In this document: in pieces, positions 1 to 41,654 of the stretch
How positions within the stretch are numbered: position 1 is the first letter of the stretch
How the letters are laid out: every line of letters starts with the position of its first letter
NCBI GenBank assembly: GCA_016235675.1
Contig: JACRJN010000013.1
Location: forward strand, 1-41,654
Source of the DNA: Candidatus Schekmanbacteria bacterium
GTDB taxonomy: Bacteria; SZUA-182
DNA length: 41,654 bases
Reading direction: 5' to 3'
Translations under genes and position numbers: made by a program
Notes under the pieces: generated by a model
Database searches by the model: none
What the model saw: the letters and a program-made list of their open reading frames with translations, nothing else
Told to the model about the DNA's origin: nothing

Positions 1-160
1 CTAGTAGAGTGTTCCATAAATAATGATGTACAGAACCTGTCATTGCGAGCGGAGCGAAGCAATCTCGATTTTATTGTAGCGTCTGAGATTGCTTCGGCGG
101 TAAGGCTGCCTCGCAATGACATTAAACGTGCTATATTATTTTATGGAACGTTACACTAGT
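1..160. repeat. Compound palindromic element with terminal inverted repeats
   Basis: The ends are imperfect inverted repeats: the left end begins CTAGTAGAGTGTTCCATAAA and the right end, read backwards, begins ACTAGTGTAACGTTCCATAA. Inside, at about 39-121, sits a second palindrome that begins TGTCATTGCGAG and ends CTCGCAATGACA (called family A here). The first ~120 bases recur in reverse orientation at 41392-41508. It looks like a non-coding MITE-like element; no ORF is present in it. Confidence 0.75.
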
Positions 161-208
161 ATCCCGATGAGTAAGAATTTCTTCATATGGTTTTTCTCCA
201 TCAAAAAG

Positions 209-239
209 GTAGTTACCTGATTTATCAGGTTATCCCTAC
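209..239. repeat. Short palindrome (family H)
   Basis: An inverted repeat of about 31 bp, GTAGTTACCTGA facing a right arm that reads back as GTAGGGATAACCTGA. The same arm sequence (CCTGATAAATCAGGTAACTA) occurs at 21453-21476 inside another element. Nothing coding is visible around it. Confidence 0.5.
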
Positions 240-277
240 GATGGTCATAAATTGTGATTCGTCAACCTGTTAAATTA

Positions 278-478
278 AAATTTTTGGTAGCGTAGAAATA
301 GGGAGACCTTTTTGTTTGCATCAGGAAGAAAGCTTAAATTCCGTAGTCCCAGCCCTTTAGGGCTGAAATTCCAGGGCTAAAGCCCTGGCACTACGACGAG
401 GGAAATATTTTTATGCTTCGCGGTGGCCTAATAATATGTACGTTACCAGGTCTCCTATTAAGAACGCCACCAAATTTT
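278..478. repeat. Nested palindromic element: outer family M, inner family B
   Basis: The outer ends pair as GGTAGCGTAGAAATAGGGAG at 286 and, read backwards from 471, GGTGGCGTTCTTAATAGGAG. The same ends occur at 38421 and 41363. Inside, at 342-395, is a family B hairpin, CGTAGTCCCAGCCC facing GGCACTACG, with an internal AGGGCT/AGCCCT stem. From 479 to about 735 the sequence is AT-rich with no gene that I can recognise. Confidence 0.7.
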
Positions 479-736
479 TATCCTTTTGTGTAGAATATTC
501 TTTAAAAAAACTCAATTATTATATAAAATTACATACATATCAGTTACGAAATATATATAATAACAAAAAATGTTGCCATAACCATCATTTTATGTTATTA
601 TCCTGGTCATAGTTTGGAGCTATTAAAAGTTTCCCCTAATCTATATTGTTTTAATTTCGAACAGTGTCATCTAACAGGCTTGCAACATATTTTACGTCAA
701 AAAAATAACGTTAATACAAACAAAGAGTTATATGCC

Positions 737-777
737 CGTTGACAAATTGAAACCTATATGTTATATTTTAGTCAACG
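737..777. promoter_or_regulatory. Candidate operator: inverted repeat over the promoter
   Basis: CGTTGAC at 737-743 and GTCAACG at 771-777 form a perfect 7-bp inverted repeat, with centres about 34 bp apart. One arm overlaps the -35 box and the other the expected start site. Binding by the downstream XRE-S24 protein for autorepression is an inference from position only. Confidence 0.4.
739..767 (+). promoter_or_regulatory. Sigma70-type promoter for the XRE-S24 regulator
   Basis: TTGACA at 739-744, a 17-nt spacer, then TATATT at 762-767. This is a perfect -35 and one mismatch from the -10 consensus. The start site would lie near 774, giving a leader of about 95 nt before the ATG at 870. Confidence 0.75.
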
Positions 778-869
778 TATTTATTGTAAACGGACGCCAT
801 TAAATATCAATTAATATTCTTGTTAATCTTGATAATTTTGGTAACATTTAATTGAAACGGAGTTTAATA

Positions 870-1586
870 ATGCAAAATCTAGGACAAAGAATCAGGCATT
901 TCAGAGAGATCAAGGGCATGTCCCAAAGTGAATTGGAAAAGCATACCGGGATTAAACGCGAGTATCTTTCCAAGTTGGAAAATGACGAGTTAAAGAATCC
1001 GACTTATTTTACTATGCTGAAGATTTCTAAAGGGATGGGGATTAATATCTCCGATTTGGTAGAGCCGCTTGATTTCCACAAGTTGCGCCAGGAACCGGTT
1101 TTGGAGATTGTATCCGCTTTAAAAAAGGATAAAAGGTTAGAGGATAAAGTCAGCGAAGGCTCTTTTGTGGCTGTGCCCATTGTCAACGGCGAAGTAGCGG
1201 CCGGCAATCCGACCTATATCAACGAACGGGATATAGAGGATTACGCGCTGATTCATTCATCTTACGTCAAGGAAACCGAGGATTATCAACGCTATCGCTG
1301 CACCTGGGTGGCTAAAAACAGCCGCAGCATGTATCCGATCATCAATCCCGGCACTTTGGTCTGCATCGATTCTCAGCAGAAAGACCCGGAGGCGTTGGAA
1401 GGCAAAATTGTAGTCCTGCGGGATTCCGAGGGCGGCTGCACCATCCGTTATTTGCGTCTTTCCGGCAAGCATATTGTGGGCGTCCCGGAAAATATCAGAG
1501 AGTATAATCCGCTGTTGATTCCGGTCAGCGAGAAAAATCCGATCGTAGGCCGGATTGTGTGGTATTGGAGCAAATTAGACGACTAA
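870..1586 (+). CDS. XRE-family transcriptional regulator with S24 (LexA/CI-like) domain
   Basis: A 238-residue DNA-binding repressor. Residues 5-62 form an XRE helix-turn-helix (RIRHFREIKGMSQSELEK). About residues 100-236 form an S24 domain with an Ala-Gly site in VNGEVAAGNP (A111-G112) and a nucleophile-type serine in NSRSMYPI (S153). The lysine that completes the Ser-Lys dyad in LexA and CI is replaced by arginine (R193 in GGCTIRYLR), so self-cleavage may be lost. I chose ATG 870 over TTG 852 because CGGAG lies about 8 nt upstream. The gene is alone between a strong promoter and a hairpin terminator. An orphan prophage-type or stress-type repressor is likely; its targets are unknown. Confidence 0.9.
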   Translation: MQNLGQRIRHFREIKGMSQSELEKHTGIKREYLSKLENDELKNPTYFTMLKISKGMGINISDLVEPLDFHKLRQEPVLEIVSALKKDKRLEDKVSEGSFVAVPIVNGEVAAGNPTYINERDIEDYALIHSSYVKETEDYQRYRCTWVAKNSRSMYPIINPGTLVCIDSQQKDPEALEGKIVVLRDSEGGCTIRYLRLSGKHIVGVPENIREYNPLLIPVSEKNPIVGRIVWYWSKLDD

Positions 1587-1610
1587 TATCCGCTATATTC
1601 AGTTTGTGTA

Positions 1611-1642
1611 AGCCCCTTAACTGTTTGTTAAGGGGCTTTTTT
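1611..1642 (+). terminator. Intrinsic terminator after the XRE-S24 gene
   Basis: AGCCCCTTAAC, a 5-nt loop, then GTTAAGGGGCT followed by a run of T. The 11-bp stem is perfect and lies 24 nt past the stop codon. Confidence 0.9.
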
Positions 1643-1682
1643 ATTTGATTGAGATTAGTGGAATACCAAATAATTATAGTTT

Positions 1683-2015
1683 TTGTTTCACCTGAAAGTA
1701 GACTTTCTTTATTCATTGCAGGGGCGAAGTTTCCTCGCCCTTGATACAATCTCTAATTTTGCTTTTAGGACGACCATTGGCCAACAGAAGGTTGAGGCCA
1801 AAAGCCAACGCTGCTGGCTGCGAAAACCACAAAACCAGGATTACTTCAAAGGGCTGGAGCATGTCGAGCGGGTACGGTGGTGGTGCGAGAGCCATCCGGG
1901 TCACTGGCACAAGCCGCCGCGAATCCTTACTGCGTTACAAGATTCCTTGCCCGTGGAAACCGTTGATAACAGGGCGGTGGCGCAAGATTTATACGATTTC
2001 GCTATCAATCATTAA
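1683..2015 (+). pseudogene. Decayed ORF resembling the C-terminal half of a small zinc-ribbon protein family
   Basis: A 110-codon reading frame whose C-terminal two thirds (RCWLRKPQNQDYFKG, then VRWWCESHPGHWHKP, then LTALQDSL) resembles, from memory, small uncharacterised bacterial proteins of the form 'RRWLRKNPDYFKG...W...HPGYWK...ALQDSL'. Those normally start with a CxxC zinc-binding segment, which is absent here. The start is a weak TTG with no clear ribosome-binding site just after a terminator. The last residues (YDFAINH) and the stop codon are encoded by the left arm of the repeat at 1991-2115, suggesting that insertion truncated the original end. I regard it as a remnant; it could also be a fortuitous ORF. 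Confidence 0.4.
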
Positions 2016-2115
2016 AAAATAGCGGTCAGGAGGTAACTCATTACAGCACCACATTTGTGGCGTCAGGAGTTACCTCCTGACGCTGATCTTTAATCTATGA
2101 AAGCGAATTGGTATG
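1991..2115. repeat. Nested palindromic element: outer family K, inner family E
   Basis: The outer arms are ATACGATTTCGCTATCAATC at 1991 and, read backwards from 2115, ATACCAATTCGCTTTCATAG. The inner hairpin at 2022-2083 pairs GGTCAGGAGGTAACT with AGTTACCTCCTGAC. The same inner hairpin recurs near 12815 and 32340, and one K arm recurs at 12850-12871. The following stretch to 2335 has no gene that I can support. Confidence 0.7.
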
Positions 2116-2335
2116 AGTTGGCGCATAAAGTGCAGGGAGGGAAAGTCGGCCTATGGCCACTTCCCATTTCTGGGTGGGCAGAAACAACTTTTCCGCTTCC
2201 CGCACAGTCTATAATTTTATCATAGGAACCTATACCTTTTTTGTTAAAACCTATTATAGAAACACCCGTTGTGGGGTTTATTTTTGTGTAAACCGGTATA
2301 ATTGAAATTTCTATGTCCCTAAGATTTAGTAAAAA

Positions 2336-2364
2336 TTGACGCACACATTATACTGTGTTATATT
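2336..2364 (+). promoter_or_regulatory. vapBC promoter with an operator-like palindrome in the spacer
   Basis: TTGACG at 2336-2341, a 17-nt spacer and TATATT at 2359-2364. The spacer holds ACACA-N6-TGTGT (2343-2358), a position typical for an autoregulatory site bound by a VapBC complex. The expected start site is about 15 nt before the ATG, so the leader is little more than the AGGAGGA ribosome-binding site at 2371-2377. Confidence 0.7.
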
Positions 2365-2385
2365 TTGTGTAGGAGGACTTTTACT

Positions 2386-2583
2386 ATGGCTACTAATCTT
2401 GCTTTGGATAATGAATTAATTATTGAGGCACAAAAAGTCGGGCAGCATAAAACTAAAAAAGAGGCGGTCAATACGGCCTTAAAAGAATATATCAAAAAAA
2501 GAAAACAAATGGAAATAATCGATCTGTTTGGAACAATTGAATTTGACGAAGATTATGATTATAAAAAGGCCAGGAAAAGATGA
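2386..2583 (+). CDS. vapB: VapB-type antitoxin
   Basis: A 65-residue protein starting MATNLALDNELI, with the ribbon-helix-helix-like pattern KTKKEAVNTALKEYIKKRK, followed by an acidic tail (GTIEFDEDYDYKKAR) of the kind VapB proteins use to cover the toxin active site. It is predicted to bind and neutralise the VapC encoded next, and to repress its own promoter with it. The ATG at 2386 follows a strong AGGAGGA site; a TTG at 2365 would place the start inside the -10 region and is unlikely. Its stop codon overlaps the vapC start by 4 nt (ATGA), the usual TA arrangement. Confidence 0.88.
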   Translation: MATNLALDNELIIEAQKVGQHKTKKEAVNTALKEYIKKRKQMEIIDLFGTIEFDEDYDYKKARKR

Positions 2584-2975
2584 ATGTCCTAGTGGATACC
2601 TGCGTATGGGCGCAAGTTCTAAGACGCGATCCGCCTCAAACAGAGTTAACAAATCAACTGACTGAATTAATCACGGATAACCGGGTTTCCCTAATCGGCC
2701 CGATAAGGCAGGAAATTTTGTCGGGCATATCAAATGATGCCCGGTTTAATGAATTAAAAGACAAGTTATCCGCCTTTGAAGACATCCCGCTTAAATCCGA
2801 ATATTTCATTAAAGCCGCCGGGTTTTCCAATTTATGCCGTATAAATGGGATACAAGGCTCTGCAACAGATTTTTTAATCTGTTCCGTCGCTTATTGTTTA
2901 GAGATGTTTATTTTTACTTTAGATAATGATTTTAAGGTATATAAAAATTATTTGCCGATAAAGTTGTTTGAATAG
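2580..2975 (+). CDS. vapC: VapC toxin, PIN-domain ribonuclease
   Basis: A 131-residue PIN-domain protein. The Mg2+-binding acidic residues of the family are visible: D6 (MNVLVDTCVW), E45 (IRQEILSG), D97 (GSATDFLI) and D115/D117 (FTLDNDF). VapC toxins cleave tRNA or rRNA when freed from VapB; the target here cannot be told from sequence. The catalytic set is complete and the length is normal, so the toxin is probably active. It is translationally coupled to vapB by the ATGA overlap. Confidence 0.92.
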   Translation: MNVLVDTCVWAQVLRRDPPQTELTNQLTELITDNRVSLIGPIRQEILSGISNDARFNELKDKLSAFEDIPLKSEYFIKAAGFSNLCRINGIQGSATDFLICSVAYCLEMFIFTLDNDFKVYKNYLPIKLFE

Positions 2976-3003
2976 CATATAAAACTATCAGTGGAGGGGT
3001 ATA

Positions 3004-3228
3004 ATGATCAAGACAATCGACATCCATGACTTGACGGAAGAACAAGTAAAGCTTGTTCAGGAATTCGTGGAGTTTTTAAGAAAAAAATTTAGCCCCAAAC
3101 AGATTGTTACAGAAAAAATGAAGGAAAAAGAGTGGGCGATATTAGCCATCGCCAGTTTTGCCGAAGACTGGGAAAACGAAAAAGACGCGGTTTACGACAA
3201 CTGGAAAGAACTCTATCATGTATCATAA
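3004..3228 (+). CDS. Antitoxin paired with a MazF-type toxin
   Basis: A 74-residue charged protein. The N-terminal half (DLTEEQVKLVQEFVEFLRKK) resembles short DUF2281-like antitoxins, and the C-terminus has the FAEDWENEKDAVYDNWKEL pattern often seen in antitoxins upstream of MazF/PemK genes. It has a GGAGGGG ribosome-binding site and overlaps the toxin gene by 11 nt. The assignment rests mainly on this coupling; the exact antitoxin family is less certain. Confidence 0.75.
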   Translation: MIKTIDIHDLTEEQVKLVQEFVEFLRKKFSPKQIVTEKMKEKEWAILAIASFAEDWENEKDAVYDNWKELYHVS

Positions 3229-3553
3229 AGGCGATATAGTGTTAATCCCCTTTCCGTTTACCGATCTTACTACTACCAAAACCCGCCCGGCAGTAGTTGT
3301 CAGCGTCAAAGAATTTCAGAAACTAACTGGGGATTTTACAGTAGCCATGATAACATCTGTGCCGCACTCCACACCCTATGATTATGAGATTAAAGACTGG
3401 CAAGGCGCTAACCTGATTTCACCTTCCTGGATCAGGGCAAAGCTGGTTACTCTTGATCCTCAATTGGTTCGCTTCAAACCCGGCAAATTAACCAAAGCGG
3501 ATTTGACGGAAGCGGAAAGAATAATACAACGGGCTTTGGGGCTGGGTTTATAG
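3218..3553 (+). CDS. mazF: MazF/PemK-family toxin (mRNA interferase)
   Basis: A 111-residue protein with the PemK-like N-terminus MYHKGDIVLIPFPFTDL and TKTRPAVVVS, which form the RNA-binding and catalytic surface of MazF. An Arg (R25 in TRPAVV) and a Ser/Thr (T49 in AMITSVP) stand at the usual catalytic positions. MazF toxins cut mRNA at short motifs and inhibit translation. The start is placed at ATG 3218, where homology begins; an in-frame start at 3158 would lie deep in the antitoxin gene. It overlaps the antitoxin by 11 nt. Confidence 0.9.
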   Translation: MYHKGDIVLIPFPFTDLTTTKTRPAVVVSVKEFQKLTGDFTVAMITSVPHSTPYDYEIKDWQGANLISPSWIRAKLVTLDPQLVRFKPGKLTKADLTEAERIIQRALGLGL

Positions 3554-3600
3554 CTAATCCGAGTTGAGCATTTAAGCAATAATTAAAGGTATGCCTACAT

Positions 3601-4050
3601 ATGGATACAAATATACTTGTTGCAATAATAAGCGCATCTAGTAGTATTGCGGTAGCATCCTTAACTTATTACCTTACCAAACGGATGCAAACCAAAAGAG
3701 AATGGCAACTTGAGAAAATTAACCACTATAAAGTTTTGATGTCAGCATTATCAGATTTAGCAGTAGATGGGAAAGATAAAAATGAAGCAAATGAAAGATT
3801 TTCTTTGGCCGTAAACACAATTTGTCTTGTTGCCTCTCAACAGGTCATCACTGCATTAATGGAATTCCATAATGAAATTAAATTTTCAAATTTAAATTTT
3901 ACTCAAGAAAAAGCAGATTTTTTATTAATTAAATTGCTATTAGCCATAAGAAAAGATATTGGGTTGTCGAAAGCAGATAATGAAAAAACATTTAATTTTC
4001 ATTTGATCGGGGCTGCTCCTCCTAAAAATTATACTAAACAAAGTAAATAA
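3601..4050 (+). CDS. Membrane-anchored protein of unknown function
   Basis: A 149-residue protein with one N-terminal hydrophobic helix (about residues 5-25, ILVAIISASSSIAVASLTYY) followed by a basic, probably cytoplasmic helical region (KRMQTKREWQLEKINHYKVL). It resembles small single-pass hypothetical proteins with the 'LTYYLTKK...EW...K..HYK.LMSALSDLA' pattern that are common in accessory regions, but I know of no defined function. It sits between the MazF and MntA-HepT modules and has only a weak AAAGG upstream. A role linked to mobile or defence genes is possible from location only. Confidence 0.7.
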   Translation: MDTNILVAIISASSSIAVASLTYYLTKRMQTKREWQLEKINHYKVLMSALSDLAVDGKDKNEANERFSLAVNTICLVASQQVITALMEFHNEIKFSNLNFTQEKADFLLIKLLLAIRKDIGLSKADNEKTFNFHLIGAAPPKNYTKQSK

Positions 4051-4060
4051 AATTAAATCC

Positions 4061-4354
4061 ATGAAAAAAGAAACCTTCGAAACCGAATTAAATAACATTA
4101 TCGCCGTCAGCAAGGAATTTAACGCCGAAAAAGTGATATTATTCGGCTCGTGTCTTGAAGATGTTGAATCGGCAAGGGATATTGATATAGCCATCAGCGG
4201 GATTAAGCCCAGGGAATTTTTTAAATATTATGGCCAAGTATCAATGGTTGTAGAAGATGAAGTTGATATTATAGATTTGGATGATATAAAAGAACATCTT
4301 TATAAAAGAATTCTATCCAAAGGAAAAGTTATATATGAAAGAAAAAAAATATAA
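4061..4354 (+). CDS. mntA: MntA-type nucleotidyltransferase antitoxin
   Basis: A 97-residue minimal nucleotidyltransferase. The family motif is visible as ILFGSCLEDVESARDIDIAI: GS, then nine residues, then DxD (the metal-binding pair). A third acidic residue is present in DEVDIIDLDD. In characterised MntA-HepT pairs the antitoxin adenylylates the HepT RNase near its active site. The next gene is a HepT homologue whose start overlaps this gene by 20 nt, which supports the assignment. All catalytic residues are present although the partner is interrupted. Confidence 0.85.
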   Translation: MKKETFETELNNIIAVSKEFNAEKVILFGSCLEDVESARDIDIAISGIKPREFFKYYGQVSMVVEDEVDIIDLDDIKEHLYKRILSKGKVIYERKKI

Positions 4355-4817
4355 AATCCTCAAGGAAGATGTTTTATTTGAAGAAACAGCAATAGAATAA
4401 ACCCTGGATCGGCTTAAAAAAATTACTCCTAAATTCGATCCCTCAAATAAAGATTTTTATATTGAACCCGCCATGGGAACTTATCTGATGAATTTTTATA
4501 ATGGAATTGAAAATATTTTAAAACGAATATGCAAAGAATATTATAAAACAATGCCCAAGGGAGAAAGCTGGCATAAGGAGCTTTTATTGCTGGCCTTTAA
4601 CCCGCCCGCCGGTAAAATTCCAATATTTAACCAAGATATTGTAAGCAGATTGCATTCTTATAGAAATTTCAGGCACCGTTTTGTCAGCGGCTACGGGTTT
4701 CAATTGAAAGGTGAAAAAATGTTGGAACTAACAGATAATATTGATATTTTATGGAATGATGTCAAAAAAACTATTTCAGTTTTTTGGGATAGATTGGAAG
4801 CGGAAAAAGAGATATGA
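4335..4817 (+). pseudogene. hepT: HepT-like toxin with an in-frame stop codon
   Basis: Reading from ATG 4335 gives a coherent HepT-like protein of 160 codons, interrupted by TAA at 4398-4400 (codon 22, between ETAIE and TLDRLKK). After the stop, the same frame continues through IEPAMGTYLMNFYNGIENIL and carries the HepT RNase-type Arg-His element in YRNFRHRF. An intact 114-residue ORF can restart at ATG 4473, so a shortened product is possible, but it would lack the first helix. The rest of the gene shows no further damage, so the mutation looks recent. Its end overlaps mazG by 4 nt. Confidence 0.8.
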
Positions 4818-5596
4818 AAACATTTCAAGACCTAACCGACATCGTCGCTAAGCTACGCGGCCCGGATGGGTGCCCTTGGGATAAGCAGCAGACGCATCAA
4901 TCACTTAAGCCCTTTCTGATTGAGGAGGCTTACGAGGTTTTGGACGCCCTGGATGAAACCGATCCGGCTAAGTTAAAAGAGGAACTGGGCGATTTGCTGT
5001 TTCAGGTGGTGTTGCATGCGCAATTGGCTAAGGAAGCCGGCAATTTCACCATCGACGAGGTAATCGAAACCGTGGCAGAGAAGATGACCCGCCGCCATCC
5101 GCATGTTTTCGGGGATGCCAATCTTACTACCCCGCAAGAGGTTTTGATTAATTGGGAGCAAATTAAGAAAGAGGAAAAAGGGGGCAGCAAGACCTCGGTT
5201 TTGGAGGGGGTGCCCCGGCAATTGCCGTCGCTGTTGCGCGCCCACCGTTTGCAGGAGAAAGCCGCCCGTCTGGGTTTCGATCATCCCACGGTGGATGACG
5301 CCTTTGCCAAGGTGCAGGAGGAAATCGGGGAATTCGAGGTGGCCTTCCGCCAGGGTAATGCCAGGGAGATGGAGGAGGAGTTGGGAGACTTGCTTTTCAC
5401 CCTGGTAAATATGGCGCGCTTCTTGGAGGTCAACCCGGAAGATGCCCTGGGCAAGACCATCGTCAAATTTATCAGCCGCTTCCGCTATATCGAAGAAAAG
5501 ATGGCCGAGCGCGGGCGCCCCTTCAATGAAGCGACTTTGGAGGAGATGGACGCGCTCTGGGAAGAGGCGAAAACTGTATTGTCCGGAAATAAGTAG
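4814..5596 (+). CDS. mazG: Nucleoside triphosphate pyrophosphohydrolase MazG
   Basis: A 260-residue two-domain MazG. It hydrolyses (d)NTPs to the monophosphates plus pyrophosphate and is linked to nucleotide-pool cleaning and the stringent response. The N-terminal domain shows GPDGCPWDKQQTHQSL and the metal-binding EExxE/ExxD pattern in IEEAYEVLDAL and LKEELGDLLFQVV. The C-terminal domain repeats it in VQEEIGEFEVA and EMEEELGDLLFTLVN. Length and motifs are normal. It overlaps the end of the hepT frame (ATGA), so it is probably translated with the TA module. Its TAG stop codon lies inside the left end of the repeat at 5593-5694. Confidence 0.95.
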   Translation: MKTFQDLTDIVAKLRGPDGCPWDKQQTHQSLKPFLIEEAYEVLDALDETDPAKLKEELGDLLFQVVLHAQLAKEAGNFTIDEVIETVAEKMTRRHPHVFGDANLTTPQEVLINWEQIKKEEKGGSKTSVLEGVPRQLPSLLRAHRLQEKAARLGFDHPTVDDAFAKVQEEIGEFEVAFRQGNAREMEEELGDLLFTLVNMARFLEVNPEDALGKTIVKFISRFRYIEEKMAERGRPFNEATLEEMDALWEEAKTVLSGNK

Positions 5597-5694
5597 GGTG
5601 GGCTGCGCCCACCATTTTAAACTATTCTTGGTTGATTTTTGACTGGCATAAATAATGTCAGGCCATCAAATTTGGTGGGCACAGCCCACCCTAC
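5593..5694. repeat. Long palindromic repeat, family C
   Basis: It begins GTAGGGTGGGCTGCGCCCAC and ends with the complementary GTGGGCACAGCCCACCCTAC. The central part (AATAATGTCAGGCCATCAAA on this strand) recurs, inverted, at 8074-8164 and 37249-37350. The left end supplies the mazG stop codon. Confidence 0.8.
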
Positions 5695-5708
5695 AAAACT
5701 TAAGGAAT

Positions 5709-5789
5709 TGTCATTGCGAGGCAGTCTTATCGCCGAAGCAATCTCAGACGCACGGGAATAGAGATTGCTTCGCTCCGCTCGCAATGACA
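5709..5789. repeat. Palindromic repeat, family A (hybrid arms)
   Basis: It starts TGTCATTGCGAGGCAGTCTT and ends CGCTCCGCTCGCAATGACA. The two arms carry different inner sequences (GGCAGTCTTATCGCC versus GCGGAGC), so the stem has an unpaired middle. The same hybrid is found at 7984-8068. No gene is visible between 5597 and 5836. Confidence 0.75.
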
Positions 5790-5836
5790 GATTACGGACA
5801 TTATTCCTTTTAATTAATGAGACTTAGATATTCTTT

Positions 5837-6316
5837 ATGCTGCATAAAATCATTAAAACAACTTTAATCCCCGGCACGGTCGAAGATGTTTTCCAATTCC
5901 ACACCAGTTTGGAAATAATATTTGGGCTGCTGCCCGCACATGTGAAGATAACCAAACTACATGCACCGGATCATGTCAAGCTGGGGGATAAAGTACGCCT
6001 GTTCATCAGAATTCACGCGCTCTTCTTCCCTTGGGAGGCGGTTATCGCTGAATTCCAGCAAAATGAACGCTTTGTGGATGTGTTGGAACATGGCCCTTTT
6101 TCTTATTGGCGTCATGAACATCTTTTCCTTCCCCAAGATGACAGCAGCACCCTTATAACCGATCAAATTGAATATAAATTAAAATTCAGTCTTTTTGGGG
6201 AATTAGCCAGTCATCTGTTTCTGGAAAAAGAATTGACGAATATCTTTAATATGAGACACCAAAAGGCATTAGAATATTTTTTCGAAAAAAGGCACCGGGA
6301 TGCAGATGTATTTTAG
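5837..6316 (+). CDS. SRPBCC-family protein
   Basis: A 159-residue protein with the START/SRPBCC pattern: an initial strand with PGTVEDVFQFHTS, then a basic and aromatic stretch (FFPWEAVIAEF), FVDVLEHGPFSYWRHEH, and a C-terminal helix ending in MRHQKALEYFFEKR. Members of the family with the GPF..W.H.H motif are usually small stand-alone ligand-binding proteins of unknown substrate. There is no signal peptide, so it is likely cytoplasmic. The gene is monocistronic and converges with nuoN. Specific function unknown. Confidence 0.85.
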   Translation: MLHKIIKTTLIPGTVEDVFQFHTSLEIIFGLLPAHVKITKLHAPDHVKLGDKVRLFIRIHALFFPWEAVIAEFQQNERFVDVLEHGPFSYWRHEHLFLPQDDSSTLITDQIEYKLKFSLFGELASHLFLEKELTNIFNMRHQKALEYFFEKRHRDADVF

Positions 6317-6361
6317 CTGCCCGCAAATTTTTTTTGTTTGCCTGTTCTCAAGCCGAAAATT

Positions 6362-6418
6362 CCGTAGTCTAAAGCCCTTTAGGGCTGAATTTCCAGGGCT
6401 AAAGTCCTGGCACTACGG
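6362..6418. repeat. Family B palindrome between convergent genes
   Basis: CCGTAGTCTAAAGCCC facing a right arm ending GGCACTACGG, with internal AGGGCTGAA/TTCCAGGGCT. It occupies the middle of the 128-bp gap between the SRPBCC gene and nuoN, where it could act as a shared hairpin for both transcripts. Confidence 0.7.
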
Positions 6419-6444
6419 ATGGTGAATTGTACTATTAACAGAGA

Positions 6445-7914
6445 TTACAAAAGCGTGGTTAACGACTTATAGGCTAAATCATAAAACACGCCGGGATTGA
6501 TTCCCATGTAAACGGTTATCGCTGCCATAACAAAGAGCATAAAGGCTAACAGCCCGGCTCCCTCTTTTTCAATCATTAATTCGGGAGACGGTTCGTGCAT
6601 ATACATCATAACCATTACACGCAAATAGTAATAGGCTGAAATAATGGCGTTTATAACACCCACCACCGCAAGCCAGATCATATTAGTCTTAATTGCCGCA
6701 GCAAACAGCCAGATTTTGCCCATAAACCCGCCGGTCGGCGGCACCCCCAGCATCGACATCACAAAGATACTCATGACCATGGCTGCCAGGGGGGAAACCT
6801 TGGCCAATCCTTTAAAATCATTATAATTATCGCCCCAGCGCCCACCCTCTTTACAGATATAAATTATAACTCCAAACGCTCCGACATTGGAAATTAAATA
6901 GACGATAAAGTAAAATACCACACTGACTACGCCCATCTCGCGGGAGACACCGGCGGCCACAATTCCCATCAGGGCATAGCCGATATGGGTGATACCCGAA
7001 TAAGCCAGCATTCTTTTAATATTTTCCTGCTTTAATGCCAGAAAATTGCCCAAACTCATGGTAAGCGCCGACAAAATTGCCATCACCGGCATCCAATGGC
7101 CGCTCAACGGATGCACAGCCACTACAAAAACCCGCAGGACCGCGGCCATCGGCGCTATTTTGGCGGCTGTAGCAATATAGGCCGTAATCGGCGTCGGCGC
7201 TCCTTCGTAAACATCGGGCAGCCACATATGAAAAGGCACCGCACCGATTTTGAAGCCGAATCCGGCTATCAATAGTATTACCCCGACCAATAACGCCGGA
7301 TCGGATTTAACCCCGGCTTTTACGATATAATCCTGTATCGCGTAGATGTTAAGCTGTCCGGTTATGCCATAAACCAGCGATATGCCGTACACCATAATCG
7401 CCGAAGCCAGTGAACCCATAAGGAAATATTTCATTGCCGCTTCGCTTGACCGCTCATCATGTACCATAAAGGCCGTCAGTACATAAGCCGGGATAGCCAG
7501 CAACTCCAGCCCCAGATAAATAGTGACCAGACTGATGCCGTCGCCGACCAGCAGGATGCCGACACAAGCAAACAACAATAGCACAAAATATTCGCCCCGC
7601 CACATATCGACTTTCTTAAAATAGGGAATCGAGATTACGATAACAAAGGCGGTAACGCTCAAGGTTAAAAATTTGAGGCAAATGGAGAAATAATCGACTG
7701 CTATCGATTTTGAGAAAACAATAAATTCCTGACCCCACTGAGGAACAGTAAACATCATCGCGATCAGCAAACCCAGCAATGATACCGCCGCCAGCATAAC
7801 CGGCTGCTCTTTTGGGCGTAAAAAATCCCAGGTAAAAACCAAAAGCGCAACGGCTGTGACGATAATCTCAGGCAATATATATAATGTATCTAACCATAAC
7901 TGCTGAGCAGTCAT
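6445..7914 (-). CDS. nuoN: NADH-quinone oxidoreductase subunit N
   Basis: A 489-residue antiporter-type membrane subunit of complex I with about 14 membrane segments. Key proton-channel residues are present: E137 in TM5 (LGLELLAIPAYV), K222 in TM7 (GFGFKIGAVPFHMWLPD) and K252 (ATAAKIAPMA). The motif WLPDVYEGAPTPITAYIATA is characteristic of NuoN rather than NuoM or NuoL. It is the last gene of the operon, as in most bacteria. It is separated from nuoM by 255 bp filled with two palindromic repeats, which is unusual for a complex I operon. Confidence 0.97.
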   Translation of the reverse strand: MTAQQLWLDTLYILPEIIVTAVALLVFTWDFLRPKEQPVMLAAVSLLGLLIAMMFTVPQWGQEFIVFSKSIAVDYFSICLKFLTLSVTAFVIVISIPYFKKVDMWRGEYFVLLLFACVGILLVGDGISLVTIYLGLELLAIPAYVLTAFMVHDERSSEAAMKYFLMGSLASAIMVYGISLVYGITGQLNIYAIQDYIVKAGVKSDPALLVGVILLIAGFGFKIGAVPFHMWLPDVYEGAPTPITAYIATAAKIAPMAAVLRVFVVAVHPLSGHWMPVMAILSALTMSLGNFLALKQENIKRMLAYSGITHIGYALMGIVAAGVSREMGVVSVVFYFIVYLISNVGAFGVIIYICKEGGRWGDNYNDFKGLAKVSPLAAMVMSIFVMSMLGVPPTGGFMGKIWLFAAAIKTNMIWLAVVGVINAIISAYYYLRVMVMMYMHEPSPELMIEKEGAGLLAFMLFVMAAITVYMGINPGVFYDLAYKSLTTLL

Positions 7915-7983
7915 ATCGGGAAACTCCTTGTTTTAATACCTGCCAACATAGTAGAACGTTTCATTAAAACATCTACATTCAAT

Positions 7984-8068
7984 TGTCATTGCGAGGCAGT
8001 CTTATCGCCGAAGCAATCTCGGAAGTGCCCGGTAGAATCGAGATTGCTTCGCTCCGCTCGCAATGACA
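7984..8068. repeat. Family A palindrome (hybrid arms) between nuoN and nuoM
   Basis: It starts TGTCATTGCGAGGCAGTCTT and ends CTCCGCTCGCAATGACA, with the same arm combination as at 5709-5789 but a different loop. Confidence 0.75.
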
Positions 8069-8073
8069 GGTTT

Positions 8074-8164
8074 GTAGCCCACCAAATTTGATGGCCTGAC
8101 ATTATTTATGCCGGTCAAATATTAGCCAGGAATAGTTTAAAATGGTGGGCAAAGCCCACCCTAC
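8074..8164. repeat. Family C repeat next to the nuoM stop codon
   Basis: It shares GGCCTGACATTATTTATGCC and the terminal GGGCAAAGCCCACCCTAC with the copies at 5593 and 37249. The right end lies about 8 nt beyond the nuoM stop codon. Confidence 0.75.
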
Positions 8165-8169
8165 TATTG

Positions 8170-9717
8170 CTACTTAGCCGACGACGGCCCTGATCGCATC
8201 ATCGCTACCAAATTTTCAACAGAGGGGTCAATAACGTCTAAGAAAGGCTTAGGATATAACCCGACCCAGAAAATCATAATCACCAATGGCACCAAAATCA
8301 TAACTTCCCTGAAATTTAAGTCTTTAAGCTTGTGGTTGGCCGGATTAGTTATTTCTCCCAGCATCGCCCGCTGAAAAAGCCAAAGCAGATAGGCCGAACA
8401 CCCTAATATCCCCAGAATGCAGACAATACCGAATGTCATGCTCACTTTAAATGTACCCATCAATATTAATAATTCGCCGACAAAACCGTTGAATCCCGGC
8501 GCCCCCATCGAGGAAAGCATGACAATTACGAAAAAGGTGGTATACCAGGGAATTTGTTTGAACAACCCGCCGTATTCGGTAATTAACCGGGTATGCCGAC
8601 GCTCATAAATCATGCCTATCATCAAAAAGAGCGCCCCAGTGCTTACTCCGTGATTCAGCATTTGGATTACACCGCCGCTGATACCCTGCTGGTTTAAAAC
8701 AAATATGCCCATCGTGATATAACCCATATGGCCGATACTGGAATAGGCAATCAATTTTTTCATATCCTCCTGATTGAAAGCCACCCATGAGGCATAAATA
8801 ATCGCGATGGCTGATAAAATCAGCGCAATATGTCCATATTCACGACAAGCATCGGGCAAAAGGGGCAAAGAGAAGCGGATAAACCCGTAAGTACCCATTT
8901 TTAAAAGAATTCCCGCCAAAATAACACTACCTACGGTCGGTGCATCGGTGTGGGCGTCCGGCAGCCAGGTATGAATAGGAAACATTGGCACCTTGACCGC
9001 AAACCCGACAAAGAGTGTCCAGAATACCCAGGCTTGAATCCCCATGGGGATGTTTACTTGATACAATTTTAATAAATCGAAGGTATATTCGGGATGGATA
9101 TTATACGCGATCGCGTAATTATGATAGTTGAAATATATTGCCATAATACCTAAAACCATGGGGAAACTGCCCACTATGGTAAAGATGAAAAATTTCAGGG
9201 TCGAATAAATCCGCCGGCTGCTTCCCCATATCCCGATGATTAAATACATCGGCGGGAGCATCGCTTCCCAGAAAACATAAAACAACAGCAAATCCAGGGC
9301 GACAAAAGTACCAAGCATACCGGTCTGCAATAACAGCAGGCAAATCATCAATTCCTTGACCTGGCTGGTTATGTCCCGCCAGCAGGCCAGGACTACCAAC
9401 ACCCCCATTAAAGTAGTCAGAATCACTAAAAACAAACTGATACCGTCAACCCCCAGATGATAACTGGAACCGATCGCTTTAAACCAGGCAAACTTTTCCA
9501 CAAATTGCATTTTGGCTGTATTTTGCCGGAAGCCGACTAAAAGAAATAAGGATATTACAAAATCCACCCCGGCAACAGCCAACGCGGCACAGCGTAACAG
9601 GGTTTGTCTTTTAGAATTTATCAACATTAAAAACAACGCCCCGATAGCCGGTAAAAATACCACTATGCTTAACAGGGGAAAGCCTATTGATTCTTTATAA
9701 CTTATAGAACCGAGCAC
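8170..9717 (-). CDS. nuoM: NADH-quinone oxidoreductase subunit M
   Basis: A 515-residue canonical NuoM, an antiporter-type proton channel of the complex I membrane arm. Visible landmarks: E151 in TM5 (LLLFYVFWEAMLPPMYLIIG), K242 in TM7 (FAVKVPMFPIHTWLPDAHTD) and K273 (AGILLKMGTYGF). The start is a GTG at 9717 with AGGAGT about 9 nt upstream. It lies between nuoL and nuoN as usual, but with repeats on both sides. The WEAMLPPMY and WLPDAHTDAPT signatures separate it from the two MrpD-like subunits encoded upstream. Confidence 0.97.
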   Translation of the reverse strand: MLGSISYKESIGFPLLSIVVFLPAIGALFLMLINSKRQTLLRCAALAVAGVDFVISLFLLVGFRQNTAKMQFVEKFAWFKAIGSSYHLGVDGISLFLVILTTLMGVLVVLACWRDITSQVKELMICLLLLQTGMLGTFVALDLLLFYVFWEAMLPPMYLIIGIWGSSRRIYSTLKFFIFTIVGSFPMVLGIMAIYFNYHNYAIAYNIHPEYTFDLLKLYQVNIPMGIQAWVFWTLFVGFAVKVPMFPIHTWLPDAHTDAPTVGSVILAGILLKMGTYGFIRFSLPLLPDACREYGHIALILSAIAIIYASWVAFNQEDMKKLIAYSSIGHMGYITMGIFVLNQQGISGGVIQMLNHGVSTGALFLMIGMIYERRHTRLITEYGGLFKQIPWYTTFFVIVMLSSMGAPGFNGFVGELLILMGTFKVSMTFGIVCILGILGCSAYLLWLFQRAMLGEITNPANHKLKDLNFREVMILVPLVIMIFWVGLYPKPFLDVIDPSVENLVAMMRSGPSSAK

Positions 9718-9744
9718 TTTTGATGACTCCTGTGATGATTCTCT

Positions 9745-9790
9745 GTAGGGTGGGCTGTGCCCACCAATTGGTGGGCACAGCCCACCCTAC
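9745..9790. repeat. Perfect 46-bp palindrome (short family C)
   Basis: The sequence from GTAGGGTGGG to CCCACCCTAC is its own reverse complement with no loop, centred on CCAATTGG. It lies about 28 bp past the nuoM start on the upstream side. Confidence 0.9.
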
Positions 9791-9835
9791 TAAATTCAAA
9801 TCGCCAATAAACATAAAATAATAATCAGCAAAAAC
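9791..9835 (-). pseudogene. Duplicated 3' tail of nuoL
   Basis: Read on the minus strand this encodes FLLIIILCLLAI and a stop, nearly the same as the NuoL C-terminus VLLIIILCLMAI. Together with the adjacent palindrome it duplicates about 80 bp of 10044-10125. It is not expressed as a protein on its own; it marks a past duplication between nuoL and nuoM. Confidence 0.8.
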
Positions 9836-9841
9836 ATCAAT

Positions 9842-9913
9842 TAATATCGTAGTCCCAGCCCTTTAGGGCTGATTTTCTAATATCGTAGTCCCAGCCCTTT
9901 AGGGCTGATTTTC
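9842..9913. repeat. Two tandem copies of a 36-bp unit (half of family B)
   Basis: Units at 9842-9877 and 9878-9913 are identical, each containing CGTAGTCCCAGCCCTTTAGG. Only one arm of the usual family B palindrome is present in each. A third, diverged B-like stretch follows at about 9991-10040. Confidence 0.85.
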
Positions 9914-10043
9914 ATGGCATTAGCCATGCAATAATGACTCACAAACGGTTAAATCTTCTCTATAATTCAATATCTCCCGGATGAACATACCTTTAGTCTC
10001 AGCCTAAGCTGAAAATGCGTGGCTAAAGCCACGGGACTACATT

Positions 10044-10080
10044 GCTGTGCCCACCAATTGGTGGGCACAGCCCACCCTAC
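10044..10080. repeat. Truncated copy of the perfect family C palindrome
   Basis: It is identical to 9754-9790 but lacks the first nine bases of that palindrome. It abuts the end of nuoL, whose stop codon is at 10086. Confidence 0.85.
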
Positions 10081-10085
10081 TAAAG

Positions 10086-12617
10086 TTAAATCGCCATTAA
10101 GCATAAAATAATAATCAGCAAAACACCGCTGATCATCGCCAGGGCATAATGCTGGAAAAATCCGGTCTGGGTACGGCGGGAGGCGGAGCCAAGAGAACTG
10201 ACCCCTTCAGCGGTTACATTAACTATTCCGTCTACAAAAGAACTGTCCAAAATGGCAAATACCTTACAAATGACTATATAAAATTTGGCTGTATAAGGCT
10301 GCCACGGCCCGCGTTCTTTCCAGGCGCGGGGCAAAATATATTTGTCCCATTTGGCTAGCGCGCTGCGCATATCGGCCAGCGGGAACCAGAGATACAACAT
10401 AAACTTAACAATAAACGAGTCGACAAAGCTGTCGACTACGGCAACCGGGCCGGTACATAAACGTCTGAATATATAATAAATCTGGTTAGTGTTGATAATA
10501 ACAAAATAGACAAATCTATCGAATACGGCCACCGGGCCGCAGCAAAAACGCTTGAAGAGGTGATACACCTTTTCATAATAATACCCGAACTGGCAATTTC
10601 CCGGCACTTCGATATGAAACCAGCCGAAACGCATACCGAGGATAAAATACATCCCCCCCAGCATAATCGCGGTACCGCCCCCCAACAGATTATGAATTAC
10701 CGCCGCCAGCGCATCGGGAGCGCCGTTACCGACCAAATAGAGGATGGGAATAGTGGATTTGGCCAGGCCTGCCGGGGCATGAACATTATAAATCATATGG
10801 TAGGCATGTGAACCGGGGTTAAAACCAAAAACCGCCAAGGCCGGCCCGATCAGGGTCTCCAGCATCCAGTTGGGACGCAATCCGATAAAGAGGATGGCAA
10901 AAGATACTAATATTATCGCTACGTGCATGGCCCGCGGCGGCGCTTCCACATCGGCATATTTTTCGGGACGCTTGCCCAGGCAGGTCAGGGCGAAAAGCTT
11001 CATGTTAGAGGCAAAGGTTCCCCCTGCCGTAATCATAAAAATGATCTCGGCCAGCTTTAGTTTATAATCCTTCACCCCGCCGCCCAAATGCGCCGAATGA
11101 TCATAAGCCTCCAGTATGGCGTGATGCAATAAAGTCTTGCTGGCAAACCCGTTGAAACAGGGAATACCGGCGATGCCGCAGGCCGCGATAAACAGCCCCA
11201 AGGCCACAATCGGCATATTCTTCCTCATCCCGCCCAGCTTATACATATCCAGTTCATGGGTGCGATAATACATGGCGCCGACGCCCAGGAACAAGGCGCA
11301 TTTGAATAAGGCATGATTAACCATATGATAAATCGACCCGGCCAATCCCATCGCCCCATCTGATCCCATATATGCGGCGCAGCCGATTCCCATAACGATA
11401 TAGCCCATCTGGCTGACGCTGTGGAAGGCCAGCATCCGCTTGGAGTTAGCGGTTATCAGTGCTGCCAACACCGCCAGGAACATACTGACGATACCCACCC
11501 AAATCACGGCGTAGCCGATATTACTCATAGTCGCCCACTGTTTGAGATATTGGGTAAGGGTAAAACTTTTGGGTAAAAATAATAAGCAAACCACCCGAAA
11601 AATGCCGTATGCGCCCGCCTTAATCATGGCTCCGGATAACAGAGCGCTGGCGGGAGTCGGCGCCACCGGATGGGCGGCGGGCAGCCAGATATGCTCTAAA
11701 AACACCCCGGCTTTGCCTCCAAAACCGATAATCATCAGGACGGCGATAATATACTTGGTAGCCGGGGTCATCCTTAAAGCTGCGGCATCGCTGATGGGCA
11801 GGATATTGACCGTACCGGTATACTTATAGAATAAGGTAATACCGGTCAGCAGGGTTAAACTGGAGATTACTCCCAGGTACAGATAAAGATTGGCTCCCCG
11901 CAGCGCGCCGGGGTCTTCTTTATGGGCTACCAGGGAATAAGGGAACAGAATCAAGCCTTCGAAAAAGAAAAACAGGCTTAAAAAATCACCGGTGAGCAAC
12001 ACCCCCAAATTCGCGCCTAAGGCGGAAAGCATAAAATAGTCGTAACGGGTGCGATTTTCCTCAATGGTCATATACCCGATGGCATAGATACCGGATAATA
12101 TCCACAGAAAATTGGTAACGTAGGCCACAGTCAGGGCCGCAGCATCCACCCGGAAGGTAAAATCGAAGCCCGGCAAAAATTTATAGGCGCAATAAATGCC
12201 TTGATATAATTTCCCGTTTAGGCTTATGCCGTTGACAACCGGCCCGTACATCAGGATTAACAAAAGCATGGTCAGGGTACAGGTACCTACCACCACGCAA
12301 TTGCGCTGTTTATCATTTTCTTTGCGGGATACGGCAATCAGCCCCCCGATCAGGGGAAGCAGTATCGCCCACAACGGCAGATTCGCGGTCCAGGAAATTT
12401 TAGCGGTCACCGGCCCGGCTATCTGGCTGTGATGTTCCTCATGCGCACCATTGTGACTTGCGGCTGCATTATGTCCCGGCTGTCCCTGCTTGACGGCATG
12501 TACGGCATGTTCTTCAGCCGAAACGCTGGTTATCCCAGATTGCCCAAATAGCGCAAAATAAACAGCCAGTATTAATGACAAGCCTACAAATAAGGTTAAA
12601 GCTTTTCTCTTGCTCAC
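10086..12617 (-). CDS. nuoL: Enlarged NADH-quinone oxidoreductase subunit L (antiporter subunit with extended lateral-helix region)
   Basis: An 843-residue protein, against about 610-650 for a usual NuoL. Residues 1-34 resemble a signal peptide (SITSVSA-EE-type end); 35-66 are His-rich (HNAAASHNGAHEEHHS). The antiporter core spans about 78-585, with E220 (FFFFEGLILFPYS), K302 (GFGGKAGVFLEHIWLP), K333 (GAMIKAGAYG), K393 and K439. A membrane segment at about 644-663 is followed by the lateral-helix region (676-815), which is much longer than usual and contains a 29-residue tandem repeat (G694-P695/D700 and G723-P724/D729). The C-terminus (VDGIVN, then RRTQTGFFQHYALAM) is the NuoL-specific final helix. 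The core is MrpD-like. Two conserved motif positions differ: FLEH for FPxH, and WLPAAH for WLPDAH. GTG start with GAGGAA upstream. Confidence 0.9.
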   Translation of the reverse strand: MSKRKALTLFVGLSLILAVYFALFGQSGITSVSAEEHAVHAVKQGQPGHNAAASHNGAHEEHHSQIAGPVTAKISWTANLPLWAILLPLIGGLIAVSRKENDKQRNCVVVGTCTLTMLLLILMYGPVVNGISLNGKLYQGIYCAYKFLPGFDFTFRVDAAALTVAYVTNFLWILSGIYAIGYMTIEENRTRYDYFMLSALGANLGVLLTGDFLSLFFFFEGLILFPYSLVAHKEDPGALRGANLYLYLGVISSLTLLTGITLFYKYTGTVNILPISDAAALRMTPATKYIIAVLMIIGFGGKAGVFLEHIWLPAAHPVAPTPASALLSGAMIKAGAYGIFRVVCLLFLPKSFTLTQYLKQWATMSNIGYAVIWVGIVSMFLAVLAALITANSKRMLAFHSVSQMGYIVMGIGCAAYMGSDGAMGLAGSIYHMVNHALFKCALFLGVGAMYYRTHELDMYKLGGMRKNMPIVALGLFIAACGIAGIPCFNGFASKTLLHHAILEAYDHSAHLGGGVKDYKLKLAEIIFMITAGGTFASNMKLFALTCLGKRPEKYADVEAPPRAMHVAIILVSFAILFIGLRPNWMLETLIGPALAVFGFNPGSHAYHMIYNVHAPAGLAKSTIPILYLVGNGAPDALAAVIHNLLGGGTAIMLGGMYFILGMRFGWFHIEVPGNCQFGYYYEKVYHLFKRFCCGPVAVFDRFVYFVIINTNQIYYIFRRLCTGPVAVVDSFVDSFIVKFMLYLWFPLADMRSALAKWDKYILPRAWKERGPWQPYTAKFYIVICKVFAILDSSFVDGIVNVTAEGVSSLGSASRRTQTGFFQHYALAMISGVLLIIILCLMAI

Positions 12618-12633
12618 TGCAATTTATTCCTCT

Positions 12634-12801
12634 GTAGTTGCCCAATTCATTGGGCACAACCCACCCTACTGGTAGCACAGGCATCCTGCCTGTGTATTGC
12701 GGCATAGCATGGAAGCTCTTGATTTAACCCACCACTTCCAGTAATTGTACCGTTTTTGTGTGGGCGTTGCCCACATCACAGGCAAGATGCCTGTGCTACC
12801 A
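12634..12801. repeat. Mosaic of palindromic repeats (families H, C and I)
   Basis: At 12638-12668 a family H arm (TAGTTGCCCAATTCATTGGG) is joined directly to a family C end (CCCACCCTAC). At 12671-12693 and 12777-12801, GTAGCACAGGCATCCTGCC and GGCAAGATGCCTGTGCTAC form a long inverted repeat around an 83-bp interior. No gene is seen in it. Confidence 0.65.
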
Positions 12802-12814
12802 TTCTCTTGCTGTG

Positions 12815-12871
12815 CTGTCAGGAGTTACCTCCTGACAGCTTTTTTTAACGTTTGATAGCGAATTGGTATTA
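12815..12871. repeat. Family E hairpin plus one family K arm
   Basis: GCTGTCAGGAGTTA faces ACCTCCTGACAGC, followed by the K arm ending TAGCGAATTGGTATTA. The arm ends on the stop codon of the neighbouring 177-residue gene. Confidence 0.7.
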
Positions 12872-13402
12872 ATGCTCCCCCATACCCAATATCCCATAGG
12901 TCATTAAAGAAACGCCCAATCCGGCTTTCAGCAAAAACTTGATAAATCCCCAGATATTGGGTTCGTGGTAATGTGCCAGCGTTGAATTCTGCTCCATAAT
13001 AAACATCGCTAATACCAAAATCACTAACACCTTATCCAGCATGGTCGGCTGCGGATGATGCCCTCCATGATCCGCACTTTCAGGCGGTTGTGCATGTGCC
13101 GCCGCTTCATGTCCCCCTAATTGGGTCATGCGCTGTAAATTCTGCTCTTTGGCCGCGATATGGTGTCCTTTTAAAAACTGCGTCACGCGGTAAACACAAA
13201 ATATCAACAGCAACCAATAAATAAAATAACCGGCAGGCGCCCCGTGATGTTCCGGGTTATGGGCAGCGGAAGGCTTTTCGTGCTTTGCCGCGTTATGTGT
13301 TTCGGCCTGTGCGCTCTGATGATATGCGACAATTTCCATCCCGCAAAAAATAATCATAATCAGCAAACAAATTGCCGGAATAAATTTTTTTACTTTACTC
13401 AT
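12869..13402 (-). CDS. His-rich membrane protein of unknown function inside the complex I operon
   Basis: A 177-residue protein that I do not recognise. It has about four hydrophobic segments (8-28, 58-77, 121-137, 151-173) and 16 histidines, mostly in two hydrophilic loops at 28-53 (YHQSAQAETHNAAKHE, NPEHHG) and 98-116 (GHEAAAHAQPPES, DHGGHH). It is not a NuoA/J/K homologue by any motif that I can see. It lies between the second extra antiporter gene and nuoL on the same strand with no separate promoter apparent, so co-expression with the complex is likely. Its N-terminus (MSK, basic, hydrophobic, then His-rich) resembles that of the NuoL protein. A new accessory subunit or metal-binding assembly factor is possible; both are inferences. 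Confidence 0.8.
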   Translation of the reverse strand: MSKVKKFIPAICLLIMIIFCGMEIVAYHQSAQAETHNAAKHEKPSAAHNPEHHGAPAGYFIYWLLLIFCVYRVTQFLKGHHIAAKEQNLQRMTQLGGHEAAAHAQPPESADHGGHHPQPTMLDKVLVILVLAMFIMEQNSTLAHYHEPNIWGFIKFLLKAGLGVSLMTYGILGMGEH

Positions 13403-13415
13403 ATTTTCCCTAATC

Positions 13416-13510
13416 AGGCTCCAGGCTTTGGGCTTCAGGCTTCAGGGACAGAAAGAGACTCTCCTCCTGGAGGGTATTTGAATTAGCCCAAAGCCCGAAG
13501 CCTGGAGCCT
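13416..13510. repeat. Inverted repeat (family L) between two operon genes
   Basis: AGGCTCCAGGCTTTGGGCTT at the left faces a right arm ending GAAGCCTGGAGCCT. The arms are purine- and pyrimidine-biased and enclose about 45 bp. It fills most of the 138-bp gap. Confidence 0.7.
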
Positions 13511-13540
13511 AATATAAACTTCTATGTCCCCAACAGACTA

Positions 13541-15124
13541 TTAATGGAATAATAACTGACTGGCCTGCTGCGCCAATCCAATCGGCAATTGCGGGAAAAT
13601 CCCGAAGAAAACAATACATGCACCTAAGATAATAAGCGGTATTTTCATCCACAGGCCGGGATCATCGTTTCCTGCCGGCAGCGGATGTTTGATGTGGCTC
13701 TGCATATTGCCCTGACCATGGGCAGAACTTTGATTATGCGCATGGTCATTATTATGGCTGTTTACAGGATAACCGGCCGCGGTATTTACCTTGCCGAACC
13801 AGGCTCCGTAGATCACCGGGCCGTAATAGATTAAATTCATCAGACTGCTTAACATCAATAACAGCACCGCTCCCGTCCCTACCCAATTGGGCTGAGTGCC
13901 GATCTGGGTCGCTTCAAGCGCGCCCAATGCCAGAAACCACTTGCTGATAAAACCGTTGAAAGGCGGAAACCCAATCATGGATAAAGCCGCCAGGGTAAAA
14001 CAGGCGGTGGTTACCGGCATCCGTTTGCCGATCCCTTTTAAATCGACTAATTGACGCAGCCCGGTCTGGGCGATAAAAGCCCCGGCGCACAAAAATAACG
14101 TTCCTTTGATAATCGCATGATTAAAAATATGCACCACTCCACCCGTTAACGCCTTGGGAGACATCAGAGCTACTCCCAGAATTATATATCCCATTTGTGA
14201 GATACTGGAATACGCCAGCATCCTTTTTAGTTCCGTTTGTTTTATGGCGACAGCCGACCCCAAAAATATATTAATCACGGCAAAAATCAATAAAATGGAG
14301 GTAACGGTTTGCCCCCGTAAAACTCCTGTCCCCATAATGGTGTATACCGTCCGGATTATCCCATAGGCGCCCGCTTTAATCATAACCCCAGACAACAGTG
14401 CGCTGGCGGGCGACGGCGCAACCGGATGGGCATCCGGCAGCCAGATATGCACCGGAAACAACCCGGCTTTAACCCCGAATCCGACGATAAAGCAAAGAAA
14501 TATGATCGCCACCATCGGGTTCCCGGCAAATCTTCCGCTGATTTTGGCAATTTCCACCAAATCGCCCGTGCCGGTTATGGCATAGGTGGAGATAATGGCA
14601 AACAACAAAATCAAGCCGCCGCATACACCCATAAAGATGTATTTCAGACCGGCTTCAGCAGCATCCGGACTTTCTTCATGAATCACCATCACATAGGAAG
14701 CGATACTGAGCATTTCAAAAAAGAGGTAGAGGGAAAACAAATTTTTGGTAAAAACCACCCCCATCATTCCGGTCAAAGAAAGCAGGGAAAAGACATTATA
14801 GCGACACTGGGCATGTTCATGCGCCATGTACTTTACCGAGAAAACAGATGCCAGCATCCACATGAATATAGCGATTAATCCGGCAAGCATAGATAAAGCA
14901 TCGGCCATAAAAGCCAATTGGACATTCAGCCCGGTATTTAAAGTACAGTGGATCGTATTCCCGTCGCTTATGGCAGGATACATCGAGGCGACGATTAAAA
15001 AGTCTAAAACCATGCTCCAGACCAGCAGGCGATTGCCTTTTGCATCGGATAAAAAAGGCAAAAATATAATGGTCAGTGCCGGAACCAGAACTGCAAGAAA
15101 CGGTCTTATGCTCTCAATTATCAT
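13541..15124 (-). CDS. Additional complex I antiporter-type subunit, MrpD/NuoM-like (second of two)
   Basis: A 527-residue proton-translocating-antiporter family protein with about 14 membrane helices. Functional residues are present: E137 in TM5 (LFFEMLSIASYVM), K219 in TM7 (GFGVKAGLFPVHIWLPDAHP), K250 (GVMIKAGAYGIIR), K300 and K340 (NHAIIKGTLFL). The APSPASALLSG and MIKAGAYG motifs are typical of MrpD and HyfB rather than canonical NuoM or NuoN. Residues 457-480 form a His-rich loop (HNNDHAHNQSSAHG) near the last helix. It lies between nuoK and nuoL, where ordinary operons have nothing. I predict it is a fourth or fifth proton channel of the same complex; a separate Mrp-type antiporter is less likely because no mrpB/C/E/F/G are nearby. 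Confidence 0.9.
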   Translation of the reverse strand: MIIESIRPFLAVLVPALTIIFLPFLSDAKGNRLLVWSMVLDFLIVASMYPAISDGNTIHCTLNTGLNVQLAFMADALSMLAGLIAIFMWMLASVFSVKYMAHEHAQCRYNVFSLLSLTGMMGVVFTKNLFSLYLFFEMLSIASYVMVIHEESPDAAEAGLKYIFMGVCGGLILLFAIISTYAITGTGDLVEIAKISGRFAGNPMVAIIFLCFIVGFGVKAGLFPVHIWLPDAHPVAPSPASALLSGVMIKAGAYGIIRTVYTIMGTGVLRGQTVTSILLIFAVINIFLGSAVAIKQTELKRMLAYSSISQMGYIILGVALMSPKALTGGVVHIFNHAIIKGTLFLCAGAFIAQTGLRQLVDLKGIGKRMPVTTACFTLAALSMIGFPPFNGFISKWFLALGALEATQIGTQPNWVGTGAVLLLMLSSLMNLIYYGPVIYGAWFGKVNTAAGYPVNSHNNDHAHNQSSAHGQGNMQSHIKHPLPAGNDDPGLWMKIPLIILGACIVFFGIFPQLPIGLAQQASQLLFH

Positions 15125-15159
15125 AAACTCAAACTCCCTAAACTGTGGGTAAATTTATT

Positions 15160-15334
15160 TTCACCACGAAGCACACGAAGCACACGAAGAATTACAAATG
15201 CTATTTTTTAAGGGTAATGCAGCCAAACGTGAAAAGTTTACCGCTTGAAAAAAGGTAAAAAAACAAAATAACTAGTTATAATATTTAATTAAACTATTTG
15301 TTTTTTCGTGATCTTCGTGTGCTTCGTGGTGAAA
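15160..15334. repeat. Inverted repeat with CACGAAG units (family F)
   Basis: TTCACCACGAAGCACACGAA at 15160 is matched by TTCGTGTGCTTCGTGGTGAA ending at 15333. The interior is AT-rich with no gene. A related A-C-C-G-C-A-A-A-G-A-C-G-type stretch is at 41297-41325. Confidence 0.7.
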
Positions 15335-15368
15335 AAAGTATACCTATACTTTCACGCCAAGAGGCATC

Positions 15369-16856
15369 TTAAGGAACGTAGCCCAATAACCCCGCTAAAG
15401 CCGGTTTTCCCAGCCAATGCGGGACAAATCCCCCCAACCCGAAGGCGACAGAGGCAATCGTGACAATTATTATCGGTACCCACATGGCAGCCGGCGCCTC
15501 ACTGCCTAAACGCGAGGTGTCGTGATGAAAATGAAACGCCCCCTCTTCTTCCTTGCGGAAAAACGCCTTGAAGATCGGGGGAAAAAAATAACCCAGTTCG
15601 ATGATGCCGCTCACCAGAAACAGCGCGGCCATCAGCGGCTTTTTCATCGTCAGATAGCCTTGCATCAGATACCACTTGCTCACCCAGCCGCAGACCGGCG
15701 GCAATCCGATAATCCCCACCGCAGCGATGGCAAAACAAGTCATGGTAATCGGCATATGGCGGGCTAAGCCGCCCATTTTGGCGATATATTTATTGCCGCT
15801 TTGGGTAATAATGGCGCCGGCGCAATAAAAGAGGGTAATCTTCATAAAAGCATGAAAATAAACATGCAATATGCCGCCCATCATGCCTGTCGCCTGAAAA
15901 GACACTAACCCCAGCAAGACATAACTCAACTGGTTGACGGTCGACATCGCCAGCATTTTTTTAAGCTCTGTCTGGCGCAGACCTAAAATCGCCCCCCCCA
16001 GCACCGTCAAAGCCGCCATAAACATGATTACATTGTCGAACCCCATCTTATGGTACAAATCTGGGCCGAAAACATTGAAGATAACCCTGGTAAATCCGAA
16101 CAGCCCCACATTGACGACCGCCACAGCATGTAAAACGGCGCTAATCGGGGTCGGCGCAACCATGGCCTCCGGCAGCCAATAATGTAAGGGGATCAGCGCG
16201 GCTTTAAAGCCGAAGCCGAAGGTAAGTAAGACAAAAAGCAGTATCAAAAATCCCTGGCTTTGCGCGGCTAAACCGGGAATCCCGCCGGTAGTGAAATTAA
16301 CCGTCCCGGTTTTCAGATAAATCAAAACCGTGGCAAAGAGCACCGCTGCACCGCCGCTCAATAAATAAGCGCCGTATAGTATCCCGGCGTCGTAAGCTTC
16401 TTTGGTTTCCTCATGAACCACCAGGGGATAGACGGCAATGGTCAGCATTTCGAAAAAGACGAAGAAGGTAATCAGGTTAGCGGAAAATGCGATCCCCATC
16501 GCCGCGGTGATATTGATAATCAGCGAGGCGTAATAGCGGGTTTGGGCGTGAGGCTCATGCTCCATATAACCGAAGGAGTAAATCACCGTTAAAATCCAGA
16601 GAAAGGTCATGGATAAGGCCAGATAGACTGACACAATCTCCACCCGGAAAACCATACTAAAGGAACTGGTCTCGACAAAGCGATAGATGATTTCCTGACC
16701 CAGCAGGGCCGGCGAAATATAGGTGCAGACCAGGATGAAATCCACAATGGCCGCAAAAAGACAGAAGAAATTACGCAGGCCGCGGGAACGCTCCCCCGCC
16801 ACATTTATCAGGACGGTGCAAATAATCGGCAGCAGTAAAATAATGGCCAGTTTCAA
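15369..16856 (-). CDS. Additional complex I antiporter-type subunit, NuoM/MrpD-like (first of two)
   Basis: A 495-residue antiporter-family membrane protein directly after nuoK (22-nt gap). E136 in TM5 (FFVFFEMLTIAVYPLVVHEE), K218 in TM7 (GFGFKAALIPLHYWLPEAM), H243 (SAVLHAVAVVNVG), K299 (TELKKMLAMS) and K339 (HAFMKITLFY) are present. The TM8 position holds His (LHAVAVVN) where the 527-residue paralogue has Lys, a NuoL/HyfF-like feature, although the NuoL lateral helix is missing. The start is TTG 16856 with AAGGAG 7 nt upstream. Close spacing to nuoK supports membership of the same complex. Confidence 0.9.
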   Translation of the reverse strand: MKLAIILLLPIICTVLINVAGERSRGLRNFFCLFAAIVDFILVCTYISPALLGQEIIYRFVETSSFSMVFRVEIVSVYLALSMTFLWILTVIYSFGYMEHEPHAQTRYYASLIINITAAMGIAFSANLITFFVFFEMLTIAVYPLVVHEETKEAYDAGILYGAYLLSGGAAVLFATVLIYLKTGTVNFTTGGIPGLAAQSQGFLILLFVLLTFGFGFKAALIPLHYWLPEAMVAPTPISAVLHAVAVVNVGLFGFTRVIFNVFGPDLYHKMGFDNVIMFMAALTVLGGAILGLRQTELKKMLAMSTVNQLSYVLLGLVSFQATGMMGGILHVYFHAFMKITLFYCAGAIITQSGNKYIAKMGGLARHMPITMTCFAIAAVGIIGLPPVCGWVSKWYLMQGYLTMKKPLMAALFLVSGIIELGYFFPPIFKAFFRKEEEGAFHFHHDTSRLGSEAPAAMWVPIIIVTIASVAFGLGGFVPHWLGKPALAGLLGYVP

Positions 16857-16878
16857 GGGTTACTCCTTAGCAAAAATT

Positions 16879-17181
16879 TTACCATTTCATTAAATTCATC
16901 TCATCGACTTTTACAGATCGATGCTGACGATAATAGACCAGCAGTATTGATAACCCGACCGCCGCTTCCGCCGCCGAAATACTGATGACAAAAATGGCGA
17001 ATATCTGGCCGCTTAAGTTCCCGCCGTTTACGGAAAAGGCCGTTAAATTGATTAATACCGCATTTAACATCATTTCAATGCACATCAAAATAATAACGAT
17101 ATTGCGCCGGGTTAAAACACCGACCAACCCGATAATAAACAAGGCTGCGCTCAATATCAAATACAGCGGCAAAGGAATCAT
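16879..17181 (-). CDS. nuoK: NADH-quinone oxidoreductase subunit K
   Basis: A 100-residue three-helix subunit, homologous to mitochondrial ND4L and MrpC. The two conserved membrane glutamates of the proton path are present: the first in ILMCIEMMLNAVLINL and the second in SISAAEAAVGLSILLVYYR. Length is normal. It starts 1 nt after the nuoJ stop codon. Confidence 0.97.
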   Translation of the reverse strand: MIPLPLYLILSAALFIIGLVGVLTRRNIVIILMCIEMMLNAVLINLTAFSVNGGNLSGQIFAIFVISISAAEAAVGLSILLVYYRQHRSVKVDEMNLMKW

Positions 17182-17182
17182 C

Positions 17183-17710
17183 TTATTCCGCCTTCTGTTT
17201 GGGGGGCATTTTTTTGGCCAAAACCACTACCCCAATAATGGCTACCAATAAAACCAGCGCGACCACTTCAAACGGCAAGATATAATCGCTAAATAAATAT
17301 TTAGCCACCAGTTCGCTGTTTCCGCCCCATTTAACTAATTCGGAGGCGATCATTCCCTCGCTGGTGTAATAACGGCCTTGCGGCACAAGTAACAAACCGA
17401 CTAAAACAAACAGAATAGCCGAAACTAAAACAGCCCATTTTGTTTGTTGGTGGTAACGCTCGTTTTTAGGTTCTTCCCGCAGATTGATTAAGATCACGAC
17501 AAACAGAAAGGAGATAATCACCGCGCCGGCGTTGACCAATATTTGTACTACTGCTAAAAATTCGGCTTTCAGCAACAAAAGTATGCACGCAGTAGTAAAA
17601 AAGGACAACAGCAGCCAAAATACGCTGAAAACTATTTTGCGCGCCGTTATCATCATAATTGCGGCTAAAACCGAGAGAAAAGCCAAGATAGCAAAGGTTA
17701 ATAAGGTCAA
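17183..17710 (-). CDS. nuoJ: NADH-quinone oxidoreductase subunit J
   Basis: A 175-residue five-helix membrane subunit (ND6 homologue). The conserved segment FLAVVQILVNAGAVIISFLF corresponds to the TM3 region that forms the pi-bulge hinge in complex I, and the C-terminal YILPFEVVALVLLVAIIGVV is characteristic. It is coupled to nuoK, and separated from nuoG by nearly 400 bp containing a nested repeat, so it may need its own ribosome entry but shows no obvious promoter. Confidence 0.96.
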   Translation of the reverse strand: MTLLTFAILAFLSVLAAIMMITARKIVFSVFWLLLSFFTTACILLLLKAEFLAVVQILVNAGAVIISFLFVVILINLREEPKNERYHQQTKWAVLVSAILFVLVGLLLVPQGRYYTSEGMIASELVKWGGNSELVAKYLFSDYILPFEVVALVLLVAIIGVVVLAKKMPPKQKAE

Positions 17711-17727
17711 ATGCTGTTTCCTCTTAC

Positions 17728-17850
17728 ATCGTTTTCTAGTTGATATGGCAAATTGTCATTCCCGAACGCCTTTATCGGGGATATGGTTTTTCAAACAGTT
17801 AAAATCAGATTCCCGATAACACCATTCGGGAATGACAACTAGAAAACGAT
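17728..17850. repeat. Nested palindrome: outer 15-bp arms, inner family D
   Basis: ATCGTTTTCTAGTTG at 17728-17742 pairs perfectly with CAACTAGAAAACGAT at 17836-17850. Inside, at 17754-17837, is a family D palindrome, TGTCATTCCCGAA facing TTCGGGAATGACA. A close relative with the same outer arms is at 28371-28503. Confidence 0.85.
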
Positions 17851-17890
17851 ATTATATTGGGGGGCGCCCATCCCCCCTATACATAACAAT

Positions 17891-17911
17891 GGCTGCAGAA
17901 TATCTGCAGCC
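17891..17911. repeat. Small perfect hairpin in the nuoJ-nuoG gap
   Basis: GGCTGCAGA, a 3-nt loop, TCTGCAGCC. There is no T-run next to it, so it is not a typical terminator. The rest of 17912-18107 shows nothing that I can name. Confidence 0.5.
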
Positions 17912-18107
17912 GCAACGTCCTCCAACACGATAAAATCGTGAATAACGGCATCAGATGGGCAGCTTACGAAAAAATCGCTCCTGATGTTTCAGCTAAAAAT
18001 AAAAAGCGGTTTGATTTTCTTCTCTTAACTAAAACCTGGCAATTATACACCAAAGCATTTCGTTATGTCAGCAAATTTTTCACTTTCAGAACGACTTTTT
18101 ATTCTCT

Positions 18108-20780
18108 TCATTCGTCAAGAAGGCGGATATTCACACGGGTTAATTTACTGACTTGCGTCTGTGTTTCTTGGTTCATCCGGCAGCCGGTAAATAAATTTAC
18201 CGGGGCGGAACTGAAATGTTTCGGGAGAAAAACCACTCCGGACGGATAACGATTATTTATCTTAACCTGGATAGCTAAACTATCCGCACAGTTTTCCACC
18301 AGAACTTTAGCGTTTTCCTGAATCCTAAGTCTTTCCGCATCGACCGGATTCATCTCCAGGCGAGGCTCTGGGCAAAGCAACTGCAATCCTCTGGTTTTAT
18401 TGCTCATGGTGCCTGAGAGATGATGAAATAATAACCCGCCGCTGATTAAGACAAACGGGAACGCTTTATCTTCATCTAACGGAACATATTGCACCGGATG
18501 AAAGCTTAACGGTTTTTTGAATTCGGCAAGATATTCGGCGCTTTTACCTTCGGCGCTCAACGGCCATTGCAAGCCCTTACTGCCTAAACTCTGGTAACGG
18601 ATACCGCTGTATATGGGCGATAATTCGCTGATTTCCTTCATAACATCCGCCGCCGAATTATATTTGAATTCATAACCGCAGGCTTTGGCTACCATCTGCA
18701 ATATTAACCTGTCGGATTTACTTTCCCCAATCGGCAAAACCGCCTGATTTATTTTTTGGATGCGGCGCTCGGTATTGGTGTATGTGCCGGTTTTCTCGGC
18801 AAAGGCGGCGGCAGGCAAAACCACATCCGCCAGTTGAGCGGTCTCAGTCAGGAAAATATCCTGAACTACCAAAAAGTCTAAGCTCTCCAGGGCTTTCTTA
18901 ACATTATTTTTTTGCGGGAATGAGGTAAGAGTATTTTCCCCGATAATATACATGGCCGTTATTTTCCCGGCGATTGCTGCATCGATCATTCCCATCAGGC
19001 TCAAGCCGGGAGCAGACGGTAATTGCGTATTCCAGGCCAGTTCGAATTTTTCCCGCACCTGCTCATCCCGAAGATCCTGATAGCCGGGCAGATAATCGGG
19101 CAGCGCTCCCACATCACAAGCACCCTGCACATTGCAACTGGTGCGCAGCGGATGAATACCGGTTCCCTTACGCCCTAAATTTCCGGTCAATAACAATAGA
19201 TTCAGCAAGGCATACACGTTATCTGCCGCATTTACCTGCTGTACCAGCCCATCCCCATAGACAATGCAGGCGGTCTCGGTTTGAGCAAACAACCGGGCGG
19301 CTTTCTCAAGCTCTTCTACAGAGACATTACAAATTTGCGCCACACTTTCCGGAGAAAATGCCTGAAGGTGTGAGACTAATTTCCCCAACCCCTTGGTTTG
19401 TTTTTCTACAAATTCTTTATTCAGCAGATTTTCATCAATTATAATACGCGCCAACCCGTTGAGTAACGCGGTATCGGTTCCCGGTTTAATTTGCAGCCAG
19501 GATTTGGCGAAAGGCACCAGATTCGAGCAAACCGGGTCGACCAGGATTAAATTTGCCCCACAGTTACGCACCGCCTGCTTGATCGCTAACCCCATAATGA
19601 CATGAGAGGATGTCGGATTAGCGCCGATTACCAAAATAGTCTGCGCCGTCTTTACCTCCTGAATGGAGTTGGTGGCGGCGGGGACACCTAAAACATCCTG
19701 CAAGACTGTCATGGATGGTGCATGTTCCAGACGGGCGTAATTATCGATATTGTTGGTTTTGAACACGGCCCGCATCAATTTCTGGAACAGATAATTTTCT
19801 TCATTGGTGCAACGGGTGGAAGCAATTGCCGCTATAGCCTGGCCGCCCTTTTCCTTAAAAATCAGCTTCAGCTTATCGGCAACATATTGAATTGCCTCAT
19901 CCCAGGTGGCCTGAGTGAAAACCCCGTCTTTCTTGATCAGAGGGTTAGTCAAACGGGTGGGGTGATTAATAAAATCGTAACCGAACCGCCCCTTGACGCA
20001 TAATAATCCCTCATTTCCGCCCAACTCATCATTGGTGCTGATTTTGACGACCTTGTTATTTTTATGTCTGAGGACTAAACTGCAACCGCAGCCGCAATAG
20101 GGGCAAACGGAGTTGGTTTGCTCCATCTCCCAAGGCCGGGCTTCGAACTTAGATAGTTTGCTGCTTAAAGCGCCTACCGGACAAACAGCCAGGCATTGCC
20201 CGCAGAATTCACAGTTAACCAGTTTTTTCTCCGGGTAACCGATGGTGGCCATCATCCCATGCCGGGTGTAACCTAATGCCCCGATGTTGCGGATTTCATC
20301 GCAGACCCGCACACATTTGCCGCAGAGCATACACTTTTGCAAATCCCTTTGGATAAAGCAATTGGTTTCATCCGGGTTCTTGGTCAGCGGGGCATGGAAA
20401 CCGAAGCGGTCTTCGGTGACCTGCAATCTGAAGGCCAGATTTTGCAGTTCGCATTCTCCGCCCTTGTCGCAGGTGAGGCAATCTAAAGGATGCTCCAACA
20501 GCAGCATTTCCAACAAGGTTTTACGGATACCGGTAATTTGCGGGGTATCGGTTTTGACCGACATGCCTTCCGCTACCGGGGTAGTACAGGCCGACACCAG
20601 GCGGGGCGATTCGTTGACCTCCACTAGGCATAAACGGCAGGCGCCGAACAGGGTCAAATGCGGGCTATAGCATAAGGTGGGAATATAAATATTGAATTTT
20701 CTGGCCGCAGCTAAAATTGTATCGCCTTCGCCGGCCTCTACGGCAATCTCGTTAATTATCAAATTGATTTTCTTGCTCAT
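18108..20780 (-). CDS. nuoG: NADH-quinone oxidoreductase subunit G-like protein with full molybdopterin-type domain
   Basis: An 890-residue peripheral-arm subunit. In order: a [2Fe-2S] ferredoxin domain (C37, C48, C51, C65), a His-Cys3 [4Fe-4S] site (H97, C101, C104, C110), two ferredoxin clusters (C150/153/156/160 and C190/193/196/200), the molybdopterin-family [4Fe-4S] site (C226, C229, C233, C261), then the molybdopterin oxidoreductase and dinucleotide-binding domains. The position that binds Mo/W in formate dehydrogenases (Cys/Sec in R-x-C/U-H-x-P) is Glu (E352 in ARLEHAPS), so formate oxidation here is doubtful. Start chosen at ATG 20780 with AGGAAA upstream; the upstream start at 20804 is inside a repeat. 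It lies between nuoI and nuoJ rather than before nuoH. No nuoE or nuoF is present in the window. Confidence 0.92.
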   Translation of the reverse strand: MSKKINLIINEIAVEAGEGDTILAAARKFNIYIPTLCYSPHLTLFGACRLCLVEVNESPRLVSACTTPVAEGMSVKTDTPQITGIRKTLLEMLLLEHPLDCLTCDKGGECELQNLAFRLQVTEDRFGFHAPLTKNPDETNCFIQRDLQKCMLCGKCVRVCDEIRNIGALGYTRHGMMATIGYPEKKLVNCEFCGQCLAVCPVGALSSKLSKFEARPWEMEQTNSVCPYCGCGCSLVLRHKNNKVVKISTNDELGGNEGLLCVKGRFGYDFINHPTRLTNPLIKKDGVFTQATWDEAIQYVADKLKLIFKEKGGQAIAAIASTRCTNEENYLFQKLMRAVFKTNNIDNYARLEHAPSMTVLQDVLGVPAATNSIQEVKTAQTILVIGANPTSSHVIMGLAIKQAVRNCGANLILVDPVCSNLVPFAKSWLQIKPGTDTALLNGLARIIIDENLLNKEFVEKQTKGLGKLVSHLQAFSPESVAQICNVSVEELEKAARLFAQTETACIVYGDGLVQQVNAADNVYALLNLLLLTGNLGRKGTGIHPLRTSCNVQGACDVGALPDYLPGYQDLRDEQVREKFELAWNTQLPSAPGLSLMGMIDAAIAGKITAMYIIGENTLTSFPQKNNVKKALESLDFLVVQDIFLTETAQLADVVLPAAAFAEKTGTYTNTERRIQKINQAVLPIGESKSDRLILQMVAKACGYEFKYNSAADVMKEISELSPIYSGIRYQSLGSKGLQWPLSAEGKSAEYLAEFKKPLSFHPVQYVPLDEDKAFPFVLISGGLLFHHLSGTMSNKTRGLQLLCPEPRLEMNPVDAERLRIQENAKVLVENCADSLAIQVKINNRYPSGVVFLPKHFSSAPVNLFTGCRMNQETQTQVSKLTRVNIRLLDE

Positions 20781-20795
20781 AATTTTCCTGCGTAG

Positions 20796-20858
20796 CGTAG
20801 TCACGTAGTGCCGGGGCTTTAGCCCCGGAAATTCAGCCCTAAAGGGATGGGACTACGT
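20796..20858. repeat. Family B palindrome between nuoG and nuoI
   Basis: It runs from GCGTAGTCACGTAGTGCCGG to ATGGGACTACGT, with an internal GGGGCTTTAGCCCC hairpin. It fills most of the 99-bp gap between nuoI and the nuoG start. Confidence 0.75.
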
Positions 20859-20879
20859 AATTCTTATCCCGAACTCAGG

Positions 20880-21383
20880 TTACTTAACCACCGTTTGCGG
20901 AGCAATGCCTTGCGCTCTTTCCTTTTCTTTGCGTTCGCGCCAGGCATGTCCTTGTTTTAACAGGGTCTCCTTATTCCTCAGCAACTCCTGCCGGCTATAC
21001 GTCGCGGTCTCGAATAAATCGGTAGATACCAGCGCCTTAACCGGGCAGATTTCCACGCACAAAGCGCAAAAAATGCAGCGGGTGACGTCGAGATTATACT
21101 CATCAATACGCTTGCGGTTATTCTCATCTACCGAGGTTTCCATGCGAATAGCATTACTGGGACAAACCCGGACACACAGACAACATCCGACACATAAATC
21201 TTTATCCGGGGTATCCGGACGGCGCACCAAAGCCACCTGTCCCCGGAATTGATCCGCCGGTATCCAGCGTTCATTGGGATACTGCATGGTAATCGGCTTA
21301 GTCCACATATATTTGAAGGTTAAAGCCATCCCCTGCAAAATGTCCCAAAAAATCATTTTACGCGCTGTATCTTTTATACTCAT
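20880..21383 (-). CDS. nuoI: NADH-quinone oxidoreductase subunit I
   Basis: A 167-residue 8Fe ferredoxin-type subunit carrying clusters N6a and N6b, which pass electrons from NuoG towards N2 in NuoB. The two motifs are CVGCCLCVRVCP and CIFCALCVEICP. The N-terminal amphipathic segment (GMALTFKYMWTKPITMQYP) is typical for anchoring to the membrane arm. Length is normal. Confidence 0.97.
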   Translation of the reverse strand: MSIKDTARKMIFWDILQGMALTFKYMWTKPITMQYPNERWIPADQFRGQVALVRRPDTPDKDLCVGCCLCVRVCPSNAIRMETSVDENNRKRIDEYNLDVTRCIFCALCVEICPVKALVSTDLFETATYSRQELLRNKETLLKQGHAWRERKEKERAQGIAPQTVVK

Positions 21384-21394
21384 AATCCGCTCTT

Positions 21395-21497
21395 ATTCCA
21401 AGTTGCGTTCAAAATGCTACAAATGTAGTTGCCCAATTCATTGGGCAGAAAGAACCTGATAAATCAGGTAACTACACTTTTGAACGCAACTTGGTAT
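21395..21497. repeat. Nested palindrome (outer family J, inner family H) between nuoI and nuoH
   Basis: ATTCCAAGTTGCGTTCAAAA at 21395 pairs with the right arm ending at 21497, which read backwards is ATACCAAGTTGCGTTCAAAA. Inside is TGTAGTTGCCCAA...CAGGTAACTACA. The outer arms resemble family K arms (ATACCAATTCGCTATCAAA). The right end touches the nuoH stop codon. Confidence 0.8.
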
Positions 21498-22564
21498 TAT
21501 TCGTAAAAGTGTTTACTGCACCAGGCGACACAGCCCACGGTGGTAAAAAAAGTGATCAGGTAATAGATCAATAAAGGGATACTATAAAACTTAAACAAAC
21601 CTACCAGAAAAATATTCAACAAAACCACCGGCAACAGCATTTTCCAACCCAGATACATCAATTGGTCGTAACGGATACGCGGTAATGTCGCCCTAAGCCA
21701 GATATAAAGGAAGAGAAAAAAGCCGATTTTCAGGCTAAACCAGACTATTTCCGGGACAACATCCAGGAAACTTAAAAACCCGACAGTCGGAAAAGGTCGC
21801 TGCCAGCCGCCGAGAAAACAAAGGGTGGCGATGGCGGAGATCAGAATCATATTGGCGTATTCCGCCAAAAAGAATACGGAAAAAGCCATGCCACTGTATT
21901 CCGTGTGAAAACCGCAAACCAACTCCCCTTCCGCTTCCACCATATCGAAAGGCACCCGGTTGGTTTCCGCCACGCCCGAAATCAAAAAGACCACGAATGC
22001 CAGCGGCTGCAAAAAAATAAACCAATAACCGGCTTGTTCCTGGGCGGCGACCATTTTACTCATACTAAATGAACCGGACAGCATGACCGGCCCGATCAAG
22101 GCCAATATCAACGGCACTTCATAGCTGATCATCTGGGCCACAGATCGTAATGCGCCCATCAAAGAATATTTGCTGTTGGAAGACCAGCCGCCGATCACGA
22201 TCCCATACATTCCCAACGAACTGGCCGCCAGGATAAATAAAAGGCCGATATTCACATCGGTAATTTGCCAAACTGGCGCACCGGCAAAGGGAATTACCGC
22301 AAATGGTACTAAGGCGAAAACCAAGGTTATAACCGGTGCAATTAAAAATAAAAGCGAATCTGCGCCGGTGGGGACAATCAATTCCTTAGTGGCCAATTTG
22401 ACGCCGTCGGCAATCGGCTGCAACAACCCGTGCCAGCCTACCCGCATCGGGCCGTGACGGATCTGCATCCGCCCCAAAATTTTGCGTTCCGCCCAGGTTA
22501 TATAGGCGATAACCACCAGTAATATATTGACCATCAATACGGTTTTCATGATCGTGGCGATCAT
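21497..22564 (-). CDS. nuoH: NADH-quinone oxidoreductase subunit H
   Basis: A 355-residue membrane subunit (ND1 homologue) that forms the quinone chamber with NuoB and NuoD. Landmarks: AERKILGRMQIRHGPMRVGW after TM1, LLQPIADGVKL, and the acidic TM5-6 loop AETNRVPFDMVEAEGELVCG followed by FHTEYSGMAF. Length is normal. Its start overlaps the nuoD stop codon by 4 nt, where nuoE and nuoF would separate them in the classical order. Confidence 0.97.
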   Translation of the reverse strand: MIATIMKTVLMVNILLVVIAYITWAERKILGRMQIRHGPMRVGWHGLLQPIADGVKLATKELIVPTGADSLLFLIAPVITLVFALVPFAVIPFAGAPVWQITDVNIGLLFILAASSLGMYGIVIGGWSSNSKYSLMGALRSVAQMISYEVPLILALIGPVMLSGSFSMSKMVAAQEQAGYWFIFLQPLAFVVFLISGVAETNRVPFDMVEAEGELVCGFHTEYSGMAFSVFFLAEYANMILISAIATLCFLGGWQRPFPTVGFLSFLDVVPEIVWFSLKIGFFLFLYIWLRATLPRIRYDQLMYLGWKMLLPVVLLNIFLVGLFKFYSIPLLIYYLITFFTTVGCVAWCSKHFYE

Positions 22565-23733
22565 TTATCCACCTCGCCCAAAACAATATCGATACTACCT
22601 AAGATCGAAACCAGATCGGCCACCAGCCTGCCTTCGGCCAGTTTCGGTACAATATCCAGGTTGATAAAAGACGGCGGTCTGATATACATCCGATAGGGTT
22701 TGGCCGAACCGTCGCTGACGATATAAAATCCCAGTTCCCCTTTGGGGGCTTCGATCCGGGTGTAGCACTCCCCTGCCGGAACCCTTATGCCTTCCATGGC
22801 TATATAGCAGTACTGGATCAGCGATTCGACGTTGTCCAGCGCATGATCCTTGGGCGGACGGTAAACCCTGGGGTCAGACGTCAGAATTTCCCCTGCCGGT
22901 AATTTATCCAGGGCTTGCTCCAGGATGCGGTTGCTCTGGCGCATTTCCTCCATCCGTACCAGATAACGATCATACACGTCGCCGATTGCACCGGTCGGCA
23001 CATCGAAGCTGAAATTTTCGTATCCGGCATAGGGTTCGTTTTTACGCAAATCGAATTTTACCCCGGAACCGCGCAGACAAGGGCCGCTAAGCCCGAAATT
23101 GACCGCATCCCGCGCTGAAATAATCCCGACATTTTTGGTGCGTGCCACAAATACCGGATTAGTATTCAATAATGTTTCATAATCTTTCATTTTTCCGGGA
23201 AATATTTTCACAAATTCCCTGATACTGGTCAAAGCCTTTTCGCTGAAATCTGCCTTTACCCCACCGATGCGCATATAATTGTAGGTCAAACGCGCCCCGC
23301 TTACTTCCTCGAAAATATCCATTAATATTTCCCGTTCACGGAAGCAATACATGATCGGAGTGATGGCGCCCAAATCGATAGCAAAGGCAGCCAGCCACAA
23401 CAGATGACTGGCGATTCGTGACATTTCCGTAGCCAGAATGCGCAAATATTGGGCGCGCGGCGGTATTTCCAAATCCATCATCTTTTCCACAGCCAACACA
23501 TAGCCCAGACCGTTAGACATCGCCGCCAGATAATCCAGGCGGTCAACCATGGGAATTATTTGATCATAGGTGCGGGATTCGGCCAGTTTTTCCATGCCGC
23601 GGTGCAAATAGCCGTAGTACAACTTGGTATCCTTGACATATTCCCCATCCAATACCAATACCAAGCGCAAAACACCGTGGGTGGCCGGATGCTGCGGACC
23701 GAAATTCAGGGTTACTTCTCTGGAATCAGGCAT
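22561..23733 (-). CDS. nuoD: NADH-quinone oxidoreductase subunit D
   Basis: A 390-residue 49-kDa-type subunit related to NiFe-hydrogenase large subunits. LNFGPQHPATHGVLRLVL carries the conserved His loop and YYGYLHRGMEKL the quinone-site Tyr. Normal length and separate from nuoC (not fused). It overlaps nuoC by 8 nt and nuoH by 4 nt. Confidence 0.98.
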   Translation of the reverse strand: MPDSREVTLNFGPQHPATHGVLRLVLVLDGEYVKDTKLYYGYLHRGMEKLAESRTYDQIIPMVDRLDYLAAMSNGLGYVLAVEKMMDLEIPPRAQYLRILATEMSRIASHLLWLAAFAIDLGAITPIMYCFREREILMDIFEEVSGARLTYNYMRIGGVKADFSEKALTSIREFVKIFPGKMKDYETLLNTNPVFVARTKNVGIISARDAVNFGLSGPCLRGSGVKFDLRKNEPYAGYENFSFDVPTGAIGDVYDRYLVRMEEMRQSNRILEQALDKLPAGEILTSDPRVYRPPKDHALDNVESLIQYCYIAMEGIRVPAGECYTRIEAPKGELGFYIVSDGSAKPYRMYIRPPSFINLDIVPKLAEGRLVADLVSILGSIDIVLGEVDK

Positions 23734-24223
23734 CTAAATCCACCTTATATTGACGGTCACCCTGCAACGGATAATCTTTGCGCAAGGGATGTCCTTCCCA
23801 ATCATCCGGCATAAAAATTCTACGCATATCGGGGTGATTGTTAAATTTTATTCCGAACATGTCGAATACTTCCATCTCCAAAAGGACGGCGGCAGCCCAA
23901 ATCCCGGTGACCGAATCCATTTGAGGGTCGTCTTCCGGCACCGGAACACACATTCTTAATTTATGATTATTTTTAAGTGAATAAAGTTGGTATAACACCT
24001 CGAAACGCTGGTCTTTGCGGGGATAATCGACGGCGGTTAAAAAAGATAAATACTTTAAATCCAGGTGGGTATCGTCATGTAAAAAACGGGCTATCTCCAG
24101 CAAAAATTCTTTTTTTACGGTTATAATATCAATATCTTTGGCCTTGGTAACGGCTAAAACCGCTTGTGGGGAATTTTTCTTCACAGAATCGATCAGACTC
24201 TGCATATTTTTTATTTCGCTCAT
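23726..24223 (-). CDS. nuoC: NADH-quinone oxidoreductase subunit C
   Basis: A 165-residue 30-kDa-type subunit. The family signature is clear in the C-terminal half: EVFDMFGIKFNNHPDMRRI and DDWEGHPLRKDYPLQG. It packs on NuoD in the connecting module. Start at 24223 with AGGAATAGG upstream, 8 nt after nuoB. Confidence 0.97.
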   Translation of the reverse strand: MSEIKNMQSLIDSVKKNSPQAVLAVTKAKDIDIITVKKEFLLEIARFLHDDTHLDLKYLSFLTAVDYPRKDQRFEVLYQLYSLKNNHKLRMCVPVPEDDPQMDSVTGIWAAAVLLEMEVFDMFGIKFNNHPDMRRIFMPDDWEGHPLRKDYPLQGDRQYKVDLDA

Positions 24224-24231
24224 TAAGCAAC

Positions 24232-24720
24232 CTATTCCTTATTTTTTACCAAGATATGATGATTCTTGATCATTTCTTGAATTTTTATCAATCCGTAAAG
24301 CAGCGCCTCCGGACGGGGAGGACAACCGGGGACATAAACATCCACCGGGATTATTTTATCCACGCCCTGCAACACCGCATAAGTATTGAACAACCCCCCG
24401 GAGGTGGCGCAGCTTCCCATGGCAATTACGTAACGGGGTTCCGGCATTTGATCATACAGGCGTCTGACCGCCGGAGCCATTTTATTGGTCACCGTTCCGG
24501 CGACTATCATCAGATCGGACTGGCGGGGTGTGGCGCGGAAAACCTCCGAACCAAAGCGGGCGATGTCATAGCGGGGAGCCGCCGCCGCCATCATTTCGAT
24601 CGCACAGCAAGCCAAACCGAAGGTCATCGGCCACAGCGAAGAATAGCGCGCCCAATTAATTACCTCATCGACCCTGGCGGTGATTATATTCGATTCGAAT
24701 TTATTTTCCAGCAATCCCAT
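24232..24720 (-). CDS. nuoB: NADH-quinone oxidoreductase subunit B
   Basis: A 162-residue PSST-type subunit that binds cluster N2, the last Fe-S centre before quinone. Ligand motifs: tandem cysteines in [10 protein letters not shown], then [11 protein letters not shown] and [17 protein letters not shown] chose ATG 24720 ([10 protein letters not shown]) with AAGGGAT upstream; an in-frame start at 24768 would overlap nuoA and has no support. It is 10 nt from nuoA. Confidence 0.97.
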
Positions 24721-24730
24721 GCTTATCCCT

Positions 24731-25090
24731 TTAATTGCCCCATTGCAGCGCCCCTTTATACCAAGCATAAAGAAGCCCCAGGATTAAAATTAATATAAAC
24801 AAGAACATCTCAACCAACGCAAAAAAACCCAAACGCTCGAAAACTATCGCCCAGGAAAACAAGAAAACGGCTTCCACATCGAAGGCCAAAAAAATCATGG
24901 CGTAGACATAGTATCGGGGTTTGACCCGCTCCATGGCATCCCCAACCGGGTCAATCCCGCATTCATAAGCCGAGTTCTTCTCGGCATATTGATTTTTAGG
25001 CCGAACCAGGCTGCCCCCCACCATCATGGCGGTACCAATTCCGGCAGCCAAAAAGAAAAGAAATAATATCGGCAGGTAATTAGTCAACAT
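24731..25090 (-). CDS. nuoA: NADH-quinone oxidoreductase subunit A
   Basis: A 119-residue three-helix subunit (ND3 homologue). It has the switch-loop cysteine in [13 protein letters not shown] and the conserved [15 protein letters not shown] helix. ATG 25090 is preceded by AGGGTGAT; a TTG just upstream is less likely. First gene of the operon. Confidence 0.96.
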
Positions 25091-25221
25091 CAAATATCAC
25101 CCTGAAATAAGCAATCAAACAATAGTTTAAAAACCGCCAAACTGTACTATACCAATAACAGACAGCAAATAGAAAGATAGCGATAAGTTGTTTACAAACA
25201 ACAGATTACGAAAGGGATTTT

Positions 25222-25250
25222 ATTATAAGACATCGTTTTACTTTTGTCAA
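25222..25250 (-). promoter_or_regulatory. Perfect-consensus sigma70 promoter of the complex I operon
   Basis: On the minus strand: TTGACA (25250-25245), a 17-nt spacer and TATAAT (25227-25222), both boxes matching consensus exactly. The start site would be near 25215, about 125 nt before nuoA. The leader holds nothing that I can identify as a riboswitch. Confidence 0.85.
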
Positions 25251-25313
25251 TACGAAAATGTTTAAAAAATTATTTTGTTTTCTTTTTAAGCAGGGATGCC
25301 ATCAATACCACCC

Positions 25314-25342
25314 TTGACTATGGCATTATGTCTGTGTATATT
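25314..25342 (+). promoter_or_regulatory. Sigma70-type promoter for the glycosyltransferase gene
   Basis: TTGACT at 25314-25319, a 17-nt spacer and TATATT at 25337-25342. An 11-bp inverted repeat brackets it: AAGCAGGGATG (25289-25299) and CATCCCTGCTT (25393-25403). The right arm lies in the leader, so it could form an operator loop; function unknown. Confidence 0.65.
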
Positions 25343-25433
25343 AAATATGTTTTTGATTTAGAGGGATTAGGGGCTTTAGAATACGTCTCCGCCATCCCTG
25401 CTTTAACTATTTTGAGGATATAAGGTTTTCAGC

Positions 25434-26690
25434 ATGGTCAAAATTTGTATCTTAATTCCTGATTTTACTATTTGCAGCGGAGCGAATACCCAATCGTTGC
25501 ATCTGGCGCAGACCTTAAAAAATTTGAGCGCGCAGCCGTTTCTGGTTTTTGGCTTAAATGCCGAGGCCCCGTTAGGCAAACCGTGTCATGACAATAATTT
25601 CCTGGGGCAGCTTGGAAAATCGGGCATTCCCTTTTATCAGAAGCCGGAAAACTTAAAGAAAAAGTGGGAAAGTTATAAATATTTTTATAAATTCTTTTTC
25701 GATCATCGGGAGGATTTCCAGCTTGTCTATATAAACGGCATGTCTAACATGATTTGCTGGTTTGTGCTCTTTTTCAAACTTCTGGGGAAAAAAGTAGTCA
25801 TTAAAATGACTGGTATCGGTATTAATGATCCGTTAACCCTGGAAAAACTTCCCGCATATAATCGTTTATTACTGAAAATATTGTATATAACCGATAAATT
25901 CGTCGGGACATCGACCGCCCTGTGCGAAAGTTATCGTAACAGCTATCTTTTCCCGCAATCCAAATTAGTGCAGATACCGAATGGGGTCAATACGGATTTG
26001 TTTTCTCCGTTAACGGATGATCTTAATAAAAAGGAGCTAAAGAAAAGGTTGGGGATCCCCGTAAACGACAAAATTGTGACTTATATCGGCAGCGTGCGCC
26101 GCGGCAAAGGCATCGATTTGCTCTTCAATTGTTGGGAACAGGTTTTAGAAAAACATCCCGACGCGACTTTATTGGTTGTCGGCCCCTTGTGCCCTCTTTG
26201 TCCGGCGGTAAGATTGCAGGATAAAGAATTTGTAGATTTGCTGCGGAAAAAAGTGGGGATTTTTTTGGTGGAAGACAAAGAAGTGGTCAAAATGCTTATT
26301 TTGAGCAAACCCAAAAATAAAATCCAATTATTAGGCACCAAAAACAATATTTACGAATACTTGCAGGCATCCGATCTTTTTGTCTTCCTTTCCCGCAGCG
26401 AGGGTATGCCCAATGCGTTAATGGAGGCCATGGCAAGCGGTTTACCCAGCGTTACTTTAGATATTGATGAAATAAGCCGCGATCTAATCACCGGGAATGA
26501 ATATGGGCATAAAATAGAGGGTGAAAATTTAATCGCCCTGGTTTCTTCCATATCCGATCTCTTAAGCAATCCGGAAAAATGCAGTCATATCGGGAAAGCC
26601 TCCCGTGAAAAAATCCTAAAAGAGTTCAAAATTGAAGAAATCGCACAAAAACACCTGGCGCTTTACCGGGAATTGCTCGACAAGTCCTAA
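25434..26690 (+). CDS. Glycosyltransferase family 4 (GT-B fold)
   Basis: A 418-residue retaining GT-B glycosyltransferase. The N-terminal acceptor domain is about residues 1-190 (with SGANTQSLHLAQTLKNL near the start). The C-terminal nucleotide-sugar domain starts at about 205: VTYIGSVRRGKGIDLLF, LLVVGPL, then the E-x7-E-type motif SRSEGMPNALMEAMASGLPSV. It probably transfers a sugar in surface polysaccharide or lipid-linked glycan synthesis; donor and acceptor cannot be deduced. There are no other glycan genes nearby, so it stands alone, divergent from complex I. TAAGG lies 8 nt upstream of the ATG. Confidence 0.93.
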   Translation: MVKICILIPDFTICSGANTQSLHLAQTLKNLSAQPFLVFGLNAEAPLGKPCHDNNFLGQLGKSGIPFYQKPENLKKKWESYKYFYKFFFDHREDFQLVYINGMSNMICWFVLFFKLLGKKVVIKMTGIGINDPLTLEKLPAYNRLLLKILYITDKFVGTSTALCESYRNSYLFPQSKLVQIPNGVNTDLFSPLTDDLNKKELKKRLGIPVNDKIVTYIGSVRRGKGIDLLFNCWEQVLEKHPDATLLVVGPLCPLCPAVRLQDKEFVDLLRKKVGIFLVEDKEVVKMLILSKPKNKIQLLGTKNNIYEYLQASDLFVFLSRSEGMPNALMEAMASGLPSVTLDIDEISRDLITGNEYGHKIEGENLIALVSSISDLLSNPEKCSHIGKASREKILKEFKIEEIAQKHLALYRELLDKS

Positions 26691-26775
26691 AATTCACCAA
26701 AACAACACTACTTTATCATTTACAAATTAAAATTTCGCTAATATAATATATGGAATTTTTTACCGGGAGGTTCTA

Positions 26776-27855
26776 TTGGGAAAACATCGGGTCACCTTTA
26801 TCCCCGGTGACGGTATCGGTTATGAGATTTCAGATGCTACCAAAAGGGTGCTGGAAGCTACGGGGGTGGAATTTGAATGGGAAACGGTTCAGGCCGGAGC
26901 AGATGTGATCGCGGAATATGGGACGCCGCTTCCTCAGGCCGTGCTGGATTCAATCAGAAAAAATAAAATCGCGATTAAAGGCCCGATCACTACCCCGATC
27001 GGTACCGGTTTTCGCAGTGTGAATGTCGCTTTACGCAAGGAATTGAATTTGTATGTTTGCCTTCGGCCTTGTAAGACTTATCCCGGCGTACCATCCCGTT
27101 ACAATAATATAGATTTGGTAATCGTACGGGAAAATACCGAAGATTTGTATGCAGGGATTGAATATCAAAAAGGTGCGCCGGAGACTAAGGAATTAATCGA
27201 TTTTGTCCGCCGAACCAACAAACAACACCTGGGCGGCGATTGCGGAATAAGCTTAAAGCCCATATCCGTCTCGGCAACGGAAAAAATAGTCCGTTATGCT
27301 TTTGAATATGCGCTAAAAAACGGGCGCAGGAAAGTAACCGCAGTTCACAAAGCCAATATTTTAAAATTCAGCGACGGTTTGTTTCTGGAAACCGCCCGCG
27401 CTGTGGCTAAATCCTATCCGCAAATTGAGTTTGAAGATAAAATTGTCGATAATACCTGTATGCAATTAGTGCAAAACCCGGGGCAATTCGATGTTTTGGT
27501 GTTGCCTAATTTATACGGCGATATTATTTCCGATTTATGCGCGGGGCTGATAGGCGGTTTAGGGGTTGCGCCGGGAGCCAATATAGGGTATAATTGTGCC
27601 CTGTTTGAGCCGACACACGGCAGCGCTCCCAAATATAAGGGGCAAAACAAAGCCAATCCGATGGCGCAGATCTTATCCGGCGTTCTTATGCTCAGACATA
27701 TCGGAGAAACAGACGCCGCCGACAGATTGGAAAAAGCGCTGGCGTTGGTTATTAAAGAAGGTAAATCTGTAACTTATGATTTAAAAGCAGACCGCAACGA
27801 TCCTACGGCGGCAGGCACTTCGCAGGTCGCCGATGCGATTATCGGTAAATTATAA
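26776..27855 (+). CDS. icd: Isocitrate dehydrogenase (isocitrate/isopropylmalate dehydrogenase family), predicted NADP-preferring
   Basis: A 359-residue beta-decarboxylating dehydrogenase oxidising isocitrate to 2-oxoglutarate. The substrate loop FRSVNVALRKELNLYVCLRP has the S-x-N-x-x-L-R pattern of isocitrate dehydrogenases, not the isopropylmalate pattern. Metal-binding aspartates are in NLYGDIISDLCAGLIGG. The cofactor motif HGSAPKYKGQNKANP has Lys-Tyr where E. coli NADP-IDH has K344-Y345; NAD enzymes usually have Asp-Ile/Val. Start is TTG 26776 with GGGAGG upstream. Length resembles the short NAD-type group, so an NAD or homoisocitrate enzyme is not fully excluded. Confidence 0.88.
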   Translation: MGKHRVTFIPGDGIGYEISDATKRVLEATGVEFEWETVQAGADVIAEYGTPLPQAVLDSIRKNKIAIKGPITTPIGTGFRSVNVALRKELNLYVCLRPCKTYPGVPSRYNNIDLVIVRENTEDLYAGIEYQKGAPETKELIDFVRRTNKQHLGGDCGISLKPISVSATEKIVRYAFEYALKNGRRKVTAVHKANILKFSDGLFLETARAVAKSYPQIEFEDKIVDNTCMQLVQNPGQFDVLVLPNLYGDIISDLCAGLIGGLGVAPGANIGYNCALFEPTHGSAPKYKGQNKANPMAQILSGVLMLRHIGETDAADRLEKALALVIKEGKSVTYDLKADRNDPTAAGTSQVADAIIGKL

Positions 27856-27865
27856 AAATAATTTC

Positions 27866-27894
27866 TTGACTTTTTAAGTTAAAAACTTTATTCT
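27866..27894 (+). promoter_or_regulatory. Sigma70-type promoter for the small lipoprotein gene
   Basis: TTGACT at 27866-27871, a 17-nt spacer and TATTCT at 27889-27894. The start site would be near 27901, about 59 nt before the chosen TTG. Confidence 0.65.
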
Positions 27895-27959
27895 TTACGC
27901 AACCGTCTACGAATATTACAATTATTAACATTATACTTTAAATGAAGGGGGTGGTAACA

Positions 27960-28217
27960 TTGAAGAACAGAAAGCTTAGTTTAGCTTTCGGATTGGCTTT
28001 GACACTGATGGTTTTCGTGTCTATCGGATGTCAGAAATCGGAAACTCCTGAGGAAGCACCGGCTACTCATGAAACTCATGAAGCAGCCCCGGCAGCCCCA
28101 GAAGCTCCGGCAGCGGAAGCCCCGGCAGAACATCCTGCTGAAGAAGGTCAACCGGCAGAACATCCAGCAACTGAAGCGCCCGCTGAAGCGCCTGCTGAAG
28201 CTCCTGCGGGACACTAA
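27960..28217 (+). CDS. Small lipoprotein with a Glu-Ala-Pro-rich repeat tail
   Basis: An 85-residue protein. Residues 1-24 form a lipoprotein signal (MKNRKLSLAFGLALTLMVFV, then SIGC), with the Cys as the likely lipidation site. The remainder is low-complexity, built of EAPA, EHPAEE and APAEAP units with several His, and ends in GH. It has no folded domain that I recognise; an extended periplasmic or surface tether is plausible. I chose TTG 27960 because AAGGGGGTGG lies 6 nt upstream; ATG 27942 has no ribosome-binding site. Promoter and terminator mark it as a single-gene unit. Confidence 0.75.
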   Translation: MKNRKLSLAFGLALTLMVFVSIGCQKSETPEEAPATHETHEAAPAAPEAPAAEAPAEHPAEEGQPAEHPATEAPAEAPAEAPAGH

Positions 28218-28285
28218 TCATGCATTGGTGTTGGCCTTTATACAGCGTTTCTGTATAAAAATGGATTGGCAACAATTCAGGCTTA

Positions 28286-28330
28286 AAAAGGGAGGGTTAC
28301 TGAAAAGTATCCCTCCCTTTTCTTTTTTAT
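28286..28330 (+). terminator. Intrinsic terminator after the small lipoprotein gene
   Basis: AAAAGGGAGGG at 28286-28296, a 14-nt loop, CCCTCCCTTTT at 28311-28321 and a T-rich tail. Confidence 0.9.
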
Positions 28331-28370
28331 CGTCCACTTTCTCCCCTTTACTACCCCTTCCGTTTTTGCT

Positions 28371-28503
28371 ATTATACCATTTTCTGGTTGTCATTCCCGA
28401 ATGGTTTTATCGGGAATCCAGTTCTAATCTCTTGAAAAACCATATCCCCGATAAAAGCGTTCGGGGATGACAGGGTGACTTATCAACCAGAAAATGATAT
28501 TAT
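28371..28503. repeat. Nested palindrome: outer TTTTCTGGTTG arms, inner family D
   Basis: The outer arms are ATACCATTTTCTGGTTG and CAACCAGAAAATGATATTAT. Inside is TGTCATTCCCGAATGG facing a right arm ending CGGGGATGACA. The outer arms match those at 17728-17850 closely. The element ends shortly before tex and contains a false upstream ATG at 28494. Confidence 0.8.
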
Positions 28504-28547
28504 ATGCCCATCCAAAATCATTCTGCAACATTTTCATAGGAATATCG

Positions 28548-30683
28548 ATGAATCAGACGCATATCCTTAAAATAGCCGAAGCGCTTAAACTAAAAGCCAA
28601 ACAAGTAATAAACACCGCCCAACTTTTGGGGGAGGGAGCGACCATTCCCTTTATCTCCCGTTACCGCAAAGAGGTCACCGGGTCATTGGATGAAGTGGCT
28701 ATTACCGCCATCCGCGATCGTCTGGAGCAATTGCGGGAGTTGGACAAACGCCGGGAAGCCATTCTCAAATCCCTGGAGGAGATGGGAAAGCTGAGCGATG
28801 AACTAAAAACCCAACTGCTGGCCGCCGAAACCATGACTGTTTTAGAGGATATTTATCTGCCTTATCGCCCCAAACGGCGTACCAGGGCGACCATCGCCAG
28901 GGAAAAAGGTTTGGAGCCTCTCGCCCAACTGATACTTGCTCAGAGCGGCAGCGATCCGCTGACGGAAGCCGCCCGATTCGTCAATCCCGAAAAGGGTGTG
29001 GAGACGGTCGACGATGCCTTGGCCGGGGCGCGGGATATTATCGCAGAAATTGTAAACGAGGATCAGGCCGCCCGTGCCCAAATCCGCCAATTGTTCAGGG
29101 AAAAGGGAACCTTCCGCAGCCGGGTGGTTTCCGAAAAGGAGCAGGAGGGGATCAAATATAAAGATTATTTTGCTTGGGAGGAGCCGGTGTCTTGTGCCCC
29201 CTCTCATCGTGTACTGGCTCTTCGCCGCGGTGAGAACGAGGGGTTTTTATTGCTGGAAATCGCCCCGTCCCAAGCGGCTGCTTTGACCATTTTGGAAGAC
29301 CTCTTTGTCAAGGGGGGAAAGGCCGATTCCGAACAGGTACGCCTGGCGGTGCATGACAGTTACCAACGCCTGATGCAGCTTTCCCTGGAGACGGAAATCC
29401 GCCTGGAGACCAAAAAGCGCGCCGATGGCGAAGCCATTCATGTCTTTGCCGAAAACCTGCGCCAATTGCTGTTGGCGGCGCCTCTGGGCCAGAAAAGCGT
29501 TCTGGCTCTCGATCCGGGATTCCGCACCGGCTGTAAGCTGATCTGCCTGGATCGGCAGGGGCGGCTTTTACATAACGAGGCTATTTACCCTCATGAGCCG
29601 CAAAAGAAAACCATTGAAGCGGAAGCAATCGTCACCCATTTGGTGGATAAGTTCCAAATTGAGGCCATCGCCATCGGCAACGGTACCGCCGGGAGGGAAA
29701 CGGAAGCCTTTGTACGCGCCTTGAAGCTGCCCAAAAGCGTCCAGGTGGTAATGGTCAACGAAAGCGGCGCCTCGGTCTATTCGGCCTCAGAGGTAGCCAG
29801 GGAGGAGTTTCCCGATTACGATGTCACGGTGCGGGGAGCGGTCTCTATCGGCAGGCGCTTGATGGATCCTTTGGCGGAATTGGTGAAGATCGATCCCAAA
29901 TCGATCGGGGTTGGGCAGTATCAGCACGATGTCGATCAGAAGGCGCTCAGGCAGGGCTTGGATGACGTGGTGATAAGCTGCGTCAACGGCGTGGGGGTGG
30001 AGATCAATACCGCAAGCTGTCAGCTTTTAACCTATGTCTCCGGATTAGGGCCGCAACTGGCTAAAAACATTGTCGAATACCGTAACGAGAATGGCCCGTT
30101 TGTACGTCGGGAGGATTTCCGCCGGGTTTCCAAACTTGGTCCCAAGGCATATGAACAGGCTGCCGGATTTTTGCGTATCAGAAACGGGGAAAACCCCTTG
30201 GATGCAAGCGCGGTACACCCGGAAAGCTATCACATCGTGAACGCCGTCACCCAGGATTTGGGCTGCACTTTAGCGGATTTGATGGGCAATGAAAAGCTGC
30301 GCAAAAAGATCAATCTCAACAAATACGTAACCGCTACCGTCGGCCTGCCCACCCTAAACGACATCATGAACGAACTGGCCAAGCCGGGGCGCGACCCGCG
30401 GGAAAAATTCGAAGCCTTCAGCTTTACCGAAGGGGTGGAAAAAATCGGGGACGTAAAGCCGGGGATGAAACTGCCCGGCATCGTCACCAACATCACCAAT
30501 TTCGGGGCATTTGTGGACATCGGAGTGCATCAGGACGGCCTGGTGCATATCAGCCAGATCGCCGACCGCTTTGTGCCAAACCCCAACGATGTATTGAAGG
30601 TGCAGCAAAAGGTCAATGTCACCGTGCTGGAGGTGGACATCGTCCGCAAGCGCATCTCCCTGTCCCTGCGTTCCAAGCCGTAG
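28548..30683 (+). CDS. tex: Tex-family transcription accessory / RNA-binding protein
   Basis: A 711-residue cytoplasmic protein homologous to Tex (bacterial Spt6 core relative). N-terminal helical Tex domain about 1-190 (STRYRKEVTGSLDE-like segment present as SRYRKEVTGSLDEVA), a YqgF/RNase H-like domain from about 325 (VLALDPGFRTGCKL), helix-hairpin-helix region at about 490-560 (NTASCQLLTYVSGLGPQLAK) and a C-terminal S1 domain from about 634 (GMKLPGIVTNITNFGAFVDI). Full length. ATG 28548 has AGGAA just upstream; the in-frame ATG at 28494 lies in a repeat. Confidence 0.97.
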   Translation: MNQTHILKIAEALKLKAKQVINTAQLLGEGATIPFISRYRKEVTGSLDEVAITAIRDRLEQLRELDKRREAILKSLEEMGKLSDELKTQLLAAETMTVLEDIYLPYRPKRRTRATIAREKGLEPLAQLILAQSGSDPLTEAARFVNPEKGVETVDDALAGARDIIAEIVNEDQAARAQIRQLFREKGTFRSRVVSEKEQEGIKYKDYFAWEEPVSCAPSHRVLALRRGENEGFLLLEIAPSQAAALTILEDLFVKGGKADSEQVRLAVHDSYQRLMQLSLETEIRLETKKRADGEAIHVFAENLRQLLLAAPLGQKSVLALDPGFRTGCKLICLDRQGRLLHNEAIYPHEPQKKTIEAEAIVTHLVDKFQIEAIAIGNGTAGRETEAFVRALKLPKSVQVVMVNESGASVYSASEVAREEFPDYDVTVRGAVSIGRRLMDPLAELVKIDPKSIGVGQYQHDVDQKALRQGLDDVVISCVNGVGVEINTASCQLLTYVSGLGPQLAKNIVEYRNENGPFVRREDFRRVSKLGPKAYEQAAGFLRIRNGENPLDASAVHPESYHIVNAVTQDLGCTLADLMGNEKLRKKINLNKYVTATVGLPTLNDIMNELAKPGRDPREKFEAFSFTEGVEKIGDVKPGMKLPGIVTNITNFGAFVDIGVHQDGLVHISQIADRFVPNPNDVLKVQQKVNVTVLEVDIVRKRISLSLRSKP

Positions 30684-30800
30684 TTGATGCAGTAGAAAGA
30701 GTGAAGGGTAAGGGGTGAAATTTTTGTTTCGGCCTGTCTCAGGCCGAAAGTCCCGCGGTTCAGGTGTTTCGATTAAAACTACAATGTTGCCCTGCAATCA

Positions 30801-32276
30801 TCATGGCACCGATAGCGTCACGTAGCGGGTGTGCTCGGCCTGTTTTACCAATAATAAGACCGTTTCCTTGGATTTAGCCTCACTTATCAACGACTGATAA
30901 ACTTCAATATTGGGTACCGGTTTTCTATTGACCTCCAGAATTATGGTCCCGGCGGTAATTTCGGCTTCAGTTGCCGGGCTGTTTTCCTCTACATCGGTAA
31001 TGACAACCCCGCTTTCATCTTTCAGGTTGAAATAATCTTTAAGCTGTCTGGTTACGTTCTCCACCCGCATTCCCAGGCGGGAAGCGATCTTGTGTGGCAT
31101 AAAGGCCATGCGCTCATCCTTGGGATATGTTCCCAGGGTGACCGATACCGTTTCCGCTTTACCATTACGGATAACTTCCAGTTTTATTTTGGTATCGGGT
31201 GGGGTTTTAGCCGCCATGCGGGACAACTGGTTGTAGTCTTCAAGCGTCTTCCCGTTGAATTTAGTGACGATGTCGCCTTGTTTTAAACCGGCTGCGGCTG
31301 CCGGTGAATCGGGCAGTACTTGAGAGATCAGAGCGCCGATCGGTTCTTCCAGACCGAAAGAGCCGGCGATACCGGGAGTGACTTTTTGGATTACCACTCC
31401 CAGCCAGCCGCGGGTGACGGAGCCTTTATCCCTCAGGTCGTTTAAGACATCCTTAGCCATATTGATCGGCAGGACAAATCCGATTCCCTGTCCCTCAGGT
31501 ACAATCGCGGTGCTGATGCCGACGACCTCGCCGCGTAAATTGAACAACGGCCCGCCGCTGTTGCCCGGATTGATGGAGGCGTCGGTTTGAATAAAATCAT
31601 CATAAGGGCCGGAACCGATCACCCGGCCTTTGGCGCTGACAATCCCGCTGGTGACCGTATGCTCCAGGCCGAAGGGGTTGCCGACAGCCAGCACCCATTC
31701 GCCGACCTGCAACGCATCGGAATCGCCCAAAGTCACTACCGGAAGGTCTTTCCAGGAATCGATCTTGATCAAAGCGACATCGATTTTAGAATCGGCTCCC
31801 ACCACTTTTGCCGTAAACTCCTTCTTGTTGGAGAGGGTGACGCTGATTTCATCCACATTTTCCACTACATGGGCATTGGTTATGATATAGCCTTCTTTGT
31901 TGATGATAAAACCCGAACCCAAGCTCTTTTGCTTGAATTCGTGATTGGGAATAAAGCCGAAAAACTTTTCAAAAAAATCTTCAAATGGATTAGCGCCTCC
32001 CCTGCCTTGGCCTCCGCTACGGGGATGACCGGGCGGCATTAGGGGGGACATCATATGCGGGTCTTCTTTGACGGTTCTGGTGGTGCTGATGTTGACGACC
32101 GCCGGTTTCTGCTCACCGGCTATTTTGATGAATGTCTCCGGTGTGAGAGTGGAGGGCATTTGTGTCTTTTTTTTAGATTCCTGCCAAAACCCACCCTTTT
32201 TTTCCGGGCAGGCCGTAAGTGTTAAAAGACTTACGGTCAGAAGTGTATTTAGATATATCTTAGATTTGCTCTTCAT
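30801..32276 (-). CDS. degP: HtrA/Deg-family serine protease, predicted lipoprotein
   Basis: A 491-residue periplasmic quality-control protease. The N-terminus is a lipoprotein signal with lipobox LTAC (C23), so it is probably membrane-anchored rather than soluble. Catalytic triad H136 (ITNAHVVEN), D166 (KIDVALIK) and S240 (NPGNSGGPLF). Two PDZ domains follow at about 285-380 (GWLGVVIQKVTPGIAGSFGL) and 400-490 (LGMRVENVTRQLKDYFNL). A Gly/Pro-rich loop (78-95) lies before the protease domain. GGAGGG precedes the ATG. It converges with tex. Confidence 0.95.
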   Translation of the reverse strand: MKSKSKIYLNTLLTVSLLTLTACPEKKGGFWQESKKKTQMPSTLTPETFIKIAGEQKPAVVNISTTRTVKEDPHMMSPLMPPGHPRSGGQGRGGANPFEDFFEKFFGFIPNHEFKQKSLGSGFIINKEGYIITNAHVVENVDEISVTLSNKKEFTAKVVGADSKIDVALIKIDSWKDLPVVTLGDSDALQVGEWVLAVGNPFGLEHTVTSGIVSAKGRVIGSGPYDDFIQTDASINPGNSGGPLFNLRGEVVGISTAIVPEGQGIGFVLPINMAKDVLNDLRDKGSVTRGWLGVVIQKVTPGIAGSFGLEEPIGALISQVLPDSPAAAAGLKQGDIVTKFNGKTLEDYNQLSRMAAKTPPDTKIKLEVIRNGKAETVSVTLGTYPKDERMAFMPHKIASRLGMRVENVTRQLKDYFNLKDESGVVITDVEENSPATEAEITAGTIILEVNRKPVPNIEVYQSLISEAKSKETVLLLVKQAEHTRYVTLSVP

Positions 32277-32339
32277 CTGGTTATGCCCTCCGCTGGAATA
32301 TCCGTATTTTTTTACAGAGCTTTCATAAACTGGAAATTG

Positions 32340-32490
32340 GCGTCAGGAGGTAACTTCTGACGCCACAAGCGTTGTGCTGTCAGGAGTTACCTCCTGACAG
32401 CTTTCTATTTTGTCATTCCCGAATGAAGTTATCGGGAATATGGTGTTGAATTTAAAACCAGATTCCCGATAAAGGCATTCGGGAATGACA
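32340..32490. repeat. Family E hairpins followed by a family D palindrome
   Basis: 32340-32401: GCGTCAGGAGGTAACTTCTG and CAGGAGTTACCTCCTGACAG. 32411-32490: TGTCATTCCCGAATG facing CATTCGGGAATGACA. They fill the 251-bp gap between the Deg protease and the DUF4340 gene; no gene is seen. Confidence 0.8.
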
Positions 32491-32527
32491 TAACGGGAGT
32501 CACCGGTATAATCCTAAAACCCCCGCG

Positions 32528-33892
32528 CTACAGCTTAAAATCCGCCGGTTTCTTGTTAACCGGCTTCAAAACCGCCACATCGATAGCCACAATTTTATCG
32601 TTGACGCGCACGTAAATCAAATCATTTGTAGTCTTTTTCGCCCCAAATGTCAAGGCCAGATTGGATTGAGCTTTGCCGTTGAATAAAACGTTGATTTTCA
32701 AGACAGGCTGTGCAAAACCGTAATCGGTTTTAGCCTCCGGCTGATCGATAAATTCCTTAACCTGCGTTTGCAGGAGGATATTGAGCACATCATAAATTAC
32801 TGTATCCTTAGCCTTGGCTTTTTCCGGTTTGAGCATTTCCCATTCATAGCTGTAGGTTACCTTTTTACGCGCCAGAATTATCGTTTGATTGGGGCTGATC
32901 AATTCCAGACCGGATAAATCATCGGTGGAAAAAGTCGCTAAATTCTTATTGCGAAAATCGTTGGCCTTTTTAAACAAATGGGTTTCTATTTCCGCCGGCA
33001 GGGTGAAAATATTATGCTTGTCCTGAATTTTGGCCAAGATTTCAGCCCCGCCCTCGGCATCGACCTTTTTGCCTAACAATAACACCTGATGGGTTTTATC
33101 ATCGCTTAGGGTGATGTCGATAACCATCTGCGGCTGGTCTAACCCGTATTGAACAAGGTCACCCGCTTCTTCGGCTACGAATCTCTTGACGGGTACGGCA
33201 TTCAGCAGATCGATAAAGTTGTTGATTTCCTTGTTGTCGGCTAACACCTCAAGCGGCTGGATTATCCGCCACTGATCATTTTCCAACTGATGGGTCAGGA
33301 CAATGTTTTCCTGGGCTGATTTAATGTCCAGCGCTTTGATTTGATGCTTTTGTGCGTGTAGCACCCGTTTATCCCGCAGATCGTAAAGCTCTTTATCCAG
33401 ATGCTGACGGATGTTGGTAAAGAGCATGAAAACCTGATCGTCGCTGTCCCGCTTGCAGTAGACAAAAGCCTGGGTGGGATTGAGATCGCCCAAAAGCAGG
33501 GAGTAATCCTTTTTAGCGATCGTCAAAGTCACCCGCAGCGGCTTTTCCTTTAACCCGTATCCGGTCAAATCTTTGGCCTTTTCCTCCAAGACCCGCTGAA
33601 TTTTGGTATCCAGCACAGTAGCAATCACATCCAGCACCGTTGCGCCGTCCGCCGCCAGTTGCAGCGGCTCCGTGATCGTCCATTTCCCGGAATTATCTTT
33701 GATGCAACGGATCACGATGCCGTTGTTTTCAATACGGACAGATTCTACCTGATCGGCAGGTAAAGTATAAATCTTCTCTGCCGAATCTTTGGCCGCTTCG
33801 CGCTTTTTCCCTGCGATAACTTCGTAATAATAAACAAAGCCCCCTAAAGCGATCAGAATCAGCAGCCAGATTACTGTATTCCTGGACTTCAT
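32528..33892 (-). CDS. DUF4340 domain protein
   Basis: A 454-residue protein with one N-terminal membrane helix (MKSRNTVIWLLILIALGGFV) and a large extracytoplasmic region made of repeated DUF4340-type units: YGLKEKPLRVTLTIAK, YGLDQPQMVIDITLSDD and YGFAQPVLKINVLFNG mark three repeats. The family usually lies beside Gld-type ABC transporter genes, as here, and may be an exported partner of GldG. I chose ATG 33892, giving an ATGA overlap with the GldG stop codon and GGAGGAG upstream, over 33913. Function unknown. Confidence 0.88.
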   Translation of the reverse strand: MKSRNTVIWLLILIALGGFVYYYEVIAGKKREAAKDSAEKIYTLPADQVESVRIENNGIVIRCIKDNSGKWTITEPLQLAADGATVLDVIATVLDTKIQRVLEEKAKDLTGYGLKEKPLRVTLTIAKKDYSLLLGDLNPTQAFVYCKRDSDDQVFMLFTNIRQHLDKELYDLRDKRVLHAQKHQIKALDIKSAQENIVLTHQLENDQWRIIQPLEVLADNKEINNFIDLLNAVPVKRFVAEEAGDLVQYGLDQPQMVIDITLSDDKTHQVLLLGKKVDAEGGAEILAKIQDKHNIFTLPAEIETHLFKKANDFRNKNLATFSTDDLSGLELISPNQTIILARKKVTYSYEWEMLKPEKAKAKDTVIYDVLNILLQTQVKEFIDQPEAKTDYGFAQPVLKINVLFNGKAQSNLALTFGAKKTTNDLIYVRVNDKIVAIDVAVLKPVNKKPADFKL

Positions 33893-35259
33893 GCCTTGCG
33901 TCTCCTCCACCATACGCCGATGCCTGCCAAAAGCACCGCAACCGGGATGGCGACTACGGTAAGCCAGAAGAGCATTTGCATGTCGGTTTCGGTCAGACTG
34001 ATCATTCTTTTGGCTTCTTCCTTGGGGCGGATGGAGATCAAATCTTCTTCCTGCGCCAGCCAGCTTATGATATTGAGAAACAGGTCACGGTTACCGGATA
34101 GGTTGATATAGGTATTGTTGACGAAATCGGCATCGCCGATCACAATCAGGCGCACGGAGGTTTTGGCTGCGGCGGGCTGTTTTTCCGCTCCGGCGGGTTT
34201 AACCGGCATATCGACGACTACCGCTACGGAAATCGGCCCTTTTATGTCCTTACCCTCGTTAAACTCATAACTCTGCGCTTGATAATCCACCTCAGCCCAA
34301 CTACCCTCGGTAGTGCTGGCCAGGGATTGAACGATAGTTCCTTCCGGGACATTATCCAGCGGGGTAATGGAACGGGCTACCGGAAAGAATGAGGCTAGAT
34401 CGAAGCCGCGGGTAATCGGATGCTGGGTGTAGTTGGTGACCACCGGCATGAAATAATCCCCGCCGAAAAGACGGCTCAGTTTATCGATAACCATATCGTT
34501 GCCGATCTTCACCCCCCATTGCAGCAGAAAGTCATTCAGACCGACGCCGGGCGGGGGATCGAGCATGAAGAAGGCTTTGCCGCCGCGTTTTAAATAATCT
34601 TCCAGGGTTTTTAATTCTTCCGGGAAGAAATCTTTCTCCGGCCCGCTGATGATCAGCACTGAACAATCATCCGGTATTTTCGCTTCCCGCGCCAAAACCA
34701 ATTTAGCGACTGCAAAGTTTTGTTTTTCAATCGCTTCTTTGAGCAGGCTGTAACCGGTTTTATCCGCATCGTCAATATTATTCTCGCCGTGGCCGTCTAC
34801 AAAATAGACTTTGTTTTGCTTTTCTCTGGTCAGTTTGAGAATGACGTTGGTGAATTCTTCCTCGGTGATGGTTTCGGTTTGTTCCTGGCGGTTTTTATAT
34901 TCGAAAAATATCGTACCGTAGCGCTGTATCCCGTATTGCTTGGCCAGACTTGGCTTTTTATCGGGATCGACCAATTCGGTTTGAATCTGACCTGAATGAT
35001 AGCGGTAAGCCGCCAGCAGATTTTCCGCCTTCCCCCAGGTCTGCGAGGTGGGTTTGTCGAAGAGTATCACCTTCAGCGGGCTGTCGATTTTCTTCAGCAG
35101 CTTGATGCTTTGATCCGCCAAGGTATGCTCCCCGCCCTCCGTGAAATCGAAGCGCTGGTTGTGTTGGGAAGCCAGATAGTTGATTAAGACTACGATACCC
35201 AGAATGATGAAGATCATTCCGACGATGTTAAACCGTAATATTTTCAGACGCTTATTCAT
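33889..35259 (-). CDS. gldG: GldG-like ABC transporter auxiliary protein
   Basis: A 456-residue protein with an N-terminal membrane helix (about 10-30, NIVGMIFIILGIVVLINYLA), a long extracytoplasmic GldG/IFT52-like domain (VYFVDGHGENNIDDADKTGY, LLKEAIEKQNF, VLIISGPEKDF, GGKAFFMLDPPPG) and a C-terminal helix (MLFWLTVVAIPVAVLLAGIG). In Bacteroidota GldA/F/G act in gliding; outside that phylum the role is unknown. It is separated from gldF by 259 bp with a three-level nested repeat and is coupled to the DUF4340 gene. Confidence 0.9.
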   Translation of the reverse strand: MNKRLKILRFNIVGMIFIILGIVVLINYLASQHNQRFDFTEGGEHTLADQSIKLLKKIDSPLKVILFDKPTSQTWGKAENLLAAYRYHSGQIQTELVDPDKKPSLAKQYGIQRYGTIFFEYKNRQEQTETITEEEFTNVILKLTREKQNKVYFVDGHGENNIDDADKTGYSLLKEAIEKQNFAVAKLVLAREAKIPDDCSVLIISGPEKDFFPEELKTLEDYLKRGGKAFFMLDPPPGVGLNDFLLQWGVKIGNDMVIDKLSRLFGGDYFMPVVTNYTQHPITRGFDLASFFPVARSITPLDNVPEGTIVQSLASTTEGSWAEVDYQAQSYEFNEGKDIKGPISVAVVVDMPVKPAGAEKQPAAAKTSVRLIVIGDADFVNNTYINLSGNRDLFLNIISWLAQEEDLISIRPKEEAKRMISLTETDMQMLFWLTVVAIPVAVLLAGIGVWWRRRKA

Positions 35260-35290
35260 GGTGGGTTAAGACGTCCTCCTTTCAGTTAAT

Positions 35291-35513
35291 AGGCTTGAGG
35301 CTTGAGTGATTGTGCCGCAACTGCTTGTAAATCAAAAATGCCCTCAATTGTCATCCCCGAATGCCTTTATCGGGGATATGGTGTTGACTTTAAAACCAGA
35401 TTCCCGATAAAGGCATTCGGGAATGACAAAATAGGGAGTTGCGGCACAGCCCCTTGAGTAGTGAGCTTGAGGGTAACGTATTTTCTCACCCCTCAAGCCT
35501 CAGGTCTCAAGCC
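35291..35513. repeat. Three-level nested palindrome between gldF and gldG
   Basis: Outer: AGGCTTGAGGCTTGAG at 35291 with CTCAAGCCTCAGGTCTCAAG near 35492-35513. Middle: TGTGCCGCAACT at 35311-35322 with AGTTGCGGCACA at 35437-35448 (perfect, 12 bp). Inner: family D at 35349-35428, TGTCATCCCCGAATGCC facing GGCATTCGGGAATGACA. Each pair lies inside the previous one. Confidence 0.9.
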
Positions 35514-35518
35514 TTTTT

Positions 35519-36277
35519 TTACTTCAATTCCAAAAATTGATTGGTTAAAAACAAATTAAATCCGATAAAGCTGAAATAATATACCAAATGTTTGGTGTCA
35601 ACTACGCCTTCCACGAATTCGGCAAAGTGTTCGACCAGGGAGATATAATTGAGGGCATGGGAGGCGTTGCCTTCCACAAAATGACCGGCCCAGCCGATAA
35701 TCCAAAAGGTAAGCAGCAGGCCGAAGCTGGTTGCCGCCGCGACAATCTGATTTTCGGTCAGGGAAGAGGCCATGGTACCCGCGGCAATATAGGATGCGCC
35801 GACAAGGAGCATTCCCAGATAAGCCCCGGCGATTTTACCCAAATCCGGGTTGCCGTACAAAAACAAGATCAAAGGATAGGCCAAGGTGATCACCAGCAGC
35901 AGCATATAAAGAAACAAAGCGGACAAAAATTTACCGGCCACTAATTGCCAGGAAGTAATCGGGGAGGTGAGCAGCAGTTCCATGCAGCCGCTCTTTTTTT
36001 CCTCGGCATAAATGCGCATGGTAAGTAGGGGCATCATCAGTAAAAGAATGATGTTGAGATTGTAGAACAGCGGTTTGACAATCATCTCATCCATATTTAA
36101 AACATTCATCGGGGCGTTATACTGAGTGTAGTGCATGGACTGCATGTTGAAAGCCGCGGTTAAACTAAAGAAAAAATACCCCCCCAGAAACAGAAATACC
36201 ACAAAAAGCGTATAGGCAATCGGCGAGGTAAAATAGGTTTTCAGCTCTTTTTTAAAAACAGCCCAGATGGCGCGCAT
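35519..36277 (-). CDS. gldF: ABC-2 type permease, GldF-like
   Basis: A 252-residue integral membrane protein with six predicted helices. The N-terminus IWAVFKKELKTYFTSPIAYT is the classic ABC-2/GldF opening, and YAEEKKSGCMELLLTSPITSW is the conserved cytoplasmic motif. It pairs with the ATPase encoded upstream. ATG 36277 shares its A with the TAA of the ATPase gene and has GGAGG upstream; a longer ORF start at 36367 would run inside that gene. Confidence 0.92.
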   Translation of the reverse strand: MRAIWAVFKKELKTYFTSPIAYTLFVVFLFLGGYFFFSLTAAFNMQSMHYTQYNAPMNVLNMDEMIVKPLFYNLNIILLLMMPLLTMRIYAEEKKSGCMELLLTSPITSWQLVAGKFLSALFLYMLLLVITLAYPLILFLYGNPDLGKIAGAYLGMLLVGASYIAAGTMASSLTENQIVAAATSFGLLLTFWIIGWAGHFVEGNASHALNYISLVEHFAEFVEGVVDTKHLVYYFSFIGFNLFLTNQFLELK

Positions 36278-37212
36278 TATGGTAAAACCTCCTCTTCTTT
36301 GGTAATTAAATGCAGGAAGACCTCTTCCAGGCTCACATCGCAGGAGCGCAATTCCAACAATTCCCAATTATTTTGCACTATGGTCTTGGCGATGGCGGCG
36401 CGCAAATCGCACTCAGGTAAGGATTCCACATGATAATTATCCTTGCCCTGGGTTGCTACTCCGGTAACCCCCGCGATTTTACCCAAAGCCGCTTTAATTT
36501 CATTTTGCGGCCCCTTGGCCGCAACGGTGATTTTGGCCGTTCCCATAATCCGCTGCGCCAGATTATCCGGGGCGTCTTCGGCCACCAGCTTTCCCTTGCT
36601 CAGGATGATAACCCGGTCGCAGATGGCGCTGACTTCCGGCAAAATATGAGTGCTTAAGATTACCGTGTGCTCGCTTTTCAACTCTTTAATCATCTGGCGC
36701 ACTTCGATAATCTGCTGAGGGTCTAAGCCGATAGTCGGTTCATCCAGGATCAAAACCGGCGGATTGTGCACCAGCGCCTGGGCTATCCCCACCCGCTGCC
36801 GGTAGCCTTTGGAAAGGGTGCGGATGATGCGTCTTGGCACCTCGGTCAGCCGGCATTTTTCGATGACTTTATCCACCGCGTTTTTAATCTCCGCACCTGG
36901 TACATTACGCAACTCAGCCATAAATTCCAGATAGCTTCTGACCCGCATTTGGGTATAAAGCGGGGTATTTTCCGGCAGATAGCCGATGGACTGCTTGGCT
37001 TGAAGCGGATCGCTCAGCACATCGAATCCGGCGATTTTTACGTAGCCTTCGGTTGCGGGCAAATATCCGGTAAGGATACGCATGGCCGTGGTCTTTCCGG
37101 CACCGTTCGGCCCCAAAAATCCCAGGATGCTGCCTTTTCCTACCTTAAAGCTGATATTATCCAGCGCGGTCAGATTGCTGTATTTTTTAGTCAAATTTTG
37201 AACTTCAATCAT
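36277..37212 (-). CDS. gldA: ABC transporter ATP-binding protein, GldA-like
   Basis: A 311-residue ATPase. Walker A GPNGAGKTTAM, signature LSKGYRQRVGIAQAL, Walker B VLILDEPTIGLDP and switch His in STHILPEV. The C-terminal ~80 residues (ITVAAKGPQNEIKAAL onward) form the domain typical of ABC-2 exporter ATPases. GGAGGA precedes the start. First gene of the gldA-gldF-gldG-DUF4340 group. Confidence 0.95.
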   Translation of the reverse strand: MIEVQNLTKKYSNLTALDNISFKVGKGSILGFLGPNGAGKTTAMRILTGYLPATEGYVKIAGFDVLSDPLQAKQSIGYLPENTPLYTQMRVRSYLEFMAELRNVPGAEIKNAVDKVIEKCRLTEVPRRIIRTLSKGYRQRVGIAQALVHNPPVLILDEPTIGLDPQQIIEVRQMIKELKSEHTVILSTHILPEVSAICDRVIILSKGKLVAEDAPDNLAQRIMGTAKITVAAKGPQNEIKAALGKIAGVTGVATQGKDNYHVESLPECDLRAAIAKTIVQNNWELLELRSCDVSLEEVFLHLITKEEEVLP

Positions 37213-37248
37213 GTCTAAAGTTCCTCCGTCGTTTTATATAAAAATTTT

Positions 37249-37350
37249 GTAGGGTGGGCTGTGCCCACCAAATTTGCTGGCCTGACATTATTTATGCCGG
37301 TCAAATATCAACCAAGAATAGTTTAAAATGGTGGGCAAAACCCACCCTAC
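37249..37350. repeat. Family C long palindrome upstream of gldA
   Basis: It begins GTAGGGTGGGCTGTGCCCAC and ends GGCAAAACCCACCCTAC, with the same ~45-bp central sequence as the 5593 and 8074 copies. Confidence 0.8.
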
Positions 37351-37407
37351 TCAATTATGATAATGGATTAAATCTTGGAAACTGAAGAAAGATGGGCAGG
37401 GGGTCTA

Positions 37408-37836
37408 TTACCGGGAATTCTGCACAAAACGCATTCTCAAATCGTATAATACATTTTCGAACAACATTTCCTCATCCTTAGTCTGATTACCCTTGGTTTT
37501 TTCCTGCAACAGGGCGATTAAATCAATGGATTGTTTTGACGACGCTAAATCTTTTTCTTTCCTGTTCGAGGCGGGATTAGGAATTTCGCCCATCTGAATC
37601 AAAGCGGTATGGCTCAGCGAAAAGATCAGATTACTTAAGGTAATCCCCGGAGCAAACTCTTCTTTTTGAGCCTTCGGTTTTTCCGGTTTAGGCGGAGCAG
37701 TTTCTTTCTCGGCGGCTTTTTGGCCTTTTTTTTCCGCTTCCAATGTTTCTTGCTTTTCTTCTTCGGATTTGACGGCAAAGCGGCGATCGACGATAGTAAA
37801 GCCTCTTTCCTTATCCCGATCCTTATCGTTCTGCAT
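37408..37836 (-). CDS. DUF1844 domain protein
   Basis: A 142-residue soluble protein. Residues 1-60 are highly charged (KSEEEKQETLEAEKKGQKAA), probably coiled or disordered. The C-terminal DUF1844 core contains LSNLIFSLSHTALIQMGEI, then SKQSIDLIALLQEKTKGN and ENVLYDLRMRFVQ. The family is widespread and uncharacterised. I prefer ATG 37836 (MQNDKDRDK) with AAGGTGG upstream over GTG 37851. It lies 17 nt from hsp20 on the same strand and is likely cotranscribed. Confidence 0.88.
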   Translation of the reverse strand: MQNDKDRDKERGFTIVDRRFAVKSEEEKQETLEAEKKGQKAAEKETAPPKPEKPKAQKEEFAPGITLSNLIFSLSHTALIQMGEIPNPASNRKEKDLASSKQSIDLIALLQEKTKGNQTKDEEMLFENVLYDLRMRFVQNSR

Positions 37837-37853
37837 TTTGTATATCCCCACCT

Positions 37854-38291
37854 TTATTCAATATTGATCTGCTTAGCTGCAGTAGGTTGCGATTTAGGAA
37901 TGATCAGTTCCAGTACCCCTTCTTTCAAACTGGCTTTTATATTTTCTTGCCTGATCGTTGCGGGCAAACAAAAGCTACGGCTGAAACTGCCATATGAACG
38001 TTCCAGGCAATGATAACTTTCTTCTTTGATTTCATTTTCAAGTTTCCGCTCACCGCGTAAGGTCAAAGTATTATTATTGATTTCCACTTGAATGTCTTCA
38101 TGTTTCATGCCGGGAAGTTCGGCCAGCACAATGAACTTATCCTTGGTTTCATAAATATCGACCGCCGGATTCCAGGTGCTGTGCAGCTTATCATCAGGAG
38201 TTACCCGGTGCAGGCTTTCATCAAAAAGCTTGTTCATCCGATCCTGTAAATTCATTAAATCCCTAAAAGGATCCCAGCGTACAATTCCCAT
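37854..38291 (-). CDS. hsp20: Small heat shock protein, Hsp20/alpha-crystallin family
   Basis: A 145-residue ATP-independent chaperone. The N-terminal WDPFRDLMNLQDRMNKLFDE, alpha-crystallin core (VLAELPGMKHEDIQVEINN, LTLRGERK, YGSFSRSFCLPATI) and C-terminal region with LELIIPKSQP are all present. GGAGGTG lies before the ATG. First gene of a two-gene unit with the DUF1844 gene. Confidence 0.96.
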   Translation of the reverse strand: MGIVRWDPFRDLMNLQDRMNKLFDESLHRVTPDDKLHSTWNPAVDIYETKDKFIVLAELPGMKHEDIQVEINNNTLTLRGERKLENEIKEESYHCLERSYGSFSRSFCLPATIRQENIKASLKEGVLELIIPKSQPTAAKQINIE

Positions 38292-38338
38292 TTTTTACAC
38301 CTCCTGAAAAAATAATCGCGGGATTTAAAGTAAAATTT

Positions 38339-38367
38339 ATTTTAGTGTGATTTTAATCTGCTGTCAA
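38339..38367 (-). promoter_or_regulatory. Sigma70-type promoter for hsp20-DUF1844
   Basis: On the minus strand: TTGACA (38367-38362), a 17-nt spacer and TAAAAT (38344-38339). I see no CIRCE element in the 48-base leader. Confidence 0.65.
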
Positions 38368-38418
38368 GGGGCAAAACGAAGAGCAAGGGATAATTGACAA
38401 TGGATAATGGACAATTAT

Positions 38419-38549
38419 TTGGTAGCGTTCTCAATAAGAGACCTGAGGCGTCATTGCGAGCGGAGCGAAGCAATCTCATACGCACGCATGGAGATTGCTT
38501 CGCTCCGCTCGCAATGACGTTATGGGTCTCCCTATTTCTACGTTACCAA
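38419..38549. repeat. Nested palindrome: outer family M, inner family A
   Basis: Outer arms: TTGGTAGCGTTCTCAATAAG at left and, read back from the right, TTGGTAACGTAGAAATAGGG. Inner family A copy at 38451-38518 with matching arms, TCATTGCGAGCGGAGCGAAG and CTTCGCTCCGCTCGCAATGA. Confidence 0.85.
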
Positions 38550-38607
38550 TTATTTTTTCATTCTCTATTCTCTATTCTCTATTATTATAATGTGACCGGT
38601 GTAAATC

Positions 38608-38636
38608 TTGCATACTAAAATTAATAGACTTATATT
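38608..38636 (+). promoter_or_regulatory. Candidate promoter for lemA
   Basis: TTGCAT at 38608-38613, a 17-nt spacer and TATATT at 38631-38636. The leader would be about 22 nt, and AGGAGGG lies before the ATG. Confidence 0.6.
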
Positions 38637-38664
38637 TTTATAAATATTATCAGGAGGGAAGTTT

Positions 38665-39231
38665 ATGAGTTGGCTGCCGTTTATCATCACCGCCTTTGCC
38701 GTTGTGGGAATAATCAGCTATCTTATTATGATCTATAACGGTTTGGTTCGACTGAAGAATAATATCACCAAATCCTGGGCGAATATCGATGTCCTGCTCA
38801 AACAGCGGCACGATGAATTGCCCAAGCTGATCAAGGTCTGCGAGGGGCAGATGAAATATGAAAAACAAACCTTAGAGCAGGTAATAAAAGCCCGAAATAT
38901 GTATCAGAACGCCCATACCGTGGGGCAGAAGGCTCAAGCCGACGGGCAATTGACCAACGCCTTGACCCGTTTATTCGCCGTAGCGGAAAGCTATCCCGAT
39001 TTGAAGGCCAATCAGGGATTTATGCAACTGCAAAATCGCATTACCGCCCTGGAGGAAAGCATCTCCGACCGCCGGGAGTTTTATAACGAAAGCGTCAACT
39101 CATTTAATATCCGCATTCAGCAAATCCCGGATGTGCTCATCGCCGGCTTTTTGGGATTCAGGTCTCAGGAGATGTTCCAGGTAGGGGAACAAGATCGGCA
39201 GGATGTGGAAGTGGCCTTTAATTTTAGCTAA
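38665..39231 (+). CDS. lemA: LemA family protein
   Basis: A 188-residue protein with an N-terminal membrane helix (about 4-24) and a long helical LemA domain: YNGLVRLKNNITKSWANIDV, LLKQRHDELPKLIKVCEG, LFAVAESYPDLKANQGFM and a final FLGFRSQEMFQV. The function of LemA proteins is poorly defined; the family is often next to GIDE-like or TPM-domain membrane genes, as here. Length is normal. Confidence 0.95.
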   Translation: MSWLPFIITAFAVVGIISYLIMIYNGLVRLKNNITKSWANIDVLLKQRHDELPKLIKVCEGQMKYEKQTLEQVIKARNMYQNAHTVGQKAQADGQLTNALTRLFAVAESYPDLKANQGFMQLQNRITALEESISDRREFYNESVNSFNIRIQQIPDVLIAGFLGFRSQEMFQVGEQDRQDVEVAFNFS

Positions 39232-39249
39232 ATATACCAGCTAGGGGAA

Positions 39250-39390
39250 ATACCGTTCACTTAATCCCTTCTCCCTTTGGGGGAGGGTTAGGGTGAGGGT
39301 ACCATAATTTGATTTTTTAAGCTTTTGTACCCTCATCCCGACCTTCTCCCAAAGGGAGAAGGGGCAAAACGAAGCTCAAGTGAACGGTAT
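39250..39390. mobile_element. MITE-like element with 13-bp perfect terminal inverted repeats
   Basis: ATACCGTTCACTT at 39250-39262 is the exact reverse complement of AAGTGAACGGTAT at 39378-39390. Inside is a second palindrome, CCTTCTCCCTTTGGG and CCCAAAGGGAGAAGG. Near-direct repeats flank it: CAGCTAGGGGAA on the left and CAGTTAGGGGGAA on the right, which may be a diverged target-site duplication. No ORF. Confidence 0.75.
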
Positions 39391-39410
39391 TGCAGTTAGG
39401 GGGAACAATC

Positions 39411-40349
39411 ATGGCCGCTAATGTAGATTATACCGCCGTACACCTGTTTTCGCTTTTCTTTGGCGTTTTGGGTCTGGTTCTTCTTTACCTCGGAGCCAAA
39501 AGTCTGCGTCTGAAGCGTTTGATTGAAGATTTACCGACCTCGCGCCTTAAATCCATGTCTCTGGGTTTAGTGGAGGTCAAAGGCCGGGTACATCCGGTTT
39601 TTCAGATTAAAACCCCGTTTACCGATATTCCCTGTGCTTATTACCGCTATCGGGTAATGGAGTATCGCAAACGCGAAGACGACGGAACCTGGGTTCCTAT
39701 TCTGGAGGGCGACAGCAGCCAGTATACCTTTCTGGTAGAAGACGATAGCGGCTATGCTCTGGTTCTGCCTAAAGACGCAGAGGCCGATCTGGCCTATCAT
39801 GCGGTCTTTCAAAGCGATTCCAGTAAAAACCCCCCTCCGGATCATATAGTTGAGTTCCTGAGCGGCAGGCACAGTAGCGTAAAAGACTGGATTTCCCGCA
39901 AGGTCATCAAGGTAGAGGAAGCCTGTCTGAAAGAAGAGCAAACGATTTATCTGCTGGGTTACGCTCAATCCTGGAAGATCACTCAGGATAGTGTCGAAGC
40001 CAAACAAATCGAACGCCTCATGTGGCATAAAGAAATAACGCGGCTGAAAAAAGACGGTACCAGACTCAAGGAATTCGATTCAAACCAAGACGGTAAAATC
40101 GATGCCCGGGAATGGGAAACGGCCAAGAAAAAAACGGCCGTTCAGGTTAAGGAAAAATTCAGCGCTCAAATACACGGGCTGATGCAAATCGAACACGGGC
40201 CGAAGGGCAGCATCTTTCACCTTTCCGAGAAAAGCGAACGGGAGTCGTTGACCAACTTAGGGAAAATGGCCTTTTCTTTTATCACGGCAGGGGCGGTTTT
40301 CAGCCTCGGCTCCATCACCTGGTTTTTGTACAGATTTTTTTTCAGTTAA
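39411..40349 (+). CDS. GIDE/BAM-domain-like membrane protein with an EF-hand (copy 1)
   Basis: A 312-residue protein with membrane helices at both ends (about 11-31 and 288-309). The middle resembles the GIDE/BAM ('beside a membrane') domain of MULAN-type proteins: PTSRLKSMSLGLVEVKGRV, then CAYYRYRVMEYRK, FLVEDDSGYALVLP and KVIKVEEACL. There is no RING finger. Residues 223-234 (DSNQDGKIDARE) form a complete 12-residue EF-hand calcium loop, inserted in a charged helical stretch before the last helix. ATG 39411 with AGGGGG upstream. It lies after lemA and before a paralogue. Function unknown; Ca2+ binding is predicted. Confidence 0.82.
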   Translation: MAANVDYTAVHLFSLFFGVLGLVLLYLGAKSLRLKRLIEDLPTSRLKSMSLGLVEVKGRVHPVFQIKTPFTDIPCAYYRYRVMEYRKREDDGTWVPILEGDSSQYTFLVEDDSGYALVLPKDAEADLAYHAVFQSDSSKNPPPDHIVEFLSGRHSSVKDWISRKVIKVEEACLKEEQTIYLLGYAQSWKITQDSVEAKQIERLMWHKEITRLKKDGTRLKEFDSNQDGKIDAREWETAKKKTAVQVKEKFSAQIHGLMQIEHGPKGSIFHLSEKSERESLTNLGKMAFSFITAGAVFSLGSITWFLYRFFFS

Positions 40350-40355
40350 CCCATT

Positions 40356-41285
40356 ATGCCTTTTACCAACATCGATTTATTTTCCATACTCGGCAGTCTT
40401 GGCGGCTTCACTCTTATTTACTACGGCTCAAAACGGCTCAAATTAAAGCGCCTGATCGAAGACACGCCCACCTCGCGCCTTAAATCCATGTCGATAGGAT
40501 TGGTGGAAGTTAAAGGACAGGTGCGTCCAGCTTTCCAGATTGAGACCCCTTTTAACCATACCCCTTGCTGTTATTACCGCTATCGGGTACAGGAATATCG
40601 CAGAAATTCCAAAGGCAGGGGGCACTGGGTGGTAATTTTGGAAGGGGACAGCCATCAATATTCCTTCTTCCTGGAGGATGAAAGCGGCGCTGCTTTAATT
40701 TTGCCTAAAAATGCGGAATTCGATCTGGCCTGGAATAAGGTTTATGAAAGCGGGTCGATGTTGAGCGCGCCACCGCCGCATATCGTGGAATTTCTCTTAA
40801 CTAAAGACATTAAAGTACAGGGCTGGATTTTCAGCAAAACCATCAAAGTCGAAGAAGCCCATTTATTTGAAAATCAGCCGCTCTATATATTAGGTTATGC
40901 CAACTCCTGGAAACTCGGCAAGGATAGCGGCGAAGCCAAGCAAATCAAATATTTTATCTGGAACAAAGAATTAGTAAATCTGAAAAAAGATATGAAAAGA
41001 TTATTCAGGGAATTCGATTTAAATAAAGACGGGAAAATCGATGCCGATGAATGGGAAATCGCCAAAAAAAAGATGGCTGAAAAGGCTAAAGAAAAATTTC
41101 AAGCCCAGATGCACAATTTAATGCAAATCGAACACGGGCCGAAGGGCGGCATTTTTTACATCTCGGAGAAAAGCGAAGCCGAATTATTGTCCCGCTTTGG
41201 CAAATCATCCTTCTTCAGTATCTTAGGCGGCGCTGTTTTGAGCATCGGCGGTATCGTGTGGTTTCTGTATCGCTTCTTTGTTTAA
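40356..41285 (+). CDS. GIDE/BAM-domain-like membrane protein with an EF-hand (copy 2)
   Basis: A 309-residue paralogue of the preceding protein, aligned end to end: TPTSRLKSMSIGLVEVKGQV, CCYYRYRVQEYRR, FFLEDESGAALILP, TIKVEEAHLF, an EF-hand loop at 221-232 (DLNKDGKIDADE) and IEHGPKGGIFYISEKSEA before the C-terminal helix. It starts 6 nt after copy 1 with no clear ribosome-binding site, so translational coupling is likely. The two proteins may form a heteromer. Same uncertainty of function as copy 1. Confidence 0.82.
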   Translation: MPFTNIDLFSILGSLGGFTLIYYGSKRLKLKRLIEDTPTSRLKSMSIGLVEVKGQVRPAFQIETPFNHTPCCYYRYRVQEYRRNSKGRGHWVVILEGDSHQYSFFLEDESGAALILPKNAEFDLAWNKVYESGSMLSAPPPHIVEFLLTKDIKVQGWIFSKTIKVEEAHLFENQPLYILGYANSWKLGKDSGEAKQIKYFIWNKELVNLKKDMKRLFREFDLNKDGKIDADEWEIAKKKMAEKAKEKFQAQMHNLMQIEHGPKGGIFYISEKSEAELLSRFGKSSFFSILGGAVLSIGGIVWFLYRFFV

Positions 41286-41362
41286 ATAAATATTTACCGC
41301 AAAGACGCGGAGAACGCAGAGAAAAAGAAGTCAGAATACAGGAGACAGAAGTCAAAATAAAT

Positions 41363-41508
41363 TGGTAGCGTAGAAATACAGAGACCTGAGGCGTCATTGC
41401 GAGCTTAAGCGAAGCAATCTCAGACGCTACAATAAAATCGAGATTGCGTAGCTTAAGCTCGCAATGACAGGGTCTGTACATCATTATTTATGGAACACTC
41501 TACTAGTA
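41363..41508. repeat. Family A palindrome with unlike outer ends (M left, CTAGTAGAGTG right)
   Basis: The left end GGTAGCGTAGAAATACAGAG is a family M arm. The right end, read backwards, is CTAGTAGAGTGTTCCATAAA, identical to the first bases of the window. The inner family A arms have CTTAAG on both sides (GAGCTTAAGCG and TAGCTTAAGCTC). The preceding 41286-41362 has CGCAAAGACGCGGAGAACG-type sequence and no gene. Confidence 0.8.
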
Positions 41509-41559
41509 CAGCATCCATTTTATATTGACGGGTTGGGATAAAGATTTTGTGTCCTTCGT

Positions 41560-41654
41560 TTTGTCATTCCCGAATGATGTTATCGGGAATCTGGTTTTTT
41601 TAAACACCATATCCGTTCCCGAATGCTTTTATCGGGGATAAAGGCATTCGGGGA
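41560..41654. repeat. Family D repeat, cut by the window end
   Basis: It starts TGTCATTCCCGAATGATGTT and continues with CCCGAATGCTTTTATCGGGG to the last base; the right arm is incomplete. Confidence 0.75.

Follow-up and report, generated by a model that had tools for sequence, protein, structure and literature searches.

Canonical complex I carries three antiporter folds in its membrane arm, and the question raised by this locus is whether an operon with five antiporter-type genes encodes a correspondingly longer enzyme. The window, the whole 41,654-nucleotide stretch analysed here, is contig C24 of a Candidatus Schekmanbacteria metagenome-assembled genome (MAG; 2.98 Mb, 190 contigs, about 90% complete). 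Open reading frames and Pfam/NCBIfam profiles place on its minus strand, from 25093 to 6445, the gene order NuoA-B-C-D-H-I-G-J-K-X-Y-orphan-L-M-N, made up as follows:

24731..25093, minus strand: NuoA (PF00507, 123 bits)
24232..24768, minus strand: NuoB (PF01058, 111 bits)
23726..24223, minus strand: NuoC (PF00329, 155 bits)
22561..23733, minus strand: NuoD, quinone type (PF00346, 379 bits; FGPQHPATHGVLR motif read in the sequence)
21497..22564, minus strand: NuoH (PF00146, 417 bits)
20880..21383, minus strand: NuoI (TIGR01971 above cut-off)
18108..20804, minus strand: NuoG-type protein with a formate-dehydrogenase-like C-terminal part (TIGR01591 673.7 bits, cut-off 666; TIGR01973 below cut-off)
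17183..17710, minus strand: NuoJ (PF00499)
16879..17181, minus strand: NuoK (NF004320 above cut-off; PF00420)
15369..16856, minus strand: X, 495 aa, MrpD-like antiporter subunit of the PRK07234 type (PF00361, 209 bits)
13541..15124, minus strand: Y, 527 aa, MrpD-like antiporter subunit of the PRK08375 type (PF00361, 242 bits)
12869..13402, minus strand: orphan, a 177-aa membrane protein (no Pfam/NCBIfam match)
10086..12617, minus strand: L, 843-aa antiporter subunit at the place of NuoL (PF00361, 175 bits)
10149..10565, minus strand: L residues 685-823, its 139-aa lateral region, which contains a 29-residue tandem duplication
8170..9717, minus strand: NuoM, canonical (TIGR01972, 613 bits against a cut-off of 264; NuoM clade, support 1.0)
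6445..7914, minus strand: NuoN, canonical (TIGR01770, 423 bits against a cut-off of 333; NuoN clade, support 1.0)

The operon contains the set that marks a respiratory complex I, with the Q-module subunits NuoB, C, D and I and the membrane subunits NuoH, A, J and K all encoded in it. Its NuoD, the only one in the genome, reads GPQHPATHG and lacks the CxxC motif of NiFe hydrogenases, and as a quinone-type subunit without CxxC it rules out a hydrogenase or Ech-type origin (group 4 NiFe, Hyf/Mbh). Neither NuoE nor NuoF is encoded in the window operon; 11-subunit forms of complex I without these two are known, and NuoE/F-like genes and NuoE-F-G-like sets are present elsewhere in the genome. The NuoG protein passes the formate dehydrogenase family score, but a glutamate occupies the position of the Mo-ligand Cys/Sec (ARLEHAP), as it does in genome G003, and we do not claim that function for it. 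A perfect match to the sigma-70-like promoter consensus (TTGACA-17-TATAAT, minus strand, 25222-25250) stands a short way ahead of nuoA, and a second site that agrees at 11/12 positions lies between the G and J genes (18042-18071, minus strand); going by this consensus match, J to N may be under a promoter of their own. A terminator-like hairpin (CAGCCCTTTAGGGCTG) occurs in two identical copies, 36 bp apart, on the plus strand in the gap between L and M (9856-9907).

X, Y, L, M and N all match the Proton_antipo_M family (PF00361) at E <= 1e-50. The original prediction, made from the sequence alone, that two extra full-length antiporter genes of 495 and 527 codons lie between nuoK and L on the minus strand is borne out by the reading frames and the PF00361 matches, and the TM5 glutamates and TM7 lysines that it quoted for all five proteins prove exact on alignment to E. 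coli NuoL/M/N (X E136/K218, Y E137/K219, L E220/K302, M E151/K242, N E137/K222). The charge in TM12 is likewise kept in five of five (X K394, Y K395, L K494, M E415, N K400), while the TM8 position that is lysine in NuoM and NuoN is Asn249 in X and threonine in E. coli NuoL.

The identity of the 843-aa protein, previously called NuoL, had to be revised. Its best curated models are HyfB and MrpD, with NuoL far below cut-off, and in a FastTree phylogeny of the antiporters (SH-like supports) it lies apart from E. coli NuoL within a clade of mostly Mrp-linked proteins, which together rule out an ordinary NuoL. The protein has an N-terminal extension and a long C-terminal lateral region, and its predicted core matches MrpA (Z 41.0) and NuoL (Z 40.7) equally, a common fold that does not discriminate between the two. 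For X and Y the best models are PRK07234 and PRK08375, ‘putative monovalent cation/H+ antiporter subunit D’, at scores below their cut-offs; X falls in a clade with the MrpD-like subunit of rhizobial green complex I and Mrp X proteins, and Y in a clade of its own. By profile and phylogeny NuoL is replaced in this operon by three Mrp-type subunits, X, Y and L, plus the orphan, M and N being true NuoM and NuoN. As the operon has no canonical NuoL, L would be needed to complete the arm. The orphan, for which three long helices and a His-rich linker are predicted, sits beside Y and L whether the cluster is of complex I or Mrp type, with homologues in the complex-I-bearing genomes G003, G005, G007 and STD1_102 and in Mrp clusters, and its predicted model (mean pLDDT 68) has no fold match in the PDB.

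The phylogeny bears on the original prediction from both sides. X, Y and L all sit in Mrp-type clades, and the X and Y families are mostly Mrp-associated, which weighs against an extended complex I; on the other side, the X copies linked to complex I group together (support 1.0) to the exclusion of the Mrp-linked X of the same genome, and the ORF list and Pfam reveal no MrpE, F, G, B or C gene in the window operon. The Mrp-type ancestry of X, Y and L, from clades of cation/proton antiporters, and the presence of the same module in a true Mrp cluster of this genome could mean that the arm does contain five antiporter folds, but that X and Y, or all of X-Y-L, carry Na+ or K+ or idle, leaving H+/2e unraised. 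We judge this unlikely, as the key proton-path charges are all kept and the Mrp E, F, G, B and C subunits, thought to be required for cation transport, are not in the operon.

A same-class comparison found eight other genomes. The order K-X-Y-orphan-L-M-N, whose conservation had been proposed as a check, is kept from J onwards (J-K-X-Y-orphan-L-M-N) in G003 and G005, which belong to another family, and is found in pieces in G007 of a third family, with J-K-X-Y on one contig, M and N on a second and a seemingly frameshifted L on a third. In G005 an in-frame stop splits the Y gene (L049 15213-16736), which may be a sequencing error or reflect decay of one pump. The Elusimicrobia MAG UBA5214 has A-B-C-D-H-I-J-K-X-Y-L-M-N, without the orphan and with an L of rhizobial type, and the MAG STD1_102 has A-B-C-D-H-I-J-K-X-Y-orphan-Y'-L-M-N-E-F-G, six antiporters in one complete operon of the 14-subunit type. 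Because homologous genes stand in the same order in other genomes, a chance origin of the arrangement is excluded. In UBA5214 an Mrp cluster lies immediately upstream, and its X and Y are the sister proteins of the complex I X and Y (support 0.985 and 0.997), which points to an independent and later uptake of Mrp subunits there. STD1_102 (L161 373-8544) and G005 (L050 153-10178) also carry a doubled NADH-input set, E-F-G ... cNMP-binding-like ... E-F', in which F' is about 600 aa long with extra ferredoxin domains (by Pfam in G005, by similarity in STD1_102).

The host genome encodes 19 antiporter-family proteins, and its other modules show the same parts in different settings. Contig C56 (L021 7707-19496) carries an Mrp antiporter, E-F-G-B-C-D followed by X-Y-orphan-L, with four antiporter subunits. 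X-Y-orphan-L is a portable cassette, found here with MrpEFGBCD and in many phyla, and it could form a separate Mrp-like antiporter that is only co-transcribed with the complex I genes. This we consider improbable: the complex I operons have neither Mrp E/F/G/B/C/D nor another NuoL, several lineages have the cassette enclosed between J-K and M-N, and the complex-I-linked X copies stand in a clade of their own. A second Mrp cluster, E-F-G-B-C-D-X-Y without L, is found on contig C45 (L022 7381-14729), and contig C47 (L023 8310-10517) has an isolated L-type gene, its C-terminal region long, beside a UspA-like gene; this gene and the C45 cluster may belong together.

Contig C50 (L020 4672-18561) encodes J-K-M-M-N-X-Y-orphan-L, with two NuoM, and its end overlaps the start of contig C150 by exactly 141 bases. 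C150 (L176 367-3627) contributes H, A and a regulator-like protein, probably a sigma-54-type AAA+ regulator from its reading frame. Joined, the two contigs give a six-antiporter arm, A-H-J-K-M-M-N-X-Y-orphan-L, without B, C, D or I. A repeat where the contigs were broken in assembly might account for the 141-base overlap, yet the gene order of G007 supports the join, with A-H-J-K-M on its contig C57 and N-X-Y-orphan on its contig C38. The host genome (G000) has two NuoH to one NuoD. With 19 antiporter-family proteins and two membrane arms for that one NuoD, the paralogues could be alternatives that swap within a three-subunit arm. We find this very hard to credit, as every operon of this kind, whichever the genome, has a single X, Y, L and N in the same order, and a three-subunit arm would not call for lateral regions of L as long as these.

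The lateral region of the L-type proteins, measured between a common aromatic/Lys anchor and the last TM, offers a further view of arm length. It is 45 residues long with three antiporters (E. coli), 74 with four (Ensifer green complex I), 97 (UBA5214), 110 (G003 and G005) and 139 (window) with five, and 216 (C50) and 213 (STD1_102) with six. Among complex I clusters it thus lengthens with antiporter count, on points that are few and partly related, and the step from five to six exceeds one unit. Tandem duplications are detected in L of 29 residues in the window, 26 in C50 and 25 in STD1_102 (0 of 500 shuffles reach the score), and judging from these repeats the lengthening is in part by duplication of 25-29 residues; an insert of 26 residues for one extra pump is a published pattern (PMC9040806). 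Lateral length is not a universal pump counter, as this region spans 184 and 235 residues in the two Mrp-linked L proteins measured, each of which goes with four antiporters. AlphaFold models of single-chain L have low confidence in this region.

Gene order, conservation across families and phyla, the intact proton-path residues and the long lateral region favour the extended complex I with five antiporter subunits that was originally proposed. Our preferred reading, which we hold to be probable, is that the operon encodes such an enzyme, in which the Q-module, H-A-J-K, N and M are retained and NuoL gives way to X-Y-L and an accessory protein, with five antiporter folds per arm. The subunits would co-assemble in one arm in the putative physical order K-N-M-X/Y-L. 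Quinone chemistry at NuoB/D/H would power a relay along the membrane arm's charged axis, which would pass five antiporter folds as against three in canonical complex I. The distal position probably falls to L, whose long lateral region would reach back along the other subunits and tie them together. Coupling of all units, ion identity and stoichiometry we infer: if each antiporter and the E-channel moves one ion, by analogy with the canonical four, about 5 + 1 ions would be translocated per 2e. Six ions/2e would suit a low-potential donor or reverse electron flow; with NADH and menaquinone, our arithmetic has a five-pump enzyme stall at ordinary ion-motive force, and this weighs against the proposal. 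No heme-copper or bd oxidase is recognisable in the host genome (a MAG about 90% complete), which has one gene of the futalosine menaquinone route and, from ORF reading, CooS-like and Rnf-like proteins, features that fit an anaerobe. With no recognisable heme-copper or bd oxidase and with a menaquinone-pathway gene, the enzyme could plausibly work anaerobically from a low-potential donor, or else in reverse electron flow.

The five-pump class itself is not new. A five-subunit form had been thought undescribed, but Complex_I_3 of Ca. Manganitrophaceae, with 2 MrpD + 2 NuoM + NuoN, is already published (PMC9040806, mBio 2022). The window operon resembles it in its five antiporter-type subunits, MrpD-like subunits in the place of NuoL and a longer lateral helix, and differs, going by the text of that paper, in combining X, Y and L with one NuoM, NuoN and the orphan. 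Four pumps are attributed to rhizobial green complex I (Degli Esposti & Martinez-Romero 2016, as cited in PMC9040806), where Mrp-type subunits in the place of NuoL are known (PMC9040806) and the defining feature is an MrpD-like pair between K and M. Its operon in Ensifer canadensis (pT173d) has the comparable order J-K-X-(small ORF)-L-M-N, with X of the same clade and position, but it has four antiporters, no Y and an L of another clade, whereas three antiporters lie between K and M in the window; its small ORF of 84 aa has no similarity to the orphan detectable by hhalign, and homology of the two was rejected. The Nitrospira 2M complex I, with four pumps (Chadwick et al. 2018, as cited in PMC9040806), likewise has an extra antiporter and a lateral-helix insert, but as represented there it has gained a second NuoM while keeping NuoL, where the window has one NuoM and the C50 arm two. 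Mrp antiporters of the C56 type share a homologous X-Y-orphan-L cassette with extended L, but have MrpE/F/G/B/C/D, absent from the window operon, and lack redox subunits. No description of a six-antiporter complex I was found in the open-access papers that were searched. Within that literature the X-Y-L composition, the six-pump arms and repeated Mrp recruitment appear to be undescribed.

How many ions complex I moves per electron pair, and how the signal is passed along its arm, are open questions at the centre of research on the enzyme. Naturally occurring arms with three, four, five and six antiporters and lengthening lateral regions allow one to ask whether each unit moves one ion and whether the lateral region limits arm length, and STD1_102 provides a single operon with all the parts and six pumps. 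We put forward only tentatively the wider possibility that arm length is modular, such that a five-pump enzyme and a six-pump arm borrowing the single BCDI set gear the same redox module to different ion/2e ratios, with Mrp pumps recruited more than once and the lateral helix lengthened by 25-29-residue duplications. Repeated entry of Mrp modules, as the sequences suggest, would also matter for the evolution of complex I, and if the parts assemble as the genes indicate, the number of ions moved per electron pair would be adjustable.

Follow-up and report, generated by a model that had tools for sequence, protein, structure and literature searches.

A small membrane protein linked to MrpD-like antiporter genes in complex I and Mrp-type operons of bacteria and archaea

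Complex I is usually described with three antiporter-like pumps. In the window, that is, the whole stretch of 41,654 nucleotides analysed here, the genes of an operon follow each other in the order nuoA-B-C-D-H-I-G-J-K, AntA, AntB, HIS, long L, nuoM, nuoN, and the question raised by this locus is what the small gene here called HIS is doing in such a row of antiporter genes. The original prediction described a protein of 177 residues with 16 histidines and gave no strand for it. The protein is real: its ORF lies on the minus strand (ATG at 13402, 177 codons), and the plus strand at 12869-13402 is interrupted by many stops. The place predicted for the gene, between the second extra antiporter gene and nuoL, is also correct, HIS being flanked by AntB and by the long L, both of which carry Proton_antipo_M (Table 1). 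Its motifs recur in homologues from 11 bacterial species of two phyla, from one Elusimicrobia MAG and from 5 archaea, a spread that argues against a chance ORF, and HIS is confirmed as a real gene. Histidine accounts for 9.0% of the protein (16/177), compared with 1.9% for the remaining proteins of the window (binomial P about 4e-7), and these residues sit mostly in two loops, as had been claimed, at residues 28-53 and 80-116.

Searches of HIS against Pfam, NCBIfam and PDB sequences gave chance matches only, none of them acceptable. Without a PF00361 match and with just 177 residues, HIS is not one of the 14-TM antiporter-like subunits of the Proton_antipo_M type. Comparison by hhalign of the A6 profile with MrpB, C, E, F, G and DUF4040 from these loci resulted in probabilities of 0.0-1.9, and the same comparison with NuoA, NuoJ and NuoK, which are separately encoded in the window operon, in 0.5-1.2. 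Weak single NCBIfam matches to MrpB or MrpF (E 0.002-0.006) were ruled out by this profile comparison. A Pfam scan of 12 HIS members found no match to mitochondrial-type accessory complex I subunits. For the structure model of HIS, the best Foldseek match among PDB folds had an E of 3.3, and the best VIA-align match, a SNARE helix bundle (Z 7.0, rmsd 3.2, 88 aligned), falls within the stated noise for helical models. The Pfam, NCBIfam, PDB and hhalign comparisons therefore bear out that the protein matches no Nuo subunit motif, and HIS is, as far as its sequence tells, a family without a database name.

Table 1. Features of the HIS gene and of the neighbouring antiporter genes in the window
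Feature	Position	Strand	Basis
HIS gene (small membrane protein)	12869..13402	minus	ORF, homologues, alignments
HIS residues 1-33, putative signal peptide	13304..13402	minus	hydrophobic stretch 7-25; cleavage after SAQA inferred by eye
HIS residues 34-55, His-rich segment, inferred outer (P) side, not conserved	13238..13303	minus	alignments, topology counts
HIS residues 57-79, core TM1	13166..13234	minus	alignment; predicted helix 57-98
HIS residues 80-121, His-rich loop, inferred cytoplasmic	13040..13165	minus	alignment, topology counts
HIS residues 122-143, core TM2	12974..13039	minus	hydrophobicity, structure model
HIS H146-E147, conserved (Y/F/H)HE(P) motif, loop before TM3, inferred P side	12962..12967	minus	alignments
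HIS residues 149-175, core TM3 (GF.KF..K.GLG..L..YG)	12878..12958	minus	model, alignment
AntB, MrpD-like antiporter subunit directly upstream of HIS	13541..15124	minus	PF00361; Mrp subunit D models closest, as for AntA
AntA, second MrpD-like antiporter subunit	15369..16856	minus	PF00361; best NCBIfam relative Mrp subunit D
L843, long NuoL/MrpA-like antiporter subunit, 843 aa	10086..12617	minus	Proton_antipo_M
nuoM + nuoN, remaining two of five antiporter-like subunits	6445..9717	minus	TIGR01972, TIGR01770

Bacterial HIS proteins follow a common order, made of a hydrophobic stretch, a variable and often His-rich segment, TM1, a loop, TM2, a short HE loop and TM3. Four helices had been predicted, a count that does not stand: the N-terminal hydrophobic helix most probably serves as a signal peptide, called by eye from its SAQA-ETHN end, which leaves three TM helices in the mature protein. 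A comparable ending was seen by eye in the HIS of contig C50 (AYA-SS), and the same layout in most homologues. An AlphaFold2 model built from 16 sequences (mean pLDDT 78.8) places helices at residues 2-39, 57-98, 121-142 and 149-175, with a pLDDT of 78-91 in the block 61-100. Conservation across the family falls on P56, just before TM1, on Y59 and W63 within it (together the motif PxxYxxxW), on H146 and on the TM helices. H146 is invariant and E147 nearly invariant across the 16 bacterial members, and H146 reaches at least 90% across all 20 aligned members. The TM1-TM2 loop is His-rich in some members and merely 7-12 residues long in several others, and the excess of Lys/Arg found by topology counts in this loop of the short-loop members suggests that it is cytoplasmic and that the HE loop lies outside. 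Archaeal forms are of 99-130 aa; two compact ones (99 and 105 aa) have neither the presequence nor the long loops and keep YWxxW and HHEPP or YYEHP, and in two others, encoded on the reverse strand, the alignment has the motif displaced and reading EHLP. At its core HIS is thus a protein of three TM helices, on which the conspicuous histidines are mostly ornamental.

The members found number 21, of which 16 are bacterial and 5 archaeal. HIS is present in 9/9 genomes of the window phylum by alignment-profile search, with three homologues in the window genome itself (contigs C24, which is the window, C50 and C56), in 2/4 genomes of a second small bacterial phylum, in 5/11 genomes of one archaeal class and, as a single clear match, in the MAG UBA5214 (L045) among 294 genomes of the Elusimicrobia. 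No further convincing member appeared in a sample of 386 bacterial and 392 archaeal genomes; altogether, about 1,000 other genomes in the samples lack the family. The first archaeal HIS (L048) initially appeared as a weak hit next to an Mrp operon and was then borne out by profile comparison: the archaeal sequences reach hhalign probabilities of 94-96, versus at most about 8 for some 140 small 3-4-TM proteins of the same loci. A single-protein query against genome contigs gave no match, the family being too divergent for it. Weak partial matches in seven genomes (G067, G076, G091, G098, G215, G498 and G812; E 1e-5 to 1e-3), mostly inside large ORFs, were taken as chance. The census rests on MAG data in which contig ends cut several operons, and with 21 sequences it is too small for an analysis of residue co-evolution.

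A MrpD-like gene lies directly 5' of HIS in 16/16 bacterial members, this gene being AntB in 15 of them and AntA in the remaining one (UBA5214). Seven of these copies map to nuo operons (window, C50, G007:C38, G005, G003, G094 and G235) and nine to Mrp-type operons (C56, G007:C3, G001, G002, G004, G006, G008, UBA5214 and G094:C59), with G004, on a short contig, counted as Mrp-type by analogy; in UBA5214 the Mrp-type operon with HIS continues into the nuo operon. A long L of the L843 type follows HIS in 12/12 bacterial cases with a continuing contig, G007 aside, where neither copy has an L behind it on the contig and other genes are found instead, in the case of G007:C38 small ORFs that by eye resemble toxin-antitoxin genes. 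Archaeal copies with a readable context all lie beside Mrp-type operons, either in line between AntA and L (L151, L152) or in reverse orientation, no more than about 170 bp from the 3' end of L and behind ATP synthase-like genes (L048, L149); the copy of L150 occupies the same place as these last two, near a contig end. Each of the three copies of the window genome has a module of its own, two of them nuo operons and the third the mrpE-F-G-B-C-D operon of C56, which already encodes the usual small subunits and carries HIS as an additional gene. In four species (L016, L032, L034, L017), a response regulator and a histidine kinase stand directly behind HIS in the antiporter operon; the response regulator of L016, the sole one scanned, carries GGDEF.

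Antiporter loci without HIS complete the comparison. Two AntB-L pairs with a short L of 657-669 aa (G006:C87 and G002:C42, the latter being L040) have no HIS, nor does the Mrp operon at G000:C45; by eye, the pair of G006 (L039) lies directly upstream of ATP synthase-like genes. The nuo operon of UBA5214 (L046) contains AntA, AntB and a canonical L of 639 aa but no HIS; it is the Mrp operon of UBA5214 that carries the gene. A set of 80 loci retrieved by their similarity to AntB yielded HIS only in UBA5214, in the record of G001 and, as a weak match, in archaeal L048; the Firmicutes AntB-L operons in this set lack it, and many such modules manage without HIS. These controls indicate that AntB together with a long L is the best predictor of HIS, and not complex I or extra antiporters alone. 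The specificity for complex I in the original prediction is not supported, in view both of the Mrp-type operons around 9/16 bacterial and all context-readable archaeal copies and of the complex I operon L046 without HIS; the expected link to extra antiporter genes survives as the MrpD-like gene that adjoins every bacterial HIS, and does so outside complex I operons too. Given seven nuo versus nine Mrp-type operons, the partner of HIS is best taken to be the module of MrpD-like and L antiporter subunits and not complex I itself. In the 12 complete sets the distances of HIS correlate with those of L (r 0.77) and of AntB (r 0.75) as those of L and AntB do with each other (0.77), a correlation that fits a long copy-by-copy association and does not separate physical contact from co-inheritance.

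A compositional trait joins the same genes. In the window phylum, nearly every complete L adjoining HIS is extended at its N-terminus by a His-rich stretch resembling a signal peptide (residues 1 to about 72 in L843), an extension that is missing from the L of HIS-less operons and from that of the second phylum. In AntB, including that of the window, the loop that precedes the last TM is often rich in His. In sampled regions of the window genome (85 ORFs), 7/9 of the strongest His clusters map to L, HIS, AntA or AntB. The matched His tails are a real compositional link inside the module, yet a lineage-specific one. Another His-rich product of the window is a 159-aa protein at 5837-6316 (plus strand) with 12 His (7.5%), apparently START/cyclase-like by eye.

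The NuoG of the window operon (18108-20804, minus strand; 898 aa) is a molybdopterin protein that resembles formate dehydrogenase and has Fe-S domains of the NuoG type; by eye, it reads ARLEHAPS at the place of the FdhA Cys/Sec. Neither nuoE nor nuoF was found within the window, so the electron donor of this complex may be other than NADH. In L843, residues 664-809, from the presumed TM15 to the last TM, span about 146 residues in the structure model, a stretch longer than its equivalent before the last TM of Escherichia coli NuoL; this part may form a lengthened lateral helix, in a C-terminal region modelled with low confidence (pLDDT mostly below 45). Several gaps of 140-370 bp in the operon contain palindromic or inverted repeats, some of them common to several gaps (e.g. 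8140-8179, 9745-10095, 12633-12801, 13413-13513, 15158-15335, 20804-20862), as if they had been colonised by REP/MITE-like elements.

Extra pumps in complex I have been described for the rhizobial green complex I (two MrpD-like subunits), for the Nitrospira 2M complex I and for the Complex_I_3 of Manganitrophaceae, whose five pumps are called unique in that work (PMC9040806). Complex_I_3 and the window share a nuo operon with extra MrpD-like or NuoM genes and five pumping subunits; the cited passages of the paper describe no HIS-like subunit, and the L of the window is long, with a signal-peptide-like, His-rich N-terminus. Six antiporter-like genes, against five in the window, are present in C50, G094 and G235, namely AntA, AntB, AntB2, L, M and N in the last two, and the order in C50 (L010 and L037), the second nuo operon of the window genome, is nuoJ-K-M-M-N-AntA-AntB-HIS-L. 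As read here, HIS would resemble the accessory subunits of the NDUFA9, NDUFA12, NDUFS4 and NDUFS6 types (PMC12361115) in being supernumerary to the 14 core subunits, but has no Pfam match to any of these families. The canonical small Mrp subunits (MrpB, C, E, F, G and the DUF4040 part of MrpA) are likewise small, membrane-bound and encoded with MrpD/MrpA-like antiporters, but show no profile similarity to HIS (hhalign at most 1.9), which occurs alongside them in one operon. The bacterial complex I accessory subunits of the four NDUFA and NDUFS types above are not known to accompany antiporter genes. The green complex I of rhizobia has an 84-aa hypothetical protein (P0002, WP_008522869.1), conserved in 99 rhizobial plasmids and encoded between the two MrpD-like genes (L141:9383-9637), which is also a small TM protein; homology to HIS was considered and none was detected (two TM helices, hhalign probability 0.2), which makes it a positional analogue. 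A 100-aa protein slightly similar to it lies between AntB and L in the nuo operon of UBA5214 (L046:11534-11836). Small membrane proteins have apparently been recruited to the antiporter junction more than once, and this supports a structural need at that place.

Any reading has to accommodate the conserved three-TM core of HIS, its operon position, its copy-by-copy linkage to the module and its lack of homology to the standard small Mrp and Nuo subunits. We consider it fairly likely that HIS is an accessory membrane subunit at or near the MrpD-like/L junction that stabilises the row; the protein probably belongs to these ion-pumping complexes as an additional component, and is probably not a complex I-specific metal handler working through its histidines. 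The supernumerary subunit originally proposed is therefore retained as one tied to MrpD-like antiporters, as the neighbourhood strongly suggests, and given up as one specific to complex I. The same linkage and matching distances would be expected of an assembly factor or of a regulator. A dedicated factor for assembly or insertion of the antiporter row, with no lasting part in the complex, seems rather unlikely, though the operon linkage would be equally expected for it, two members are followed by foreign genes in place of L, and the sensor kinase and response regulator next to HIS in four species imply that non-structural genes do enter such operons; a separate HIS copy per module and distances that follow those of L and AntB suit a bound subunit better, and the modelled core appears small and wholly embedded in the membrane, with no evident catalytic or chaperone domain. 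That HIS is a passenger retained in the operon by chance would agree with the long gaps filled with palindromic repeats, and is extremely improbable given a linkage kept over two bacterial phyla, an Elusimicrobia MAG, one archaeal class and three operon types, a census that makes chance unlikely.

The remaining alternatives concern the histidines. A regulator or ion-path element, in which the His-Glu of the P side would sense pH or bind a cation (Na+, Zn2+) and gate the adjacent antiporter, would account for H146 in nearly all members and E147 in most, and would agree with the concentration of His clusters on L, HIS, AntA and AntB; a single conserved His is, however, no proof of gating, and the motif is shifted in the two reverse-strand archaeal sequences, so we regard this role as improbable. 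The metal-handling factor of the original prediction, acting through the His-rich loops, finds some backing in the 16 His of the window protein and in the up to 24 of its relatives. These loops are nevertheless variable: the G003 protein has 8 His, the compact archaeal members, which lack the loops, have 6-7, and loop 1-2 shrinks as described above. Metal binding is thereby rejected as the core function. No metal gene was seen among the neighbours, and a metal handler of this kind is very unlikely.

Returning to HIS as an accessory subunit, the module that it would serve comprises at least two MrpD-like subunits and a long MrpA/NuoL-like L, and would exist either as a Mrp-type antiporter or, within an extended complex I, as its distal arm. 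HIS, inferred to be a stoichiometric part of it, would be inserted with its N-terminus outside and, on the basis of gene order, would pack between AntB and the terminal L subunit. Its invariant Trp/Tyr and its outward-facing His-Glu motif could then touch the AntB-L interface, and this contact would steady an antiporter row that is longer than usual. The His-rich loops, and the His tails on L and AntB, would be a lineage-specific addition, perhaps a surface buffer for protons or cations. A broader and more doubtful idea is that HIS proteins are the signature of a separate type of modular machine with four to six antiporter-like subunits, which in bacteria as well as archaea would be attached to Mrp-type antiporters or to complex I; in it, HIS would let the row lengthen and the His tails of HIS, L and AntB would act as charged antennae on both membrane faces.

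A family profile is now available for a gene that annotation pipelines leave as "hypothetical". For the question of how Mrp-type modules were recruited and lengthened, HIS, which travels with the MrpD/L module across operon types and domains, serves as a marker of this module, and its loss or mutation could offer a handle on what holds the extra pump units together.
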